Part shown: in pieces, positions 1-52,454 of the stretch
How positions within the stretch are numbered: position 1 is the first letter of the stretch
How the letters are laid out: each line of letters opens with the position of its first letter
IMG/VR virus record: IMGVR_UViG_3300025668_000010
Coordinates: 1 to 52,454 of that record
Reading direction: 5' to 3' (one strand)
Source: a virus
Length of the DNA stretch: 52,454 nt
The notes under the pieces: generated by a model
Databases searched by the model: none
What the model saw: the letters and a program-made list of their open reading frames with translations, nothing else
What the model was told of the DNA's origin: nothing
Made by a program: the position numbers and the translations under genes

Positions 1-208
1 TTCATACGAGACATGGAACGTTGCCCTATGGATCAGCAATGAGGAGATGATCTATCACCACGCCAAAGCAAACCAGAATCTAGGGTATCGTCGATGGGCA
101 AAGCGATTCATCGATGAGTTCGGTGAGTATATCACGGGCGACGGCGTGGCATGGTTGTCTGACAAGGTAGACACCGATGAGATGGATGAGATGCTCGCTG
201 AACTGTAA
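1..208 (+). CDS. 3' end of a conserved small phage protein (partial)
   Basis: The window opens inside a gene. Reading from base 2 gives an open frame of 68 codons ending at TAA 206-208, with the start upstream of the window. The visible part begins SYETWNVALWI and ends in an acidic tail (DTDEMDEMLAEL). It is rich in Trp, Tyr and charged residues and shows no membrane segment or signal peptide. The ETWNVALWI motif is one I associate with short phage proteins of unknown function; no role can be assigned. The stop codon is immediately followed by a GC-rich hairpin and a T-rich run, so it probably ends a transcription unit. Coding sense is supported by the long open frame and its composition; identity is uncertain. 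Confidence 0.6.
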   Translation, partial: SYETWNVALWISNEEMIYHHAKANQNLGYRRWAKRFIDEFGEYITGDGVAWLSDKVDTDEMDEMLAEL

Positions 209-228
209 GGGGTTGCCCCCCTTTCTTT
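207..228 (+). terminator. Short intrinsic terminator at the end of the first gene
   Basis: AAGGGG (207-212) can pair with CCCCTT (218-223) across a five-base loop, followed directly by a T-rich run (TTTCTTT, 222-228). The left arm uses the last bases of the TAA stop codon. The stem is short (6 bp) but GC-rich. It fits a rho-independent terminator for the upstream gene. Confidence 0.5.
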
Positions 229-248
229 ACACTAACCCCACACACACT

Positions 249-455
249 ATGTCTAAACAACTCGGAAAGTATAGGAAGGCAGTTGATGCCATCATGGATG
301 AGTATGGATTTGTTTTCTTTGACGATTCCAAGCATTTGAAATACAAACACCCTGATCTAGGTATCATTCAGACATGCTCAAAGACACCAAGTGATAACTA
401 CGCACTGGCACAGATTAAGAGACAATGTAGAAGATCAGTGGCAGCACTAAGTTAA
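249..455 (+). CDS. HicA-like small protein (putative)
   Basis: A 68-residue protein starting MSKQLGKYRK. The ATG at 249 is preferred to upstream in-frame starts because those lie inside the previous gene and its terminator. The layout resembles the HicA fold, a small dsRNA-binding-like domain: an N-terminal helix (YRKAVDAIMDEYGF), then HLKYKHP, where HicA toxins carry their conserved histidine and HP(D) turn, a short strand, and a C-terminal helix with LAQIKRQCRR. HicA toxins cleave mRNA. No HicB-like antitoxin partner is visible next to it, so it may be a domesticated phage protein rather than a toxin. The similarity is by eye only. A GC-rich hairpin follows 5 bases after the stop, so it is probably a single-gene unit or the end of one. 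Confidence 0.6.
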   Translation: MSKQLGKYRKAVDAIMDEYGFVFFDDSKHLKYKHPDLGIIQTCSKTPSDNYALAQIKRQCRRSVAALS

Positions 456-460
456 ACACA

Positions 461-482
461 GGGGGCAGTTAATGCCCCCCTT
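461..482 (+). terminator. GC-rich terminator-like hairpin
   Basis: GGGGGCA (461-467) pairs perfectly with TGCCCCC (473-479) across the loop GTTAA. It lies 5 bases after the stop of the HicA-like gene. The tail (C TTAATGTA) is only weakly T-rich, so termination may be inefficient or the hairpin may mainly protect the 3' end. Confidence 0.5.
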
Positions 483-552
483 AATGTATACCCCCTGAAC
501 GCCGAGCGGGACTCCTACGCCTACTCTAACCTACAAAGTGTTACCCAAGCAC

Positions 553-560
553 GATAAATA
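553..560 (+). promoter_or_regulatory. Possible T4-type late promoter box (GATAAATA)
   Basis: GATAAATA lies in the 258-base stretch 456-713, which carries no convincing gene. It resembles the late box TATAAATA/CTAAATA seen repeatedly elsewhere in this window. The next supported start codon is 714, so the leader would be about 140 bases. An ATG-initiated 50-codon frame at 607-759 lies in between but has no clear ribosome binding site, overlaps the following gene and is not called. Apart from the hairpin at 461 and this box I see nothing else in 456-713. Confidence 0.35.
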
Positions 561-713
561 CTTCGGGTCCCTCCAATATAAAAAAATCGCCCCAGAAAAT
601 TTTGCCATGAAAACCTCGACAACATTTAGGGAAGAGATTAGTTATATTGCAGTGTGTCTCCTGGAGACTGTAAAGATCCTTGGGTTGAATTTATATACCA
701 AGTTTGGAGTTAA

Positions 714-953
714 ATGGAACAACATAAGATTACTTACAAGACAAAGGACGGTGTTCTGAAGGAACAGAGGTTCGACGAGTTCAATGAATTTGCCGATGCA
801 ATCGAAGATGCTGTGACGGACTATTTTGGGGCTGCTGACGCAGCACCTGAAATTGACGTTTCGAGTGCCTTCGGGGCATACGGTATAAATTATAAGGAAA
901 GTTTTAAAAATGGAGAAAGAACTACAAGTGAAGTTGAATTCCTTGGAGAATAG
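714..953 (+). CDS. Small acidic protein of unknown function
   Basis: A 79-residue protein, MEQHKITYKTKDG..., with a GGAG ribosome binding site at about 706-709, which supports the ATG at 714. The middle is acidic and Ala/Asp-rich (DEFNEFADAIEDAVTDYFGAADAAPE), probably helical, and the end is polar. There are no membrane segments. It overlaps the next frame by 44 bases. The function is not recognised. Its position just ahead of the PAAR gene places it in the late structural operon, but nothing visible shows that it is a virion part. Confidence 0.55.
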   Translation: MEQHKITYKTKDGVLKEQRFDEFNEFADAIEDAVTDYFGAADAAPEIDVSSAFGAYGINYKESFKNGERTTSEVEFLGE

Positions 954-1143
954 ACTGAAGGAAGTTGAGAACCCAGGGACACTTATGTATTGCCGACCAG
1001 GATCGGAGGAACATGAGACTTTGGTAGATTTTCTGAATGACACGTATATACAGTTACAGGAGGTTAAATGCCAGGTATCCCAATTGCTACAATTACATCA
1101 ATCGACTCTGGGGGCACAGGCACATGTAACACACCGCCTTTAG
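910..1143 (+). CDS. Small coiled-coil protein, nested between its neighbours
   Basis: A 77-residue frame starting MEKELQVKLNSLENRLKEVE, a plausible coiled coil, followed by LVDFLNDTYIQLQEVKCQVSQLLQLHQ, a second amphipathic helix. It overlaps the gene before it by 44 bases and the PAAR gene by 76 bases. The last 25 residues are therefore read from the PAAR coding sequence and are compositionally odd. The helical, charged first two thirds argue for a real gene. The long overlaps make it possible that only the N-terminal part is functional, or that a base error moved the stop. The function is unknown. Confidence 0.45.
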   Translation: MEKELQVKLNSLENRLKEVENPGTLMYCRPGSEEHETLVDFLNDTYIQLQEVKCQVSQLLQLHQSTLGAQAHVTHRL

Positions 1144-1394
1144 TCTTAGGGAAAGGCAGTGGGGTTGTGAATGTGTATGCAGGTAAGATACCAGTAGTTA
1201 AGTCTGGGGATACTTTCAAACCAGCACCAGGGACAACACCAAAGGGTGATCCTTGCACATCTCCGAGAGTTTTAAAAGGTAAGAGTAAGTGTTTAGTGGG
1301 GAAACTACCTGTTGGTAAGCAGGGGGACACATTGTATGAACCCACAGGAATTACCATTGCAAAAGCAAGCAAAGCAAGCGTATATGTGGTATAA
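1068..1394 (+). CDS. 5.4: PAAR-like spike-tip protein (gp5.4-like)
   Basis: A 108-residue protein with PAAR-family character: a short Pro/Gly-rich start (MPGIPIATITSIDSGG), repeated short beta strands with GD/SGDTF turns (VKSGDTF, GKQGDTLYEP) and a C-terminal IAKASKASVYV strand. PAAR proteins sharpen the tip of the gp5 spike in contractile tails. The start is well fixed by AGGAGG at 1058-1063, four bases ahead of ATG. Typical PAAR domains bind Zn with His and Cys. This one has no histidine but three cysteines (C20, C63, C75), so a Cys-only metal site is possible. It lies just upstream of baseplate wedge genes, as expected for gp5.4. A TATAAT box overlaps its stop codon. Confidence 0.8.
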   Translation: MPGIPIATITSIDSGGTGTCNTPPLVLGKGSGVVNVYAGKIPVVKSGDTFKPAPGTTPKGDPCTSPRVLKGKSKCLVGKLPVGKQGDTLYEPTGITIAKASKASVYVV

Positions 1395-1395
1395 T
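1387..1395 (+). promoter_or_regulatory. Extended -10 (host sigma70-like) promoter candidate
   Basis: TGGTATAAT (1387-1395) is a perfect extended -10 element (TGn-TATAAT), and its TAA is the stop codon of the PAAR gene. No good -35 hexamer is seen at 16-18 bases upstream, which extended -10 promoters can tolerate. It would drive the two small genes at 1420 and 1547. A single motif can occur by chance. Confidence 0.35.
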
Positions 1396-1419
1396 ATGTG
1401 AGTCGTTCAAAGAAAACCC

Positions 1420-1563
1420 ATGGCAAAGCGTCCTTCACTGACTAGTGGCACTCACATCGAGTCCAAACCCAAGAAAACCCGTCAGGGAACAGGGAAGCAC
1501 ACGAAGTATGCTGCCACTAGCAGAAATAGTAAAAAGAAATTGTATCGTGGACAAGGTAAGTAG
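1420..1563 (+). CDS. Small, highly basic protein (cyanophage-type, unknown function)
   Basis: A 47-residue protein beginning MAKRPSLTSGTHIESKPKK and ending KKKLYRGQGK. It is about one third Lys/Arg with almost no acidic residues. The pattern KPKKTRQGxGxxxKYAATSRN...YRGQG is one I recognise from small, strongly conserved proteins in T4-like cyanophages. Its role is unknown; the charge suggests nucleic-acid binding or packing against other virion components. The start ATG at 1420 has only a weak AAAGAAA upstream. The following gene probably starts inside its last codons, in another frame. Confidence 0.75.
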   Translation: MAKRPSLTSGTHIESKPKKTRQGTGKHTKYAATSRNSKKKLYRGQGK

Positions 1564-1984
1564 AGTTAAGGAATGGATTAAATATATTTCTGAGCAGCGT
1601 GGGGATCTAGGCGGTCATGCCATATGTCCCTACGCTTTTTCTGCGTCTGTTCATATAGAGGAGCGTGCCTTACGGCGTGTGACTCTGAGTTCATTACCAA
1701 ATGCGGACGTGATAGTCTACATTTTGGAGGATGATATCTCTGAATGCGCTCTGATGCAACGGGTTGCGGAAATTAATATGAGTCAAAGTGTATACTATGC
1801 GCTTGATGATCATATGGATGACGCAACACATATTAATGGAGTGCAAAGTAACTTTAATGAAGGAAACTTGATACTCATTCAAAAGCGTGATAAATTAGAG
1901 CAAGCAAGAGAACAATTACACAAGACTGATTATTATCAATATTGGTCACCAACACTTTATAGGAGAATTATCAATGGCAAATAG
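1547..1984 (+). CDS. Unknown protein with an ICPYA motif
   Basis: About 145 residues from a proposed GTG start at 1547. The frame is open from 1445, but the upstream part is read from the basic 47-residue gene in another frame. An ATG at about 1508 is an alternative that would overlap that gene almost completely. The reliable part starts SRVKEWIKYISEQRG and contains GGHAICPYAFSASVHIEE, a strand-rich middle (LPNADVIVYILEDD) and a C-terminal half with EQAREQLHKTDYYQYWSPTLYRRI. A CP(Y/F)A motif after a Trp-containing helix occurs in some uncharacterised bacterial families, but the match is too weak to name. It overlaps the next gene by 11 bases, so the two are probably translated together. Confidence 0.6.
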   Translation: MDKVSRVKEWIKYISEQRGDLGGHAICPYAFSASVHIEERALRRVTLSSLPNADVIVYILEDDISECALMQRVAEINMSQSVYYALDDHMDDATHINGVQSNFNEGNLILIQKRDKLEQAREQLHKTDYYQYWSPTLYRRIINGK

Positions 1985-2120
1985 TCCCACAGACCTTGGC
2001 GACAAGTTTGTAAGATCAGGAATGACACTTATCACTCAACCTGCTAGCGACTATTGGTTGAAGAAGTCTGAGAAATTGAAAGAAGAAAGAAAGCGACTAG
2101 ATAATTTGATGGGCTGCTAA
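1974..2120 (+). CDS. 48-residue protein of unknown function
   Basis: A short gene, MANSPTDLGDKFVRSGMT... ending ERKRLDNLMGC. The start is supported by AGGAG at 1961-1965 and by coupling to the preceding gene, whose stop lies 11 bases inside it. The first half is polar, and the second half is a charged helix (WLKKSEKLKEERKRLDNLM). There is no membrane segment. Its stop codon (TAA 2118-2120) is part of the late promoter box for gp25. The function is unknown; the position suggests a small virion or assembly factor. Confidence 0.65.
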   Translation: MANSPTDLGDKFVRSGMTLITQPASDYWLKKSEKLKEERKRLDNLMGC

Positions 2121-2123
2121 ATA
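2117..2123 (+). promoter_or_regulatory. T4-type late promoter box CTAAATA upstream of gp25
   Basis: CTAAATA at 2117-2123 lies 24 bases before the gp25 start and overlaps the stop codon of the preceding gene. In T4 the late box TATAAATA is read by gp55-RNA polymerase with gp33/gp45. CTAAATA is the form recurring in this window before major structural genes. It would serve the gp25-gp6-gp7 operon. Confidence 0.65.
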
Positions 2124-2147
2124 GATAAGATACACTCTACTATTCGT

Positions 2148-2540
2148 GTGGCAAAGTTTCAGACCTTCAAGGATTTGAATGTAACGTTCAAACCCCATCC
2201 TGTAACAGGTGACTTAATTGTCAAGAAGGATGATGCTGCAATTAAACAGGCAGTCGTCAATTTGCTGCTTACCTCAAAGGGCGAGAGACCATTCCAACCA
2301 GATCTGGGGTCTAATCTTCGTAATTTACTATTTGAGCACCTAGATGTGGCGACTGCTGCTGAGATTGGCGATAATATTCGTCAGACTCTAGATCAGTTTG
2401 AACCAAGAATTACGGTTACTGGTTTAGAAGTTGATACTAATTTTGACGACAATGGATTTGACGTTGCTTTAGAATTTGAAATTATTGGTAGAGAAGACTT
2501 TCCTGTCGCCATAGAATTCTTCCTAGAGAGAACTCGATAA
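2148..2540 (+). CDS. 25: Baseplate wedge protein gp25
   Basis: A 130-residue protein of the gp25/GpW lysozyme-like family. It is close in length to T4 gp25 (132) and carries the family signature EPRI (E85-P86-R87-I88) plus the LLTSKGERPFQPDLGSNL stretch near residues 40-57. gp25 is the most conserved baseplate component. It binds gp6 in the wedge core and helps nucleate the sheath. The start is GTG at 2148, read as MAKFQTFKDL; no ATG is available near the conserved N terminus. Its stop overlaps the ATG of gp6 (TAATG), so the two are probably translationally coupled. A late promoter box sits 24 bases upstream. Confidence 0.93.
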   Translation: MAKFQTFKDLNVTFKPHPVTGDLIVKKDDAAIKQAVVNLLLTSKGERPFQPDLGSNLRNLLFEHLDVATAAEIGDNIRQTLDQFEPRITVTGLEVDTNFDDNGFDVALEFEIIGREDFPVAIEFFLERTR

Positions 2541-4348
2541 TGCCATACGTTCAACTATCAAACCTAGACTTTGCAGATATCAAGACTGCTCTCAAGGAAT
2601 ACTTGAGATCGCAGGGAGAGTTTACTGATTTTGATTTTGAAGGTTCTGTATGGTCGAACCTTCTCGACGTATTGGCATATAATACGTATTATACAGCGTT
2701 CAACACTAATATGGTGGTGAACGAGACGTTCCTTGATTCGGCAACGCTCAGGGACAATGTGGTGGCACTGGCGAAGCAATTGGGTTACACTCCCAAGTCA
2801 GCAACATCACCAAAGGCAAATTTGTCTTTTAGAATAACATTTCCAAACACTGCACCGAATGAAATCGTTCTAAGAAAAGGAACAGGTTTCAATTCTACAT
2901 TTGATGGTAGCGTATACAATTTTGTAGTTGTTGAGGACATTAAGGTTCCTGTTATTAATAACATCGGAACTTTTGATAGCATCGATATTTACGAAGGAAA
3001 CTTCATCACTGACACCTATACGGTTAATGCAGCACGATCAAACCGTTTTGTGATCAAGAACCCCAATGCAGACGTTTCGTCTCTTAGAGTCCGTATTTTC
3101 CCATCTGCACAAAGCACTGTAGGGGAGATCTATTCGAGAGCAGATAGTATCCTAGACATTACGAGTGAGTCAAGTGTTTTCTATGTTGAGGAAACCGAAG
3201 ATGAGCAGTATGAAGTATTCTTTGGTGATGGTGTCCTAGGTAGACAACTAGAGTCTGGTAACCAAGTAGAAATTACATATCTGTCAACGAATGGTCCTGA
3301 TGCTAACGGAGCAAGAGCATTCACCTTCAATGGCATCATAGAAACCCCTGCAGGCGATTCTAACCTAAACTACACTGTTGACTACTCTGCTGCTACAGAC
3401 CTCGTAGAGGTGGCAGTAGGGGGCGCAGAAATCGAATCTGTTTCTAAGATCAAGTTTAATGCTCCTAAGTTCTATGGAACACAGAACAGAGCAGTCACGG
3501 CACAAGACTATGCAGCAATTGTAAGAGAGATCTATCCTGCTATTGCTGATATCATTACATTTGGTGGTGAAGAGGATGATCCCCCTGAGTATGGTAAGGT
3601 CAAGATTGTTGTCAAACCATCTACTGCACGTAGATTGAGTTCTGCAACTAAAAAAGAGATTGTAGATAAACTGAAACCATATATGGTGGCATCCATCACT
3701 CCTGATGTCATCGATGCTTCTATTTTGTATGTTGAACTAAAGTCCAATATTTACTATTCTAGAGAAAAGACCAATCAGACTAGAGATGAGATTAAGTCTA
3801 AGGTTCTCGGTGGTCTAGAGGCATACATTGCATCTTCTGATACAGAGAAGTTTAATGGCAAGTTTAGATTCTCTAAGTTTGTTGGTGTAATTGATGATGC
3901 TGATCGTAGTATTAACAGTAATCTTACCACTGTGAAGATGAGAAAGGATTTTTATCCTCAGATCAATAGTAAGTTCTTCTACGAACTATGTTTCCAAAAT
4001 GCTTTCGATAATACTTGTGATGAGGATGTAATTGTCCAGTCAACAGGTTTCAAAGTAAGTGAATATCCTCTCTGGACAGTCTATCTCGAAGATCGCTCTG
4101 GTAAAATCGTCCTATATAGAATAGACTCTATCTCAGGTGAGAAAATCGTTTTAAACGACTCTGTTGGGACGGTTGACTATATTAAGGGAGAGATCAAACT
4201 TTATGATCTGACAGTCATTGAAGGTAGTTTCTTTGATAATAGAATCGAAGTTAGAACTATCCCTTTAAGTAATGATATTAGTGCATCGAGAGAAGTTTAT
4301 CTCGATGTTGATATTCCAAAGAGTTCATTCACGATTTACACAGAGTAA
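2540..4348 (+). CDS. 6: Baseplate wedge protein gp6
   Basis: A 602-residue protein, slightly shorter than T4 gp6 (660). The N terminus has the family pattern FADIKTALKEYLRSQ, ...FEGSVWSNLLDVLAYNTYY, NETFLDSATLRDNVVALAKQLGYTPKSA (roughly residues 11-95). The middle contains a baseplate-J-like part (TAQDYAAIVREIYPAIADI, then GKVKIVVKPS). gp6 forms the dimeric backbone of the wedge and the inner ring joining six wedges. It directly follows gp25 with a TAATG overlap and precedes gp7 by 6 bases, the standard T4 order. The C-terminal 150 residues are beta-rich and more variable. No oddity was seen. Confidence 0.93.
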   Translation: MPYVQLSNLDFADIKTALKEYLRSQGEFTDFDFEGSVWSNLLDVLAYNTYYTAFNTNMVVNETFLDSATLRDNVVALAKQLGYTPKSATSPKANLSFRITFPNTAPNEIVLRKGTGFNSTFDGSVYNFVVVEDIKVPVINNIGTFDSIDIYEGNFITDTYTVNAARSNRFVIKNPNADVSSLRVRIFPSAQSTVGEIYSRADSILDITSESSVFYVEETEDEQYEVFFGDGVLGRQLESGNQVEITYLSTNGPDANGARAFTFNGIIETPAGDSNLNYTVDYSAATDLVEVAVGGAEIESVSKIKFNAPKFYGTQNRAVTAQDYAAIVREIYPAIADIITFGGEEDDPPEYGKVKIVVKPSTARRLSSATKKEIVDKLKPYMVASITPDVIDASILYVELKSNIYYSREKTNQTRDEIKSKVLGGLEAYIASSDTEKFNGKFRFSKFVGVIDDADRSINSNLTTVKMRKDFYPQINSKFFYELCFQNAFDNTCDEDVIVQSTGFKVSEYPLWTVYLEDRSGKIVLYRIDSISGEKIVLNDSVGTVDYIKGEIKLYDLTVIEGSFFDNRIEVRTIPLSNDISASREVYLDVDIPKSSFTIYTE

Positions 4349-4354
4349 GCTTAA

Positions 4355-7300
4355 ATGGCAGAGACTAGGAGAATATCCACTCTAATCGAGAGTCAACTTC
4401 CTGAGTTCATTTCTTCTGACTACGAAAATTTTTCTAAAATTGTAGAGAAATATTACGAGCAGTTAGAACTTAGGGGTCAACCTCTTGACGTGATTCAGAA
4501 TATCACGAAATATCGTGATATAGATTTTTATGAGAAAAATCTTCTAGCACAAGGCACAGAATTAGCAGTAGCAGTATCTGCGAGTGATACTACTATTGAA
4601 TTGATTGATGCATCTTCTTTCCCTGTGGAAAATGGTTACATCAAGATTAACGATGAGATCTTGTTTTACAAAGAGAGAAATGGTAACACTCTCAGTGATG
4701 TCTCTCGTGGCGTCAGTGGCAATACAAAACTAGGTGACCTATACGAGGCAAGCAACTTCGTAACAACGCTTGCTGTGGGTCACAACTCAGGTGTGACAGT
4801 CCAGAACATCAGCAACCTGTTCTTGTATGCTATTGTCAAGAACTTTGAGTCTGACTACCTTGCATCCTTCCCAGAAAAGTATCTGAATGAGAAGGTAGAC
4901 AAGCGAACTCTAATTAAGAATATTACTAGTTTCTATCGTGCAAAAGGCACTGATAGGTCAATCAAGTTTATTTTCAACACTCTGGTAGGAAATGACACTC
5001 CAGAGGTTGTAAGACCAAAAGATTTTACTGTAAAGGCATCTACATCCGATTGGATCACCTCTTACTCATTAAAAGTAAAAGTTATATCAGGTAATGTATC
5101 TGATCTCATTGGAGAAGAGATTGTTCAAGGCATAGACTCATTTAATCCTAATGCAGGTTTTGCATCTGGTATTGTAGACAATGTTTTCGGTGCTGGCACA
5201 GTTGATGGAGAGCAACTATATGAAATTGCTCTAGATACGTCTTCGATTAACAATACATTCAAGATTGCATCTAAAACTGAGTTAACAGCAGACTTTGATA
5301 ATGGTCTCACTGTTGGAGATCGTATCAATGTGTTTTCCACAGAAGGATTTTCTTCTACAGGCAGATTTATAATCCGTGGGGAAGAATTTGAGTATAGTGA
5401 TAAAAGTGTCACTCAGTTTCTAGTCAGCAATAGAGAAAGCAATATTGTTTATGCTACTGGAGAATCTGTTTACAGTTTTTCTACAGTTACCTCTGGAAAC
5501 GTCAAGCTTCTAGTCCTTGGTGTCCTTTATAACTTGAGCACTGATGCTCCTGTTCCTTATTCTGAGGAAGGAGATCGTATTCAGGTATCTGGTGCAGGTT
5601 TCGAGACCAGAGACCCCATTATTATGACTCCACAGAATACCATCCGTTGGATTCTGAGTCAAGAGAATGCTGAAGCAGCAAATCCTACTATTCAGTCTCA
5701 GATTGGAGATCTGCCTGGTGATGTTGCTGCTGTTTATGAAGATAGCAACTATTACTACATCTGTTCGTCTTCTTTCCCAACTAGACCTATTCTTCTTGCA
5801 AATACTCAGCAGAAGTTGCAAGATCAGAAGACGATGAGGTTGATTCGTAAGAATCCTCAAGTTATTACTGAATCGTATAAAACAACACAAAGAGATGTTG
5901 GCATCTTAGTTGATGGAACTCTTGCTTTCAGTTATAGAGATTTTGATCAAGTCAAATTTGGTCCTATCACCAAGTTCAATATTTCACAAAAAGGTGCTGG
6001 ATTCCAGGATCCCCCTAATGTTCTGATTAACAATATTCCAGGAAGAGCAAGATCTTTCCTAGCAGGTGAAGTTGTTGACAGTATTGAACTTCTTGATCAG
6101 ACTGTATATACTGTTCCACCAACTGTAACTATTACTTCTGGTAGAAACGGAAAAGCATCTGCTACTGTTACTTTTGGTAGAATTACAAGTATTCAAGTAA
6201 TTGATGCTGGTGAATACTACACTACACCACCTACAGTAAGAATTATCGATCGTCTTGGCAAAGGTCGTTTTGCAGAATACAATACTGTTTTAGCAAATGG
6301 CAAAATTGTTGACTTTGAGCAAGTAGACGAAGGTAAGTTCTACTCCAAAGGAAATGTGATAGTCGATATTCTACCTGTTGGTGATGGAGCAGCTGCAACA
6401 TCTGATATCGTTACATATACCAAAGATCGCTATAAGAAACTACAGTCTGAGTTAGACTCATCTAATGGTTATGCATTCCAGAACTATAATCCTACTAAAG
6501 GGTATGGTTATGGTATTGTTGCCAATCCTTCTAGTCTCAGAACTGATCTGAATGATGATGGAACGTCACATTCTCCTATTTTGGGATTTGCTTATGATGG
6601 CAATCCAATTTATGGTCCTTATGGTTATGAGAACCCTCTAGACACTAGTAGTGCTGTCAGCAGACTGTCATCAGCATATTATCTGAAGAGCAACAGACTA
6701 GGTGGTCCAAATCCATCTGAGTTCCCACTTGGAACTTTTATTGAAGATTATGAGTGGAGACCTAGCACTCAGACTGGTAAATTAGAATTAGACGAAAACA
6801 ATGGAAGATTCTGTGCAACACCAGAATATCCAGCAGGAGTCTATGCATACTTTATTACTATCGATATTAATGGCGATCCTGCATTCCCATATATCCTAGG
6901 ATCAAATTATTACTCACTACCTGTTGATTCTAACTATAATGCAGATCTATCTCAGGATGATTTGCCAAAGTATGCCAAGAGACTAAAAACTCTAGGAATG
7001 CCTAGCAATGGTGGTAATACTATTCTGAAGATCAACAAAACCACTAGTGGTAGTATTTCTGCATTGAATGTAGAGGATTCTCCAGCATCATTCAAAGTTG
7101 GCAATAAATTCATTATTAATGACACTGGAACCGAAGGATCTGGAGCAGCTGCGATTGTCGCAGAGGTTACTGGTAAGACTGTTACATCACTCAAATCAAA
7201 TGATCTAGATCCTACTAATACTCTAGCAGTCTCTTATATTGAGACTATTGCCCCTTGCTATCTGTTTGAAGGAGATACTGTTACTCAAGAAGATAGCAAC

Positions 7301-10300
7301 TACACTGGTAGGGTTATCGGAGACATTTCTAATAGAAATGAGTTTGTTCTTGAGAATGTATCAGGAACATATCAGTCTGACAAAAATTTAAACTCTTCTA
7401 GCAACATTATCAGTATTATCTTGTCTGGTAATGGATCGTTCAGTGCAGAAGCAACACTACTCTTAACGGATGGCGATGATGATGTCATTGCTAGAGGTAG
7501 AATCCTTGAGTCTGTATCAAACCAAAACTCTATTAGAGTCGAAGTGACTCAAGGAGAGTTTGTTGTTCCTGAAAGTGCTACTAAGAACTATTTTCTCCAG
7601 AGCACAGTTCTTGGAGATACCGTAGGTCTAGAAGTTGTCATCTACAACGAACTAAGTAAGAACATCCAAGCATTTGTTGTGGATAACAACTATGCTTTGG
7701 TATCTACATCCGAACCACACAATGTTGGTGTTGGTAGTGCTGTAAATATGGATCTTATTCCTAGTGTGGCAGATACTACAACAACTTATTATGTAAGAAA
7801 GAGATTCTATCAACAGATTACACTGAGAGCACCTTCTTTCACTTCAGTCATGACTGATAGTGGTGTTGGCAAGTCAGAAGTTCTTAATGGTGGTATAGCA
7901 TATCAAGCAGGAACATATGAAGATGTTGAACTTATCTTTTTCGATCAAAGCAAGGTAAGAACTGATATTGGATCTGTTGGAGATCCTGATAATGCGAAAG
8001 CAACTATTGTTGTTAGTGACTACAACAATACTGGATATGGCAGTGTCAGTATAGTTACTGTTACAACTAAAGGACAGAATTACATTAAGGGTGACATCCT
8101 ATCAGTTGCTGATGCATCTCTCAATAGATTAGATTCTACCAATTCAACCCAAAGGTTGGCATTGGAAGTTGATCATGTTGGTTTCTCTTTAACTAACACC
8201 GTATTACAACTAAGAAGTATTCAGAAACTGTCTGAGAATGACTATCTGCAAATTAATAGTGAGATTGTAAAAGTCACATCTATTGACAATAATGCAAGAA
8301 CTGCTACTGTTCAAAGGGGACAGTTTGATACTGTTGTCACCAATCACTTTGATAATACTACAGTAAGACTGTATAACGGCATCTACAGATTCCAAGAAGA
8401 CTCAAGACCTCTTGGCGATGGTATCAATGATCCATATATTATTGATTATGATGCAACCACTCAAGAGGTAACTCTAGCATACAACTATGATGCTCCCTCT
8501 CCTAGAGAAGTTACTAACAGTAGTATTTTCCAGGATGATAGTTCTCCTAGAAAGTCTATCAATATTGCTTCATCTACTGCTGGTCAAAACAACTTAGAGT
8601 TTTCTAAGGATGTCAATTTTGCAACGTATGGTAGAAACACTGACATTCGTATTCAGAAATACTATCGTTATTTGTTTGACACCAGTCATGTTTCTATGAA
8701 TGGTGTGTTCCTTGATTTCTCTGCTAGTAAAACGGGAACTATTTTTACTGAAGAGAAAGAGATAAGTGGTATTCAACCAGGAAACGCTGGTTCATTTGTT
8801 GCCATCACATTAGGTTTTGGTCCTAATATTTCTGGTCTTGCTCAACAGAGATTCCCAGTTAACTTTGACACGTATTACTACTTTATTAAGGCGTCTAGTG
8901 ATGTCAATACAGATAGTGCTTCATTGAAAGTTATTGATGATCCTTTGACTGGACCTAAGACAGTTAAGTTCACGACATCTACAAAGTTTGCATATCAGCT
9001 GCCTGACGTTCCTGATTATCAAGGAACTGGCAACATCATATACACAACATCTTCACCTTTTGCTGAAGGTAAGATCACTAAGACCACAATTAATAATCTT
9101 GGAGAAGGATATAAGAGATCTCCTATTGTTGAGGGTTGTCTTGTAACAGATAACAACGAACCACTACTGACTGTAGAGTGGGATTCTATCACTCAGTCAA
9201 TTAAAGGTGTCCAAATTAATAATGGTGGTAAGAACTACATCAATCCTAAAGCAGTTGTTACCAATGGAGATGGCGTTGGTGCTCACTTTAGTGTAGTAAG
9301 CGATCAAGGAAGAATTACTAGAATTGATGTCTTAGCAGGTGGCAGTGGTTTCACCTTTGCTCCTATTGTATCGGTATATGAAGGTGATATCGATGCATTC
9401 TTTGAATCTGAGAGCATCGGTCTACCACAAGATATTAGCATCATCAGTAATGGTGGTTCTTTCCACAATGATGCGACTATTGAGTCTACTTATAGATCAA
9501 ACTACGCTATCATCTACAAAGGAGATGCTAAGTTCTACAAGGGAGAGCGAGTAGAGCAGCGTGTTGGTTCTTCACTAATCTTCAGTGGTTATGTTTCTGA
9601 CAAAGGTTGGAGAACAGGATCAAATATTCTTAGACTTAATAAAGTAAGTGGCGTTGTAGACACCACCCTAAATCTTTATGCTGCAATGGATCCTAGTAGA
9701 TCTATTGAAGTATCTGATGTTTTGTTTACTGAGTTTGATTCTGATATCAGAACCTATTTTGACAATCTTGGTAGATATGCATCTGATAAAGGTAAGGTTG
9801 GTAGTAGATATCAAAAGGTAACTGATTCTTACTACTATCAAGACTTCTCATATGTCATTCAGTCTAGAACTGCTATTGATGTATGGAGAGATCTAATCAA
9901 GCAGACTACACACCCTGCAGGTTTCCAACTGTTCGGTGAAGTTCTAATTGATTCTGAACAGGAAGCAACAATGCCGACTGATCAGACTCCTACTACATCT
10001 ATCAGTTATATTGAACTTTCTCCTAAGACAGTAACTGTAGAGAGGAAGAGCACAAGGGTTACTAATTCCTTTGTAACAGTAGCAGATACAAACTTGATTA
10101 GAGGTCAAGGTTCTATCTCTATTGATGAGTATGATACTGAAGGAATTATTTCTAGAGAACTAACTATCCTAGAACCTTTCACTGGTCGCTATGCAAGTAA
10201 GGAAGATTATGTAGGTTCTATCAGATCAATCACTAAAGCAGCTGATAACACGTTAGTTTACACTTCTCTTAGTGGTGGTGTAACTGTTCCATCTGGTGCT

Positions 10301-13300
10301 TATGCTCACTGGATTAAATTTAAACTTGTAAGCAACAGCAACAACCAACCTGCTGTTGGTCCTTTTGTTGGTGCTGGTTCTTCTACCCAATCTTGGGATA
10401 CTAATGATAATTACACTATTCTTCCTAATGATGAGTATGTAACTACTGGGTCAGGTATCTTTGATCTGACCAAGATCATTCGTATGGATATTGGTTACCT
10501 ATTCTCATTTGGTGAATTTACTAATAGTCCCTCCAGTGATGACTATGAGTTTGGTGGATTGGTTCAATCTACTGAATCAGACTTTTCTAATATTGCATAT
10601 GAGTTTGAGGTTGGTGATGAGATCACTCTCTACGAAAATGCAGCATCTTATATTACTCTTGAAATTACCGAAGTTAAATCTCCTGCATATGATGTAGTTG
10701 AAGGTGTCATTGGTAATGGCAACATTCTCGGTAGAAAAACATTTACTCTTGTAGATAAAGCAAACTATCTTGCATACTCTCCATACAATGAGCAAGAATT
10801 ATTCCTTACTATAAATGGAATTGCACAGGAACCTGGCAAATCATTTAAAGTATCTGGTTCACAGATAACATTTAATGAACCTCCTCTCGGTCCTCTCTTC
10901 CCACAAACAGGAGAGAACTTAGATGATACTTACGAGACTGAATCTGCATCACTAATCTGTAAAGCATTTAAGTTCAAAGAAGATACTTTTAACTCTCGTT
11001 ATTTAAGAAAACTTAAGGACATCTCTCCTAATTTTGATGGATTTACATCTGAGTTTGATTTATATTGGGAAGATGGAACTATTGTAAAAGCAGATCCTGG
11101 TGAAAAATTCCTCATCTTTATCAATGGCATTTTGCAAGAAGCAAAAGAGTCTGCAGAAGCACCATTGGGTAATGCATATTATATTTTAAGAAGAAATGGA
11201 TCACAAGCAGATGCGATTGTATTTGCAGAACCACCTAGAAACTTTGCAGACGATATTGATCCTGTTCCAGTTCAACTAGATCAAAGAGAGACTTTCTTTG
11301 GTTATGGAGTCGGTAGTTACGATAGATTCAAAATTGATAATCGTTTGATTCCATATAGAGGAACAGGTCCTTATCTAATCTTTGGTGAAGTTGATGGTAG
11401 AGTCAAGAACATCACCGATGGCAGATTTGTCTTGGTGTTTGTTGATGGAGTTCTGCAAAATCCAGACTCTTACACAATCAATGGTCCAAATATCACATTC
11501 ACATCAAATCTTACTCGTTACATTCCTGAAACTGGTCAATCAGTTCAGAACAATGTAAAGTTGATTTCTCTGTATGGTAGAGATGTCCCCAAGACTCTAT
11601 CATTCTATGATTATGATCGTGTTGGTCTTACTAATGAGATTATTGTTAGATGTCAGCGAGTTATCGATACATCTGCTGGAAATCAAGAATATAATGAATT
11701 CCAGAGTAGATTGTATAGTTTCAATCCAACTACTCCTAAGAATTTGTTTACCATCACTTCAGATGGAACTAGAAAACTCTTAGGAAAGATTTCTCTAATA
11801 AGATTTGATGAACTTGAAGATGGAACTACAAATGGATCTTCAAAAATTGGTGTAACACCAGTTGACTTTACATTTACACTTTTGAATGCATCGAACATTG
11901 ATTTTTCTGAGTTGTCATATGATCCAACACAAAATACTGCTGATGACACTAGAGTTTCTGCAATTTATGTTTCCGATAAAGCAGATTTCTCGAATCCAAT
12001 TTCTTTTAATAATATCAACAGTGTTTTCTCGATTGATATTTCATATCCAGTAGATGATGAAGGTAAGCGTTTGCTTGCTAGAGATATTCCTTCATGGTTG
12101 AGAGGTTCTGAGAATGGAAACTCAGTATATGATATAAGAAACAATACTGAATTGGAAATCATTGCTGGAGATGAAATCCTAGTTGATGGTGAGAATGAAT
12201 TTAGAACAATTGAGTATGTTCCTGGTAAAGCAAATCTAAGAAACTTTGGATTGGGTCAGACTGCTAAGTATGAGCACTTCTCTAAAGTCGATGTAAGTAA
12301 TTACAATGGTATTGTTAGAGGAGAGGGTCTTAGCGTAACCAGTCAAATTGATGGAACTGGTCGTGTTATTTCTCTTGGATTTAATGATCTTGAGTGGAAC
12401 AAGAGGGATCTTGCTCTATTCTTCAATACTGGTATTCTATTACAACCAACAGCATATCAATACTTTGTTCCACCACAACTCAAGTTTGTTCCTGTTGATA
12501 GTAATGGTGGTGGTGCTAGAGCAGAAGTTCTTACGAAAGATGGACAGGTTCTAGATGTTGTATTAACAAATGGTGGTTTTGGTTATACTCAACCACCCAA
12601 AGTAGTCGTCACTAGAGGATATTTTGTTAAGAGGAATCCTACTAGAGTAGTTAAGTCTGAAACTATTATTAGTGTAAATACGGAAGTTGCAGGTGGTGGT
12701 GCCTTATCTGTTGTTCAAACAGAAATTCTGTTGACTGGCGAAGGTGCTGTTTCTAGTATTCTTTCTATTATTGCACTTGGTGGTCTTGCTGGCGACCAAG
12801 TTGATTCTGATTCTGTCTTTGTCACAGAACTCCATACTACTGCTCGCGAAGCAGGAACAGAACTCAGAAAAGCAGAATTCCAACAGTTTACCAAGAGAGA
12901 TCCATCAACAGCTATTGATCAGGTTGCATCCGAACTTAATATCAATGAACTTACTATTACGGTAACTCTTGATTCACCAACTGCTGTTATTACAGATATC
13001 TCTCCTGAAATGGGTGTGGATGTAATTACATCGACATTACATAAGCAAATCAATGCTCCTATTGTTTATGCTGCTCAGGATACCTACAGTGTAACAGGTG
13101 CATTCCTCGATGCTCCTCTATCTCCAACAGGAACAACTGCATATATTGGAAATACAAGTCTGTTCCCATCGCAAGGCAAATTGCAGATCGGAAAAGAGAT
13201 TGTTGCTTACAATTCTACTCTTGGAGACAGATTCCTTGATCTCACTAGAGGTATCGAAGGATCTACGGCACAAGCACATAATGCTGGTCAGTATCTTAGA

Positions 13301-14341
13301 ACTCTACCTGAATTTGTTACTGTCCTGCCTGTTGGACCTGCAACTATCCTTATTACTGAGTCCGAAGTCAGAATGTCTTCCGCTCAGTTGGTGGAACTTA
13401 AGTCACAAGTTATCAGTGAGCAGGAGATCAAACAGTCTGATGCTCGCTACATCGAGATTGAGAACGAGTTCCAGATTATTACACCTGTCGTCACTCCAGT
13501 TATCGAAGTCGGAATCAGGAGTATTGCTACTCCTGCTCAAGAAACCGTCTCTATCTCTCCAGAGACCGTCATCGTTGTTACTAACACAGTAACACATGAT
13601 ACTGAAGTTAGAATGTTGGATGATCGTTTCATCCAGTCTACCAGAAATCTTGATCTTGACCTATACTTTGATTATGACATTACTAAGCAGATTACAATCA
13701 TTCCTCCAACAACTGTCGTAAGTGCAGAGCAAATTGCTGGAAGTGTTAGTAAGATTACGCAAATTAATGCTAGTGTAGAATCCATCAGTAGTGACATTGT
13801 TACTATTGCCTCTACGACTACGATCTCGGAGATTGACGTTCAGATCAATATCGAACTGGGTCTCCAGACTCAGACTGAGATTACTAAGTTTGAAGGATTC
13901 AGAACAGTATCTGCAATCTCTAGTGTATCTGGAAACGTCACCACAGAACTCTACGCTGCGGCACAACCTGCTAAAGCATCTATGAATGCTCTGTTGACTA
14001 ATACAATCTCCAGAGTAATTGTAACTCCAGATAGTGTCTCTGCTCTAGTTGACTTCCCGAGGGGTGCTGATGGTGGTATTCTTGGTGGTCAGTCTGAAGA
14101 TGGACCTAAGCAGATTCAACAGCAACTGGATCTTGCTATCGTCGCTACTCTCACGACGATTGAATCTATTGCAATTACTGCTGGACCATCTATAACATCT
14201 ACATATACTGTGAGAGCACATCTCCCACAGCATGAAGGACGTGAAAAACCTGCTGATGTTATGCTACAAAGAGAGATGGGTATCCTTGACTACTATACTG
14301 AACTTGTCGTTCTAGAAACATCAATTAAAACTAGAAACTAA
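4355..14341 (+). CDS. 7: Giant baseplate wedge protein gp7
   Basis: A 3328-residue protein, three times the size of T4 gp7 (1032). Residues about 10-260 match the gp7 C-terminal region in pattern: LPEFISSDYENFSKIVEKYYEQ, then KRTLIKNITSFYRAKGTDRSIKFIFNTL and SDLIGEEI. A second gp7-like block comes at about 1815-1865 (SYYYQDFSYVIQSRTAIDVWRD..THPAGFQLFGEV), so the gp7 core is split by some 1500 residues. The insertion holds GxGYxxPPxV beta modules (about 540-640, 1580-1680), a YHYH-like domain (about 738-855), and one copy of an 'RG' module (about 1285-1340) related to copies near residues 75-135 and 2920-2985. The tail carries three (V/I)NG(V/I)xQ modules (about 2150-2390) and beta-rich repeats. 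gp7 links wedge core and periphery. The position after gp6 supports the call; the exact role of the inserted domains is inference. Confidence 0.82.
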   Translation: MAETRRISTLIESQLPEFISSDYENFSKIVEKYYEQLELRGQPLDVIQNITKYRDIDFYEKNLLAQGTELAVAVSASDTTIELIDASSFPVENGYIKINDEILFYKERNGNTLSDVSRGVSGNTKLGDLYEASNFVTTLAVGHNSGVTVQNISNLFLYAIVKNFESDYLASFPEKYLNEKVDKRTLIKNITSFYRAKGTDRSIKFIFNTLVGNDTPEVVRPKDFTVKASTSDWITSYSLKVKVISGNVSDLIGEEIVQGIDSFNPNAGFASGIVDNVFGAGTVDGEQLYEIALDTSSINNTFKIASKTELTADFDNGLTVGDRINVFSTEGFSSTGRFIIRGEEFEYSDKSVTQFLVSNRESNIVYATGESVYSFSTVTSGNVKLLVLGVLYNLSTDAPVPYSEEGDRIQVSGAGFETRDPIIMTPQNTIRWILSQENAEAANPTIQSQIGDLPGDVAAVYEDSNYYYICSSSFPTRPILLANTQQKLQDQKTMRLIRKNPQVITESYKTTQRDVGILVDGTLAFSYRDFDQVKFGPITKFNISQKGAGFQDPPNVLINNIPGRARSFLAGEVVDSIELLDQTVYTVPPTVTITSGRNGKASATVTFGRITSIQVIDAGEYYTTPPTVRIIDRLGKGRFAEYNTVLANGKIVDFEQVDEGKFYSKGNVIVDILPVGDGAAATSDIVTYTKDRYKKLQSELDSSNGYAFQNYNPTKGYGYGIVANPSSLRTDLNDDGTSHSPILGFAYDGNPIYGPYGYENPLDTSSAVSRLSSAYYLKSNRLGGPNPSEFPLGTFIEDYEWRPSTQTGKLELDENNGRFCATPEYPAGVYAYFITIDINGDPAFPYILGSNYYSLPVDSNYNADLSQDDLPKYAKRLKTLGMPSNGGNTILKINKTTSGSISALNVEDSPASFKVGNKFIINDTGTEGSGAAAIVAEVTGKTVTSLKSNDLDPTNTLAVSYIETIAPCYLFEGDTVTQEDSNYTGRVIGDISNRNEFVLENVSGTYQSDKNLNSSSNIISIILSGNGSFSAEATLLLTDGDDDVIARGRILESVSNQNSIRVEVTQGEFVVPESATKNYFLQSTVLGDTVGLEVVIYNELSKNIQAFVVDNNYALVSTSEPHNVGVGSAVNMDLIPSVADTTTTYYVRKRFYQQITLRAPSFTSVMTDSGVGKSEVLNGGIAYQAGTYEDVELIFFDQSKVRTDIGSVGDPDNAKATIVVSDYNNTGYGSVSIVTVTTKGQNYIKGDILSVADASLNRLDSTNSTQRLALEVDHVGFSLTNTVLQLRSIQKLSENDYLQINSEIVKVTSIDNNARTATVQRGQFDTVVTNHFDNTTVRLYNGIYRFQEDSRPLGDGINDPYIIDYDATTQEVTLAYNYDAPSPREVTNSSIFQDDSSPRKSINIASSTAGQNNLEFSKDVNFATYGRNTDIRIQKYYRYLFDTSHVSMNGVFLDFSASKTGTIFTEEKEISGIQPGNAGSFVAITLGFGPNISGLAQQRFPVNFDTYYYFIKASSDVNTDSASLKVIDDPLTGPKTVKFTTSTKFAYQLPDVPDYQGTGNIIYTTSSPFAEGKITKTTINNLGEGYKRSPIVEGCLVTDNNEPLLTVEWDSITQSIKGVQINNGGKNYINPKAVVTNGDGVGAHFSVVSDQGRITRIDVLAGGSGFTFAPIVSVYEGDIDAFFESESIGLPQDISIISNGGSFHNDATIESTYRSNYAIIYKGDAKFYKGERVEQRVGSSLIFSGYVSDKGWRTGSNILRLNKVSGVVDTTLNLYAAMDPSRSIEVSDVLFTEFDSDIRTYFDNLGRYASDKGKVGSRYQKVTDSYYYQDFSYVIQSRTAIDVWRDLIKQTTHPAGFQLFGEVLIDSEQEATMPTDQTPTTSISYIELSPKTVTVERKSTRVTNSFVTVADTNLIRGQGSISIDEYDTEGIISRELTILEPFTGRYASKEDYVGSIRSITKAADNTLVYTSLSGGVTVPSGAYAHWIKFKLVSNSNNQPAVGPFVGAGSSTQSWDTNDNYTILPNDEYVTTGSGIFDLTKIIRMDIGYLFSFGEFTNSPSSDDYEFGGLVQSTESDFSNIAYEFEVGDEITLYENAASYITLEITEVKSPAYDVVEGVIGNGNILGRKTFTLVDKANYLAYSPYNEQELFLTINGIAQEPGKSFKVSGSQITFNEPPLGPLFPQTGENLDDTYETESASLICKAFKFKEDTFNSRYLRKLKDISPNFDGFTSEFDLYWEDGTIVKADPGEKFLIFINGILQEAKESAEAPLGNAYYILRRNGSQADAIVFAEPPRNFADDIDPVPVQLDQRETFFGYGVGSYDRFKIDNRLIPYRGTGPYLIFGEVDGRVKNITDGRFVLVFVDGVLQNPDSYTINGPNITFTSNLTRYIPETGQSVQNNVKLISLYGRDVPKTLSFYDYDRVGLTNEIIVRCQRVIDTSAGNQEYNEFQSRLYSFNPTTPKNLFTITSDGTRKLLGKISLIRFDELEDGTTNGSSKIGVTPVDFTFTLLNASNIDFSELSYDPTQNTADDTRVSAIYVSDKADFSNPISFNNINSVFSIDISYPVDDEGKRLLARDIPSWLRGSENGNSVYDIRNNTELEIIAGDEILVDGENEFRTIEYVPGKANLRNFGLGQTAKYEHFSKVDVSNYNGIVRGEGLSVTSQIDGTGRVISLGFNDLEWNKRDLALFFNTGILLQPTAYQYFVPPQLKFVPVDSNGGGARAEVLTKDGQVLDVVLTNGGFGYTQPPKVVVTRGYFVKRNPTRVVKSETIISVNTEVAGGGALSVVQTEILLTGEGAVSSILSIIALGGLAGDQVDSDSVFVTELHTTAREAGTELRKAEFQQFTKRDPSTAIDQVASELNINELTITVTLDSPTAVITDISPEMGVDVITSTLHKQINAPIVYAAQDTYSVTGAFLDAPLSPTGTTAYIGNTSLFPSQGKLQIGKEIVAYNSTLGDRFLDLTRGIEGSTAQAHNAGQYLRTLPEFVTVLPVGPATILITESEVRMSSAQLVELKSQVISEQEIKQSDARYIEIENEFQIITPVVTPVIEVGIRSIATPAQETVSISPETVIVVTNTVTHDTEVRMLDDRFIQSTRNLDLDLYFDYDITKQITIIPPTTVVSAEQIAGSVSKITQINASVESISSDIVTIASTTTISEIDVQINIELGLQTQTEITKFEGFRTVSAISSVSGNVTTELYAAAQPAKASMNALLTNTISRVIVTPDSVSALVDFPRGADGGILGGQSEDGPKQIQQQLDLAIVATLTTIESIAITAGPSITSTYTVRAHLPQHEGREKPADVMLQREMGILDYYTELVVLETSIKTRN
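6566..6920 (+). other. YHYH-like domain inside gp7
   Basis: Residues about 738-855 of gp7 contain HSPILGFAYDGNPIYGPYGY, FIEDYEW, NNGRFCATPEYPAGVYAYF and FPYILGSNYYSLPVDSNYN. This series matches the YHYH domain family pattern (G(Y/F)AxDGxPIYGP ... TPEYPxGxYAYF ... FPYxxG). The family's function is not established. In this protein it sits between GxGY beta modules, in the large insertion relative to T4 gp7. Confidence 0.65.
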
Positions 14342-14871
14342 TGCCAGAATTACAATTAGCATCAGGATTTAGAACTGTCTTAAAAAGAGATGGCAACACC
14401 GTCGATGTCACTAATTTTGGACAGAGAATCCCTGATGGATTTTCATCATTTACTAGTGGTGCTGTTACATACACACTACGAGATTTTGAGTTTATTAAAT
14501 TTGAAGGTGATCATGTTATTGAAGATATTCAAAGAGCGTTTCCGCAACTTGCTATTAGAGATTTTGAATTGAGACCACAGTCTACATTCACTCTATCAGG
14601 TGATAGGTTCAATGCTGGTCCTTCAAGTATGATTATGGGAGTCACCACAGCAGATGGAAACCAAACTATATCAGTGGATGCGGAGAATCCTACTATCATT
14701 AATGTAATTACAACATCAAGTTTCGAGACCAGTGGTCATATCTTCACTGCCGCGAGACAATTGATTGAATATACGGAGAAAACTGCGACTACATTTACGG
14801 GATACGTAAAAACTGGTCCGACTACTCTAAATAATAACGATGACATGATTCAATTTTCTGGTCCTGAGTGA
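14341..14871 (+). CDS. Probable virion structural protein between gp7 and gp8
   Basis: A 176-residue protein whose ATG overlaps the gp7 stop (TAATG at 14339-14343), so it is probably translated with gp7. It is beta-rich, with LRDFEFIKFEGDHVIEDIQRAFP near residues 46-68 and a C-terminal strand series (HIFTAARQLIEYTEKTATTFTG) similar in style to parts of other phage baseplate proteins. There are no membrane segments. T4 has no gene between 7 and 8, so this is an extra component. Function is not recognised; a baseplate-associated role is inferred from position only. Late promoter-like boxes for gp8 begin within its last codons. Confidence 0.7.
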   Translation: MPELQLASGFRTVLKRDGNTVDVTNFGQRIPDGFSSFTSGAVTYTLRDFEFIKFEGDHVIEDIQRAFPQLAIRDFELRPQSTFTLSGDRFNAGPSSMIMGVTTADGNQTISVDAENPTIINVITTSSFETSGHIFTAARQLIEYTEKTATTFTGYVKTGPTTLNNNDDMIQFSGPE

Positions 14872-14888
14872 TCTGAAAATAAATAGCA

Positions 14889-14896
14889 TATAAATA
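14889..14896 (+). promoter_or_regulatory. Perfect T4 late promoter box TATAAATA upstream of gp8
   Basis: TATAAATA, identical to the T4 late consensus, lies 34 bases before the gp8 ATG. Two more late-like boxes precede it: CTAAATA at 14827-14833 inside the end of the previous gene, and AATAAATA at 14878-14885. Such clustering suggests strong or repeated late initiation for gp8. Confidence 0.7.
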
Positions 14897-14930
14897 AATC
14901 AGATATTAAAACGTCCCAGAGAAAACAACA

Positions 14931-16814
14931 ATGGCTGCAATCATCTCAGATAAGTTTAGAATCTTTAATGCTAAACAGTTTTTGGAGTCTCTTAGTGAGC
15001 CCGCTGGTGGAGCAGAAGATAGTCCTGAAAAGACAAGAATGTATTTCTTTGTTGGTCGCCCCCAACGCTGGGATGCATTTCTTGAAATCTATTCACAGAA
15101 CGCTGTCGCTTTCGCAGAAAATCAATTCGTTTATGTTGCATCCGATACTAACGGAAGCTACACTTTTGCAAACTCCCCCTTTAAAGCTTCAATCGAAAAG
15201 GTATATGACAATTCACTAATCCTAAGTGATGTCACTCCTTCCGTAAACTCAACCCCACTGCCTAATGCAGTTCTTGAGGGTTGGAACGGAGCATCAGATA
15301 CTGGCGCTGAGGCACGCGCTGGTGTATACCGTTACGCAACAGAAGACACCCCCCCTACTCCTCTGGACAACCAGATCGAGAAGTTCAGCGTCTATGACGA
15401 AATTATCGCTGCTAAGCGTATCACCGATCAGTTCGCTCGTGCTGTTATCACTCGTTACGATTGGAACCTGCTCGCTACCGAGCCTCGTTTCGATATGTAT
15501 AAGCCTGACTACTCCGCAACGACCACTGGTCAAGTAGGCAAGCAATCCACTACTGGTGCTTCTAGTCTTGGTGCTTCTAAGTTCTATGTAATTAACTCGA
15601 ACTACGAAGTCTTCAAGTGTATCTACAATGGTCAGTTCCCAGGTCAGGTAGATCCTAACCCTGTATACGAACCAAAGACTACTCCTTCTGCAGGTCAAGG
15701 AACCTATGATGCAGGAAGCGGTCTCTTCACTGAGAGTGCTGATGCAGTAGTTGCTAACACTGCTGGTTCGGGATACATTTGGAAGTATATGTATACTATC
15801 CCTACCGATGACGTTCTGCGTTTCTTGTCTACCAACTTCATGCCAATCAACCTGACTGGCGAAGCAACTCGTGCTGCTACAGAAGCAGCTGCTGTTGATG
15901 GTGCTATCGACGTTGTTCTAGTTGAGGACACTGGATCTGGTCTTCCTAATGGAACTCACTATGCACCTATCCTCGGTGATGGTCAAGTATCTGGAACTCA
16001 ATCTGTTGTGAAGATTGTCGTTACCGCTGGTGCGATTGAATCTACCGAAGTGGTTGTTAAAGGTGCAGGTTACACCTACGCTAGTGTTGCACTGGATGAC
16101 GGCGCAACTGTTGGTGGTATCAAGTATGGTCTATATGCAGAGCAAGCACTGACAACCGCTCGCACTGGTGTTGGTGGAACAGGTGCTCTGGAAGTTGTTC
16201 TTCCTCCTCAAGGTGGTCACGGTGCTGACTTTGAACTGGAAATGAACGCTAAGCGTGTCATGACCAACATTCGTCTGACCTATGCTGAAGGTTCTGGAGA
16301 CTTCCCTGTTGATAACGACTTCCGTCGTATCGGCATCATCAAGGACCCATTCAACTGGACCACTACTGACTTTGCAGTCCTGGATACCTTGAACGGTCTC
16401 TATGCTGCTAAGATTACTGGAGCAAGCGCAGATTACGTTTCTGACGAAACAATCACCCAGGCACTTGCTGGCGGTGGAACTGCTAAAGGCACCGTTGTTT
16501 CCTGGACTCTTGATTCTGGTTCAACCACGGATGGCGTTCTTAAGTATATCCAGTCACCTGACCTCCACAAAGATGGTGGTGTTGTAAGAGCATTCGATGA
16601 TAGTGCCAACATTGTTGGTTCTGCATCACTCGCTTCTGGTTCTGTTGCCACTGGTGTTACTGCAACTACACTTCTCGGCGTTAGCTTCACCAATGGTTTC
16701 GGTTTCCCAGAAATCGAGCAAAACTCTGGTGACATCATCTATGTCGAGAACAGAAGACTGATTACTCGTGCTGCTGACCAAATTGAAGACATTAAGTTGG
16801 TAATTGAGTTCTGA
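14931..16814 (+). CDS. 8: Baseplate wedge protein gp8
   Basis: A 627-residue protein, nearly twice the length of T4 gp8 (334). Family features include ISDKFRIFNAKQFLESL at the N terminus, FFVGRPQRWD (about 40-50), the central FYVINSNYEVFKCIYNG (about 218-234) and GYIWKYMYTIPTDDVLRFLSTNFMPI (about 280-305), the best-conserved gp8 segment. The C-terminal half carries an inserted GxGY beta module (VVVKGAGYTYASVAL, about 379-393) and a VSDETITQALAGG...AKGTVVSW module (about 503-525), both also seen in neighbouring structural genes. gp8 joins gp7 and gp6 in the wedge. Arg codons are mostly CGT/CGC here, against mostly AGA in gp7, which suggests selection for high expression. The stop codon lies inside a long inverted repeat. 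Confidence 0.9.
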   Translation: MAAIISDKFRIFNAKQFLESLSEPAGGAEDSPEKTRMYFFVGRPQRWDAFLEIYSQNAVAFAENQFVYVASDTNGSYTFANSPFKASIEKVYDNSLILSDVTPSVNSTPLPNAVLEGWNGASDTGAEARAGVYRYATEDTPPTPLDNQIEKFSVYDEIIAAKRITDQFARAVITRYDWNLLATEPRFDMYKPDYSATTTGQVGKQSTTGASSLGASKFYVINSNYEVFKCIYNGQFPGQVDPNPVYEPKTTPSAGQGTYDAGSGLFTESADAVVANTAGSGYIWKYMYTIPTDDVLRFLSTNFMPINLTGEATRAATEAAAVDGAIDVVLVEDTGSGLPNGTHYAPILGDGQVSGTQSVVKIVVTAGAIESTEVVVKGAGYTYASVALDDGATVGGIKYGLYAEQALTTARTGVGGTGALEVVLPPQGGHGADFELEMNAKRVMTNIRLTYAEGSGDFPVDNDFRRIGIIKDPFNWTTTDFAVLDTLNGLYAAKITGASADYVSDETITQALAGGGTAKGTVVSWTLDSGSTTDGVLKYIQSPDLHKDGGVVRAFDDSANIVGSASLASGSVATGVTATTLLGVSFTNGFGFPEIEQNSGDIIYVENRRLITRAADQIEDIKLVIEF

Positions 16815-16854
16815 TTCATTCCTAACCTCCTAAATAAGGTTAGGAAAATCAGAA
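16809..16854. repeat. Long inverted repeat with a late promoter in its loop
   Basis: TTCTGATT (16809-16816) pairs with AATCAGAA (16847-16854), and TTCCTAACCT (16819-16828) pairs with AGGTTAGGAA (16837-16846). Together these give 18 base pairs with only the two-base bulge CA at 16817-16818. The 8-base loop is CCTAAATA. The left arm contains the gp8 stop codon. No T run follows on either side, so it is not a standard intrinsic terminator. Confidence 0.8.
16830..16836 (+). promoter_or_regulatory. Late promoter box CTAAATA in a hairpin loop
   Basis: CTAAATA lies exactly in the loop of the 18-bp inverted repeat and 33 bases ahead of the ATG at 16870. The downstream bases AAGGTTAGGA resemble those after the box at 29683 (AAGGTAGGA), suggesting a shared extended element. 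It should serve the DUF4815-type gene. Confidence 0.65.
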
Positions 16855-16869
16855 CGTTAGTAATACACA

Positions 16870-19800
16870 ATGCCCCAGAATACTAACTTAAACGCATCGC
16901 CTTACTTTGAAGACTTTGACCCACAGAAAAATTTCTATAAGGTTCTATTCAGACCAGGGTATGCAGTTCAGGCTAGAGAGTTAACCACTCTCCAGTCTGT
17001 TCTGCAGACTCAATTAGAAAATTTCGGTAGGAACGTCTTCAAGCAAGGCGATCTTGTTGTGCCTGGAGAAGTAGGTCTCAACACAAGACTTAATTTTGTT
17101 AAGTTGTCATCGGTATCTGAAGTAGCAATTTCTGATGACGATGGTAACATTACGTATCAAAAGTATGATATCAAGACCCTTGTCGGTCTGAAGGTTGAAG
17201 GTATTTCTTCAAGTGTTGTTGCTACTGTTGTAGCGACAGAATATGGTTCGGATACAGAATCTGACACTATCTACGTTAACTATTTGGATAGTGGTTCATC
17301 TGGCGATGAAGAGAGATTCCGTCAAGGCGAAACATTGGAGGTTGTTGGGGGCGTCAACTCTCCTCTATTGGTCGTCGGCACCGATGGGGTCTCTCTGCCT
17401 ACATCTGTTACTGTAACCGATCCTGATACAGGCGTAGAGTCTTTCCTAGACAGTCCTGCGATGGGTTATTCTTCTGCCGTTAAGGTAGAGGAAGGCATCT
17501 ATTTTGTTAATGGATACTTTGTGAGAAATTCCGAGCAGCTGCTCGTTATTAACAAATATTACGATCAACCTTCTGCTAAAGTTGGTTTTAAAATTTCTGA
17601 AAGTCTGGTAACACCAGAGCAAGATTCATCTCTATATGACAATGCAAGAGGTTTCTCAAACTTCTCTGCACCTGGAGCACATCGTCTCAAGATTGATCTT
17701 CAACTGGTTAAGTATGACTACTTTGCTTTAACTGATAGAAATTTCATCCAACTTTTACTCGTTAAGAGTGGTGTCATTCAGAAGCAACTCAAAGCAAATG
17801 ATTTCTCTTTGGTTGAAGCAGCACTCGCTAGAAAGACTTTTGATGAGTCTGGCGACTATGTTGTAGAACCATTCCCTCTGCAAGTTAGAGAATACTATCA
17901 GCAAAATGACAACCTTGGATTCTATTCCAAGGATGATGCAGGTCTTGTCAATGGTCTAAACCCCAACGTTGCTGAAGCAAAGTTGGTAGGAACCATTGGT
18001 AGTGGTAAAGCATACATCAAAGGTTACGAGGTCAAGAACAAAGAGACCAAGTATATTGAAATTGATAAGGCAAGAGATTCACTAAAGAGAGAAAATCAAA
18101 CTCTCAAAACATCTGGTCTGACTTCATTCTTCATTACCAACGTATATGGCACTACACCTCTAAACTCAGAAGGTGCAGAACTGAATGCGTATCCAACCGT
18201 ATTCTTGAACTCTGTATACAATGACGGCACTGTAGGTCTGAATGATACCGAAGCAGATAGTGATGTCAAGCAGACTATTGATCGTCGTGGTCTAGGATAT
18301 GAAGTATCTGATGGTATTAAGACTATCTACTGTTCTATTGAGGACACTGCTTTTAATTCAGATAGTTTTACTGATGCTCTACTAGAGTCTACTATCTCTA
18401 AACTGTGGTTCATCAAGACTCGTTCTGACTCTGGTAACACTAATACCTATTCATACGTTGATGTTCTTTCTTTCTCTAAAGTAAGGAGACCTGAAATTGA
18501 TGGAACAGGTGCAGCGATATATCTCGAACTGACTGTTAAGGGTAATCGTGGTGAACTAGATGTATTCTTACTTGATTATGATCTGACAGATTCTATCAAT
18601 CTTGTTCGTGAACTCTATAAAACTGAAGTTGAGGTTCAGACAAGAAACTCTCCTCTGTTTGTAATTAGAGATTACAACGAATCCATCACTCCTATTGTAG
18701 GACTAGCAAAACCAAAGAACATTGCACTTAAAGAAGTAAGTCCTGGTTTCAATAAAGATACTGATAAGATTGTATCTAAAGGAAAACTGACTGGTGGTGT
18801 TGAAAAGTATAACTCCATCTTTGACTTCTCGTTCTTTGCTCCTGAGTTCTTCACTCGCATTCTTCTAGAAGAGACTATTACAGGAACTGAGTTCACTCCT
18901 GGCAAGTATATCTATGGTGCTGTTAGTGGAGCAGTTGCTGTTATTGAAGGTGGCACGTCTGCAACCTACTCATCTATCAATAAATTATTCGTCACTATGG
19001 TGACTGGTGTATTTTCACCTGGAGAGACTATCCTAGGAGAAGATGGTGGAACACTTAAGATTGCTGTAGAGAATACCGTTTCTCACTTCATCTGTGTCAA
19101 GCGTGGTGACTCCTACAACGTAGGAAACCCTGTCATCTCCCTAGATGGCGTAGAGTATCCTAGAAGTGCCATTGAGATGGTAATACAAGGGTCTGGTGCT
19201 ATCTCTAGAGTATATGTCAAAGATAGAACAGCAGTTACTCAAATCTTCTCACAACCACCTGTAGTAGAAGTTGGTGGTGTTAGTCCACTTCCACTGAACG
19301 AAGCAAATATTGTTCCTGTTCTGTTTAGGAATACAGTATATACTTACTCACCTAAGAACGTCAAGTCTCTATATTCTGCTTTTGGTTCTGGTAGCAAGAA
19401 CAAATTCTCTGCTGATGTCGAACTAGAGAGAACTGGTTATACTACAACTACTGCCATTACTGATTTTACATTCTCTGGAACCAGAGGATACAAGTATATT
19501 GAGTGTAATGGTTTTAACGGTGATGCATCGAGAAATCTTATTCAAGGTGATACTGTTCTATTCTCCGATGTCAATGGCGACGTATTCAAGTATGTTGTCC
19601 AGTATGCAACCAGACCTGATGGTGTCAAGAGATCAAGAATTTACTTGGATCGCGCACTGCTAGCAGATGTTGTTAATGCATCGGTTGTAAACCAGAGACC
19701 TCTTATCGAGAATCCAGTTGGAACTCTAGTATTCCCAACAGGAGATAAGCAGATCAAGTCACTGATTGATTCATCTGAAGATTCCAAGATCACTTACTAC

Positions 19801-22800
19801 TTCAGAAGAGATTTTATTACTACTGCATCTTCTGGTAGTGGTAACATATCATTTGCTGCACAACTTCCATTCGGAACACAGAGATTTGCTGATTTTACTC
19901 AAGAGAACTTCTTGATTACAGTTCTAGATCCTGGTGTTGCAATTCACAATTCTGAACTAGGAGCGGATCCTGTTAATGATCCTCCTGTTCTGCTTCCATT
20001 CACAGGAACACTGAAGAAAGGTGATGTTGTATATGTCGATCCTTCATTTGTAACTATCGAACAGTCCGATAGCAACCTGACTGCGGGTAGTGTTACTATT
20101 AACTTTCCAGAAAACTATTTTGGTAACATTGACCAAATTAGAGCAGCACTAGAAAATAGAGTTGCTAATCCAGAAGTAGGAGATCCTACGTTTGCTGTTC
20201 CTTCTATCAACTTCCCAACATTGAAGTTGACTGCTACTCTGCAAGTATCTAAAGCAAAACCAAGACTTAAGACTTCTGTTGAGAACCAGCAAATTATTGT
20301 TCAATCTGGTGGAACAAATGTCGTTCCATTTAGAGGACAGGAGAATGGCGGCGAGACTATCCAGATCGTCTCCTATTCTGACGTATACAAATTGAGGTAT
20401 GTATATGAAGGTTCTGTCTCTGCACCTCCTACTGTTGATGCAGGTGGTAACCTAGTATCTGGAACAGATGTAACTGATAGGTATACCTTCGACAATGGTC
20501 AAAGAGATACCTTCTATGATACTGCAAGACTAGTTCTAAAACCAGGAGTATCTGCTCCTACAGGACAGTTGATCATTTCTTTTGATTACTTCGAGCATTC
20601 ACAAGGTGACTTCTGCACGATTGACTCTTATCTGCATGAAGCAGGTGTTACTGAAACTGAGATTCCATCATTTAATTCCTCAGTCAGTGGTCTAGTCTCC
20701 TTGAAGGATGTCATTGACTTCCGACCTAAGGTTGACAACACAAACATCCTTCCAGGGTATCAGGACGGATCCTTCCTAGCACAGAATGAGTATCTATCAT
20801 TCACTGCAACTTCTGGTATTCCATCCAGCACACCATCCGATGATCTGAACCTACCTTGGACTGTTAAGTATAACAAGGATCAGTATCTTGATAGAATTGA
20901 TGGTGTATTCCTCAATACTCAAGGTAGTTTTATTGTCAAGAAAGGCAACTCTTCCTTGAACCCATCTAAACCTGAAACTCTTAGTGATTCTATGCCTTTG
21001 TTCTATCTGTATGTTCCTGCATACACTGATAGTTTTAGAGATGTAAGAATTGTTCCTGTTGAGAACAAGCGTTATACGATGAAGGATATCGGTAAACTCA
21101 ATCAACGTGTCGAACGTCTTGAGTATTACACATCATTGAGCATCCTTGAGCAGCAAGCATTGAATATGCAAGTTAAGGATGAGATCGGTCTAGACAGATT
21201 TAAGACTGGTTTCTATGTTGATAACTTTGAAACACATAAGGGAGATGTCAAGTCAAATGACTATGCTTGTGCTATGGACTCTCAACAGTCTGTTCTAAGA
21301 CCACAGGTTAGCGAAGAAAGTCTTCTTGTTAAGGAAGTCAACACTAGAGAAGACCAGAGAAGAGTTGCTGGTTATGTCAACAATAATGGTGTTCTTTCTC
21401 TACCATTCTCAAACCAGAGATTACTTGGTAACAATTTTGCCACCAAGACTATCAATCCCAACCCATTTGTTGTTCTACAGTATGTTGGTGATCTATCCGT
21501 TAATCCTAACGTTGACTCCTGGTATGATAGAAACACGGTTCCTCTCGTAACAGATAACAATACTAACCTGTTTGTTCCTTTCCTTGCTAAGTCTGATATC
21601 TCTTCTGCATTCAGCAGTCTGTATAACTCATTCCTAGTAACATGGAATGGAACTGAGAGATCTTTCTATAATATTAACGGTCTATCTAAGACTAATGATG
21701 AGATTGTTGCAGAAGAAGTAACTGCTGCATCTGTTGCAAGTTCTTCTAACATCAGTCCACAGAACAACGAAACTCCTAAGGGTGTATCTACGAAGACGAG
21801 TGGTGGTAAGTCTGTTGTCAACTCTCTGCAATACTTTGCTCGCAGTATTCCTGTTAAGTTTAATATCCGTAGACTAAAACCCAAAACTGAAGTATTTGTA
21901 TTCCTAGAAGGTAAGAAGATCAACCGTTGGGTTGTTCCCGATATCAGATTTACTGGAATCCCTGGTAACTCTTTGTCTACATTCAATGCTCCTATCATCA
22001 CTGATGCAAATGGTAATGCAAGTGGCATCGTTCTGATTCCTGCTGGTAAGGCACCACGTCAAGCATCACAGTGGACAGGTGATAAAGAAACTGTATCTTA
22101 TGATGCAAATTCTGAAGAAATTAGAATCACCACTGGCGAGAAGACTCTTAGATTTACATCTAGCAGCACAAATGTCGATAAAGAAATTGTAGAGACTTTC
22201 GCAGAAACTAAGTTCTACGCAACTGGTCTTCTACCAGAGAACCCTGCTTCTATTGTATCTACAAAACCTGCTTACTTCAAATCAAATGAAGGAACCCAGT
22301 TGGTCTCTAGCAATACTGAGCAAGAGCAGAAACCAAACCCACTCGCTCAGACCTTTAAGGTTGAGAATTACGAGGGTGGTGTATTTGCAACTGGCGTAGA
22401 TATGTTCATTAACACTAAGAGTGATACTATTCCTCTTCGTGTATACCTGACTGATGTCAACTCCGAGAAACCAGGCAAGAATGTTGTTCCTGGAACTGAG
22501 GTTGTTGTTGAACCTTACACTTACCTGAAAGCATATGTTTCAGATACTGTTATCATTCTCAAGGACGAAACAATTTCTGGAGAATCTAGTAATGCATCTG
22601 GTCCTGTATTGAAAGTTCTTGATAAGAACAACAACGAACTTGCTATCTCAGAAGACAATGAAATTGTCCTTACCAATGAGCAGGTTTACACTATTGTTCT
22701 TGATAACAATAACGGCATCGCATTTGTTCCTGACGAGCGTCTGAAGATTTCTTCTATCACTGCATTCAATAATGCAAACAATACTGAGATCACTGCAAGA

Positions 22801-25143
22801 ATTGCTAAGGACTCTGGTGTTGTCTCTGCATTGAAGGTTTCTAATGCTGGTGATAACTATGACACTGCTACTATTACTGTTGAGTCTCCAAGTCTACCTG
22901 GCGGCAGCAACGCAACGGGAACGGTTGTAGTATCTGGTGGTCTGATCTACGATTCTACTATCACTCTTGCTGGTAGAGGATACACAGAACCACCTTCGAT
23001 TGTTATTAGAGGCACAGGAATTGGTAACGGTGGAGCAGTTATCGAAGCAGAGATCGAGATTACAGAACCTGCTGTAAGAATGGGCGTTGCTACAGATACT
23101 ACTGGCGTTGTTCCATCTACAACTCCAACTAAATTCCACTTTGATTATCCTGTATATCTACAAAACAATACCGAGTATGCTCTAGTTGTTGAGACCGATT
23201 CTCAGGACTACAAAATTTGGGCGTCCAAACTAGGTGAGACTGAAATCGCAACTAACACTACAGTTACTACTAACCCATCACTTGGTTCTGTCTACAAATC
23301 ACAGAACACTGGTTCTTGGGTAGAGGATCTGTTTGAAGATATCAAGTTCACTCTGTATCGTGCTGAGTTTGATATCTCTTCCAATGCAACCATTGACATC
23401 ACTAACAAGTCACTTGGTTATGAAAAGATGATTGATAATCCTCTAGAGACATATGCATTTGCAAATGCCAATGCAACGTCTGAGTTGTTTAAGAACAATA
23501 ATAATATCATCAAGGTCAACCATAAGAATCATGGTTTAGAAGATGATAAGTCGTATGTATTCTTCAAGAATCTAGAGACTACTGCTGGATATACACAAGG
23601 ATCACTGAATACTACTTTGTTCAGGGTATCCAACTGTGGTATCGATACATTCTGTGTATCAGGAATTGGCAGAGCAGCAGACACAGTATTTGGTGGTGGT
23701 GCTAGTGGATTGATTACTTCTAATAAGAAGTATGAGAGAGTTCTTGCACAGTTCTCCTACATTCAGTCACCATCTACAAACATTGATACTACAATAAAGA
23801 CAACTAATGTAGTTCCTATTGACTCCAGCACCCAGAACTATACTTCATACTCTGTTGCTGATTTTGAAAGAACGTTCCTTAACGAAGAACAGTTCTTCAT
23901 CAACCAGAAAGTTGTTGCATCAGAAATCAACACTCTGCTCAACAACCTTGGTAATAGTCTTGTCTACCGACTAACACTTTCTTCTACTAAGACATATCTG
24001 TCTCCAATCCTTGATCTCAAGACATCTTCTATCAAACTATCTTCCAACAGAATCGAGAATGGTTCTGGTAAAGAAAATAGATATGGTAAGAGATTACAAG
24101 TCATTGAGTTCTATCCTGTATACAGATTGTCTCTAAGTGGCAACCTAGACAGCAACAGCAATCCAATTGTTATTAACGCTGGTCAAACTGTTGAAGGTAT
24201 TGGTAACGATTCTCAAAATATCGCGGCATCTGGTTCTCGCGGCGAAGTTGTTAGATACAGAACTTCAGATAATACCATCTTTGTTAAAGTTAAGAACAAC
24301 AATGTTTTTAAAGCAAATGAGCAACTCTTCCTTTCTCTGCAATCGCAAGAAAGTGGTTCCTTGGAAGATAACACAGTTGTTGTAAGTGCTGCTGGTGCAA
24401 TTAAAGTAAATCCTGATTTCTCGTTTGGTCAACTAGTTACTGGAATCAATCCTTCTGATCCTACCAAAACTTACGACAATCTAATCAATGGAACTGTCCG
24501 TATTTGGGATGTTCCTTCTCAGACTCTGACTCTAGAGAATGATAAGCAACCAATTAATTCTGATTATGCTAGCACCAATGAATCTGGTTCCTTCATCAGA
24601 ACTCAGCAAGTTGCTGATCAGTCTGCTGATATTTTTAGAATTGGTGACCTTGTTTCTTGGTCAAACTTAGATGCAGGTGATGAGAAATATTATGAAATCA
24701 AAACTATGGAATTCTCCGAGGGTGTAGATTTTGTTTCCGAAGATAGTGCAAAGGATACTTCCTCTGTTGCTAAGTATGTTACTAAAGAAATTAGTCTTAC
24801 TCAAGGTGCAACTGCAATTGATGTTATCATCACTGCAAACGTAACCAATAGCGAGAATATTCAACTCGCATACAAGACTAAGACTACTTCTATCCAGAAG
24901 AAGTTTGAAGATATTGAATGGCAGTTCTTTAATGGAACTGGATTTGAGGATACTCCTAAACTTGCTACACCACAAAACACAATCTCTGCTCAGAAGGAAG
25001 AACAATCTGCCTATCAAGAGTTTAGATTTAGTATTGACAACCTAGATGAGTTCACTTCATTCGGAGTTAAGATTTCGATGAAGACTGATGATCCGTCTTA
25101 CGTTCCTAAGGTTCAAGATATTAGAGTAGTATCATCGACATGA
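16870..25143 (+). CDS. Giant DUF4815-type virion structural protein
   Basis: A 2757-residue protein. The N terminus has NTNLNASPYFEDFDPQKNFY..LFRPGYAVQARELTTLQS (residues 4-44), and the centre (about 1402-1475) has MKDIGKLNQRVERLEYYTSLSILEQQAL and GLDRFKTGFYVDNFETHKGDV. Both are signatures I associate with the DUF4815 family of phage structural proteins. Further on come NPLAQTFKVENYEGGVFATGVDMF (about 1822-1845), a GxGY beta module (about 1980-2060) and PTKFHFDYPVYLQNNTEYALVV (about 2083-2105). Earlier it carries two F(T/S)PGExIxG modules (about 675-735). It sits where T4 has gp9/gp10, so it probably belongs to the baseplate periphery or fibre attachment; this is inferred from position. A late promoter box precedes it by 33 bases. 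Its stop overlaps the next ATG (ATGA). Confidence 0.85.
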   Translation: MPQNTNLNASPYFEDFDPQKNFYKVLFRPGYAVQARELTTLQSVLQTQLENFGRNVFKQGDLVVPGEVGLNTRLNFVKLSSVSEVAISDDDGNITYQKYDIKTLVGLKVEGISSSVVATVVATEYGSDTESDTIYVNYLDSGSSGDEERFRQGETLEVVGGVNSPLLVVGTDGVSLPTSVTVTDPDTGVESFLDSPAMGYSSAVKVEEGIYFVNGYFVRNSEQLLVINKYYDQPSAKVGFKISESLVTPEQDSSLYDNARGFSNFSAPGAHRLKIDLQLVKYDYFALTDRNFIQLLLVKSGVIQKQLKANDFSLVEAALARKTFDESGDYVVEPFPLQVREYYQQNDNLGFYSKDDAGLVNGLNPNVAEAKLVGTIGSGKAYIKGYEVKNKETKYIEIDKARDSLKRENQTLKTSGLTSFFITNVYGTTPLNSEGAELNAYPTVFLNSVYNDGTVGLNDTEADSDVKQTIDRRGLGYEVSDGIKTIYCSIEDTAFNSDSFTDALLESTISKLWFIKTRSDSGNTNTYSYVDVLSFSKVRRPEIDGTGAAIYLELTVKGNRGELDVFLLDYDLTDSINLVRELYKTEVEVQTRNSPLFVIRDYNESITPIVGLAKPKNIALKEVSPGFNKDTDKIVSKGKLTGGVEKYNSIFDFSFFAPEFFTRILLEETITGTEFTPGKYIYGAVSGAVAVIEGGTSATYSSINKLFVTMVTGVFSPGETILGEDGGTLKIAVENTVSHFICVKRGDSYNVGNPVISLDGVEYPRSAIEMVIQGSGAISRVYVKDRTAVTQIFSQPPVVEVGGVSPLPLNEANIVPVLFRNTVYTYSPKNVKSLYSAFGSGSKNKFSADVELERTGYTTTTAITDFTFSGTRGYKYIECNGFNGDASRNLIQGDTVLFSDVNGDVFKYVVQYATRPDGVKRSRIYLDRALLADVVNASVVNQRPLIENPVGTLVFPTGDKQIKSLIDSSEDSKITYYFRRDFITTASSGSGNISFAAQLPFGTQRFADFTQENFLITVLDPGVAIHNSELGADPVNDPPVLLPFTGTLKKGDVVYVDPSFVTIEQSDSNLTAGSVTINFPENYFGNIDQIRAALENRVANPEVGDPTFAVPSINFPTLKLTATLQVSKAKPRLKTSVENQQIIVQSGGTNVVPFRGQENGGETIQIVSYSDVYKLRYVYEGSVSAPPTVDAGGNLVSGTDVTDRYTFDNGQRDTFYDTARLVLKPGVSAPTGQLIISFDYFEHSQGDFCTIDSYLHEAGVTETEIPSFNSSVSGLVSLKDVIDFRPKVDNTNILPGYQDGSFLAQNEYLSFTATSGIPSSTPSDDLNLPWTVKYNKDQYLDRIDGVFLNTQGSFIVKKGNSSLNPSKPETLSDSMPLFYLYVPAYTDSFRDVRIVPVENKRYTMKDIGKLNQRVERLEYYTSLSILEQQALNMQVKDEIGLDRFKTGFYVDNFETHKGDVKSNDYACAMDSQQSVLRPQVSEESLLVKEVNTREDQRRVAGYVNNNGVLSLPFSNQRLLGNNFATKTINPNPFVVLQYVGDLSVNPNVDSWYDRNTVPLVTDNNTNLFVPFLAKSDISSAFSSLYNSFLVTWNGTERSFYNINGLSKTNDEIVAEEVTAASVASSSNISPQNNETPKGVSTKTSGGKSVVNSLQYFARSIPVKFNIRRLKPKTEVFVFLEGKKINRWVVPDIRFTGIPGNSLSTFNAPIITDANGNASGIVLIPAGKAPRQASQWTGDKETVSYDANSEEIRITTGEKTLRFTSSSTNVDKEIVETFAETKFYATGLLPENPASIVSTKPAYFKSNEGTQLVSSNTEQEQKPNPLAQTFKVENYEGGVFATGVDMFINTKSDTIPLRVYLTDVNSEKPGKNVVPGTEVVVEPYTYLKAYVSDTVIILKDETISGESSNASGPVLKVLDKNNNELAISEDNEIVLTNEQVYTIVLDNNNGIAFVPDERLKISSITAFNNANNTEITARIAKDSGVVSALKVSNAGDNYDTATITVESPSLPGGSNATGTVVVSGGLIYDSTITLAGRGYTEPPSIVIRGTGIGNGGAVIEAEIEITEPAVRMGVATDTTGVVPSTTPTKFHFDYPVYLQNNTEYALVVETDSQDYKIWASKLGETEIATNTTVTTNPSLGSVYKSQNTGSWVEDLFEDIKFTLYRAEFDISSNATIDITNKSLGYEKMIDNPLETYAFANANATSELFKNNNNIIKVNHKNHGLEDDKSYVFFKNLETTAGYTQGSLNTTLFRVSNCGIDTFCVSGIGRAADTVFGGGASGLITSNKKYERVLAQFSYIQSPSTNIDTTIKTTNVVPIDSSTQNYTSYSVADFERTFLNEEQFFINQKVVASEINTLLNNLGNSLVYRLTLSSTKTYLSPILDLKTSSIKLSSNRIENGSGKENRYGKRLQVIEFYPVYRLSLSGNLDSNSNPIVINAGQTVEGIGNDSQNIAASGSRGEVVRYRTSDNTIFVKVKNNNVFKANEQLFLSLQSQESGSLEDNTVVVSAAGAIKVNPDFSFGQLVTGINPSDPTKTYDNLINGTVRIWDVPSQTLTLENDKQPINSDYASTNESGSFIRTQQVADQSADIFRIGDLVSWSNLDAGDEKYYEIKTMEFSEGVDFVSEDSAKDTSSVAKYVTKEISLTQGATAIDVIITANVTNSENIQLAYKTKTTSIQKKFEDIEWQFFNGTGFEDTPKLATPQNTISAQKEEQSAYQEFRFSIDNLDEFTSFGVKISMKTDDPSYVPKVQDIRVVSST

Positions 25144-25322
25144 TAAAAGTCGAAGGACACGAAAACTTATATCGAGACCCCAATACTGGGGCCATCGTTA
25201 GCAATGAGAACCCTCCAACAAAGGTTCTGCACACTGCCATAAATGACATAAATACTTTGAAGGCAGAATTATCTGAAATAAAACAACTCTTAAAAGAGAT
25301 AGCACGCAATGGCAATTCTTAG
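25140..25322 (+). CDS. 60-residue coiled-coil protein (unknown)
   Basis: A small protein starting MIKVEGHENLYRDPNTGAIVSNEN and ending in a predicted short coiled coil, TLKAELSEIKQLLKEIARN. The first 22 residues follow a GHxxLYRDxxTGAI pattern that I recognise from short proteins scattered through cyanophage structural operons. It overlaps the preceding gene by four bases (ATGA) and the following gene by 14 bases, so all three are probably translationally coupled. A role as a small assembly factor or oligomerising virion piece is plausible but not shown. Confidence 0.75.
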   Translation: MIKVEGHENLYRDPNTGAIVSNENPPTKVLHTAINDINTLKAELSEIKQLLKEIARNGNS

Positions 25323-28300
25323 AAACGTAGCTAAATCAGACACATTTGAGAAGCAACGACAAACTATTAACCAAGTAGCAGCAGATTTGTTTGCTATTGG
25401 TGGTGGTGGAAGTGATTTATCTACAGGTCTTCTAAGGTTGGGTGATGGAACCAGAACGGAACCATCGCTTGCTTTTGTTAATGACACATCTGTTGGTATC
25501 TACAGACCAGGAACAAAGACACTAGCATTTGTATCTGATGGAAAGAAACTTCATCAACTTCAAAATGAATCCTCTCTATATTATAGGAATCTTATTCTCC
25601 AGAAAAATATTCTTAATGATGACGGTCTCTTAATTACTGCACAAGGTCAAGATTATGACCAGGGAGATTATGAAGACATTCCTGTTATCGGTGGAACTGG
25701 ACAAGCAGGAACCTTTGACCTTACAGTATCACCATACAACGGAAGCACTACTCCTGGTAGTGGATATGTATTTACTGGAGACTCTTTAGGAACTCCTACT
25801 TATAATGGAGTAGAACTAATTAATGGTAATGGAACTGGCGTTGTTGTAGATTTAGAATTCTCTGGTGGAGGATTCATCAATACTGCTATCAATAATTATG
25901 GCGATGGATATCTGTTAAACGATGTTCTTTCTTTGCCTAGTCAGATAACAGGATATAGTGGAAGTATTCTTGAAGAAGAAACACAAGTAACCGCAACTGT
26001 TCCTGCAGGAGTTACTTCTGGATGGATTGTTACTCAAACTGGAGGAACTGCAACACTAGAAACTCCAGTAGATATTGATGGCAATCCAACCGATATTATT
26101 GTTCAAAATATTGCTCTAGATAGAACAACTTTAGATCTAAACACTTCTCCTGCCACAGGTAATGGTGGAACAATTGTCTTGACACTCACTCCCCCATGGG
26201 GGACTAGTGGTAATGGATATGCATTTACTATCGATGTTGTCGGTATTATTAGTGCAGTATCTGTGAATCAAGCTGGCGAAGGATATAGTATTGATGATAA
26301 TCTAACTATATTCAATCTTGATCTAACAAAACCTATTCCATACCTTGTTACAACTGAAGACCTTCTTTCAGTAACATTTACAACTGATCCCACAGCAGGA
26401 ACATTTGTTGTTGGACAATCATATAATTTCCAGCAAGAAGATGCTCTAAATCCTGGATCTTTCACTACGATTACAGGAACTTGCGAAGAAGTAGAAGAAA
26501 GTGGAGGCATCGTAACTCTAGTTACTTTTACGTTCGCTGGAACCGATAGTATTGGTAGTGGAGATACTATTGGATCTCTTGAAGTTGATGAGACAAATAC
26601 TGTTGCCCGATATTTAATTGATACTGGAGATGGCAATCCTACTAGACATCCAGATTTAAATCTGTTTGTTAACAATACATATGATTTTGATTATTCTAGT
26701 GCATCATCTCATCCTATTAGATTTTCTATTCATCCAGATGGAATCCACAACATATATGAATTTAGTGCAACTCTAACTGAAGCAGCAACTACAATTACAG
26801 TTGGAGATGGATCTCAAGTTCTAGTTGGAATGACCATTACTATTTCCGAAGATGCAGATATCAGTGATGAAGGAAATGTTGATGCAGAAACTTTTGTAAC
26901 TGAAGTAAATGGAAATGTTGTTACCATTAGCAATCCAATAGTTTCTTCTGGATCTGCACCTTTAGTTTTTGCTGGCGTAGAATATACAGGAGGTGAAGTT
27001 ACACTTAACGATAATGATAATGTTACCAGGATTCAACCTACCGATTCAACACCATCACCTCTATATTACTATTGCCTCAACCACCCAAATATGTCTGGCA
27101 CTGCAGGGTTGGAGGCAGAAATAACTATTGATCCAAATAATCCAAAAACTTTTGGATCTGGATTTCAAGTTCTTGTCACAGATATTACATCTACTGATAA
27201 TATTACATTAGATGTAAGCAGTGGAGATGTAAATTCAATTACAGTAACTTCTACTGATGTTATTTCTGATGCTGCGACAATTACCACAGCAAATATTGAT
27301 GTTGTTAATGTATCCGACCAAGTAAATACTACTGAAGTTGTTTCTCCTAGCAATCTATTACTATCATCTACAGGTCTAACAAGTCCTGTAAATATTAAAG
27401 GTCAGAAACTCAGTATTTTTGGACCTGCCGAGAATGCTATTGCACTACTAGAAATCACTGCAGATACTGGTGATCTTACATCTGCAGGAACTATTAAAAC
27501 TACGGGGTCTTTCAACTCATCTGATATCCTTAAGATTGAAGATAATAATATTCTTACTCAAGGTATCAATGATCTAACTTTGACTCCTGCTCCCAACAGA
27601 GTTGTTAAGGTTGATGCAGTTACTGCTCTTATTATTCCTGCTGGAAATACTGGAGCAAGACCTGGAGCAGGAATTGTAGAAAATGGTGCTATTCGTTACA
27701 ATACGCAAACCACACAATATGAAGGTTACAGTTCACAAACCACATCATGGTCTTCTCTTGGTGGCATTAGAGACCTTGATGGTAATACATATGTAACTGC
27801 AGAAGAAAGTGTAGGAGCAAACGACGATACTTTCTACTTCTATAACGGCAATTCAAACACTCTTAAAATTACTCCAACGAAATTTAAGTTTGAAGAATTA
27901 AAGCAGATTGCATCTCTCAATACATCTGCTCCAGCATATACTGAATGGTCCTCTAACACACCTGTATCTCTGGGTTCTTATCTAAAGCATAGAAACAATA
28001 TTTACGAAGTAACTGTTGCTGGTGTTACTGCTACTGATGGAAACGCTCCAACGCATACTTCTGGAGCACTTCCAAATAATACATCAGAACTTACATATTC
28101 CACAACTGCTGTATCAAACCTCTTATTCCAAGAAATTAATGAGGTCCAGATTGATCCGTTTGGTGACACATATCTTACTATTAGTGGAGATTTGCGTCTT
28201 CGTAATAACATCATTTCAACAGACATCAGTGACTTAACTCTTCAACCAAATGCTGGTAAGAAAGTAGTTGTTGATGCAACTAGCACATTAGTTCTTCCTG

Positions 28301-29169
28301 TCGGTGATGATAATGAAAGAGGATCACCTATTACAGGATCCATTAGATTCAACACATCTTCAAGTCAATTTGAAGGTTACGATAATAATGGTAACTGGGG
28401 TTCTCTTGGTGGCGTCAAGGACGTTGATCAAAATACTTTCATTATTCCTGAGACTTCTCCTGGTGCTAACGAGAACATTCTCTACTTCTATAATGATAAC
28501 ACCAACACGATGCAACTTAGCACTGCATCTTTAGACTTGACTAATATTGATACCATTACATCAATCAATAATACAAGTCTTGCTCTTGAGTTCACTAAAC
28601 TAACCGTTGATAACAATGAGTTTGTTTTAGATAATACGGTATCTGATAGAACATTTATTTACAATACTAGACAATACCTACAGTTTGGTATGTCTGGTGG
28701 TCTGACAGTTGATCCTATTCTCACTATTGAAGATACTGGAGATATTTTTTATAATACTGCATTCGGAACTGGTAATGAAGAAAATCTAAAACTATTAAAT
28801 AATGATCTAACTGAATTTGAAATTAGAGATTACAAAGTTCTCACAACTACGTTTGATCTTGTAAAAGGAACTTCAGAAAATGGTTCTGCTCTTCTATACA
28901 ATAAAACAGATCATAAAGGATGTAAAGTTCTTGTATTCTTGGAGAATGCTTTGTCTAACAAATCTTCCATGATGGAGTTTAGTGTTATTGATAATGGCAC
29001 TGACATTTTTTATAATGAATATGGAAGTTTAAACTCCAACGAAGATGGTGCCACAGCAGAATTTGACTTTGACATTGAAGGCAACGCTAGAATTTCTTTA
29101 ACATTAACAAATGATCATGCCTTCGCTAACACCATTAAGTTCACTGTAGTCTCTCAAATCGTAAAGTAA
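25309..29169 (+). CDS. Repeat-rich fibre-like structural protein with cupredoxin-like domain
   Basis: A 1286-residue protein. The N-terminal 70 residues (AKSDTFEKQRQTINQVAADLF, LRLGDGTRTEPSLAFVNDTSVGIYRPGTKTLAFVSDGK) look like the start of phage fibre proteins. Residues about 150-330 contain GDGY/GEGY beta modules. Residues about 438-605 carry a cupredoxin-like domain with a Cys-x2-His-x2-Met loop. Residues about 740-1085 hold two copies of a fibre module (G(A/S)IR(Y/F)NTxxxQ(Y/F)EGY ... SLGG(I/V)(R/K)D.D.NT). The C-terminal domain (about 1165-1286) is beta-rich. Probably a tail fibre or baseplate-attached fibre; the exact T4 equivalent is unclear. It overlaps the 60-residue gene by 14 bases and is followed one base later by the next gene. 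Confidence 0.8.
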   Translation: MAILRNVAKSDTFEKQRQTINQVAADLFAIGGGGSDLSTGLLRLGDGTRTEPSLAFVNDTSVGIYRPGTKTLAFVSDGKKLHQLQNESSLYYRNLILQKNILNDDGLLITAQGQDYDQGDYEDIPVIGGTGQAGTFDLTVSPYNGSTTPGSGYVFTGDSLGTPTYNGVELINGNGTGVVVDLEFSGGGFINTAINNYGDGYLLNDVLSLPSQITGYSGSILEEETQVTATVPAGVTSGWIVTQTGGTATLETPVDIDGNPTDIIVQNIALDRTTLDLNTSPATGNGGTIVLTLTPPWGTSGNGYAFTIDVVGIISAVSVNQAGEGYSIDDNLTIFNLDLTKPIPYLVTTEDLLSVTFTTDPTAGTFVVGQSYNFQQEDALNPGSFTTITGTCEEVEESGGIVTLVTFTFAGTDSIGSGDTIGSLEVDETNTVARYLIDTGDGNPTRHPDLNLFVNNTYDFDYSSASSHPIRFSIHPDGIHNIYEFSATLTEAATTITVGDGSQVLVGMTITISEDADISDEGNVDAETFVTEVNGNVVTISNPIVSSGSAPLVFAGVEYTGGEVTLNDNDNVTRIQPTDSTPSPLYYYCLNHPNMSGTAGLEAEITIDPNNPKTFGSGFQVLVTDITSTDNITLDVSSGDVNSITVTSTDVISDAATITTANIDVVNVSDQVNTTEVVSPSNLLLSSTGLTSPVNIKGQKLSIFGPAENAIALLEITADTGDLTSAGTIKTTGSFNSSDILKIEDNNILTQGINDLTLTPAPNRVVKVDAVTALIIPAGNTGARPGAGIVENGAIRYNTQTTQYEGYSSQTTSWSSLGGIRDLDGNTYVTAEESVGANDDTFYFYNGNSNTLKITPTKFKFEELKQIASLNTSAPAYTEWSSNTPVSLGSYLKHRNNIYEVTVAGVTATDGNAPTHTSGALPNNTSELTYSTTAVSNLLFQEINEVQIDPFGDTYLTISGDLRLRNNIISTDISDLTLQPNAGKKVVVDATSTLVLPVGDDNERGSPITGSIRFNTSSSQFEGYDNNGNWGSLGGVKDVDQNTFIIPETSPGANENILYFYNDNTNTMQLSTASLDLTNIDTITSINNTSLALEFTKLTVDNNEFVLDNTVSDRTFIYNTRQYLQFGMSGGLTVDPILTIEDTGDIFYNTAFGTGNEENLKLLNNDLTEFEIRDYKVLTTTFDLVKGTSENGSALLYNKTDHKGCKVLVFLENALSNKSSMMEFSVIDNGTDIFYNEYGSLNSNEDGATAEFDFDIEGNARISLTLTNDHAFANTIKFTVVSQIVK
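26620..27125 (+). other. Cupredoxin-like domain with type 1 copper ligand pattern
   Basis: Within the 1286-residue protein, residues about 438-605. It has NLFVNNTYDFDYSSASSHPIRFS (candidate ligand H468) and later SPLYYYCLNHPNMSG, giving C589-x2-H592-x2-M595. Type 1 copper proteins use one upstream His plus Cys, His and Met from such a loop. Between the two halves lies an extra segment of about 70 residues (about 488-560) that other phage copies I know of do not have. Metal binding is inferred from the pattern. Confidence 0.65.
27535..28560 (+). repeat. Two copies of a fibre module in the 1286-residue protein
   Basis: Copy 1 (about 27535-27860): NNILTQGINDLTLTPAP..VVKVDAVTALIIPAG, then GAIRYNTQTTQYEGY, SLGGIRDLDGNTYV, DTFYFYN. 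Copy 2 (about 28200-28540): NNIISTDISDLTLQPNA..VVVDATSTLVLPVG, then GSIRFNTSSSQFEGY, SLGGVKDVDQNTFI, NILYFYND. The copies are clearly related at protein level but diverged at DNA level. A unique stretch of about 110 residues separates them. Confidence 0.75.
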
Positions 29170-29170
29170 A

Positions 29171-29680
29171 ATGGCATCTAACATCCAAGAATTTGATTCT
29201 AAGCATGGGTTTTCTGTTGATCAGACAACCGTTGTTGATAGTTTTCGTAATGCAAAAGATATCAATTCTTTAGAAATTAAGAATAGAAATTATGATGATA
29301 GTTTTGCTTCTTACTATATTCTTAGAGGATTGAATACTTCAATTCTGGCACTTGATGACACAGGAACTCAAATTATTCTTCCGAGTAATAGTGTGAGTTT
29401 CATCACTGCAACAATTCTTGCAGTGAATGAAGTTGGCACAGCAGTTTATCATGCCAAATTAGAATCGTCTGCACAAACAGATTTTGGCGGAATTTCCACA
29501 GTATTGTCTAGTATGACAACTGTCATTAAAGATAATATTCCTTCTGGTCAGACATGGAATATTGTTCCTTTTGTTGGTGGTGGATCAAATAGATTTAGTT
29601 ATTCTACAACAAGAGCTGGAACAACCCTTGGAATTAAATGGGTTGTATATGCTAAGGTAGTAAATATTGAGTTCCAATGA
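29171..29680 (+). CDS. 169-residue virion structural protein (putative)
   Basis: A protein starting MASNIQEFDSKHGFSVDQTTVVD, with a beta-rich body including ASYYILRGLNTSILALDDTGTQIILPS (about 47-73) and a C-terminal half of alternating strands (TWNIVPFVGGGSNRFSYS..GTTLGIKWVVYAKVV). No signal peptide or membrane segment. The gene begins one base after the 1286-residue gene ends and is followed by a late promoter box for the giant fibre gene, so it ends the preceding operon. The size and all-beta character suit a fibre or baseplate accessory protein. No T4 counterpart is recognised. Confidence 0.65.
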   Translation: MASNIQEFDSKHGFSVDQTTVVDSFRNAKDINSLEIKNRNYDDSFASYYILRGLNTSILALDDTGTQIILPSNSVSFITATILAVNEVGTAVYHAKLESSAQTDFGGISTVLSSMTTVIKDNIPSGQTWNIVPFVGGGSNRFSYSTTRAGTTLGIKWVVYAKVVNIEFQ

Positions 29681-29682
29681 TG

Positions 29683-29689
29683 CTAAATA
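29683..29689 (+). promoter_or_regulatory. Late promoter box CTAAATA before the 3493-residue gene
   Basis: CTAAATA is 35 bases upstream of the ATG at 29725, just after the previous stop codon. It is followed by AAGGTAGGAGA, nearly the same as the sequence after the box at 16830. Unlike that box it is not inside an inverted repeat. Confidence 0.65.
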
Positions 29690-29724
29690 AGGTAGGAGAA
29701 ATTGCAGGCGGAGCTCAGTAGAAC

Positions 29725-32700
29725 ATGAGTTTTAACATTAATTCCGACAAGGAGTTTATTAAGGCGTCCAAACCTCAGATTATCGGCACGGCAGAATTTG
29801 CTATTAAGTCTGGTGTCGGTGTAGACGAAAAAGAAGTTATCAGGGCTCTTCTGGATTCAGAAGAGAAGTTACCTCGTGTAGGTATCAATAGGACTGGACA
29901 AAGAGTCAACAATATTAATGTATTAACAGGAGGTTCTGGATACACTATAAGACCAACTGTTACAGTTTCTCCTCCTCCTGCTGGTGTCGAAGGTGCTATT
30001 CAAGCACTTGCTTCTTCCTTTATCTTCAATGGTAGAGTTTCCAGTATTGCTATTAATAATCCTGGTAAAGGATATAGCGAGCCGCCTACTGTAACTATTA
30101 CTGGTGGTAATGGTGCTGGTGCTACTGCTGAAGCATTTCTAGATACTGTTGATTTTGAACTAGACATCAACGGTGCCATTAGAACTTCTACGTCTATCAT
30201 TTCTGATACGGCAAGAATTCTCAACCTGGATATCGATAACTTCGTTACTCCAGATGCTAACTTCAGGGGTCCAAACCTGAAGAACTACATGAACAATACT
30301 GGAACCATTTGGTCCGCTAATGTTATTGTTCAAAAAGATTCTTATAGATATTTTGGTTCAAATGTATACCAGGCAATAAATGCTGGTCAGACAGGCGACT
30401 TTGCTCCTGAGCATCTTGATGGAATTGTGCTCAATGGCGAAGTTCAATTAAAGCACATTGGTTTCCGTGTAGTTGATGCTACCGAGTTTGGATATAATGA
30501 AACTGGGGAAGCAGGTGTCTTCCCAAGATCTATTACACCTTTGCTTGGTGATAGATCAGATAAAATTGCTACTACGGAATACGTTCTCAATCTGGCAACC
30601 AATGACGTTGGTGGCAGAATTTATGTTTCGTCTCAAATTGGTTCTGACCTGAACGATGGTCGTTCAGCAGTTAACCCAGTTAGAACAGTTAAAAGGGCAG
30701 CGCAACTTGCATGGGAAACTGTTGGCGTTAAAGAAACACTGATTGTTTCTGGTGGCGACTATGTAGAAGACAACCCCATTTCTCTTCCACCTGATGCATC
30801 AGTTGTTGGTGATAACCTTCGTCTTGTAATTATCAGACCTAATAATCCTGGTAAGCACATCTTTAAGTTTGGTGATAAGAACTATGTTACTGGCGTAACT
30901 TATAGAGATAAAGTTGATGCTAACGGAGACTCCGTTGCAACATGGGACTTTGCCATGGTGTTTGACGATAAGCAAAGAATTCTTATCGACAAAGAAGCTA
31001 ATGGAGATTTTGGAGTAAACTTCCCGACTGGTCATCAAGTATTCGGACCTTCAAAATTCCAAATTAATTTTCAAAATAATAGCGGTCTTGCTCAACTCTC
31101 TAGTGGACTAGAAGCGGTTGGTGTTAACACTGGCGCTAGAGGCGATATTTCTAATGTTAGGTTTGATGACCTTACTGGAAATAATGCATACCGAAATGGT
31201 AAACTTGACATTGTTATTACTAGTGGTTCGTTCCTATCTGGTGAAGGTTTTAAATATCTAATCAATGGAACTCAAGGAGTATCTCTAGATACTTCATCAG
31301 GAACAACCAGAGCAAATGCTCTAGACAACACAATTGTGATGTCTACTAATCCTGTTCTCAGTAACATCGTTCCAGGTGGATACGTATATCTTGATGGAAC
31401 AACGAATGCTCTTGTAGGAAATGGTTTCTATGAAGTTCTGCAAATTGATGATGACGATGCTCCTGCTTACTATGTAACTCTTGCTCCCATTCTAGGTTCT
31501 ATTGGGTGGAGAGAAGAAATATCAGGAAACATTGATATTTACGCTGCATCTGTAAACGAAGGTGCATTCGATTCTACCAGTATCAATTCAATCCGTGCTG
31601 AGGGTGAAGTAGTTTACACTACTGAAGATTTTGATACCCCACTTCCTCTTTCTAGAATTGATTTTACTCTGCAGGGAACTTTTACTGATGGTTTCCAAAA
31701 TGAAATATTTGGAGATGCAGAAGATTTAGGTGGAATTGTATTCTATACAAACGCACTTGTCGGTAGAGAAAATACTCACGACTTCAAAGAAGGAGAAGAA
31801 ATTTTAATTGAAGGTCTTCCCACAGTCTCCCCTAATCTTTCATTCTTGAATGGTTATCAAAGAATCTATAAGGTTATTGAAGATCCTGATGGTCGTGCAA
31901 GACGTTTTGTTATTCCCAAGAAAGTTGATGCTTCTTTCGGATTAAACAGTAATAATGATTTTGATCCTGGTCAGTTTGCTACTGTTAAATCTGCGACAAG
32001 AAGTGTTACTCTATCGCTTCTCAACTCGCCAAACACATTCCCTCTAGCAACTCCAGTTGATAGAAGGTTCCAAGATGCTGTCACATTCATTAGAAATAAT
32101 AGAGACTTTATTTCTGATGAAGTTGTTGGAAGAATCAACGACGAGTTCAAAAAATCCTACTACTCTGTCTATAATATTGCAGGAACTGCATCAAGTCAAT
32201 TTACTCCTACAGATGTAAGTTATAATCCTGCTACAGGAGATTCAGTATTTACTGTTGCTAATCATGGTCTTGGTTTGGGTGATGGTGTCAGAATCGATGA
32301 TGATTCGGTTGTGTTCACTTGTGCCATGGATGGCAACCTGACTGAGCATAGTGCTCCACAATCTCATCATTATTCAAGTGGAAAAACTCTACCTATCACG
32401 GCAAGCACAACAAATACATTTACTGTAAATGTAGGTGCTTCTGGACCAGATCAACAATATACTCCATCCAATGCAACTTATAATCCAGCTACGGGTGACA
32501 TGGTTCTCACCATTGGAAGTCATGGGTTGAGTATCGGAGAAGGTGTTGTTATTGACGACAATTCTCTTTCATTCACATGTCAGATGGATGGTTTTGATAC
32601 CGCCAAGACATATCCACGTCCAGGAATCGATCCATTTGCTGGAAGATCTATTCCCATTAAAGATACTAGCGATACTACCATCACATTGTATGTTGGTGTT

Positions 32701-35700
32701 TCTGGTGCTAATCAATACTTTACTCCATCAAATGCCACTTACGATCCAGTAACTGGCGACATGACTGTTACTGTTGGTCAGCATGGTCTTGGAGTAGGTC
32801 GTAGTGTTGTTCTTCAAGACGAATCATTTACGTTTACATGTGCTCTTGATGGCAACCAGTCAAATCACCAATACCCACGTCCTGGACAAGATCCATTCGC
32901 AGGTAAGTCTATTGCTATTACTGCTGTGGGAGCAACTCAGCATACAGCAACAGATGTTGACTACGATGCAGTTACAGGTGATACAGAAATTACAATTCCA
33001 TCTCACGGTTTTACGACTGGAGATTATATTAAGATCTCAGATGGATCACTAGTCTTTACATGTGATCTTGATGGCAATACCGTTCAGAAATCATATCCTC
33101 GTGCTTCGTATGATTATCCATCTAATCGTTGGTTGTCAATTACAGTAATTGATTCTGAGAAATTCCGTGTCAATATTGGAGCTTCTAGTTACGAAGGAAC
33201 ACACACGTTTGTAAGCGCATCCAGTAATGGTATTGATCGTCAAGATGGAACTTTCACTATCAATGTAGGAACGTCTTCTGACACTTCCGCACACACGTTT
33301 GTAAGCGCCTCTGTAGGTGCTATTAAGCATGAACCACAATCTATCCATAGTTTCCAAGGATCAACTGCAAATGCTATTAAGCATCTTCCACAGTCTGCAC
33401 ATACCTTTGTAAGAGCAGCAACAGGTGCTATTAAAGTAGGTGGTTCTACGTTTGATATTTACTTAGGAACTACTACTGATACCCACACATATGTGAGTGG
33501 AGGAACAGTAGAATACGGCGGAAGCACATATTCTATTAGTAATTTTGCATACGATAACATTGTTACTGGTGTTGCTACTGTTACTGTAGCAAATCCAATT
33601 AATAATATTACTGATGATGCTACAGTTAAACTTGCAGATATTCTTCTTAGCTGTGCTAATGGACAAAAAGTATATCCAAGTTTCAGTATTCCTGTAGATG
33701 ATACTCAATGTAAGCAAGACGTTGCTCACTTCCTCAATGCTTTAACCAGGGACCTTGAATTTGGTTCCAACCATAATATGATTGAAGCTGCCAAAAAATA
33801 TATTGTTGGAGCTAAAATTGATTATGTTGAAAATGAAATTATTCAAACTGTTCGTGCAATAGAATATACTACACAGTTAGCAATCTTTGCTATGTGTAAC
33901 TGGAGAATTGGTAATAGAACTCCAGGAGAAGACGTATATACTCCAGTATATTCATCGATACCAAGATATTTTGATGACACGGTAATAACCACAACTGCTA
34001 CAGATGGAGGAACAATTGCTTGCTCCAATGTAGAGTCAGCAATTAGAACTTTGTCTTTTCTCTATACTGATGTTCTTACAAACAACACTAGCGGCACCAA
34101 TCTCGATGCTGCATATTTGATTGCAAGAAATAGAGATCTTATCGCAGATCTGGCATTGTCAGATACAGAAACTCTATACCCATCTTTAAATCTATCAGAT
34201 ACGCACCAAAGAAAATGTCGTAGAGATATCAGTTACATTCTTGGTGGTCTAATTAGAGACTTGTCTTTTGGAGGCAACAGTGGAATTGTTACTAATGCAG
34301 AATTCTATTACAGTGGTGCTGCACTAACAGGAATTGATGCGACACAATTAGAAGAAACTAGATACGCATATTCAAGAGTTGCTGAATACGCAAAGTCAGC
34401 AATGCGTAACTGGTCTAGTTCTACAATTTCAGAAGTTGTAGAAGTAACACCAACAACTGCTACTTATACTCCAGCAAGCGGTGTAGTAGTTATTCAAATT
34501 CCTACCCCATCTACAATTCCAGATTTAAATGACAGAATCGCATTTAAAGAAGGAGCTCTTACATTTAGTTGTTCTGGTGGAACTCATGCGAGTCCTACTC
34601 CTACAGATAGAAACTACGGTAATAGTCTAGCAATTCTAAACATCAATAATATTGGTGGTGGTATTTTAGAAATTACAGTTAACGTAGGTGATCCTGGAAC
34701 TGGTAATGTTCCACATACTTTTGATAGTGCTTTGACAGATGGCACTATTATTATCTACAACCCAATTGATACAAGTAATTCTGATATTCCTAAAACTGAA
34801 GATTGGAATATTCTTCTGTATCCTACTACTCCTCTATGTGCTAATGTAGCAACTGCAATTGATACATCATTTGCGTTGCTTGATGGTATTCTAGAGTATG
34901 CAGATGATGATCAGTCACTCACTGCTATTCAACCTGGAGAAACTGCAATTGATACAGGAACTTTATATGATACAGAAAATATTATCACATATCCTGATTC
35001 ATATATCTATGATGCTGACAATCAGCGTGTAGCAGTTCGTGGTGACTATGATGATTACCCAATCATTGAAGCATCTCCATACACTCAGAACGCATCTGTT
35101 ATCTCCTTCCTAGGTGGTGGCGGTGCTGAAGTTGATGGTAATAAGGTTAAGCAACCTAACTGCCCCTTCCCTGGTCTTGAGTTGGACGGAACAGCATCCT
35201 TCCCCAATCAGGGTAAGTCGATGGTTGCGGCAGCATTCACGATCGTCTCCTTCGGTGGCACAGGTTACAGAGTTGTTAATGATGGTTACACCCAGTTAGT
35301 TTCTGTCTTCGTTATTTTCTGTGCAGATGGTGTTCTCGCAGAATCTGGTGGTTACTGTTCTATTACCAACTCCGCTACAAACTTCGGTCAGTTTGCTCTA
35401 AGAGCAATTGGATATAGAGAAGAACCATACATTTTTGATGCTGGTTACTTCTCCTCAGGTTCTTATATTCGTGCTATCGTCACGAACGTTTCTCAGACTC
35501 CTACAGGTAGAACAATTCTCACTATCGAGAATCTTGGTAGAGAACCACTAGAGCATTACATCCTTAAGATTGATGGTCTCAGAAATGTTGATGAAGATAC
35601 TGAATTCTTCGTTGAAGAGATTACTCAAGTCGGTGCTGGTCCACCGTTCACTGCTACATGTATTTTTGACGATGGGTCTGGTAGTCCTGTCGAAATGGTT

Positions 35701-38700
35701 GACATTGCTACAGGAGCAACTATTAATGCTGCCAATTTAAGTGGCAGAACTGTCAACCTGCACAGACCATCTATTGTTAACTCTTCCTCGCATACGTGGG
35801 AATTTGCTGGTTCAGGAACTAACTACTTGGCACTGCCTGAAAACGGTGGAACTAAAATTGAAGCAAACGAGCAAGTATCTGAATTCTATGGACGTGTATA
35901 CGTTTCTGGAACTGACGAACTTGGTGACTTTAAGGTTGGAACATTTGCTAAGATTGAGAACAGAACTGGTGCTATCACCTTTACTGGAACGGTTACCATC
36001 TCGGAAGTTGAATTCTTGAAACTGAAAGGTGGCGACGTTGTTGTCACAGGTTTCGATGACTCTAACACACTTGGTGGTGCATCTTCTTCTGACAGTAAGA
36101 TCCCAACCCAGAAGGCAGTTAGAGACTTCATCACTAACAACCTTGGTGCATACATCCAGAAAGAATACTCTACCAACTCTGTTCCTAGAGCACTGGTCGA
36201 ACTAACTGACTCTGGTAAGATCTCCCTAGACCAAATTCCTGCTCTAAGACCATTTGAAGTCTTCACAGTTTCAAACCTATCTGAAAGACTCGACATTGAA
36301 GGAGCACTTGCTGGTGACATCGCAATTCAGCAAGATAATAATACATCATTCATTCTGAATAATGATAATGATAGTTTGTTCTTAGGATTTGCTGTAGATC
36401 CTACACTAACTTTCACTATCAATGATATTTTTGAGGGAAGTATTTCTCAGGGACAAATTCAAGCAACTGAATACAGACAAGGCGTCATGTATCAGATTGT
36501 TATTACTGATCCTGGTTCTGGATATACTATCCCCCCAACTCTTACCATTTCTGGCGGCAACCCAGGACTAGGTGCAATTGCTGCATCTGCAAGTTGCACT
36601 ATTGCAAACGGTCAAGTTGTTACAGTATCGATTGATGAGTTCAATGGATATGTTGGTGGTTTTGGTTATACAACACAACCAACAGTTACATTCACTGCTC
36701 CTCCTGCAGGCGGAACACAAACAACTGGTCTTGCATTAATCGAGAGCAGACTGTATGGTAATATTGTTAACGCTATTAAGATTACAGATACTGATCAAAT
36801 AGAATCTAGTGATCTTCCCGCAGAAACTGTTAACTTAACAAGAACTATCAACACTTCTGCTAGTGATAGTAACAACTGGGTATCACTATCTACCTCAACT
36901 GTTGATGCTAGAGACATCACAGGTGGTCCTATTGCTACGGACCTACTTGCTACCAACTCTACTGCTGCAAACTCCTACACATTCCTGAGAGGTGATCAAT
37001 CTTATGCTCTGGCAGTTCAATCGCTGAAGTCTCCAGAAGAAAGATACTTTGCAAAACTGACTGTTCCTGCTCAGTCTGGTTCAATCAACATGGTCTTTGC
37101 GACCAACCAAAATGCATTGCAGGGTCACCTAATTGTTGATAGTGTTCTTGGAATTCCATCAGAAACTATTATTCAATCTGTAACTACAGAAAGTGGTCTG
37201 ACTACGATTGGATTTGCTCAAGAAAAAGCACTAACCTCAACAATTCCAGCTGGAACAATTATTGAGTTTAGAAGAGCAACATCTCCAATCAGATTTGACT
37301 CTACATTTACCGAAGGTAACTTTATTGAAGAAATCATTATTGCCGATGGTGGTAATGGATTTACCAATGGAGAATATTTCAACCAGAATGTCACAGGTGG
37401 CAATGGTCAAGGATTAAAAGCAACTTATATTGTAGAAAACAATCAAGTTGTTGATGTTCTAATCACTAGTGGTGGTTCTAATTATACTCAAGACTTCTCT
37501 ACTAATCTTGCTCCAACTGTTATAGGAAGTGGAACTGGTCTTGATCTTAGATGTAAGAGATCTACTATTAATAGACAGTATGCAAACGTTACTGTTGATA
37601 TTGATAGAGTTCAAGAAGGTTCTGTTGACCCAGAATACGGAACAGTTGGTGTTGCTAGATTCGATAAGGCACAGTTCTTCATTAACGTTGGTGGAGAAGG
37701 TTCCATCAGACTGAAGACTGCTGCCAACAGTATTGACTCTGGACTAGATGCTGACTTGCTGGATGGCAAGCAAGGTTCTTTCTACCAGAACGCAGGTAGT
37801 TTGACTTCAGGAACACTTGATTCTGATAGATTAGCAGGAAGTTATAATATTAATATTACTGGTCAGTCGCAGAATACTATCAGACTGCTGAGTGGTATTA
37901 ACAACCCCTCCTCTAACCCATCTCCAAATACGTTCAGCACAGGTATTATTTCTGATACCAAGAATAACAACGCCGACCAATTAGTTGATGGCGGAACCAA
38001 GCATATGGTTCTGACCCTAAGATCTGGTCCTGACGCTACATATGGTGGCATTAGACAGTTGGCATTCACAGACAACGACAACATGTGGTTGCGTGGTTCT
38101 GGAACTGGTGTTGCTACATTTGGAACATGGGCTAAAATCTGGACATCAGAAAACGATGGTATTGATACAGGTCTTGATGCTGACCGCCTTGATAATAAGC
38201 AAGGAACATGGTATCAAAATGCTCTAAACATTAACTATGGAACAGTTTCTGCAAATAGATTACCTTCATTCCAAGCAGCAACTTCTTTCAGAAATACCCT
38301 GAAGGTTAAGTCTTTCAATGGTGATCCTAAGTATAACATTTACGTTTCAGGCAGAATTCTATCAACTCTACCTGCACCTAACCCATTCACTCCTGGTAAT
38401 GCGGTTAAAGTTTATAATGCCAACTCACAGGCAATTGGTGATCTTGAAATTGATAACTTGATTATCAACGATGATACTTCAGATAACTTTAACGATTATA
38501 CAATTATCCAAGCAAGACTAATCTCTGGTGGATTTACAGGTGCTCTGACAATTGGAACAGCAAGTAATAGAGTTGAGTTCCAAGACTTTACGATTGCAGA
38601 TGATAACAATATTGATATTGCTACTCTGGAATCCGATGGAGGAACTGCTAATCTACGTATGGGTAGAACAGATGGTAATGCATCTAACCCTGGTATTTAC

Positions 38701-40206
38701 TTCAGTTCTTCTCAACTTGCGGCAAATTACAACTCATCTATTGTTGCAACTGGAGGAACTGGAGTTGATGGTTCTGGAACACTAAATGTTCAAGTTGTTG
38801 ATTCTGACGGATTCACTGTCAAAGGAAACATTATTTGGAATGAAGGTAACGTTGCATTTAATAACACCAATATTGTTACTACTTACGATGCTCTTGGTCT
38901 TCCAACACTAAGAAGCGCAGTAATGCGTGATGGATCTGGTGACTTCTCTGCTAATCAAATTACAGTCAAAGCAGGATTTGATGGTATCGTTGGTGCTTCG
39001 TCACTGAACGTATTGAAATCTGGCGATACAATGACTGGCACCTTGGATATTACAGGTGCTGGTTCTGGTCTATCAGTTCAGGGAATCACTGGTTTGACTG
39101 GTGACGTTACCATGGATAACGATCTTACTATCGGAACTAATGTATTATTCGTAGATGAATCCGAAGAAGAAGTTGGTATCGGAACTCTTGTCCCGACAGA
39201 TAAACTATCTGTGGTTGGTGGTTCCTTCTCTATTGCTTCTGGAAGTGGTTCCAGTTCGATTGGAACTACTAATGGTTTCGGTATTGTATACGATACCACT
39301 AACGGTGTCGCTTATCAAATATCGAAGTCCACTAGTGGAAACACTTCAATCACTTGGGGAACTTCTGAGAGTGGAACTACTAGCAATAAGTTGACTCTTG
39401 ATCCTTCAGGTGATCTTTATCCTCTCCTGGCTACTCAAGATTTGGGTCTGAATGCTACCAATAACAGATGGAGAAATGCATACATCAAAGATGTATATGC
39501 TAAGTCTTCTCTGTCAATTCAAGATGCCACTTCTAATGCAGGAGCTCCTGCATACTTCCTAGGTTCCTCTGGTTTCCGTAACTTCCGAGTTGGTAGTCAA
39601 CTACTATCAGATGGCACATTTGAAATCACTGCAAGCACCGCAGATGGTGGTCAGGCATGGAACTCTACTCCTGCACTGTTCATTCAAGGTTCTACTAATA
39701 GAGTTGCTATAAACACAACTGAGTTTGGTGGAACTGATACATCAGAAACAACTCCTCAAGCTAGACTATATCAATTGAATATTGAAGGTGACCTGAACTT
39801 CAATGGTCAACTCTTCCAAAACAACGAAGAGTTTGTTACTTCAAGATGGACACTGAATAAGACTACTAATAACATCTGGAGACTGTCTAAAGTTGGTGTT
39901 GGCAAATCTGACCCAGTTTATACCTTAGAGACTGCTCCTCTGGTGGTAGATGGATCTCAAGTCAATGACGGTTCAGTTAATGTTGGAGGTTCTACTTTCA
40001 GTTCTGGTGTAAACACTAGTGTTGTGTATGCAAACTCAGATCCTCAGTATATTGATACTTATGGAGTCTTTAAAACTAACAGAAATATAGTCAACGAAAA
40101 TGTTTCAATTCCAGCAGCAACAAACGCTATGAGTGCGGGACCATTGACTATAAATAATGGTATTACCATTACAATCCCTGTAGGATCTAGTTGGAGCGTT
40201 GTGTAA
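29725..40206 (+). CDS. Giant tail-fibre-like structural protein (3493 residues)
   Basis: The longest gene in the window. Order: two GxGY modules (about 62-135); first half of a pectin-lyase-like beta-helix (IYVSSQIGSDLNDGRSAVNPVRTVKRA to GDNLRLVIIRPNNPGKHIF, about 298-390); a helical module split in two; four tandem beta repeats (about 826-1170), with a fifth diverged copy at about 1573-1670; a second, intact helical module (about 1460-1560); second half of the beta-helix (SPYTQNASVISFLGGGGA ... GGYCSITNSATNFG, about 1784-1900); PTQKAVRDFI; more GxGY modules (about 2255-2330, 2538-2600); LDADLLDGKQGSFYQ and a pyocin-knob-like FGTWAKIWTSENDG (about 2798-2811); C-terminal INNGITITIPVGSSWSVV. 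These are fibre-type domains, so a long tail fibre or whisker role is likely. A CTAAATA promoter precedes it. Confidence 0.82.
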   Translation: MSFNINSDKEFIKASKPQIIGTAEFAIKSGVGVDEKEVIRALLDSEEKLPRVGINRTGQRVNNINVLTGGSGYTIRPTVTVSPPPAGVEGAIQALASSFIFNGRVSSIAINNPGKGYSEPPTVTITGGNGAGATAEAFLDTVDFELDINGAIRTSTSIISDTARILNLDIDNFVTPDANFRGPNLKNYMNNTGTIWSANVIVQKDSYRYFGSNVYQAINAGQTGDFAPEHLDGIVLNGEVQLKHIGFRVVDATEFGYNETGEAGVFPRSITPLLGDRSDKIATTEYVLNLATNDVGGRIYVSSQIGSDLNDGRSAVNPVRTVKRAAQLAWETVGVKETLIVSGGDYVEDNPISLPPDASVVGDNLRLVIIRPNNPGKHIFKFGDKNYVTGVTYRDKVDANGDSVATWDFAMVFDDKQRILIDKEANGDFGVNFPTGHQVFGPSKFQINFQNNSGLAQLSSGLEAVGVNTGARGDISNVRFDDLTGNNAYRNGKLDIVITSGSFLSGEGFKYLINGTQGVSLDTSSGTTRANALDNTIVMSTNPVLSNIVPGGYVYLDGTTNALVGNGFYEVLQIDDDDAPAYYVTLAPILGSIGWREEISGNIDIYAASVNEGAFDSTSINSIRAEGEVVYTTEDFDTPLPLSRIDFTLQGTFTDGFQNEIFGDAEDLGGIVFYTNALVGRENTHDFKEGEEILIEGLPTVSPNLSFLNGYQRIYKVIEDPDGRARRFVIPKKVDASFGLNSNNDFDPGQFATVKSATRSVTLSLLNSPNTFPLATPVDRRFQDAVTFIRNNRDFISDEVVGRINDEFKKSYYSVYNIAGTASSQFTPTDVSYNPATGDSVFTVANHGLGLGDGVRIDDDSVVFTCAMDGNLTEHSAPQSHHYSSGKTLPITASTTNTFTVNVGASGPDQQYTPSNATYNPATGDMVLTIGSHGLSIGEGVVIDDNSLSFTCQMDGFDTAKTYPRPGIDPFAGRSIPIKDTSDTTITLYVGVSGANQYFTPSNATYDPVTGDMTVTVGQHGLGVGRSVVLQDESFTFTCALDGNQSNHQYPRPGQDPFAGKSIAITAVGATQHTATDVDYDAVTGDTEITIPSHGFTTGDYIKISDGSLVFTCDLDGNTVQKSYPRASYDYPSNRWLSITVIDSEKFRVNIGASSYEGTHTFVSASSNGIDRQDGTFTINVGTSSDTSAHTFVSASVGAIKHEPQSIHSFQGSTANAIKHLPQSAHTFVRAATGAIKVGGSTFDIYLGTTTDTHTYVSGGTVEYGGSTYSISNFAYDNIVTGVATVTVANPINNITDDATVKLADILLSCANGQKVYPSFSIPVDDTQCKQDVAHFLNALTRDLEFGSNHNMIEAAKKYIVGAKIDYVENEIIQTVRAIEYTTQLAIFAMCNWRIGNRTPGEDVYTPVYSSIPRYFDDTVITTTATDGGTIACSNVESAIRTLSFLYTDVLTNNTSGTNLDAAYLIARNRDLIADLALSDTETLYPSLNLSDTHQRKCRRDISYILGGLIRDLSFGGNSGIVTNAEFYYSGAALTGIDATQLEETRYAYSRVAEYAKSAMRNWSSSTISEVVEVTPTTATYTPASGVVVIQIPTPSTIPDLNDRIAFKEGALTFSCSGGTHASPTPTDRNYGNSLAILNINNIGGGILEITVNVGDPGTGNVPHTFDSALTDGTIIIYNPIDTSNSDIPKTEDWNILLYPTTPLCANVATAIDTSFALLDGILEYADDDQSLTAIQPGETAIDTGTLYDTENIITYPDSYIYDADNQRVAVRGDYDDYPIIEASPYTQNASVISFLGGGGAEVDGNKVKQPNCPFPGLELDGTASFPNQGKSMVAAAFTIVSFGGTGYRVVNDGYTQLVSVFVIFCADGVLAESGGYCSITNSATNFGQFALRAIGYREEPYIFDAGYFSSGSYIRAIVTNVSQTPTGRTILTIENLGREPLEHYILKIDGLRNVDEDTEFFVEEITQVGAGPPFTATCIFDDGSGSPVEMVDIATGATINAANLSGRTVNLHRPSIVNSSSHTWEFAGSGTNYLALPENGGTKIEANEQVSEFYGRVYVSGTDELGDFKVGTFAKIENRTGAITFTGTVTISEVEFLKLKGGDVVVTGFDDSNTLGGASSSDSKIPTQKAVRDFITNNLGAYIQKEYSTNSVPRALVELTDSGKISLDQIPALRPFEVFTVSNLSERLDIEGALAGDIAIQQDNNTSFILNNDNDSLFLGFAVDPTLTFTINDIFEGSISQGQIQATEYRQGVMYQIVITDPGSGYTIPPTLTISGGNPGLGAIAASASCTIANGQVVTVSIDEFNGYVGGFGYTTQPTVTFTAPPAGGTQTTGLALIESRLYGNIVNAIKITDTDQIESSDLPAETVNLTRTINTSASDSNNWVSLSTSTVDARDITGGPIATDLLATNSTAANSYTFLRGDQSYALAVQSLKSPEERYFAKLTVPAQSGSINMVFATNQNALQGHLIVDSVLGIPSETIIQSVTTESGLTTIGFAQEKALTSTIPAGTIIEFRRATSPIRFDSTFTEGNFIEEIIIADGGNGFTNGEYFNQNVTGGNGQGLKATYIVENNQVVDVLITSGGSNYTQDFSTNLAPTVIGSGTGLDLRCKRSTINRQYANVTVDIDRVQEGSVDPEYGTVGVARFDKAQFFINVGGEGSIRLKTAANSIDSGLDADLLDGKQGSFYQNAGSLTSGTLDSDRLAGSYNINITGQSQNTIRLLSGINNPSSNPSPNTFSTGIISDTKNNNADQLVDGGTKHMVLTLRSGPDATYGGIRQLAFTDNDNMWLRGSGTGVATFGTWAKIWTSENDGIDTGLDADRLDNKQGTWYQNALNINYGTVSANRLPSFQAATSFRNTLKVKSFNGDPKYNIYVSGRILSTLPAPNPFTPGNAVKVYNANSQAIGDLEIDNLIINDDTSDNFNDYTIIQARLISGGFTGALTIGTASNRVEFQDFTIADDNNIDIATLESDGGTANLRMGRTDGNASNPGIYFSSSQLAANYNSSIVATGGTGVDGSGTLNVQVVDSDGFTVKGNIIWNEGNVAFNNTNIVTTYDALGLPTLRSAVMRDGSGDFSANQITVKAGFDGIVGASSLNVLKSGDTMTGTLDITGAGSGLSVQGITGLTGDVTMDNDLTIGTNVLFVDESEEEVGIGTLVPTDKLSVVGGSFSIASGSGSSSIGTTNGFGIVYDTTNGVAYQISKSTSGNTSITWGTSESGTTSNKLTLDPSGDLYPLLATQDLGLNATNNRWRNAYIKDVYAKSSLSIQDATSNAGAPAYFLGSSGFRNFRVGSQLLSDGTFEITASTADGGQAWNSTPALFIQGSTNRVAINTTEFGGTDTSETTPQARLYQLNIEGDLNFNGQLFQNNEEFVTSRWTLNKTTNNIWRLSKVGVGKSDPVYTLETAPLVVDGSQVNDGSVNVGGSTFSSGVNTSVVYANSDPQYIDTYGVFKTNRNIVNENVSIPAATNAMSAGPLTINNGITITIPVGSSWSVV
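32200..33230 (+). repeat. Four tandem beta repeats in the giant fibre protein
   Basis: Starts at about 32200, 32458, 32719 and 32941, with unit length 222-261 bases (74-87 residues). Each follows (F/Y)TP(S/T)(N/D)xxYxPxTGDMxxTxxxHGLxxGxxVxxxDxSxxFTCxxDGN, then (in copies 2 and 3) YPRPGxDPFAGxSI and an xxxVGxSGxxQ end. Each copy keeps one cysteine in FTC. A fifth diverged copy lies at about 34435-34740 (FSCSGGTHASP...). Short HTFVSA(S/T)xGAIKH segments follow at 33190-33440. Confidence 0.8.
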
Positions 40207-40212
40207 GAAACT

Positions 40213-40962
40213 ATGAGTAGTATATTTGTAAACAACTTAAAATCTTCTACTGGAAATACAATCCTAATTCCAGCAGGACATTCTCTTTCTTTAGATGGAT
40301 CTATTGTCAGTAATAATTCTTTGCTTCCAAGTCCTTCGGGAAATGCAGGTAAACTTGTCGCTAGCAATGGAAGTAATCTAAACTACGGAGAAACTGGAGC
40401 AAAAGGAATCTTGGTTTTTACGGGACCAGGAACTTATACTCCCAGTTCTGGAACTAGACTAGTTCATGTAAGACTTGTCGGTGCTGGGGGCGGTGCATCT
40501 GGTCACGGAGAGTCTGGAGGATCTGGAGGTTATGCCGAAGGATTTTTTGACATGAGTGGGGTAACTAGTGTATCAATCACCATAGGAACAGGTGGTAGTG
40601 CTACATATTACTCTGGAGGAGCGGGGACTGGACAGTCAACATCCTTTGGAAGTTTCATGACCGCCACAGGGGGTCGCGGAGCAAATAGTAGTCATCAACA
40701 TTGCGGTGGACTACCTGGACTAGGATCAGGTGGTCAGATTAATACGTATGGTGGTGGTGGAACTGGTCATGGATATAACGGCAGGGGTGGTAATAACTTC
40801 TTTGGTGGTCCTGGAGCAACTGGACACCCTCAAGGTGGTTCATTTGCTAACAATCATCAATCGCATACTGTTCCAGGAACAGGTGGTGCTAATGGATGGA
40901 CAAGATCCTATCCAGGTAATGTAGGAACAAGTGGCATGGTAGTTATTTGGGAGTATGCATAA
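40213..40962 (+). CDS. Glycine-rich adhesin-like protein, copy 1
   Basis: A 249-residue protein. The N-terminal 90 residues form a leader shared with copies 2 and 3 (VNNLKSSTGNTILIPAGHSLSLDG, then LVFTGPGTYTPSSG). The C-terminal part is strongly glycine-rich, with GAGGGASGHGESGGSGGYAE, QHCGGLPGLGSGG, YGGGGTGHG and GATGHPQGGSF. Glycine-rich repeats of this kind build polyglycine-type sandwiches in adhesins such as gp38 of T2/S16-like phages, so a fibre-tip receptor-binding role is likely, though inferred. It starts 6 bases after the giant fibre gene and ends directly against copy 2, so all are in one operon. It is a paralogue of the next two genes. Confidence 0.75.
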   Translation: MSSIFVNNLKSSTGNTILIPAGHSLSLDGSIVSNNSLLPSPSGNAGKLVASNGSNLNYGETGAKGILVFTGPGTYTPSSGTRLVHVRLVGAGGGASGHGESGGSGGYAEGFFDMSGVTSVSITIGTGGSATYYSGGAGTGQSTSFGSFMTATGGRGANSSHQHCGGLPGLGSGGQINTYGGGGTGHGYNGRGGNNFFGGPGATGHPQGGSFANNHQSHTVPGTGGANGWTRSYPGNVGTSGMVVIWEYA

Positions 40963-41721
40963 ATGTCTATTTTAAGAGTAAACGAAATTAGATCTCAATC
41001 TGGTAATACAGTTGTTGTTCCTTCTGGTTATCAATTGAGTCTTGATGGAACACTTGTTAACGCAACTTCGTTGCCACCCGATCCATCTGGACAGGGTGGG
41101 AAGTTTGTTCAGTCAACAGGAAGTGGTGTTGTCTGGACTAATGTTGGTCCAGATGCTATTAGAGTATTTAATGCAAGCGGAACTTGGATTAAACCTGCAG
41201 GAATTACAAAAATTCTAGTAAAGATTGTTGGTGGCGGAGGTTCTGGTTCTGGAGTTGGAGAAACTGGGGCAGCAGGTGGATATTCAGAAAAGATTATTGA
41301 CGTTACTAGCGTCAGTAGCGTTTCTGTTACTGTAGGAACAGGAAATACAAACCCAACATATTACTCTAACAGAGCAGGTGCTGGAACAGCAACATCCTTT
41401 GGATCTTACATGACTGCCACAGGAGGAAATGGGGGAAACCAATCACACCAACATTGTGGAGGACTTCCTGGTGTAGGCAGTGGAGGAGATTTCAACATCT
41501 ATGGAGGTGGTGGATGCGGACATATGTATTGGTCTGGACCTCCTGGTGGTAGTTCTTACTGGGGAGGTGCTGGAGCAACTGGACACCCTCAAGGAGGAAA
41601 TTATGCTCATCAACATAGTTCACATGCTCCTCCAGGTTGTGGAGGAAGTGCTGGATACCATACATCACGTTTAGGTGCCAATGGTAGAGATGGTATGGTA
41701 GTAGTATACGAGTTTAAATAA
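40963..41721 (+). CDS. Glycine-rich adhesin-like protein, copy 2
   Basis: A 252-residue paralogue of the gene before it, starting immediately after its stop. Shared features: VNEIRSQSGNTVVVPSGYQLSLDG, a strand FNASGTWIKPAGITKILV that matches copy 3 closely, then GGGGSGSGVGETGAAGGYSE, QHCGGLPGVGSGG, YGGGGCGHMYW and GATGHPQGGNYAHQHSSH. It has additional Cys and His residues in the glycine-rich part (GGGGCGH, PPGCGG) compared with copy 1. The probable role is fibre-tip adhesion, as for copy 1. The DNA around GATGHPQGG is almost unchanged between copies 1 and 2, which suggests recent duplication or exchange. Confidence 0.75.
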   Translation: MSILRVNEIRSQSGNTVVVPSGYQLSLDGTLVNATSLPPDPSGQGGKFVQSTGSGVVWTNVGPDAIRVFNASGTWIKPAGITKILVKIVGGGGSGSGVGETGAAGGYSEKIIDVTSVSSVSVTVGTGNTNPTYYSNRAGAGTATSFGSYMTATGGNGGNQSHQHCGGLPGVGSGGDFNIYGGGGCGHMYWSGPPGGSSYWGGAGATGHPQGGNYAHQHSSHAPPGCGGSAGYHTSRLGANGRDGMVVVYEFK

Positions 41722-41722
41722 A

Positions 41723-42490
41723 ATGTCAACCCTTAATGTAAACCGAATCGAATCAGCAAGTGGAACTGCCATTTTGGTTCCTGCTGGATATAACTTGGAA
41801 GTTGATGGTGCTATCCTCAATAAGGATACTCTACCTCCAAGTCCAGCTGGGCAAGATGGTAAATTTTTGTATACTCCTGACGGATCATCTTTGTCGTGGT
41901 CTGTTGCAGGACCAAAAAGTATTCAGCAATTTACTGCAAATGGAACTTGGACTAAACCAGCAGGAATTTCAAAAATTCTAGTTATGATTCAAGGTGGCGG
42001 TGGTGCTGCTTCTGGTCATGCTGAATCTGGTGGTGCTGGAGGATATTCAGAAAAACTAATCGATGTCAGTAGTGTCTCTTCTGTTCAAGTAACTGTTGGA
42101 ACAGGTTCTACATCTTGGACATATTATTCTGGAGCAGCAGGTGGTGGAAACACTTCTTCTTTTGGAAGTTACATGTCTGCTACAGGAGGAAGAGGTGCCA
42201 ATACTACCAATCAACATTGTGGTGGACTTCCTGGTGTAGGATCTGGGGGAGACATCAATCTTTATGGTGGTGGTGGAACTGGACACATGAGTTGGGCGTG
42301 TGCTAAAGGAGGTAGTTCTTTCTTTGGTGGTGCTGGAGTCTCTGGTCACCCTCAAGGCGGTAACTTTATTAATAACAGTCACGCTCAAGCAGCATATGGT
42401 TGCGGAGGAACTGGTGGTTATACATCTTATTCAAACGTTGTTGGTGCCCAAGGAAGAAATGGCGTCGTAATTGTCTATGAATATGTTTAA
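41723..42490 (+). CDS. Glycine-rich adhesin-like protein, copy 3
   Basis: A 255-residue paralogue, one base after copy 2. It carries VNRIESASGTAILVPAGYNLEVDG, FTANGTWTKPAGISKILV, GGGGAASGHAESGGAGGYSE, QHCGGLPGVGSGGDINLYGGGGTGH and GVSGHPQGGNF. It differs from the others mainly in short segments between the glycine motifs (for example SWACAKGGSSFF and INNSHAQAAYGCGG), exactly where a receptor-binding loop would vary. The three copies may give alternative tips or together form one structure. It is the last gene of the fibre operon; a late promoter box overlaps its stop codon. Confidence 0.75.
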   Translation: MSTLNVNRIESASGTAILVPAGYNLEVDGAILNKDTLPPSPAGQDGKFLYTPDGSSLSWSVAGPKSIQQFTANGTWTKPAGISKILVMIQGGGGAASGHAESGGAGGYSEKLIDVSSVSSVQVTVGTGSTSWTYYSGAAGGGNTSSFGSYMSATGGRGANTTNQHCGGLPGVGSGGDINLYGGGGTGHMSWACAKGGSSFFGGAGVSGHPQGGNFINNSHAQAAYGCGGTGGYTSYSNVVGAQGRNGVVIVYEYV

Positions 42491-42496
42491 TAAATA
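42489..42496 (+). promoter_or_regulatory. Late promoter-like box AATAAATA
   Basis: AATAAATA overlaps the stop codon of the third glycine-rich gene and lies 26 bases before the ATG at 42523. It is one base off TATAAATA. It could drive the fibre-assembly-like gene and the enzyme cassette behind it. Confidence 0.5.
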
Positions 42497-42522
42497 GTAA
42501 TAACGATATTTGTTTAGTAGCA

Positions 42523-42969
42523 ATGAAACATGTTCTTTTAGATAATAGAGGATTGGTATCTGATGTAGTAGATCCTGGAAATGAATTTCCAGTATACAAT
42601 GGACCAGATTCTCCAATCAGATGGGTCACCTGTGATATAGATTCTGTTGACAGCACTTGGATGATGATTGATGGTCAGTGGGTTGCTCCCAATCAAAGAT
42701 ATGAAAATGGACAAAACTTGAAGAGACAAATCTCATATGGAGATGTTGGAGAGCAACTCGATATGATGTATAAAGATATGGTAGACGGTGGAACAAGATG
42801 GAAAGATCATATTGCTAATGTCAAGTCCACTGTCGAATCCGAAAGTGCTTTTGAAGCAAATCCTGCAAACAAAGTAGGCAAGGTAGAAGTAAGACTAGCA
42901 GACGAATCGAATCCATCTTGGAATAAACTGCCCGAAGGTTCAAGAATTATTGAAGTAACTGAAAACTGA
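42523..42969 (+). CDS. Tail-fibre-assembly / XkdW-like protein (putative)
   Basis: A 148-residue protein. The N-terminal half has short strands (MKHVLLDNRGLVSDVVDPGNEF) and a small WMMIDGQWVAPNQ motif. The second half has YGDVGEQLDMMYKDMVDGGTRWKDHIANVKS (about 73-103), a pattern (YGDxxEQLDMxYxDxxxG...W..HI..VK) common in small proteins coded next to phage fibre genes and in XkdW-like proteins. It directly follows the fibre and adhesin genes, where assembly chaperones often lie. It is transcribed from its own late-like box and ends 13 bases before the halogenase gene. Confidence 0.65.
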   Translation: MKHVLLDNRGLVSDVVDPGNEFPVYNGPDSPIRWVTCDIDSVDSTWMMIDGQWVAPNQRYENGQNLKRQISYGDVGEQLDMMYKDMVDGGTRWKDHIANVKSTVESESAFEANPANKVGKVEVRLADESNPSWNKLPEGSRIIEVTEN

Positions 42970-42982
42970 TTATTACTTTGTT

Positions 42983-44560
42983 ATGAAAATTAAATCGGTA
43001 TGCATTGTTGGAGGTGGATCCTCTGGGTGGATGACTGCTGCGCTACTCTGCAAGAATCTACCTGACTTAAAAATTATTGTTGTTGAACCAAAAAATATTC
43101 CTACAGTAGGAGTAGGAGAGTCTACCCTTGGACACATCAATCGATATCTAGATTGTATTGGTCTCCTTGGGAAGGATGAAGAATGGATGCCTCATTGCAA
43201 TGCAACTTATAAAGTTTCTATTCAATTCACAGACTTCAAGAATAAAGGTCATCGTTTCCAATATCCTTTTGGACAAGTAGATTTTACAAATAAAGATCTT
43301 GAAGACTGGTATTACTTAAACCATCTCAAAGAAGATCTAGAATTTTCAAATTTTTATAATCCGATTACATATCTTGCCGATCATAATAAAATGGTTGGCG
43401 ATAATAAGTATATCAGAAATTTTAATTTCAATCTTGACACCGCATATCACTTTGATGCTACTCAATTTGGGGAGTATTTAAAGAACAATATTTGTATCCC
43501 TAACGGGGTCAAAGTTGTGAGAGATTCTGTATCTAATATTTTTAAAAAAACAGATGGCAGTATTGACTTCCTTCAATTAGAACACTCTCCTTTGTTAAAA
43601 ATTGAAGCAGATCTTTTTGTAGACTGCACTGGATTCAAATCCATGCTCTTGGAAGAAGAGATGGGATCTGAGTTCATCAGTTTCAATGATGTTCTTTTGA
43701 ATGATACTGCTATTGCTACTAGAATTCCATTTGTAGATAAAGAGAAAGAACTTCATAATGTAACAGACTGCCATGCCATGCAGTATGGATGGGTTTGGAA
43801 TATTCCTTTATGGAATAGAATTGGAACTGGATACTGCTATTCAAGTCAGTTCACTAGAGATGATTTAGCAGAAGATGAATTTAGAAGACACTTAGCAAAA
43901 ACAGATGCTAAGAGAGCAGAAGAAGCAGAGTTCTTCAAGATTGATATTAAACACGGCAAGAGAAAAAGAGCATGGGTTAAGAATGTAGTTGGTATTGGAT
44001 TGTCATATGGATTCCTCGAACCATTAGAATCAACTGGATTACTCACTACACATGAAAATGCTTTAAGACTTCTGTCTACTCTAGAAAGAAGAAATGGTAT
44101 TGTAAACAAAGTTGACGTAGATGGATTCAACATTTCTGTAGACAATGATATTGAGTCTATGAAAAACTTTGTTGCTATGCACTATGTTCTTTCAGAAAGA
44201 GAAGACTCTTCTTATTGGAAATATATTGTTAATGAAGTTGCTCCAGCAAAAGAAGAAGAGCTTTATGATATGATTGTAAGATCACCAAGACTATATCAAG
44301 AGTTTACTTTTGCTAGTAATGGTCCTGGATCTTGGGGAGCTTTAGATGGTCTTCTATACATTGCTGCTGGTATGGGTCACACACCTCTAGGAAAAACAGA
44401 GTGTATGTATAGACTTCGAGATGGTAGACATAAAATAAAAGAAAATTTAGAGTCTGCTTATAATGAACATTTAAAATATGAAAAGAAGTTGCTAGAAAAA
44501 CTTCCAACAATGAAATCGACGTTTGAATTCTTGAGAGATAATGTTTACAAATCTGTTTAA
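42983..44560 (+). CDS. Flavin-dependent halogenase (tryptophan-halogenase family)
   Basis: A 525-residue enzyme with all landmarks of the family: FAD-binding GGGSSGW (10-16), GVGEST (43-48), the catalytic lysine in CNATYK (K77; PrnA K79), the halogenase motif W270-V-W272-N-I-P275 followed by RIGTGYCYS, and FLEPLESTG with E346, matching PrnA E346. These enzymes use FADH2, O2 and halide to form hypohalous acid, which halogenates a substrate through the lysine. FADH2 must come from a reductase, and none is coded nearby. A cyanophage member, VirX1 of Syn10, has been shown to be an active halogenase that prefers iodide. Here it heads a cassette of oxygenase genes; the next gene overlaps its last 20 bases. 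Substrate unknown. Confidence 0.95.
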   Translation: MKIKSVCIVGGGSSGWMTAALLCKNLPDLKIIVVEPKNIPTVGVGESTLGHINRYLDCIGLLGKDEEWMPHCNATYKVSIQFTDFKNKGHRFQYPFGQVDFTNKDLEDWYYLNHLKEDLEFSNFYNPITYLADHNKMVGDNKYIRNFNFNLDTAYHFDATQFGEYLKNNICIPNGVKVVRDSVSNIFKKTDGSIDFLQLEHSPLLKIEADLFVDCTGFKSMLLEEEMGSEFISFNDVLLNDTAIATRIPFVDKEKELHNVTDCHAMQYGWVWNIPLWNRIGTGYCYSSQFTRDDLAEDEFRRHLAKTDAKRAEEAEFFKIDIKHGKRKRAWVKNVVGIGLSYGFLEPLESTGLLTTHENALRLLSTLERRNGIVNKVDVDGFNISVDNDIESMKNFVAMHYVLSEREDSSYWKYIVNEVAPAKEEELYDMIVRSPRLYQEFTFASNGPGSWGALDGLLYIAAGMGHTPLGKTECMYRLRDGRHKIKENLESAYNEHLKYEKKLLEKLPTMKSTFEFLRDNVYKSV

Positions 44561-45353
44561 AAAAGAAAAAAATTATATAAGATTTCATTCTTTAGTTCCT
44601 GGTGTTAATACATTATATCCAATCATTCATTCTAATAAATTGAATAGAAATTGGATAGAAGAAGAGAAGCAAGAATACCGAAGAAAAAAATCTAAGTGTC
44701 CGTTTGGGTTCATGAATCCAGATCAGATGACTGTAGATCCTATTCATAGTATTAATAAATGTCCAGCAATTCATGGTATTATGAATAATGGATTTGTTAT
44801 TCGTGCGGCGTCAGATATCTATGTTCATACTAATGGTGATAAGCATACTATAAACTTCAAAGCAGTTGATTTAGTTCCACATGTTCCACATGTAAATCTT
44901 CATGGTGATGATGTATCTAAATGGTTGCTAGATTCATCTAAAGATGTAACTTTGGATCAAGTCTTGAAAATTAATACTCCTTGGAGAGTTACTACAAACA
45001 ATAACGATTTAGTATTTCTAGTAGTTAAAACTCCATTTGTGAATGAGACTCGATTTAGTCCTGTCATGGGAGTGATGGATCCAAAAACTGCATTTGAGAT
45101 TAACGTTCAATTATTCTGGCATGTTTTGGAAGGAGATGAATTGATTAAAGCAGGAACGCCTCTATGCACATACATACCAATTTCTAGAAGTCTTCTTCAC
45201 CAATCAAATTTTATATGTGAAGATGCAAATGATACTGATTGGAAAGTAGAAAATGAAATGAATTATACTTATGAGCATGTTGACTCTATCAGAAATACGT
45301 TACAAGAAAGAGTTTCACGAGTTCTCAAAGTTTTAAAAAAATATTATGATTGA
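44541..45353 (+). CDS. Unknown protein of the halogenase/oxygenase cassette
   Basis: A 270-residue protein. Its ATG lies inside the last codons of the halogenase, with GAGAG just upstream, so the two are probably translationally coupled. Visible features: RFHSLVPGVNTLYP (18-31), a Cys-containing region with KSKCPFGFMNPDQ and NKCPAIHGIMNNGFVIRAASDIYV, a strand FSPVMGVMDPKTAFEINVQLFWHVLEGD, and AGTPLCTYIPIS near the C terminus. The CPAI...ASDI and F.hvl.gd.li.AGTPL..yIPI pattern recalls DUF6065-like phage and bacterial proteins, but the match is weak. No His-x-Asp iron motif is obvious, so it may not be an oxygenase. It may act on, or present, the substrate of the cassette. Confidence 0.7.
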   Translation: MFTNLFKKEKNYIRFHSLVPGVNTLYPIIHSNKLNRNWIEEEKQEYRRKKSKCPFGFMNPDQMTVDPIHSINKCPAIHGIMNNGFVIRAASDIYVHTNGDKHTINFKAVDLVPHVPHVNLHGDDVSKWLLDSSKDVTLDQVLKINTPWRVTTNNNDLVFLVVKTPFVNETRFSPVMGVMDPKTAFEINVQLFWHVLEGDELIKAGTPLCTYIPISRSLLHQSNFICEDANDTDWKVENEMNYTYEHVDSIRNTLQERVSRVLKVLKKYYD

Positions 45354-45942
45354 TTTGTTTCCTATAAAAATCGAAAGAGGATCTGTCATTCCAACAGAGA
45401 TACAAAGACAAAATACTCAAGAAGGATTAGAATCTTTATTTTCTCAATGTGAACCAAACATATGGACTGGAGAGTCTGGATTATCTACAGGACAATTAAA
45501 TTTAAAATTATATGCTGACATAGATTTGTCCTGGTTGTTTGAATCTTTATACCCATCAGTTGTTAACTACTGGACTAGTTTAAATTATCAACCAATGAAT
45601 ATTGGAGTAACTTCTTGCTGGGCAAACTTACACAGAAAAGGAGACACCACTAGAGAACATTCTCATAGTGATGGTTTTCATGGGTTCAATGTTATCTCTG
45701 GTGTATACTATTTTAAAAAACCAGATGGTATAGGTAATATTAAATTTTGCAATCCATTAGATAATATTTTAAGGATGACACCTTATAAAGATATGCAAGG
45801 TATTGATACTATTGCAACTGAAGTCGAGACTAATCAATACGAATATATTTTATTTCCATCTTGGTTGCGTCATCGTGTTGATAAACATCCAGTAGATGAA
45901 GAACGTATTGCAATTTCATTTAATTATGTTGGTATGCTATGA
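45346..45942 (+). CDS. Predicted 2-oxoglutarate/Fe(II) oxygenase (Oxy_5-like) A
   Basis: A 198-residue enzyme with the pattern of the 2OG-FeII_Oxy_5 group: SCWANLHRKGDTTREHSHSDGF with the His-x-His pair H105/H107, SGVYYFKKPDGIGNIKF, the distal histidine in FPSWLRHRVDKHP (H176), and EERIAISFN with the arginine that binds 2-oxoglutarate. These enzymes couple 2-oxoglutarate decarboxylation to hydroxylation or related oxidation. Similar proteins are common in T4-like cyanophages and have been proposed as prolyl hydroxylases; the substrate here is unknown. It overlaps the gene before it by 8 bases and the gene after it by 4 bases (ATGA). The closest relative in the window is the gene at 46676. Confidence 0.85.
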   Translation: MIDLFPIKIERGSVIPTEIQRQNTQEGLESLFSQCEPNIWTGESGLSTGQLNLKLYADIDLSWLFESLYPSVVNYWTSLNYQPMNIGVTSCWANLHRKGDTTREHSHSDGFHGFNVISGVYYFKKPDGIGNIKFCNPLDNILRMTPYKDMQGIDTIATEVETNQYEYILFPSWLRHRVDKHPVDEERIAISFNYVGML

Positions 45943-46676
45943 ATTTTTATAGAATGAATCCTAGTTCAGTTTATTTTGATTCTGAAATAAAACTAAAACC
46001 ATTGGAGTATGAAAGAGTCCACGTAGCAGATAATGTATACTATTGGAATATTTACGATCCATTCTTAGATGATGGTATAGAAAAATTCAAATCTTTTGTA
46101 TCATCAAATCCAATTTGGAGAATGAATAATGAATATGAATTGGAAGATACAAATCCATTCGCTACTATACATCTGCCAACCTTTGCTACCAGTAAAATTT
46201 TTGATTTACTAAAACAATTTTGTCATAAAGAATTAAACATTTTATTGCCATTGAATGTTAATGATTGGGGAAATCTTTTCTTCAAGAATGAATGCAGACC
46301 TATTAAGAGATGGAGACTTCCTCACATGGATTATGTGGGGGGCATTGCATCTAATCTCTGGATGACAGATCATAAAAATTCTGGAACCATATTATACCAC
46401 TACACAGGAAAGACATATGGTGTTTCGTATGACTTTCAAGTAGATGACTCTCACCCTTTGTATTCTGAATGGCATGAGTTTGGATCCAGAAACAGAGATT
46501 CCTCTTGGAAAAATTTTACAGACGAAGAAGCAGAGTATTGGGGGTTCAAACCTCTTGGTTTGGTGCCATCTAAATATAATTGTATGACTTGCTATCTACC
46601 AAACGTTTCCCACACTCCTTTCATAGAAGATGATGTTGAGTTTCGTTGGTCGCATACCTTCTGTGCTTTTTATTAA
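45939..46676 (+). CDS. Predicted oxygenase of DUF6445-like type
   Basis: A 245-residue protein with LPHMDYVGGIASNLWMTDHKNSGTILYHY (H129-x-D131) and a distal SHTPF histidine (H225) followed by EFRWSHTFCAFY, where an Arg could bind 2-oxoglutarate. The long N-terminal part (about 1-110) is unlike the other oxygenases here. The H-x-D...H set and the LW..G..LYHY strand suit the cupin-like double-stranded beta helix of Fe(II) oxygenases and resemble DUF6445 proteins. The assignment rests on motifs only. It overlaps its neighbours by 4 bases (ATGA) on the left and one base (TAATG) on the right. Confidence 0.65.
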   Translation: MNFYRMNPSSVYFDSEIKLKPLEYERVHVADNVYYWNIYDPFLDDGIEKFKSFVSSNPIWRMNNEYELEDTNPFATIHLPTFATSKIFDLLKQFCHKELNILLPLNVNDWGNLFFKNECRPIKRWRLPHMDYVGGIASNLWMTDHKNSGTILYHYTGKTYGVSYDFQVDDSHPLYSEWHEFGSRNRDSSWKNFTDEEAEYWGFKPLGLVPSKYNCMTCYLPNVSHTPFIEDDVEFRWSHTFCAFY

Positions 46677-47254
46677 TGAATTTAGAATACATTTTTCCTA
46701 CACCAATATGGTCAGTAGATTTTAATTTTGATCTGACTAAAATGAAAGAGTTTGTTCTTGAGGAAAGAGAAAAAAATAACTCAAGACAAATATCAAATAT
46801 TGGCGGATGGCAATCAAATGATTTTTATCCATCAGATTTTTCTAATACAGAATTTAAAAATTTTTTTTCTAGAATACAAAGTGCGCTGCAGCAATGTTTC
46901 TATGACTATGGGACCGAGCAAGTTCCCGTAGTTGATAACATTTGGTTTAATATTAATCGAAAGGGAAATTATAATGTTTCCCATTTTCATGCTGGTCCAA
47001 TACTATCTGCATGTTTCTATATTAAATCTCCAGAAGATTCTGGTTCTATAGTATTTGAAAGATCAACTCATGAAGATTATATTATTTCATCTAAGATAGG
47101 ATTATCTACAAGTAGACTAGCTGCATCTAAATGGAGATATCAAGCAATCGAGAATAGACTTCTACTTTTTCCAGCATGGTTATCGCATAAAGTAGAAGAG
47201 AATAATTCTAATGAAGAAAGAATTTCCATGGCATTCAATATTAAGGCAAAGTGA
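46676..47254 (+). CDS. Predicted 2-oxoglutarate/Fe(II) oxygenase (Oxy_5-like) B
   Basis: 192 residues from ATG 46676, which overlaps the preceding stop (TAATG). An upstream in-frame start at 46646 is rejected because it lies inside the previous gene and adds a hydrophobic extension. Oxy_5-like features: the start YIFPTPIW, typical of the group; IWFNINRKGNYNVSHFHAGP with H103-x-H105; ACFYIKSPEDSGSIVFE; the distal LLFPAWLSHKVEEN (H171); and EERISMAFN with the Arg. It is a paralogue of the gene at 45346, with the same iron ligand layout but low overall identity. The role is probably hydroxylation of an unknown substrate. Confidence 0.85.
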   Translation: MNLEYIFPTPIWSVDFNFDLTKMKEFVLEEREKNNSRQISNIGGWQSNDFYPSDFSNTEFKNFFSRIQSALQQCFYDYGTEQVPVVDNIWFNINRKGNYNVSHFHAGPILSACFYIKSPEDSGSIVFERSTHEDYIISSKIGLSTSRLAASKWRYQAIENRLLLFPAWLSHKVEENNSNEERISMAFNIKAK

Positions 47255-47844
47255 TGTTAAAAGTTATTGACAATTTTCTACCAAAAAATTTACAAGAAGA
47301 ATTAAAAACTACTTGTCTAGGAACTGCGTTTCCTTGGTATTATATTCCAGATGTGACCAGAAGTATTTTCATTGATGGTGAATATGCTCAACCAGGATTT
47401 CATCATACGCCATTTGCTGAGTATACTCCACAGTCTCATTATTTTGATTACTTTAAATTTTTATCATACTTTATCGAAGATGAAATTGGATACTCCGATC
47501 CACTACATTTGTTTAGAATAAGAGCAGGATTAAATGTAGCTACTGCATATAATAATATAGAGTTTGATCAAGAGTATAACTTTCCCCATATAGATCATAA
47601 TAATGAGTTTGTAAAATGTAAAACATTTACTTGTCTTTACTACGTTACAGATTCTGATGGAGATACATTTGTATTTGATCAGACCCAAGAATCAAAAGAG
47701 TATACTGTAAAGAAAAGAGTTACACCAAAACAAGGAAGACTTTTTATATTTGATGGAGAACAATATCATGCGAGTTCTTCCCCAATTAAATCTAGTTCTA
47801 GAGTTGTTCTAACATTAAATTATCATGCAGAGAGAGTTATTTAA
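47254..47844 (+). CDS. Predicted 2-oxoglutarate/Fe(II) oxygenase (P4H-like)
   Basis: A 196-residue enzyme. The ATG at 47254 is preferred over GTG 47251 because it gives the usual TGATG junction with the preceding stop. Motifs: LKVIDNFLPKNLQEEL start, typical of small P4H-like oxygenases; the iron pair HID (H112, D114) in FPHIDHNNEF; LYYVTDSDGDTFVF; the distal histidine H172 in FDGEQYHASSSP; and R183 in SSRVVLTLNYH. This is the classic HxD...H...R arrangement. It overlaps the next gene by 20 bases, so they are translationally coupled. Prolyl or other amino acid hydroxylation is possible; the substrate is not visible from the sequence. Confidence 0.85.
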   Translation: MLKVIDNFLPKNLQEELKTTCLGTAFPWYYIPDVTRSIFIDGEYAQPGFHHTPFAEYTPQSHYFDYFKFLSYFIEDEIGYSDPLHLFRIRAGLNVATAYNNIEFDQEYNFPHIDHNNEFVKCKTFTCLYYVTDSDGDTFVFDQTQESKEYTVKKRVTPKQGRLFIFDGEQYHASSSPIKSSSRVVLTLNYHAERVI

Positions 47845-48526
47845 TTTAAAAAAAATTATTAAAGACAGTGATAAAGTAGTTGTATTTAATAAATTATTTT
47901 CAGATCCTAATTTTATTTCTTGGCAAGATGTTGAGTATTCTATTAATAGTGGCAAGTATCACGTAGAAATTTTAGACAACAAAAACAAAGTTAGTGTTTC
48001 TGAGTCCAGATATTTCTGGCATAGTCATCCAAATCAAGATAAAGAATTACTGTTCCATCTAATCAATGAGGGGAAAACTTTTGTAATACATCAGTTCTCT
48101 TTGTTCAATGAAAAGATTGCAGGACTAGCAGCAGACATCGAGCATATGTTTCCTGTTCAGTGTGATGTTCATGTCTATGGTGGTATAGGACATAGCGGAT
48201 CTTTCAATCCTCATGTAGATATTCCATCAAATTTTATCATTCAACTTGATGGAGTGACGAAGTGGAAGGTGTATAAAAACTATGCAACAGATCTGTTATT
48301 GCAAGAAGAAGTAAATACTTACTTTGATCCAGAAAATTTAGAAGTAGATCATGAGATTGACTTAGAACCAGGAGATATGATATACATTCCTGCTAGAAGA
48401 TTCCATGCTGCTTTCCCAGAAGGAAACAGACTTTCTTTGAGTATACCATGTAGATCTATAAAATATAATACAGATCAGTCTATTCATTTAAATAGAAACT
48501 TTTATAAAATTGACCATGGAAATTAA
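47825..48526 (+). CDS. Predicted JmjC/cupin-4-like oxygenase
   Basis: A 233-residue protein with a JmjC/cupin_4 (ribosomal-oxygenase-like) pattern: GHSGSFNPHVDIPSNFIIQLDGVTKWKVY with H130-x-D132, then LEPGDMIYIPARRFHAAFPEGNRLSLSIPC with distal H194. The LDG..KW.VY and GD.iYIP...FH..F segments are family hallmarks. Bacterial and mitochondrial relatives hydroxylate residues of ribosomal proteins (Arg or His), so a protein substrate is a reasonable thought but unproven. The start lies 20 bases inside the preceding gene, and the end overlaps the next gene by 11 bases. Confidence 0.8.
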   Translation: MQRELFNLKKIIKDSDKVVVFNKLFSDPNFISWQDVEYSINSGKYHVEILDNKNKVSVSESRYFWHSHPNQDKELLFHLINEGKTFVIHQFSLFNEKIAGLAADIEHMFPVQCDVHVYGGIGHSGSFNPHVDIPSNFIIQLDGVTKWKVYKNYATDLLLQEEVNTYFDPENLEVDHEIDLEPGDMIYIPARRFHAAFPEGNRLSLSIPCRSIKYNTDQSIHLNRNFYKIDHGN

Positions 48527-49118
48527 ACCAATACTCATCAAAGATTTTATATCTAAAGATGTTATTAGATTACTTGATACAGAGTTTTCTATGATGAGAG
48601 ATTGTATGAAAACTCTAGGTTCTCCAGAGGGTTTCAATGATCCATCTACAGATAATACTTTCTCTTGGTATTCCCCAATCTGTTTTGAAGCATTGTCTGT
48701 ATTCATTCAAAAAGATATAGAAAAAATTCTTGGTAGACCTATCATATCAACATACTCTTATGGTAGAATCTACATGAACAATAGCGAATTAAAGAGACAC
48801 ACAGATCGACTAAGTTCTGAAATTACTGTCAGTTGTTGTTTGAGAAAAGATTCATCTTGGCCACTATGTTTTGAGTATGAAAATACTACCATGGAATTTG
48901 ATTTAGAACCAGGAGATGCTGTTATAGGTTCTGGATCTAAGACTCCTCACTGGAGAAATAAATACAATGGTAACGAACATGTTCAAGCATTTGTTCAATA
49001 TGTTTTCGCGGATGGTGAAAGATCTCATTTAGCGTATGATACTAGACCCTGTTTAGCATCACCATATGAGTTAACTGACATCTCTGTCAAAGAAGAAATG
49101 AAAAACTATCAATCCTGA
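48516..49118 (+). CDS. Predicted 2-oxoglutarate/Fe(II) oxygenase C (prolyl-hydroxylase-like)
   Basis: 200 residues from ATG 48516; the TTG at 48510 that opens the frame is not needed. Motifs: PILIKDFISKDVIRLL start; YGRIYMNNSELKRHTDRLSSEITVSC with H95-x-D97; LEPGDAVIGSGSKTPHWRNKYNG with distal H145; HVQAFVQYVFADG as the last strand. The HxD...H layout and the ELxRHTDR wording are typical of small phage 2OG oxygenases. An Arg that would bind 2-oxoglutarate is not obvious in the usual place, although HVQAFVQY occupies that strand. It is the last enzyme of the cassette and is followed after 7 bases by an unrelated coiled-coil gene. Confidence 0.8.
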   Translation: MEIKPILIKDFISKDVIRLLDTEFSMMRDCMKTLGSPEGFNDPSTDNTFSWYSPICFEALSVFIQKDIEKILGRPIISTYSYGRIYMNNSELKRHTDRLSSEITVSCCLRKDSSWPLCFEYENTTMEFDLEPGDAVIGSGSKTPHWRNKYNGNEHVQAFVQYVFADGERSHLAYDTRPCLASPYELTDISVKEEMKNYQS

Positions 49119-49125
49119 GGTGACT

Positions 49126-49425
49126 ATGGAATCCCCACAAAAATACGAATATCCTGACCCTACTCCACCAGTAGAAGAGAAAAAAGACCTCCTTACTTTT
49201 GAGGATCTTTGGGAAAATTTCTGTCAACAATTGAATGTTGCTAGAGAAAATTTAAAGCAAAAAGAATCACAAATTGATGATGAAATCTCTTCTTTAACCA
49301 GAATTGATTTGACAGAATATAATGAGTTAAAGGTTGTGGTTACTAAATTGGAAGCAGCAGTAGAAACTTTGGATCTTGTTAGAACTAAAGTTTGTGGAGA
49401 AAAATCTTTAATTGAGATCATATAA
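49126..49425 (+). CDS. 99-residue coiled-coil protein of unknown function
   Basis: The start ATG 49126 has GAGG at 49117-49120. A GTG at 49120 is also in frame but would place the start within that site. The N terminus is proline-rich (YPDPTPPVEEKKD), and the rest is a long charged helix (about 28-99), probably a coiled coil: FEDLWENFCQQLNVARENLKQKESQIDDEISSL, then NELKVVVTKLEAAVETLDLVRTKV. No enzyme motifs. It follows the last oxygenase by 7 bases and precedes a late promoter box that overlaps its stop. It may be a structural or assembly factor, but nothing specific is seen. Confidence 0.65.
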   Translation: MESPQKYEYPDPTPPVEEKKDLLTFEDLWENFCQQLNVARENLKQKESQIDDEISSLTRIDLTEYNELKVVVTKLEAAVETLDLVRTKVCGEKSLIEII

Positions 49426-49428
49426 ATA
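49421..49428 (+). promoter_or_regulatory. Perfect T4 late promoter box TATAAATA
   Basis: TATAAATA overlaps the stop codon of the preceding gene and is 29 bases upstream of the ATG at 49458. It matches the T4 late consensus exactly. Confidence 0.7.
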
Positions 49429-49457
49429 TTATTATCGTTATTCTATAAAATACTACA

Positions 49458-49646
49458 ATGGATACTGAACAACTTAAAAAGAATTTTGACGATCAACTTG
49501 CTCAAACTCTAAAGCAAATTGGTGAACTTAAAGAAAACCTAAAGAAGGCAGAGGAATATAAATTGAAGCTAGAGGGAGGTCTTGAAACCCTGCTTATGTT
49601 GAATCCTCCAAAAGAAGAATCACCTGCAGAAGAACCAGCAGAATAA
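49458..49646 (+). CDS. 62-residue coiled-coil protein
   Basis: A short acidic protein: a helical first two thirds (LKKNFDDQLAQTLKQIGELKENLKKAEEYKLKLEGGLETLL) and a Pro/Glu-rich tail ending SPAEEPAE. There are no Cys or Trp residues and no membrane segment. Its own late promoter box precedes it, and a strong intrinsic terminator follows 4 bases after the stop. It therefore appears to be a single-gene late transcript, which suggests it is made in quantity. A DNA-packing, scaffold or tail role is possible, but the function is not recognised. Confidence 0.7.
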   Translation: MDTEQLKKNFDDQLAQTLKQIGELKENLKKAEEYKLKLEGGLETLLMLNPPKEESPAEEPAE

Positions 49647-49650
49647 CTCT

Positions 49651-49687
49651 AAGTCCCTGCCTGATAAATACAGGTAGGGACTTTTTG
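49651..49687 (+). terminator. Intrinsic terminator with a late promoter box in its loop
   Basis: AAGTCCCTGCCTG (49651-49663) pairs with CAGGTAGGGACTT (49671-49683): 13 pairs, one of them G-T, across a 7-base loop ATAAATA. The T run is TTTTT at 49682-49686. This is a strong rho-independent terminator for the upstream small gene. Confidence 0.85.
49663..49670 (+). promoter_or_regulatory. Late promoter box GATAAATA in the terminator loop, upstream of gp13
   Basis: GATAAATA occupies the loop (ATAAATA) and the last stem base of the terminator, and lies 28 bases before the gp13 ATG at 49699. It could restart late transcription for gp13-gp16 exactly where the previous transcript ends. An AGGTG at about 49694 may serve as ribosome binding site. 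Confidence 0.6.
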
Positions 49688-49698
49688 TATCTAGGTGC

Positions 49699-50529
49699 AT
49701 GGCTTCACCATCAAGTAAATCAGAATTAATTGATTTCTGTAAGCGTCAACTGGGAGCACCAGTGCTGCAAATTAATATTGCAGACGAACAAGCAGATGAT
49801 ATTGTTGATCAATCAATGCAATACTATCATGAGTATCATTTTGATGGTGTAGAAAGAATGTATCTGAAGCACAAATTTACTTCGGATGATGTTACCCGTT
49901 TCACAGAATCTGATGAAGATACTACTTCACCAAACTCAGATGCTTGGGAAAATAGAAATAACTATATTGAAGTTCCTGATGCAGTAATTGGTATTGCCAA
50001 AGTATTTGGTGTTTCCTCAAACTTTATGAGGAACAACTTGTTTGGTATGAGTAATCAATACTATTTGATGGACCTGTTTTCATTCTCTTCAGGTTCTGGT
50101 TTTGCTTTTGGCAACTTTGATCTTACCAACTATTACATGATCAAACAGCATTTTGAAACCATTGATATGGTTATCAATACAGGTGCGTTTGTTGAGTATA
50201 GATTTAATAAAAGACAAGATCGTTTGTATCTTGATATAGATGCAACAAGAATTGTAGAAGATCAGTATCTACTTATTGATTGTTATCGTTATTTAAATCC
50301 AGACGATTTTACTCAAGTTTATAATGATAGTTTTGTTAAGAGATATACCACTGCCTTAATGAAGAGACAGTGGGGACAGAACTTAATTAAGTATAACGCA
50401 GTTCAACTTCCTGGTGGTGTTACCCTTAATGGTCGCCAGATCTGGGAAGACGGCAACAATGAAGTGAAAGAACTGGAGTCAAAAATGATGACAGATTACT
50501 CACTCCCACCCATGGATATGATCGGATAA
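49699..50529 (+). CDS. 13: Neck protein gp13
   Basis: A 276-residue protein (T4 gp13, 309). Family features: LIDFCKRQLGAPVLQINIADEQADDIVDQSMQYYHEYHFDG near the N terminus (11-51), and a C-terminal segment with FVKRYTTALMKRQWGQNLIKYNAVQLPGGVTLNG (about 214-248). gp13 with gp14 closes the head portal after DNA packaging and provides the site for tail joining. It begins the gp13-gp14-gp15-gp16 set, with one base before gp14. The promoter box in the terminator loop upstream is its likely late promoter. Confidence 0.92.
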   Translation: MASPSSKSELIDFCKRQLGAPVLQINIADEQADDIVDQSMQYYHEYHFDGVERMYLKHKFTSDDVTRFTESDEDTTSPNSDAWENRNNYIEVPDAVIGIAKVFGVSSNFMRNNLFGMSNQYYLMDLFSFSSGSGFAFGNFDLTNYYMIKQHFETIDMVINTGAFVEYRFNKRQDRLYLDIDATRIVEDQYLLIDCYRYLNPDDFTQVYNDSFVKRYTTALMKRQWGQNLIKYNAVQLPGGVTLNGRQIWEDGNNEVKELESKMMTDYSLPPMDMIG

Positions 50530-50530
50530 G

Positions 50531-51409
50531 ATGCCTACTAGTCCTTATTTCCCAAGTTATTACGGTGGCACATCTGGCGAGCAAGGTCTCGTTCAGGATC
50601 TTGTGGATGAACAGATCAAACTGTTCGGCACAGATATCTACTACCTACCAAGAACTATCATTACAGATGGCGTCCTAGACGATATCATCTATAATAAGTT
50701 TGAGAGTCAATTTCAAATAGAGATGCTTCTACAGAACGTAGAAGGTTTTGGGTCACCATCAGAATTCATCAGCAAGTTTGGACTTCGTATTACCGACGAG
50801 GTTCGCTTTGTTGTGTCTCAACGTAGATGGGAAGAAGCAGCAGATGGTTATACTTTAACTGTCCCTGGTCGTCCTAACGAGGGTGATCTACTTTACTTCC
50901 CACTTACAGAAGATATTTACGAGATCAAGTTTGTAGAAAGAGAAGATCCATTCTATCAGTTAGGTAAGATCTATTTCTATACAATGACTGCAGAGATCTA
51001 TGAGTATGGTAGTGATAATATCTCTACTGGCGTAGAAGATATTGATGCTCTTGAGAGTCTGTTTAGCAGTGCCATTGCTCTCACTCTTTCTGTTGGTGGA
51101 ACAGGGGAGTTTACTGATGGAGAAACTGTCACAGGTAGCACTACTGGAACAGAAGCAGAAGTGAAGTCTTGGGATAGTGCAACTAGAGTTATGCAAGTAA
51201 TTAATAGAACAGGAACTTTTACCACAGGAGAATCTATTACTGGAAATAGTAGTAGTGCTGTCTGGGTAGTAGGAACCTTCGATACTCTAAATAATACGAA
51301 CAGCGAGTATGATCAAAATCGAGAGATCGAAGATGCCGCTGATAACATCATTGATTGGACAGAAGGTAATCCATTTGGTGAGTCTGGAAATTTTACTGGT
51401 AGTATCTAA
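50531..51409 (+). CDS. 14: Neck protein gp14
   Basis: A 292-residue protein (T4 gp14, 256). N-terminal SPYFPSYYGGTSGEQGLVQDLVDEQIKLFGTDIYYLPR, then a central part with FGLRITDEVRFVVSQRRWEEA and PNEGDLLYFPLTEDIYEIKFVERE (about 80-145) typical of the family. About 65 residues near the C terminus (186-250) are two (F)T(D/T)GE(T/S)(V/I)TG beta modules, which explain the extra length. C-terminal DNIIDWTEGNPFGE is gp14-like. Together with gp13 it forms the neck. The stop overlaps the ATG of gp15 (TAATG). Confidence 0.92.
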   Translation: MPTSPYFPSYYGGTSGEQGLVQDLVDEQIKLFGTDIYYLPRTIITDGVLDDIIYNKFESQFQIEMLLQNVEGFGSPSEFISKFGLRITDEVRFVVSQRRWEEAADGYTLTVPGRPNEGDLLYFPLTEDIYEIKFVEREDPFYQLGKIYFYTMTAEIYEYGSDNISTGVEDIDALESLFSSAIALTLSVGGTGEFTDGETVTGSTTGTEAEVKSWDSATRVMQVINRTGTFTTGESITGNSSSAVWVVGTFDTLNNTNSEYDQNREIEDAADNIIDWTEGNPFGESGNFTGSI

Positions 51410-52209
51410 TGTTTGGATCACATTTTTATAACGAAATTATTCGTAAAAATATTGTTGGATTTGGAACCCTGTTCAATAATATTACTCTCAAAAAAATTGA
51501 TCCTTCTGATAACTCTGTATTAGAAGAAGAGAAAGTTCCCTTGGCGTATGGTCCAAAGGCAAAGTTCTTGACTCGTCTAGAACAGAACCCAGATGTTGGA
51601 AGAAAGATTGCTATTACATTACCACGTCTCTACTTTGAGATGACTGGTATTCAATATGATCCCACTCGTAAAACATCTCCGATTCAAAAATATAGAAAGG
51701 TTCAAATTGAAGATGGTAATGAAGTAGCAGAACAGTATGTTCCTGTTCCATATACTCTTGAATTTCAACTTGGTATTATCGCCAAAAATCAAGATGATGG
51801 TCTACAAATTTTAGAACAGATTCTACCATACTTTCAACCATCGTTTAATATCACTCTCAATATGATTCCAGACATGGATGAGAAAAGAGATGTTGCTATT
51901 ACATTAAACAATGTTCAGTATGATGATGCATGGGATGATAGTTTTATTGAGCGTAGATATATTACATGGGAGTTATCATTTACTGCTAAGTCTTACATCT
52001 ATGGTCCTTATGATCAAGCAAGTGTTATCAACAAAGCAATTGTTTACGAAGGGATTAACGCTACTGTTCCACAAAGAACTACTAAAGTTACATACACACC
52101 TAAAGCATTACAAGACTATAACAATGATGGCACTATAGATTATCAAGATGATCAATTAGTTGTAGCATCAGATGACTTTGGATTTAATGAAGGGATTGAA
52201 ATACTATGA
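51409..52209 (+). CDS. 15: Tail completion / sheath stabilising protein gp15
   Basis: A 266-residue protein, close to T4 gp15 (272). Family segments: FYNEIIRKNIVGFGTLFNNITLKK (6-29), PLAYGPKAKFLTRLEQNPD (about 45-63), ITLPRLYFEMTGIQYDPTRK (about 69-88), and VPYTLEFQLGIIAKNQDDGLQILEQILPYFQPSFNI (about 117-153). gp15 caps the finished tail and joins it to the neck. Its stop overlaps gp16 (ATGA). No oddity was seen. Confidence 0.92.
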   Translation: MFGSHFYNEIIRKNIVGFGTLFNNITLKKIDPSDNSVLEEEKVPLAYGPKAKFLTRLEQNPDVGRKIAITLPRLYFEMTGIQYDPTRKTSPIQKYRKVQIEDGNEVAEQYVPVPYTLEFQLGIIAKNQDDGLQILEQILPYFQPSFNITLNMIPDMDEKRDVAITLNNVQYDDAWDDSFIERRYITWELSFTAKSYIYGPYDQASVINKAIVYEGINATVPQRTTKVTYTPKALQDYNNDGTIDYQDDQLVVASDDFGFNEGIEIL

Positions 52210-52454
52210 GCAAGTTTGAAAATAATATGGAAGATATGTTTGATATCGAAGTTGAATCTACTGATATTGAACCCACAAAACCTAAACCTCCTGCTAGCGA
52301 GGAGAAGGATGATCAGACAAAAGATTATGAATATACCAGAGGGTCTTTATACTCACTCATAGACAAGGGCAGAGAGGCGCTAGACGGGGCGTTAGAGGTT
52401 GCTCAGGAGTCAGGGCACCCTAGAGCGTATGAAGTCGCTGTGAACGCCATGAAG
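52206..52454 (+). CDS. 16: Small terminase subunit gp16 (5' part)
   Basis: An open frame of 83 codons running off the window, starting with ATG in the gp15 stop (ATGA). The N terminus is acidic (MSKFENNMEDMFDIEVES), followed by a Pro/Lys linker and then REALDGALEVAQESGHPRAYEVAVNAMK, which resembles the central helical segment of T4 gp16 ([25 protein letters not shown]). Small terminase regulates the packaging ATPase/nuclease gp17. The position after gp15 is the T4 order. The call rests on this segment and the order. Confidence 0.8.
   Translation, partial: MSKFENNMEDMFDIEVESTDIEPTKPKPPASEEKDDQTKDYEYTRGSLYSLIDKGREALDGALEVAQESGHPRAYEVAVNAMK

Follow-up and report, generated by a model that had tools for sequence, protein, structure and literature searches.

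What a flavin-dependent halogenase, one additional protein and six putative Fe(II) oxygenases might modify, when they lie head to tail beside the fibre genes of an ocean cyanophage, is the question raised by positions 42983–49118 of IMG/VR record IMGVR_UViG_3300025668_000010 (hereafter the window, the whole stretch of 52,454 nucleotides that was analysed). The initial annotation had described these eight genes as one overlapping cassette, and all eight open reading frames were verified on the + strand together with their active sites and junctions, which overlap successively by 20, 8, 4, 31, 4, 20 and 17 nt before a 1-nt gap to the next reading frame (Table 1). The same gene order was seen again in approximately 80 viral contigs and 10 named phages and is therefore not due to chance, and the cassette genes are under purifying selection with dN/dS values of approximately 0.12–0.34 (in comparison with L031, where dS is near saturation). 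The proposed limits required revision, as the genes are real but the functional and evolutionary unit is larger and extends upstream to 40213, taking in three Gly-rich adhesins and the gene of a presumed chaperone.

Table 1. Features of the module and of its flanks, in nucleotide positions of the window.
Feature	Position	Strand	Observation
Fibre protein, 3493 aa	29725..40206	+	Upstream of module, outside exchanged block
Gly-rich tip adhesin 1	40213..40962	+	PF21722 Gly_rich_2, 26.1 bits (cut-off 24.3)
Gly-rich tip adhesin 2	40963..41721	+	PF21722, 39.1 bits; AF2 model
Gly-rich tip adhesin 3	41723..42490	+	PF21722, 33.2 bits
ATAAATA, T4-type late-promoter-like heptamer	42490..42496	+	26 nt 5' of chaperone start
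Presumed fibre-assembly chaperone, phrog_1787	42523..42969	+	After adhesins in nearly all loci
VirX1-type flavin-dependent halogenase (predicted)	42983..44560	+	VirX1 6qgm match, conserved active site
O3, phrog_7084, conserved partner, modelled dUTPase-like beta-clip fold	44541..45353	+	AF2 and Foldseek
ox1, 2OG-FeII_Oxy_5 / TIGR02466	45346..45942	+	H105xH107...H176...R187
ox2, Fe(II) oxygenase, phrog_1644 / DUF6445-like	45939..46676	+	H129xD131...H225...R236
ox3, 2OG-FeII_Oxy_5 / TIGR02466	46646..47254	+	H113xH115...H181...R192
ox4, 2OG-FeII_Oxy_3	47251..47844	+	H113xD115...H173...R184
ox5, JmjC_2 oxygenase	47825..48526	+	H130xD132...H194
ox6, phrog_2954, HxD...H protein	48510..49118	+	H97xD99...H147
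p101, small conserved protein	49120..49425	+	Last in exchanged block; homologues equally placed in relatives
Intrinsic-terminator-like hairpin before gp13	49651..49683	+	13 pairs, 7 G-C, T-rich tail

The suggestion that these genes work as a unit dedicated to fibre proteins was strongly supported by linkage, with a chemistry and a substrate that are presumptive. Among IMG/VR contigs found by the adhesin alone, the halogenase was present in all those running far enough (72/72) and at least three oxygenases were present in all the longer ones (55/55), while each of the 20 phage records with the adhesin encoded a VirX1-type halogenase. The module occupies unrelated genome positions, lying before gp13 or, in other genera, elsewhere after a fibre gene, and S-CREM1 carries the same module as the window. 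Comparison with S-RIM44 showed that the stretch from the adhesins to p101 had been replaced exactly as a block between flanks that are both approximately 94% identical; the long fibre gene was 93.5% identical at the nucleotide level up to 40161, after which identity dropped and returned only at 49457, and the adhesins and enzymes were approximately 65–70% identical. Adhesin distances correlated with those of the halogenase (rho 0.83) in comparison to 0.22 for the adjacent neck gene gp13. Overall, adhesin and enzymes evolve and are exchanged jointly.

The halogenase matched Pfam Trp_halogenase at 344 bits (cut-off 21) and VirX1 (6qgm) over its full length (E 1e-149), and its G10/G12/G15 (GxGxxG), K77, W270-x-W272-x-x-P275 and E346 residues were conserved in at least 97% of 96 homologues. 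It is thus predicted to be a flavin-dependent tryptophan-type halogenase of the VirX1 branch with its active site in place. VirX1 itself has been assayed as a halogenase in vitro and possesses a large open active site that accepts phenols and many small aromatics (PMC8407142); it is known as an in vitro iodinating enzyme, and the literature covered here, the original VirX1 paper aside, assigns it no native substrate. VirX1 and its gene neighbourhood in Syn9/Syn10 are among the nearest known counterparts of the window. Wherever printed portions of the two sequences could be compared, a Syn10 protein (L005:8001-9593) agreed with VirX1, and the gene of this protein lies in the same module as that of the window, with Gly-rich adhesins, the chaperone, O3 and approximately nine oxygenases, differing in having two halogenases rather than one. 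VirX1 is therefore located in an adhesin module, which makes its native substrate testable. Halogenases that are not linked to adhesins were also found in some cyanophages (S-B64, S-MbCM25 and Syn1 prnA).

O3, initially described only as an unknown protein, is not an oxygenase and was modelled with a dUTPase-like beta-clip fold (AF2 pLDDT 86; Foldseek to dUTPases E 3e-4, TMq of approximately 0.3), the similarity covering the core only. No match was found by PDB sequence search, and assignment to DUF6065 was rejected, as PF19541 had no match in five O3-carrying phages. The interpretation favoured below does not account for O3, which speaks against it.

Pfam cut-offs were passed by ox1 and ox3 (2OG-FeII_Oxy_5), ox4 (2OG-FeII_Oxy_3) and ox5 (JmjC_2), and by neither ox2 nor ox6. 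The count of six Fe(II) oxygenases was nevertheless correct because metal motifs occur in all six, of the HxD...H type in ox2, ox4, ox5 and ox6 and of the HxH...H type in ox1 and ox3, and these motifs were conserved in 38 homologues of ox2 and 28 homologues of ox6. The downstream Arg for 2OG is conserved in ox1–ox4, while ox6 is clear in its metal site only and gave weak Pfam matches to 2OG-FeII_Oxy_3, WelO5 and TauD. PHROG labels for ox2 (minor coat protein), ox4 (DNA endonuclease V) and ox6 (ferrochelatase; PDB 'ferrochelatase' match at E 0.15) look wrong, and PDB sequence searches with these three proteins returned nothing significant.

The JmjC_2 match of ox5 (66 bits, cut-off 22) was accompanied by conserved H130, D132 and H194 and by homology to NO66 (E 1.5e-6), MINA53 (6.5e-6) and the L16 arginine hydroxylase (1.7e-4). 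The ribosomal oxygenases NO66, MINA53 and YcfD are protein hydroxylases that target His or Arg side chains, and ox5 resembles them as a JmjC_2 homologue with an HxD...H site, although at 233 aa it is much shorter than NO66 (chains of 454–489 aa). Across 12 genomes, 54 of 146 oxygenase matches clustered at adhesins where 7.4 were expected, and Sf-CH3 has a second oxygenase cluster after the short tail fibre gene, around the tail chaperone gene. A strict confinement of oxygenases to adhesin neighbourhoods was rejected, as 2OG oxygenases of the cassette families are also scattered elsewhere in these genomes. The initial annotation had named independent scattering of the genes in related phages as a refutation, and for the halogenase, O3 and the JmjC gene such scattering was not seen.

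The three adhesins are predicted to be of the same Gly-rich fibre-tip kind as Pam3 fibre gp24 with its chaperone gp25 (7YPX) and Salmonella phage S16 gp38, as the PF21722 match, a Gly-rich domain of the same fold and a neighbouring presumed-chaperone gene were all present. The AF2 model of adhesin 2 (pLDDT 90; models were built from window and IMG/VR sequences only) had the cyanophage Pam3 fibre 7ypx as its best PDB match (Foldseek E 1e-7, TM 0.54), a match too weak to detect when adhesins were searched against the PDB by sequence. Pam3 likewise combines a distal Gly-rich fibre domain, proposed to be a chaperone-dependent receptor-binding tip, with a chaperone gene (PMC9608196), and the window differs from Pam3 and S16 in its three tandem adhesin copies. 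The chaperone function in the window is presumed from gene position because the protein had no Pfam or PDB sequence match.

Residues Y134, E100, N159 and H187 (numbered as in adhesin 2) were invariant in 184 halogenase-linked adhesins, with H164 also listed among the invariant residues, and no Trp was invariant across the alignment. The initial annotation had guessed at Trp, Pro or other residues in fibre proteins; Trp was accordingly rejected as the halogenation site, and the candidate sites suggested by the alignment shift to Tyr134, together with the invariant His, Asn and Glu, of the three Gly_rich_2 tip adhesins. The predicted Y134 peptide of the window adhesin is IIDVTSVSSVSVTVGTGNTNPTYYSNR. 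Position 134 is Asn in the 12 close relatives that lack the halogenase, and L131, the sole halogenase-linked member of that group, has Tyr at 134 and differs at the other sites. This match between Tyr134 and the halogenase represents one independent switch only, and the conserved Tyr134 may be structural. Gly-rich adhesins of other kinds usually have oxygenases and lack the halogenase.

In the published virion proteome of S-SZBM1 (PMC9146016), fibre proteins 51–54, encoded nearby, are present, while the two Gly-rich adhesins SSZBM1_48/49 and all cassette enzymes are absent. These adhesins would each yield 8–9 suitable tryptic peptides, and their absence may be expected if they are modified, but also if they are scarce, of low copy number or not part of the virion.

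Of 59 distinct loci, 27 carry ATAAATA 5' of the chaperone homologue, and for oxygenase genes the count is 4 of 315. Such late-promoter-like sequences lie ahead of adhesins, chaperone and gp13 and almost never ahead of oxygenases. The window as a whole holds no surplus of the heptamer (9 in comparison to 15.6 expected, all nine on the + strand) and late timing consequently rests on its position across loci. A second ATAAATA at 49664 lies inside the loop of the hairpin before gp13.

Taken together, we place a probability of roughly two in three on this locus being an adhesin-plus-tailoring module, in which a late-expressed operon halogenates and hydroxylates the adhesin tips. We infer timing, substrate, modified residues and benefit as follows. 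Gly-rich tips and the presumed chaperone would be made late in infection, when the same operon would supply the flavin halogenase, its beta-clip partner and up to approximately ten Fe(II) oxygenases. Tip side chains would then be modified in the infected cell ahead of assembly, with the halogenase most likely acting on Tyr134 and the JmjC enzyme and other oxygenases hydroxylating His, Asn, Pro or other residues, and the modified tip would be built into the tail and bind the host. As a benefit, the receptor-binding surface may gain chemical diversity or hydrogen bonds, or be hardened. Phage-encoded modification of a phage's own virion proteins is known, for example virion glycosylation. The proposed module would similarly decorate phage particles with phage enzymes, differing in that halogenation and hydroxylation replace sugars and that the enzymes are tied genetically to the receptor-binding tip.

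A host metabolite or surface molecule, the other target initially considered, became less likely. If the enzymes made or altered a small host or phage metabolite (an antibiotic-like halo-indole, or a 2OG drawdown driving NtcA) and the fibre neighbourhood were incidental, this would agree with publications in which prnA serves antibiotic protection and 2OG oxygenases draw down 2OG or repair DNA (PMC9964418, PMC3037559) and with the many small aromatics taken by VirX1. We regard this as unlikely, given that linkage to a single adhesin family is obligate across differing genome positions, and given the block exchange and co-divergence with the adhesin; additionally, family scans found no other enzyme of the pyrrolnitrin (prnABCD) pathway among the cassette genes, and one scan found no O3 or comparable adhesin set near the best 80 bacterial halogenase relatives listed. 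A bacterial origin of the cassette is disfavoured by the same scan. Published readings invoking host metabolism, antibiotics, 2OG drawdown or DNA repair leave the linkage unexplained. S-CREM1 (PMC9964418) and S-SCSM1 (PMC9602691) are cyanophages rich in 2OG oxygenases of the same families as the window, reported as auxiliary metabolic genes, and the portions of these accounts covered here propose no tie to adhesins or virion modification.

It is similarly improbable that the target is another virion component, either the long fibre or several baseplate fibres. The enzymes do neighbour tail genes, and other oxygenase clusters lie next to a short tail fibre gene or, in Syn1, a fibre that is not Gly-rich, but the long fibre has not been exchanged along with the cassette, as the comparison with S-RIM44 showed. 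Remodelling of the host, at its surface or at the receptor to which the adhesin is matched, which might block superinfection or release progeny from debris, would presumably also tie enzymes to adhesin type; we consider it more doubtful still, as family scans found no transporter or glycan enzyme in the cassette and the relatives of ox5 act on proteins. Hitch-hiking of unrelated cargo without joint function at a hyperplastic site by the fibre genes is very improbable, for although the gp13-proximal site is variable, with different content in S-H9-2 and Syn1, the same partners recur at several unrelated sites in unbroken linkage with conserved active sites under purifying selection.

Returning to the tailoring of adhesin tips, we lean towards the broader interpretation that marine phages carry their own oxidative operon to halogenate and hydroxylate receptor-binding tips, so that host recognition would involve side chains outside the 20 that are genetically encoded, adhesin and chemistry would travel as a single cassette in both inheritance and exchange, and such tailoring would be what viral halogenases of the VirX1 type do natively. 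Such a reading points to a natural job for VirX1. Dozens of cyanophage 2OG oxygenases are currently filed as auxiliary metabolic genes and, if the interpretation is true, many of these 'metabolic' genes would be virion-maturation genes, tips produced recombinantly without the modifications might not bind, the operon would supply halogenases and hydroxylases that act on folded proteins, and host range would depend on post-translational chemistry that is invisible in the gene sequence.

The window, a virus record of 52,454 bases, comes from a T4-like cyanophage near Cyanophage S-RIM44 and Syn1 (93–95% DNA identity in neck genes), and its module, with every gene on the + strand, is flanked by a 3493-aa fibre gene and gp13. 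Neighbouring enzyme ORFs of the window share 4–31 nt at their junctions, and enzyme-to-enzyme spacing had a median of -8 nt over all loci compared. All three Gly-rich proteins passed the Gly_rich_2 Pfam cut-off, and the adhesin 2 model (pLDDT 90) best matched the cyanophage Pam3 fibre (7ypx, E 1e-7), where the Gly-rich domain forms the distal tip, proposed to bind the receptor, and requires a phage chaperone for folding (PMC9608196). The phrog_1787 protein is taken for such a fibre chaperone. The window also carries two very long, mutually related fibre ORFs (34% local identity).

Features of the module and its surroundings in the window
Feature	Position	Strand	Basis or detail
Very long fibre ORF	4355-14341		3328 aa
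Very long fibre ORF	29725-40206	+	3493 aa
Three Gly_rich_2 proteins (adhesins 1-3)	40213-42490	+	Pfam
148-aa phrog_1787 protein	after adhesins	+	PHROG family
Halogenase, O3, six oxygenases (ox1-ox6), small p101, in this order	after chaperone	+	
Strong terminator-like hairpin	49651-49683		

A tblastn search with adhesin 2 matched 20 of 50,697 phage records, all 20 of which belong to the set carrying a VirX1-type halogenase. An IMG/VR scan with the adhesin alignment alone, using patterns built from halogenase-linked adhesins and covering the best 80 of 419 relatives, returned 79 loci; the halogenase was present in 72/72 extending at least 1.2 kb beyond the last adhesin, and loci extending at least 6 kb held three or more oxygenases in 55/55 cases and O3 (a phrog_7084 protein) in 43/55. 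The module lies directly upstream of gp13 in Vellamovirus-like phages and follows an unrelated fibre region in Syn10, S-CREM1, P-TIM40, S-WAM1, S-SZBM1 and P-RSM6. The halogenase is placed between adhesins and chaperone in two loci (L011, L020) and on the strand opposite the adhesins in another (L019).

Identity between the window and S-RIM44 was 93.5% up to 40161 and 94.6% from 49457 onward; in between, the alignable parts (40.46 to 48.4 kb) mostly reached 65–70%, and the replaced block therefore runs from the adhesins to p101. Syn1, 91% identical from 49444 onward, has a different fibre and one oxygenase at this position. In a comparison of 11 loci, giving 55 pairs that are not independent, adhesin distances correlated with those of the halogenase (rho 0.83), ox1 (0.81) and O3 (0.72), in comparison to only 0.22 for the adjacent gp13.

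Two further Gly_rich_2 groups served as controls. S-RIM12-type loci had one oxygenase or a few, and just 1 of 21 in IMG/VR (L131) had a halogenase, while S-SM1-type loci (L133–L176) had several downstream oxygenases, often including an ox6-like gene, and close members lacked a halogenase. These controls indicate that oxygenase-adhesin linkage is general and that the halogenase is an addition that accompanies a single adhesin subfamily, plus a few independent cases. Adhesin-halogenase pairs also occurred in Sf-CH11 (L008) and among more distant matches (L181, L182, L184 and, inverted, L201). In the latter four and L131 the halogenases are more divergent and adjoin distinct Gly-rich adhesins, a pattern pointing to repeated independent pairing. 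Adhesin-cassette intervals in 12 genomes held 54 of 146 oxygenase hits against 7.4 expected, which measures clustering and is no independent test, as the intervals were set from the cassettes. JmjC_2 genes were found in 8 of 14 records, with 9 of 11 hits within cassettes. A second Sf-CH3 cluster (L292, PV340851.1 48602-53296), directly after a short tail fibre gene, has four 2OG oxygenases around a tail assembly chaperone gene and suggests that oxygenases linked to fibres are general among cyanophages. Adhesin-unlinked cyanophage halogenases (S-MbCM25, L024; Syn1, L027; S-B64, L023) lie among photosynthesis, transaldolase or replication genes and may have a different role.

The halogenase aligned over its full length with VirX1 (6qgm, E 1e-149), and its flavin motif, Lys77, WxWxxP motif and Glu346 were at least 97% conserved among 96 homologues. 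In many modules (L002, L005, L006, L014, L022 and others) two halogenases of different branches lie in tandem, with about 34–39% and 41–59% identity to that of the window, which either lost the first or never had it. The HxD...H motif is kept in ox2, ox4, ox5 and ox6, HxH...H in ox1 and ox3, and a downstream Arg is also conserved in ox1–ox4. Homologues of ox5 include the histidyl hydroxylases NO66 and MINA53 and the L16 arginine hydroxylase, enzymes acting on protein side chains. O3, an unknown protein in the initial annotation, is not an oxygenase, its AlphaFold2 model (pLDDT 86) resembling a dUTPase-like beta-clip core. Three of the PHROG labels look wrong, namely 'minor coat protein' for ox2, 'endonuclease V' for ox4 and 'ferrochelatase' for ox6. 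The same three names, with 'DNA endonuclease V' for the second, are given to oxygenases in the public annotation of S-RIM44, Sf-CH3 and HTVC008M, and this mislabelling hides such clusters from surveys.

Among 184 halogenase-linked adhesins, E100, Y134, F146, N159 and H187 (adhesin 2 numbering) were invariant and no Trp was. Position 134 is Asn in 12 halogenase-free relatives and Tyr in L131, the sole halogenase-linked member of their group; this one independent Asn/Tyr switch makes Y134 a suggestive candidate halogenation site only.

ATAAATA, similar to the T4 late-promoter sequence TATAAAT, was found upstream of the chaperone in 27 of 59 distinct loci, of adhesins in 52/167, of gp13 in 12/17 and of oxygenases in only 4/315. 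This placement and the terminator-like hairpin make late co-expression of the cassette with structural genes likely. The window has nine ATAAATA copies, all on the + strand (40150, 42490, 49422, 49664 and five others), a total under chance expectation. The S-SZBM1 virion proteome includes fibre proteins 51–54 and lacks Gly-rich 48 and 49 and cassette enzymes 42–46 (PMC9146016), so the enzymes do not appear to be virion components. Proteins 48 and 49 have 8–9 suitable tryptic peptides, and their absence fits modification, low copy number or true absence.

A putative operon for fibre-tip tailoring would account for the linkage, block exchange, protein-hydroxylase homology and natural role of VirX1 better than published metabolic readings of these genes, the available portions of which do not propose fibre modification. 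Since phages are known to encode enzymes that put sugars on the phage particle, the proposed tailoring is not categorically new and can be placed as a further form of phage virion self-modification.
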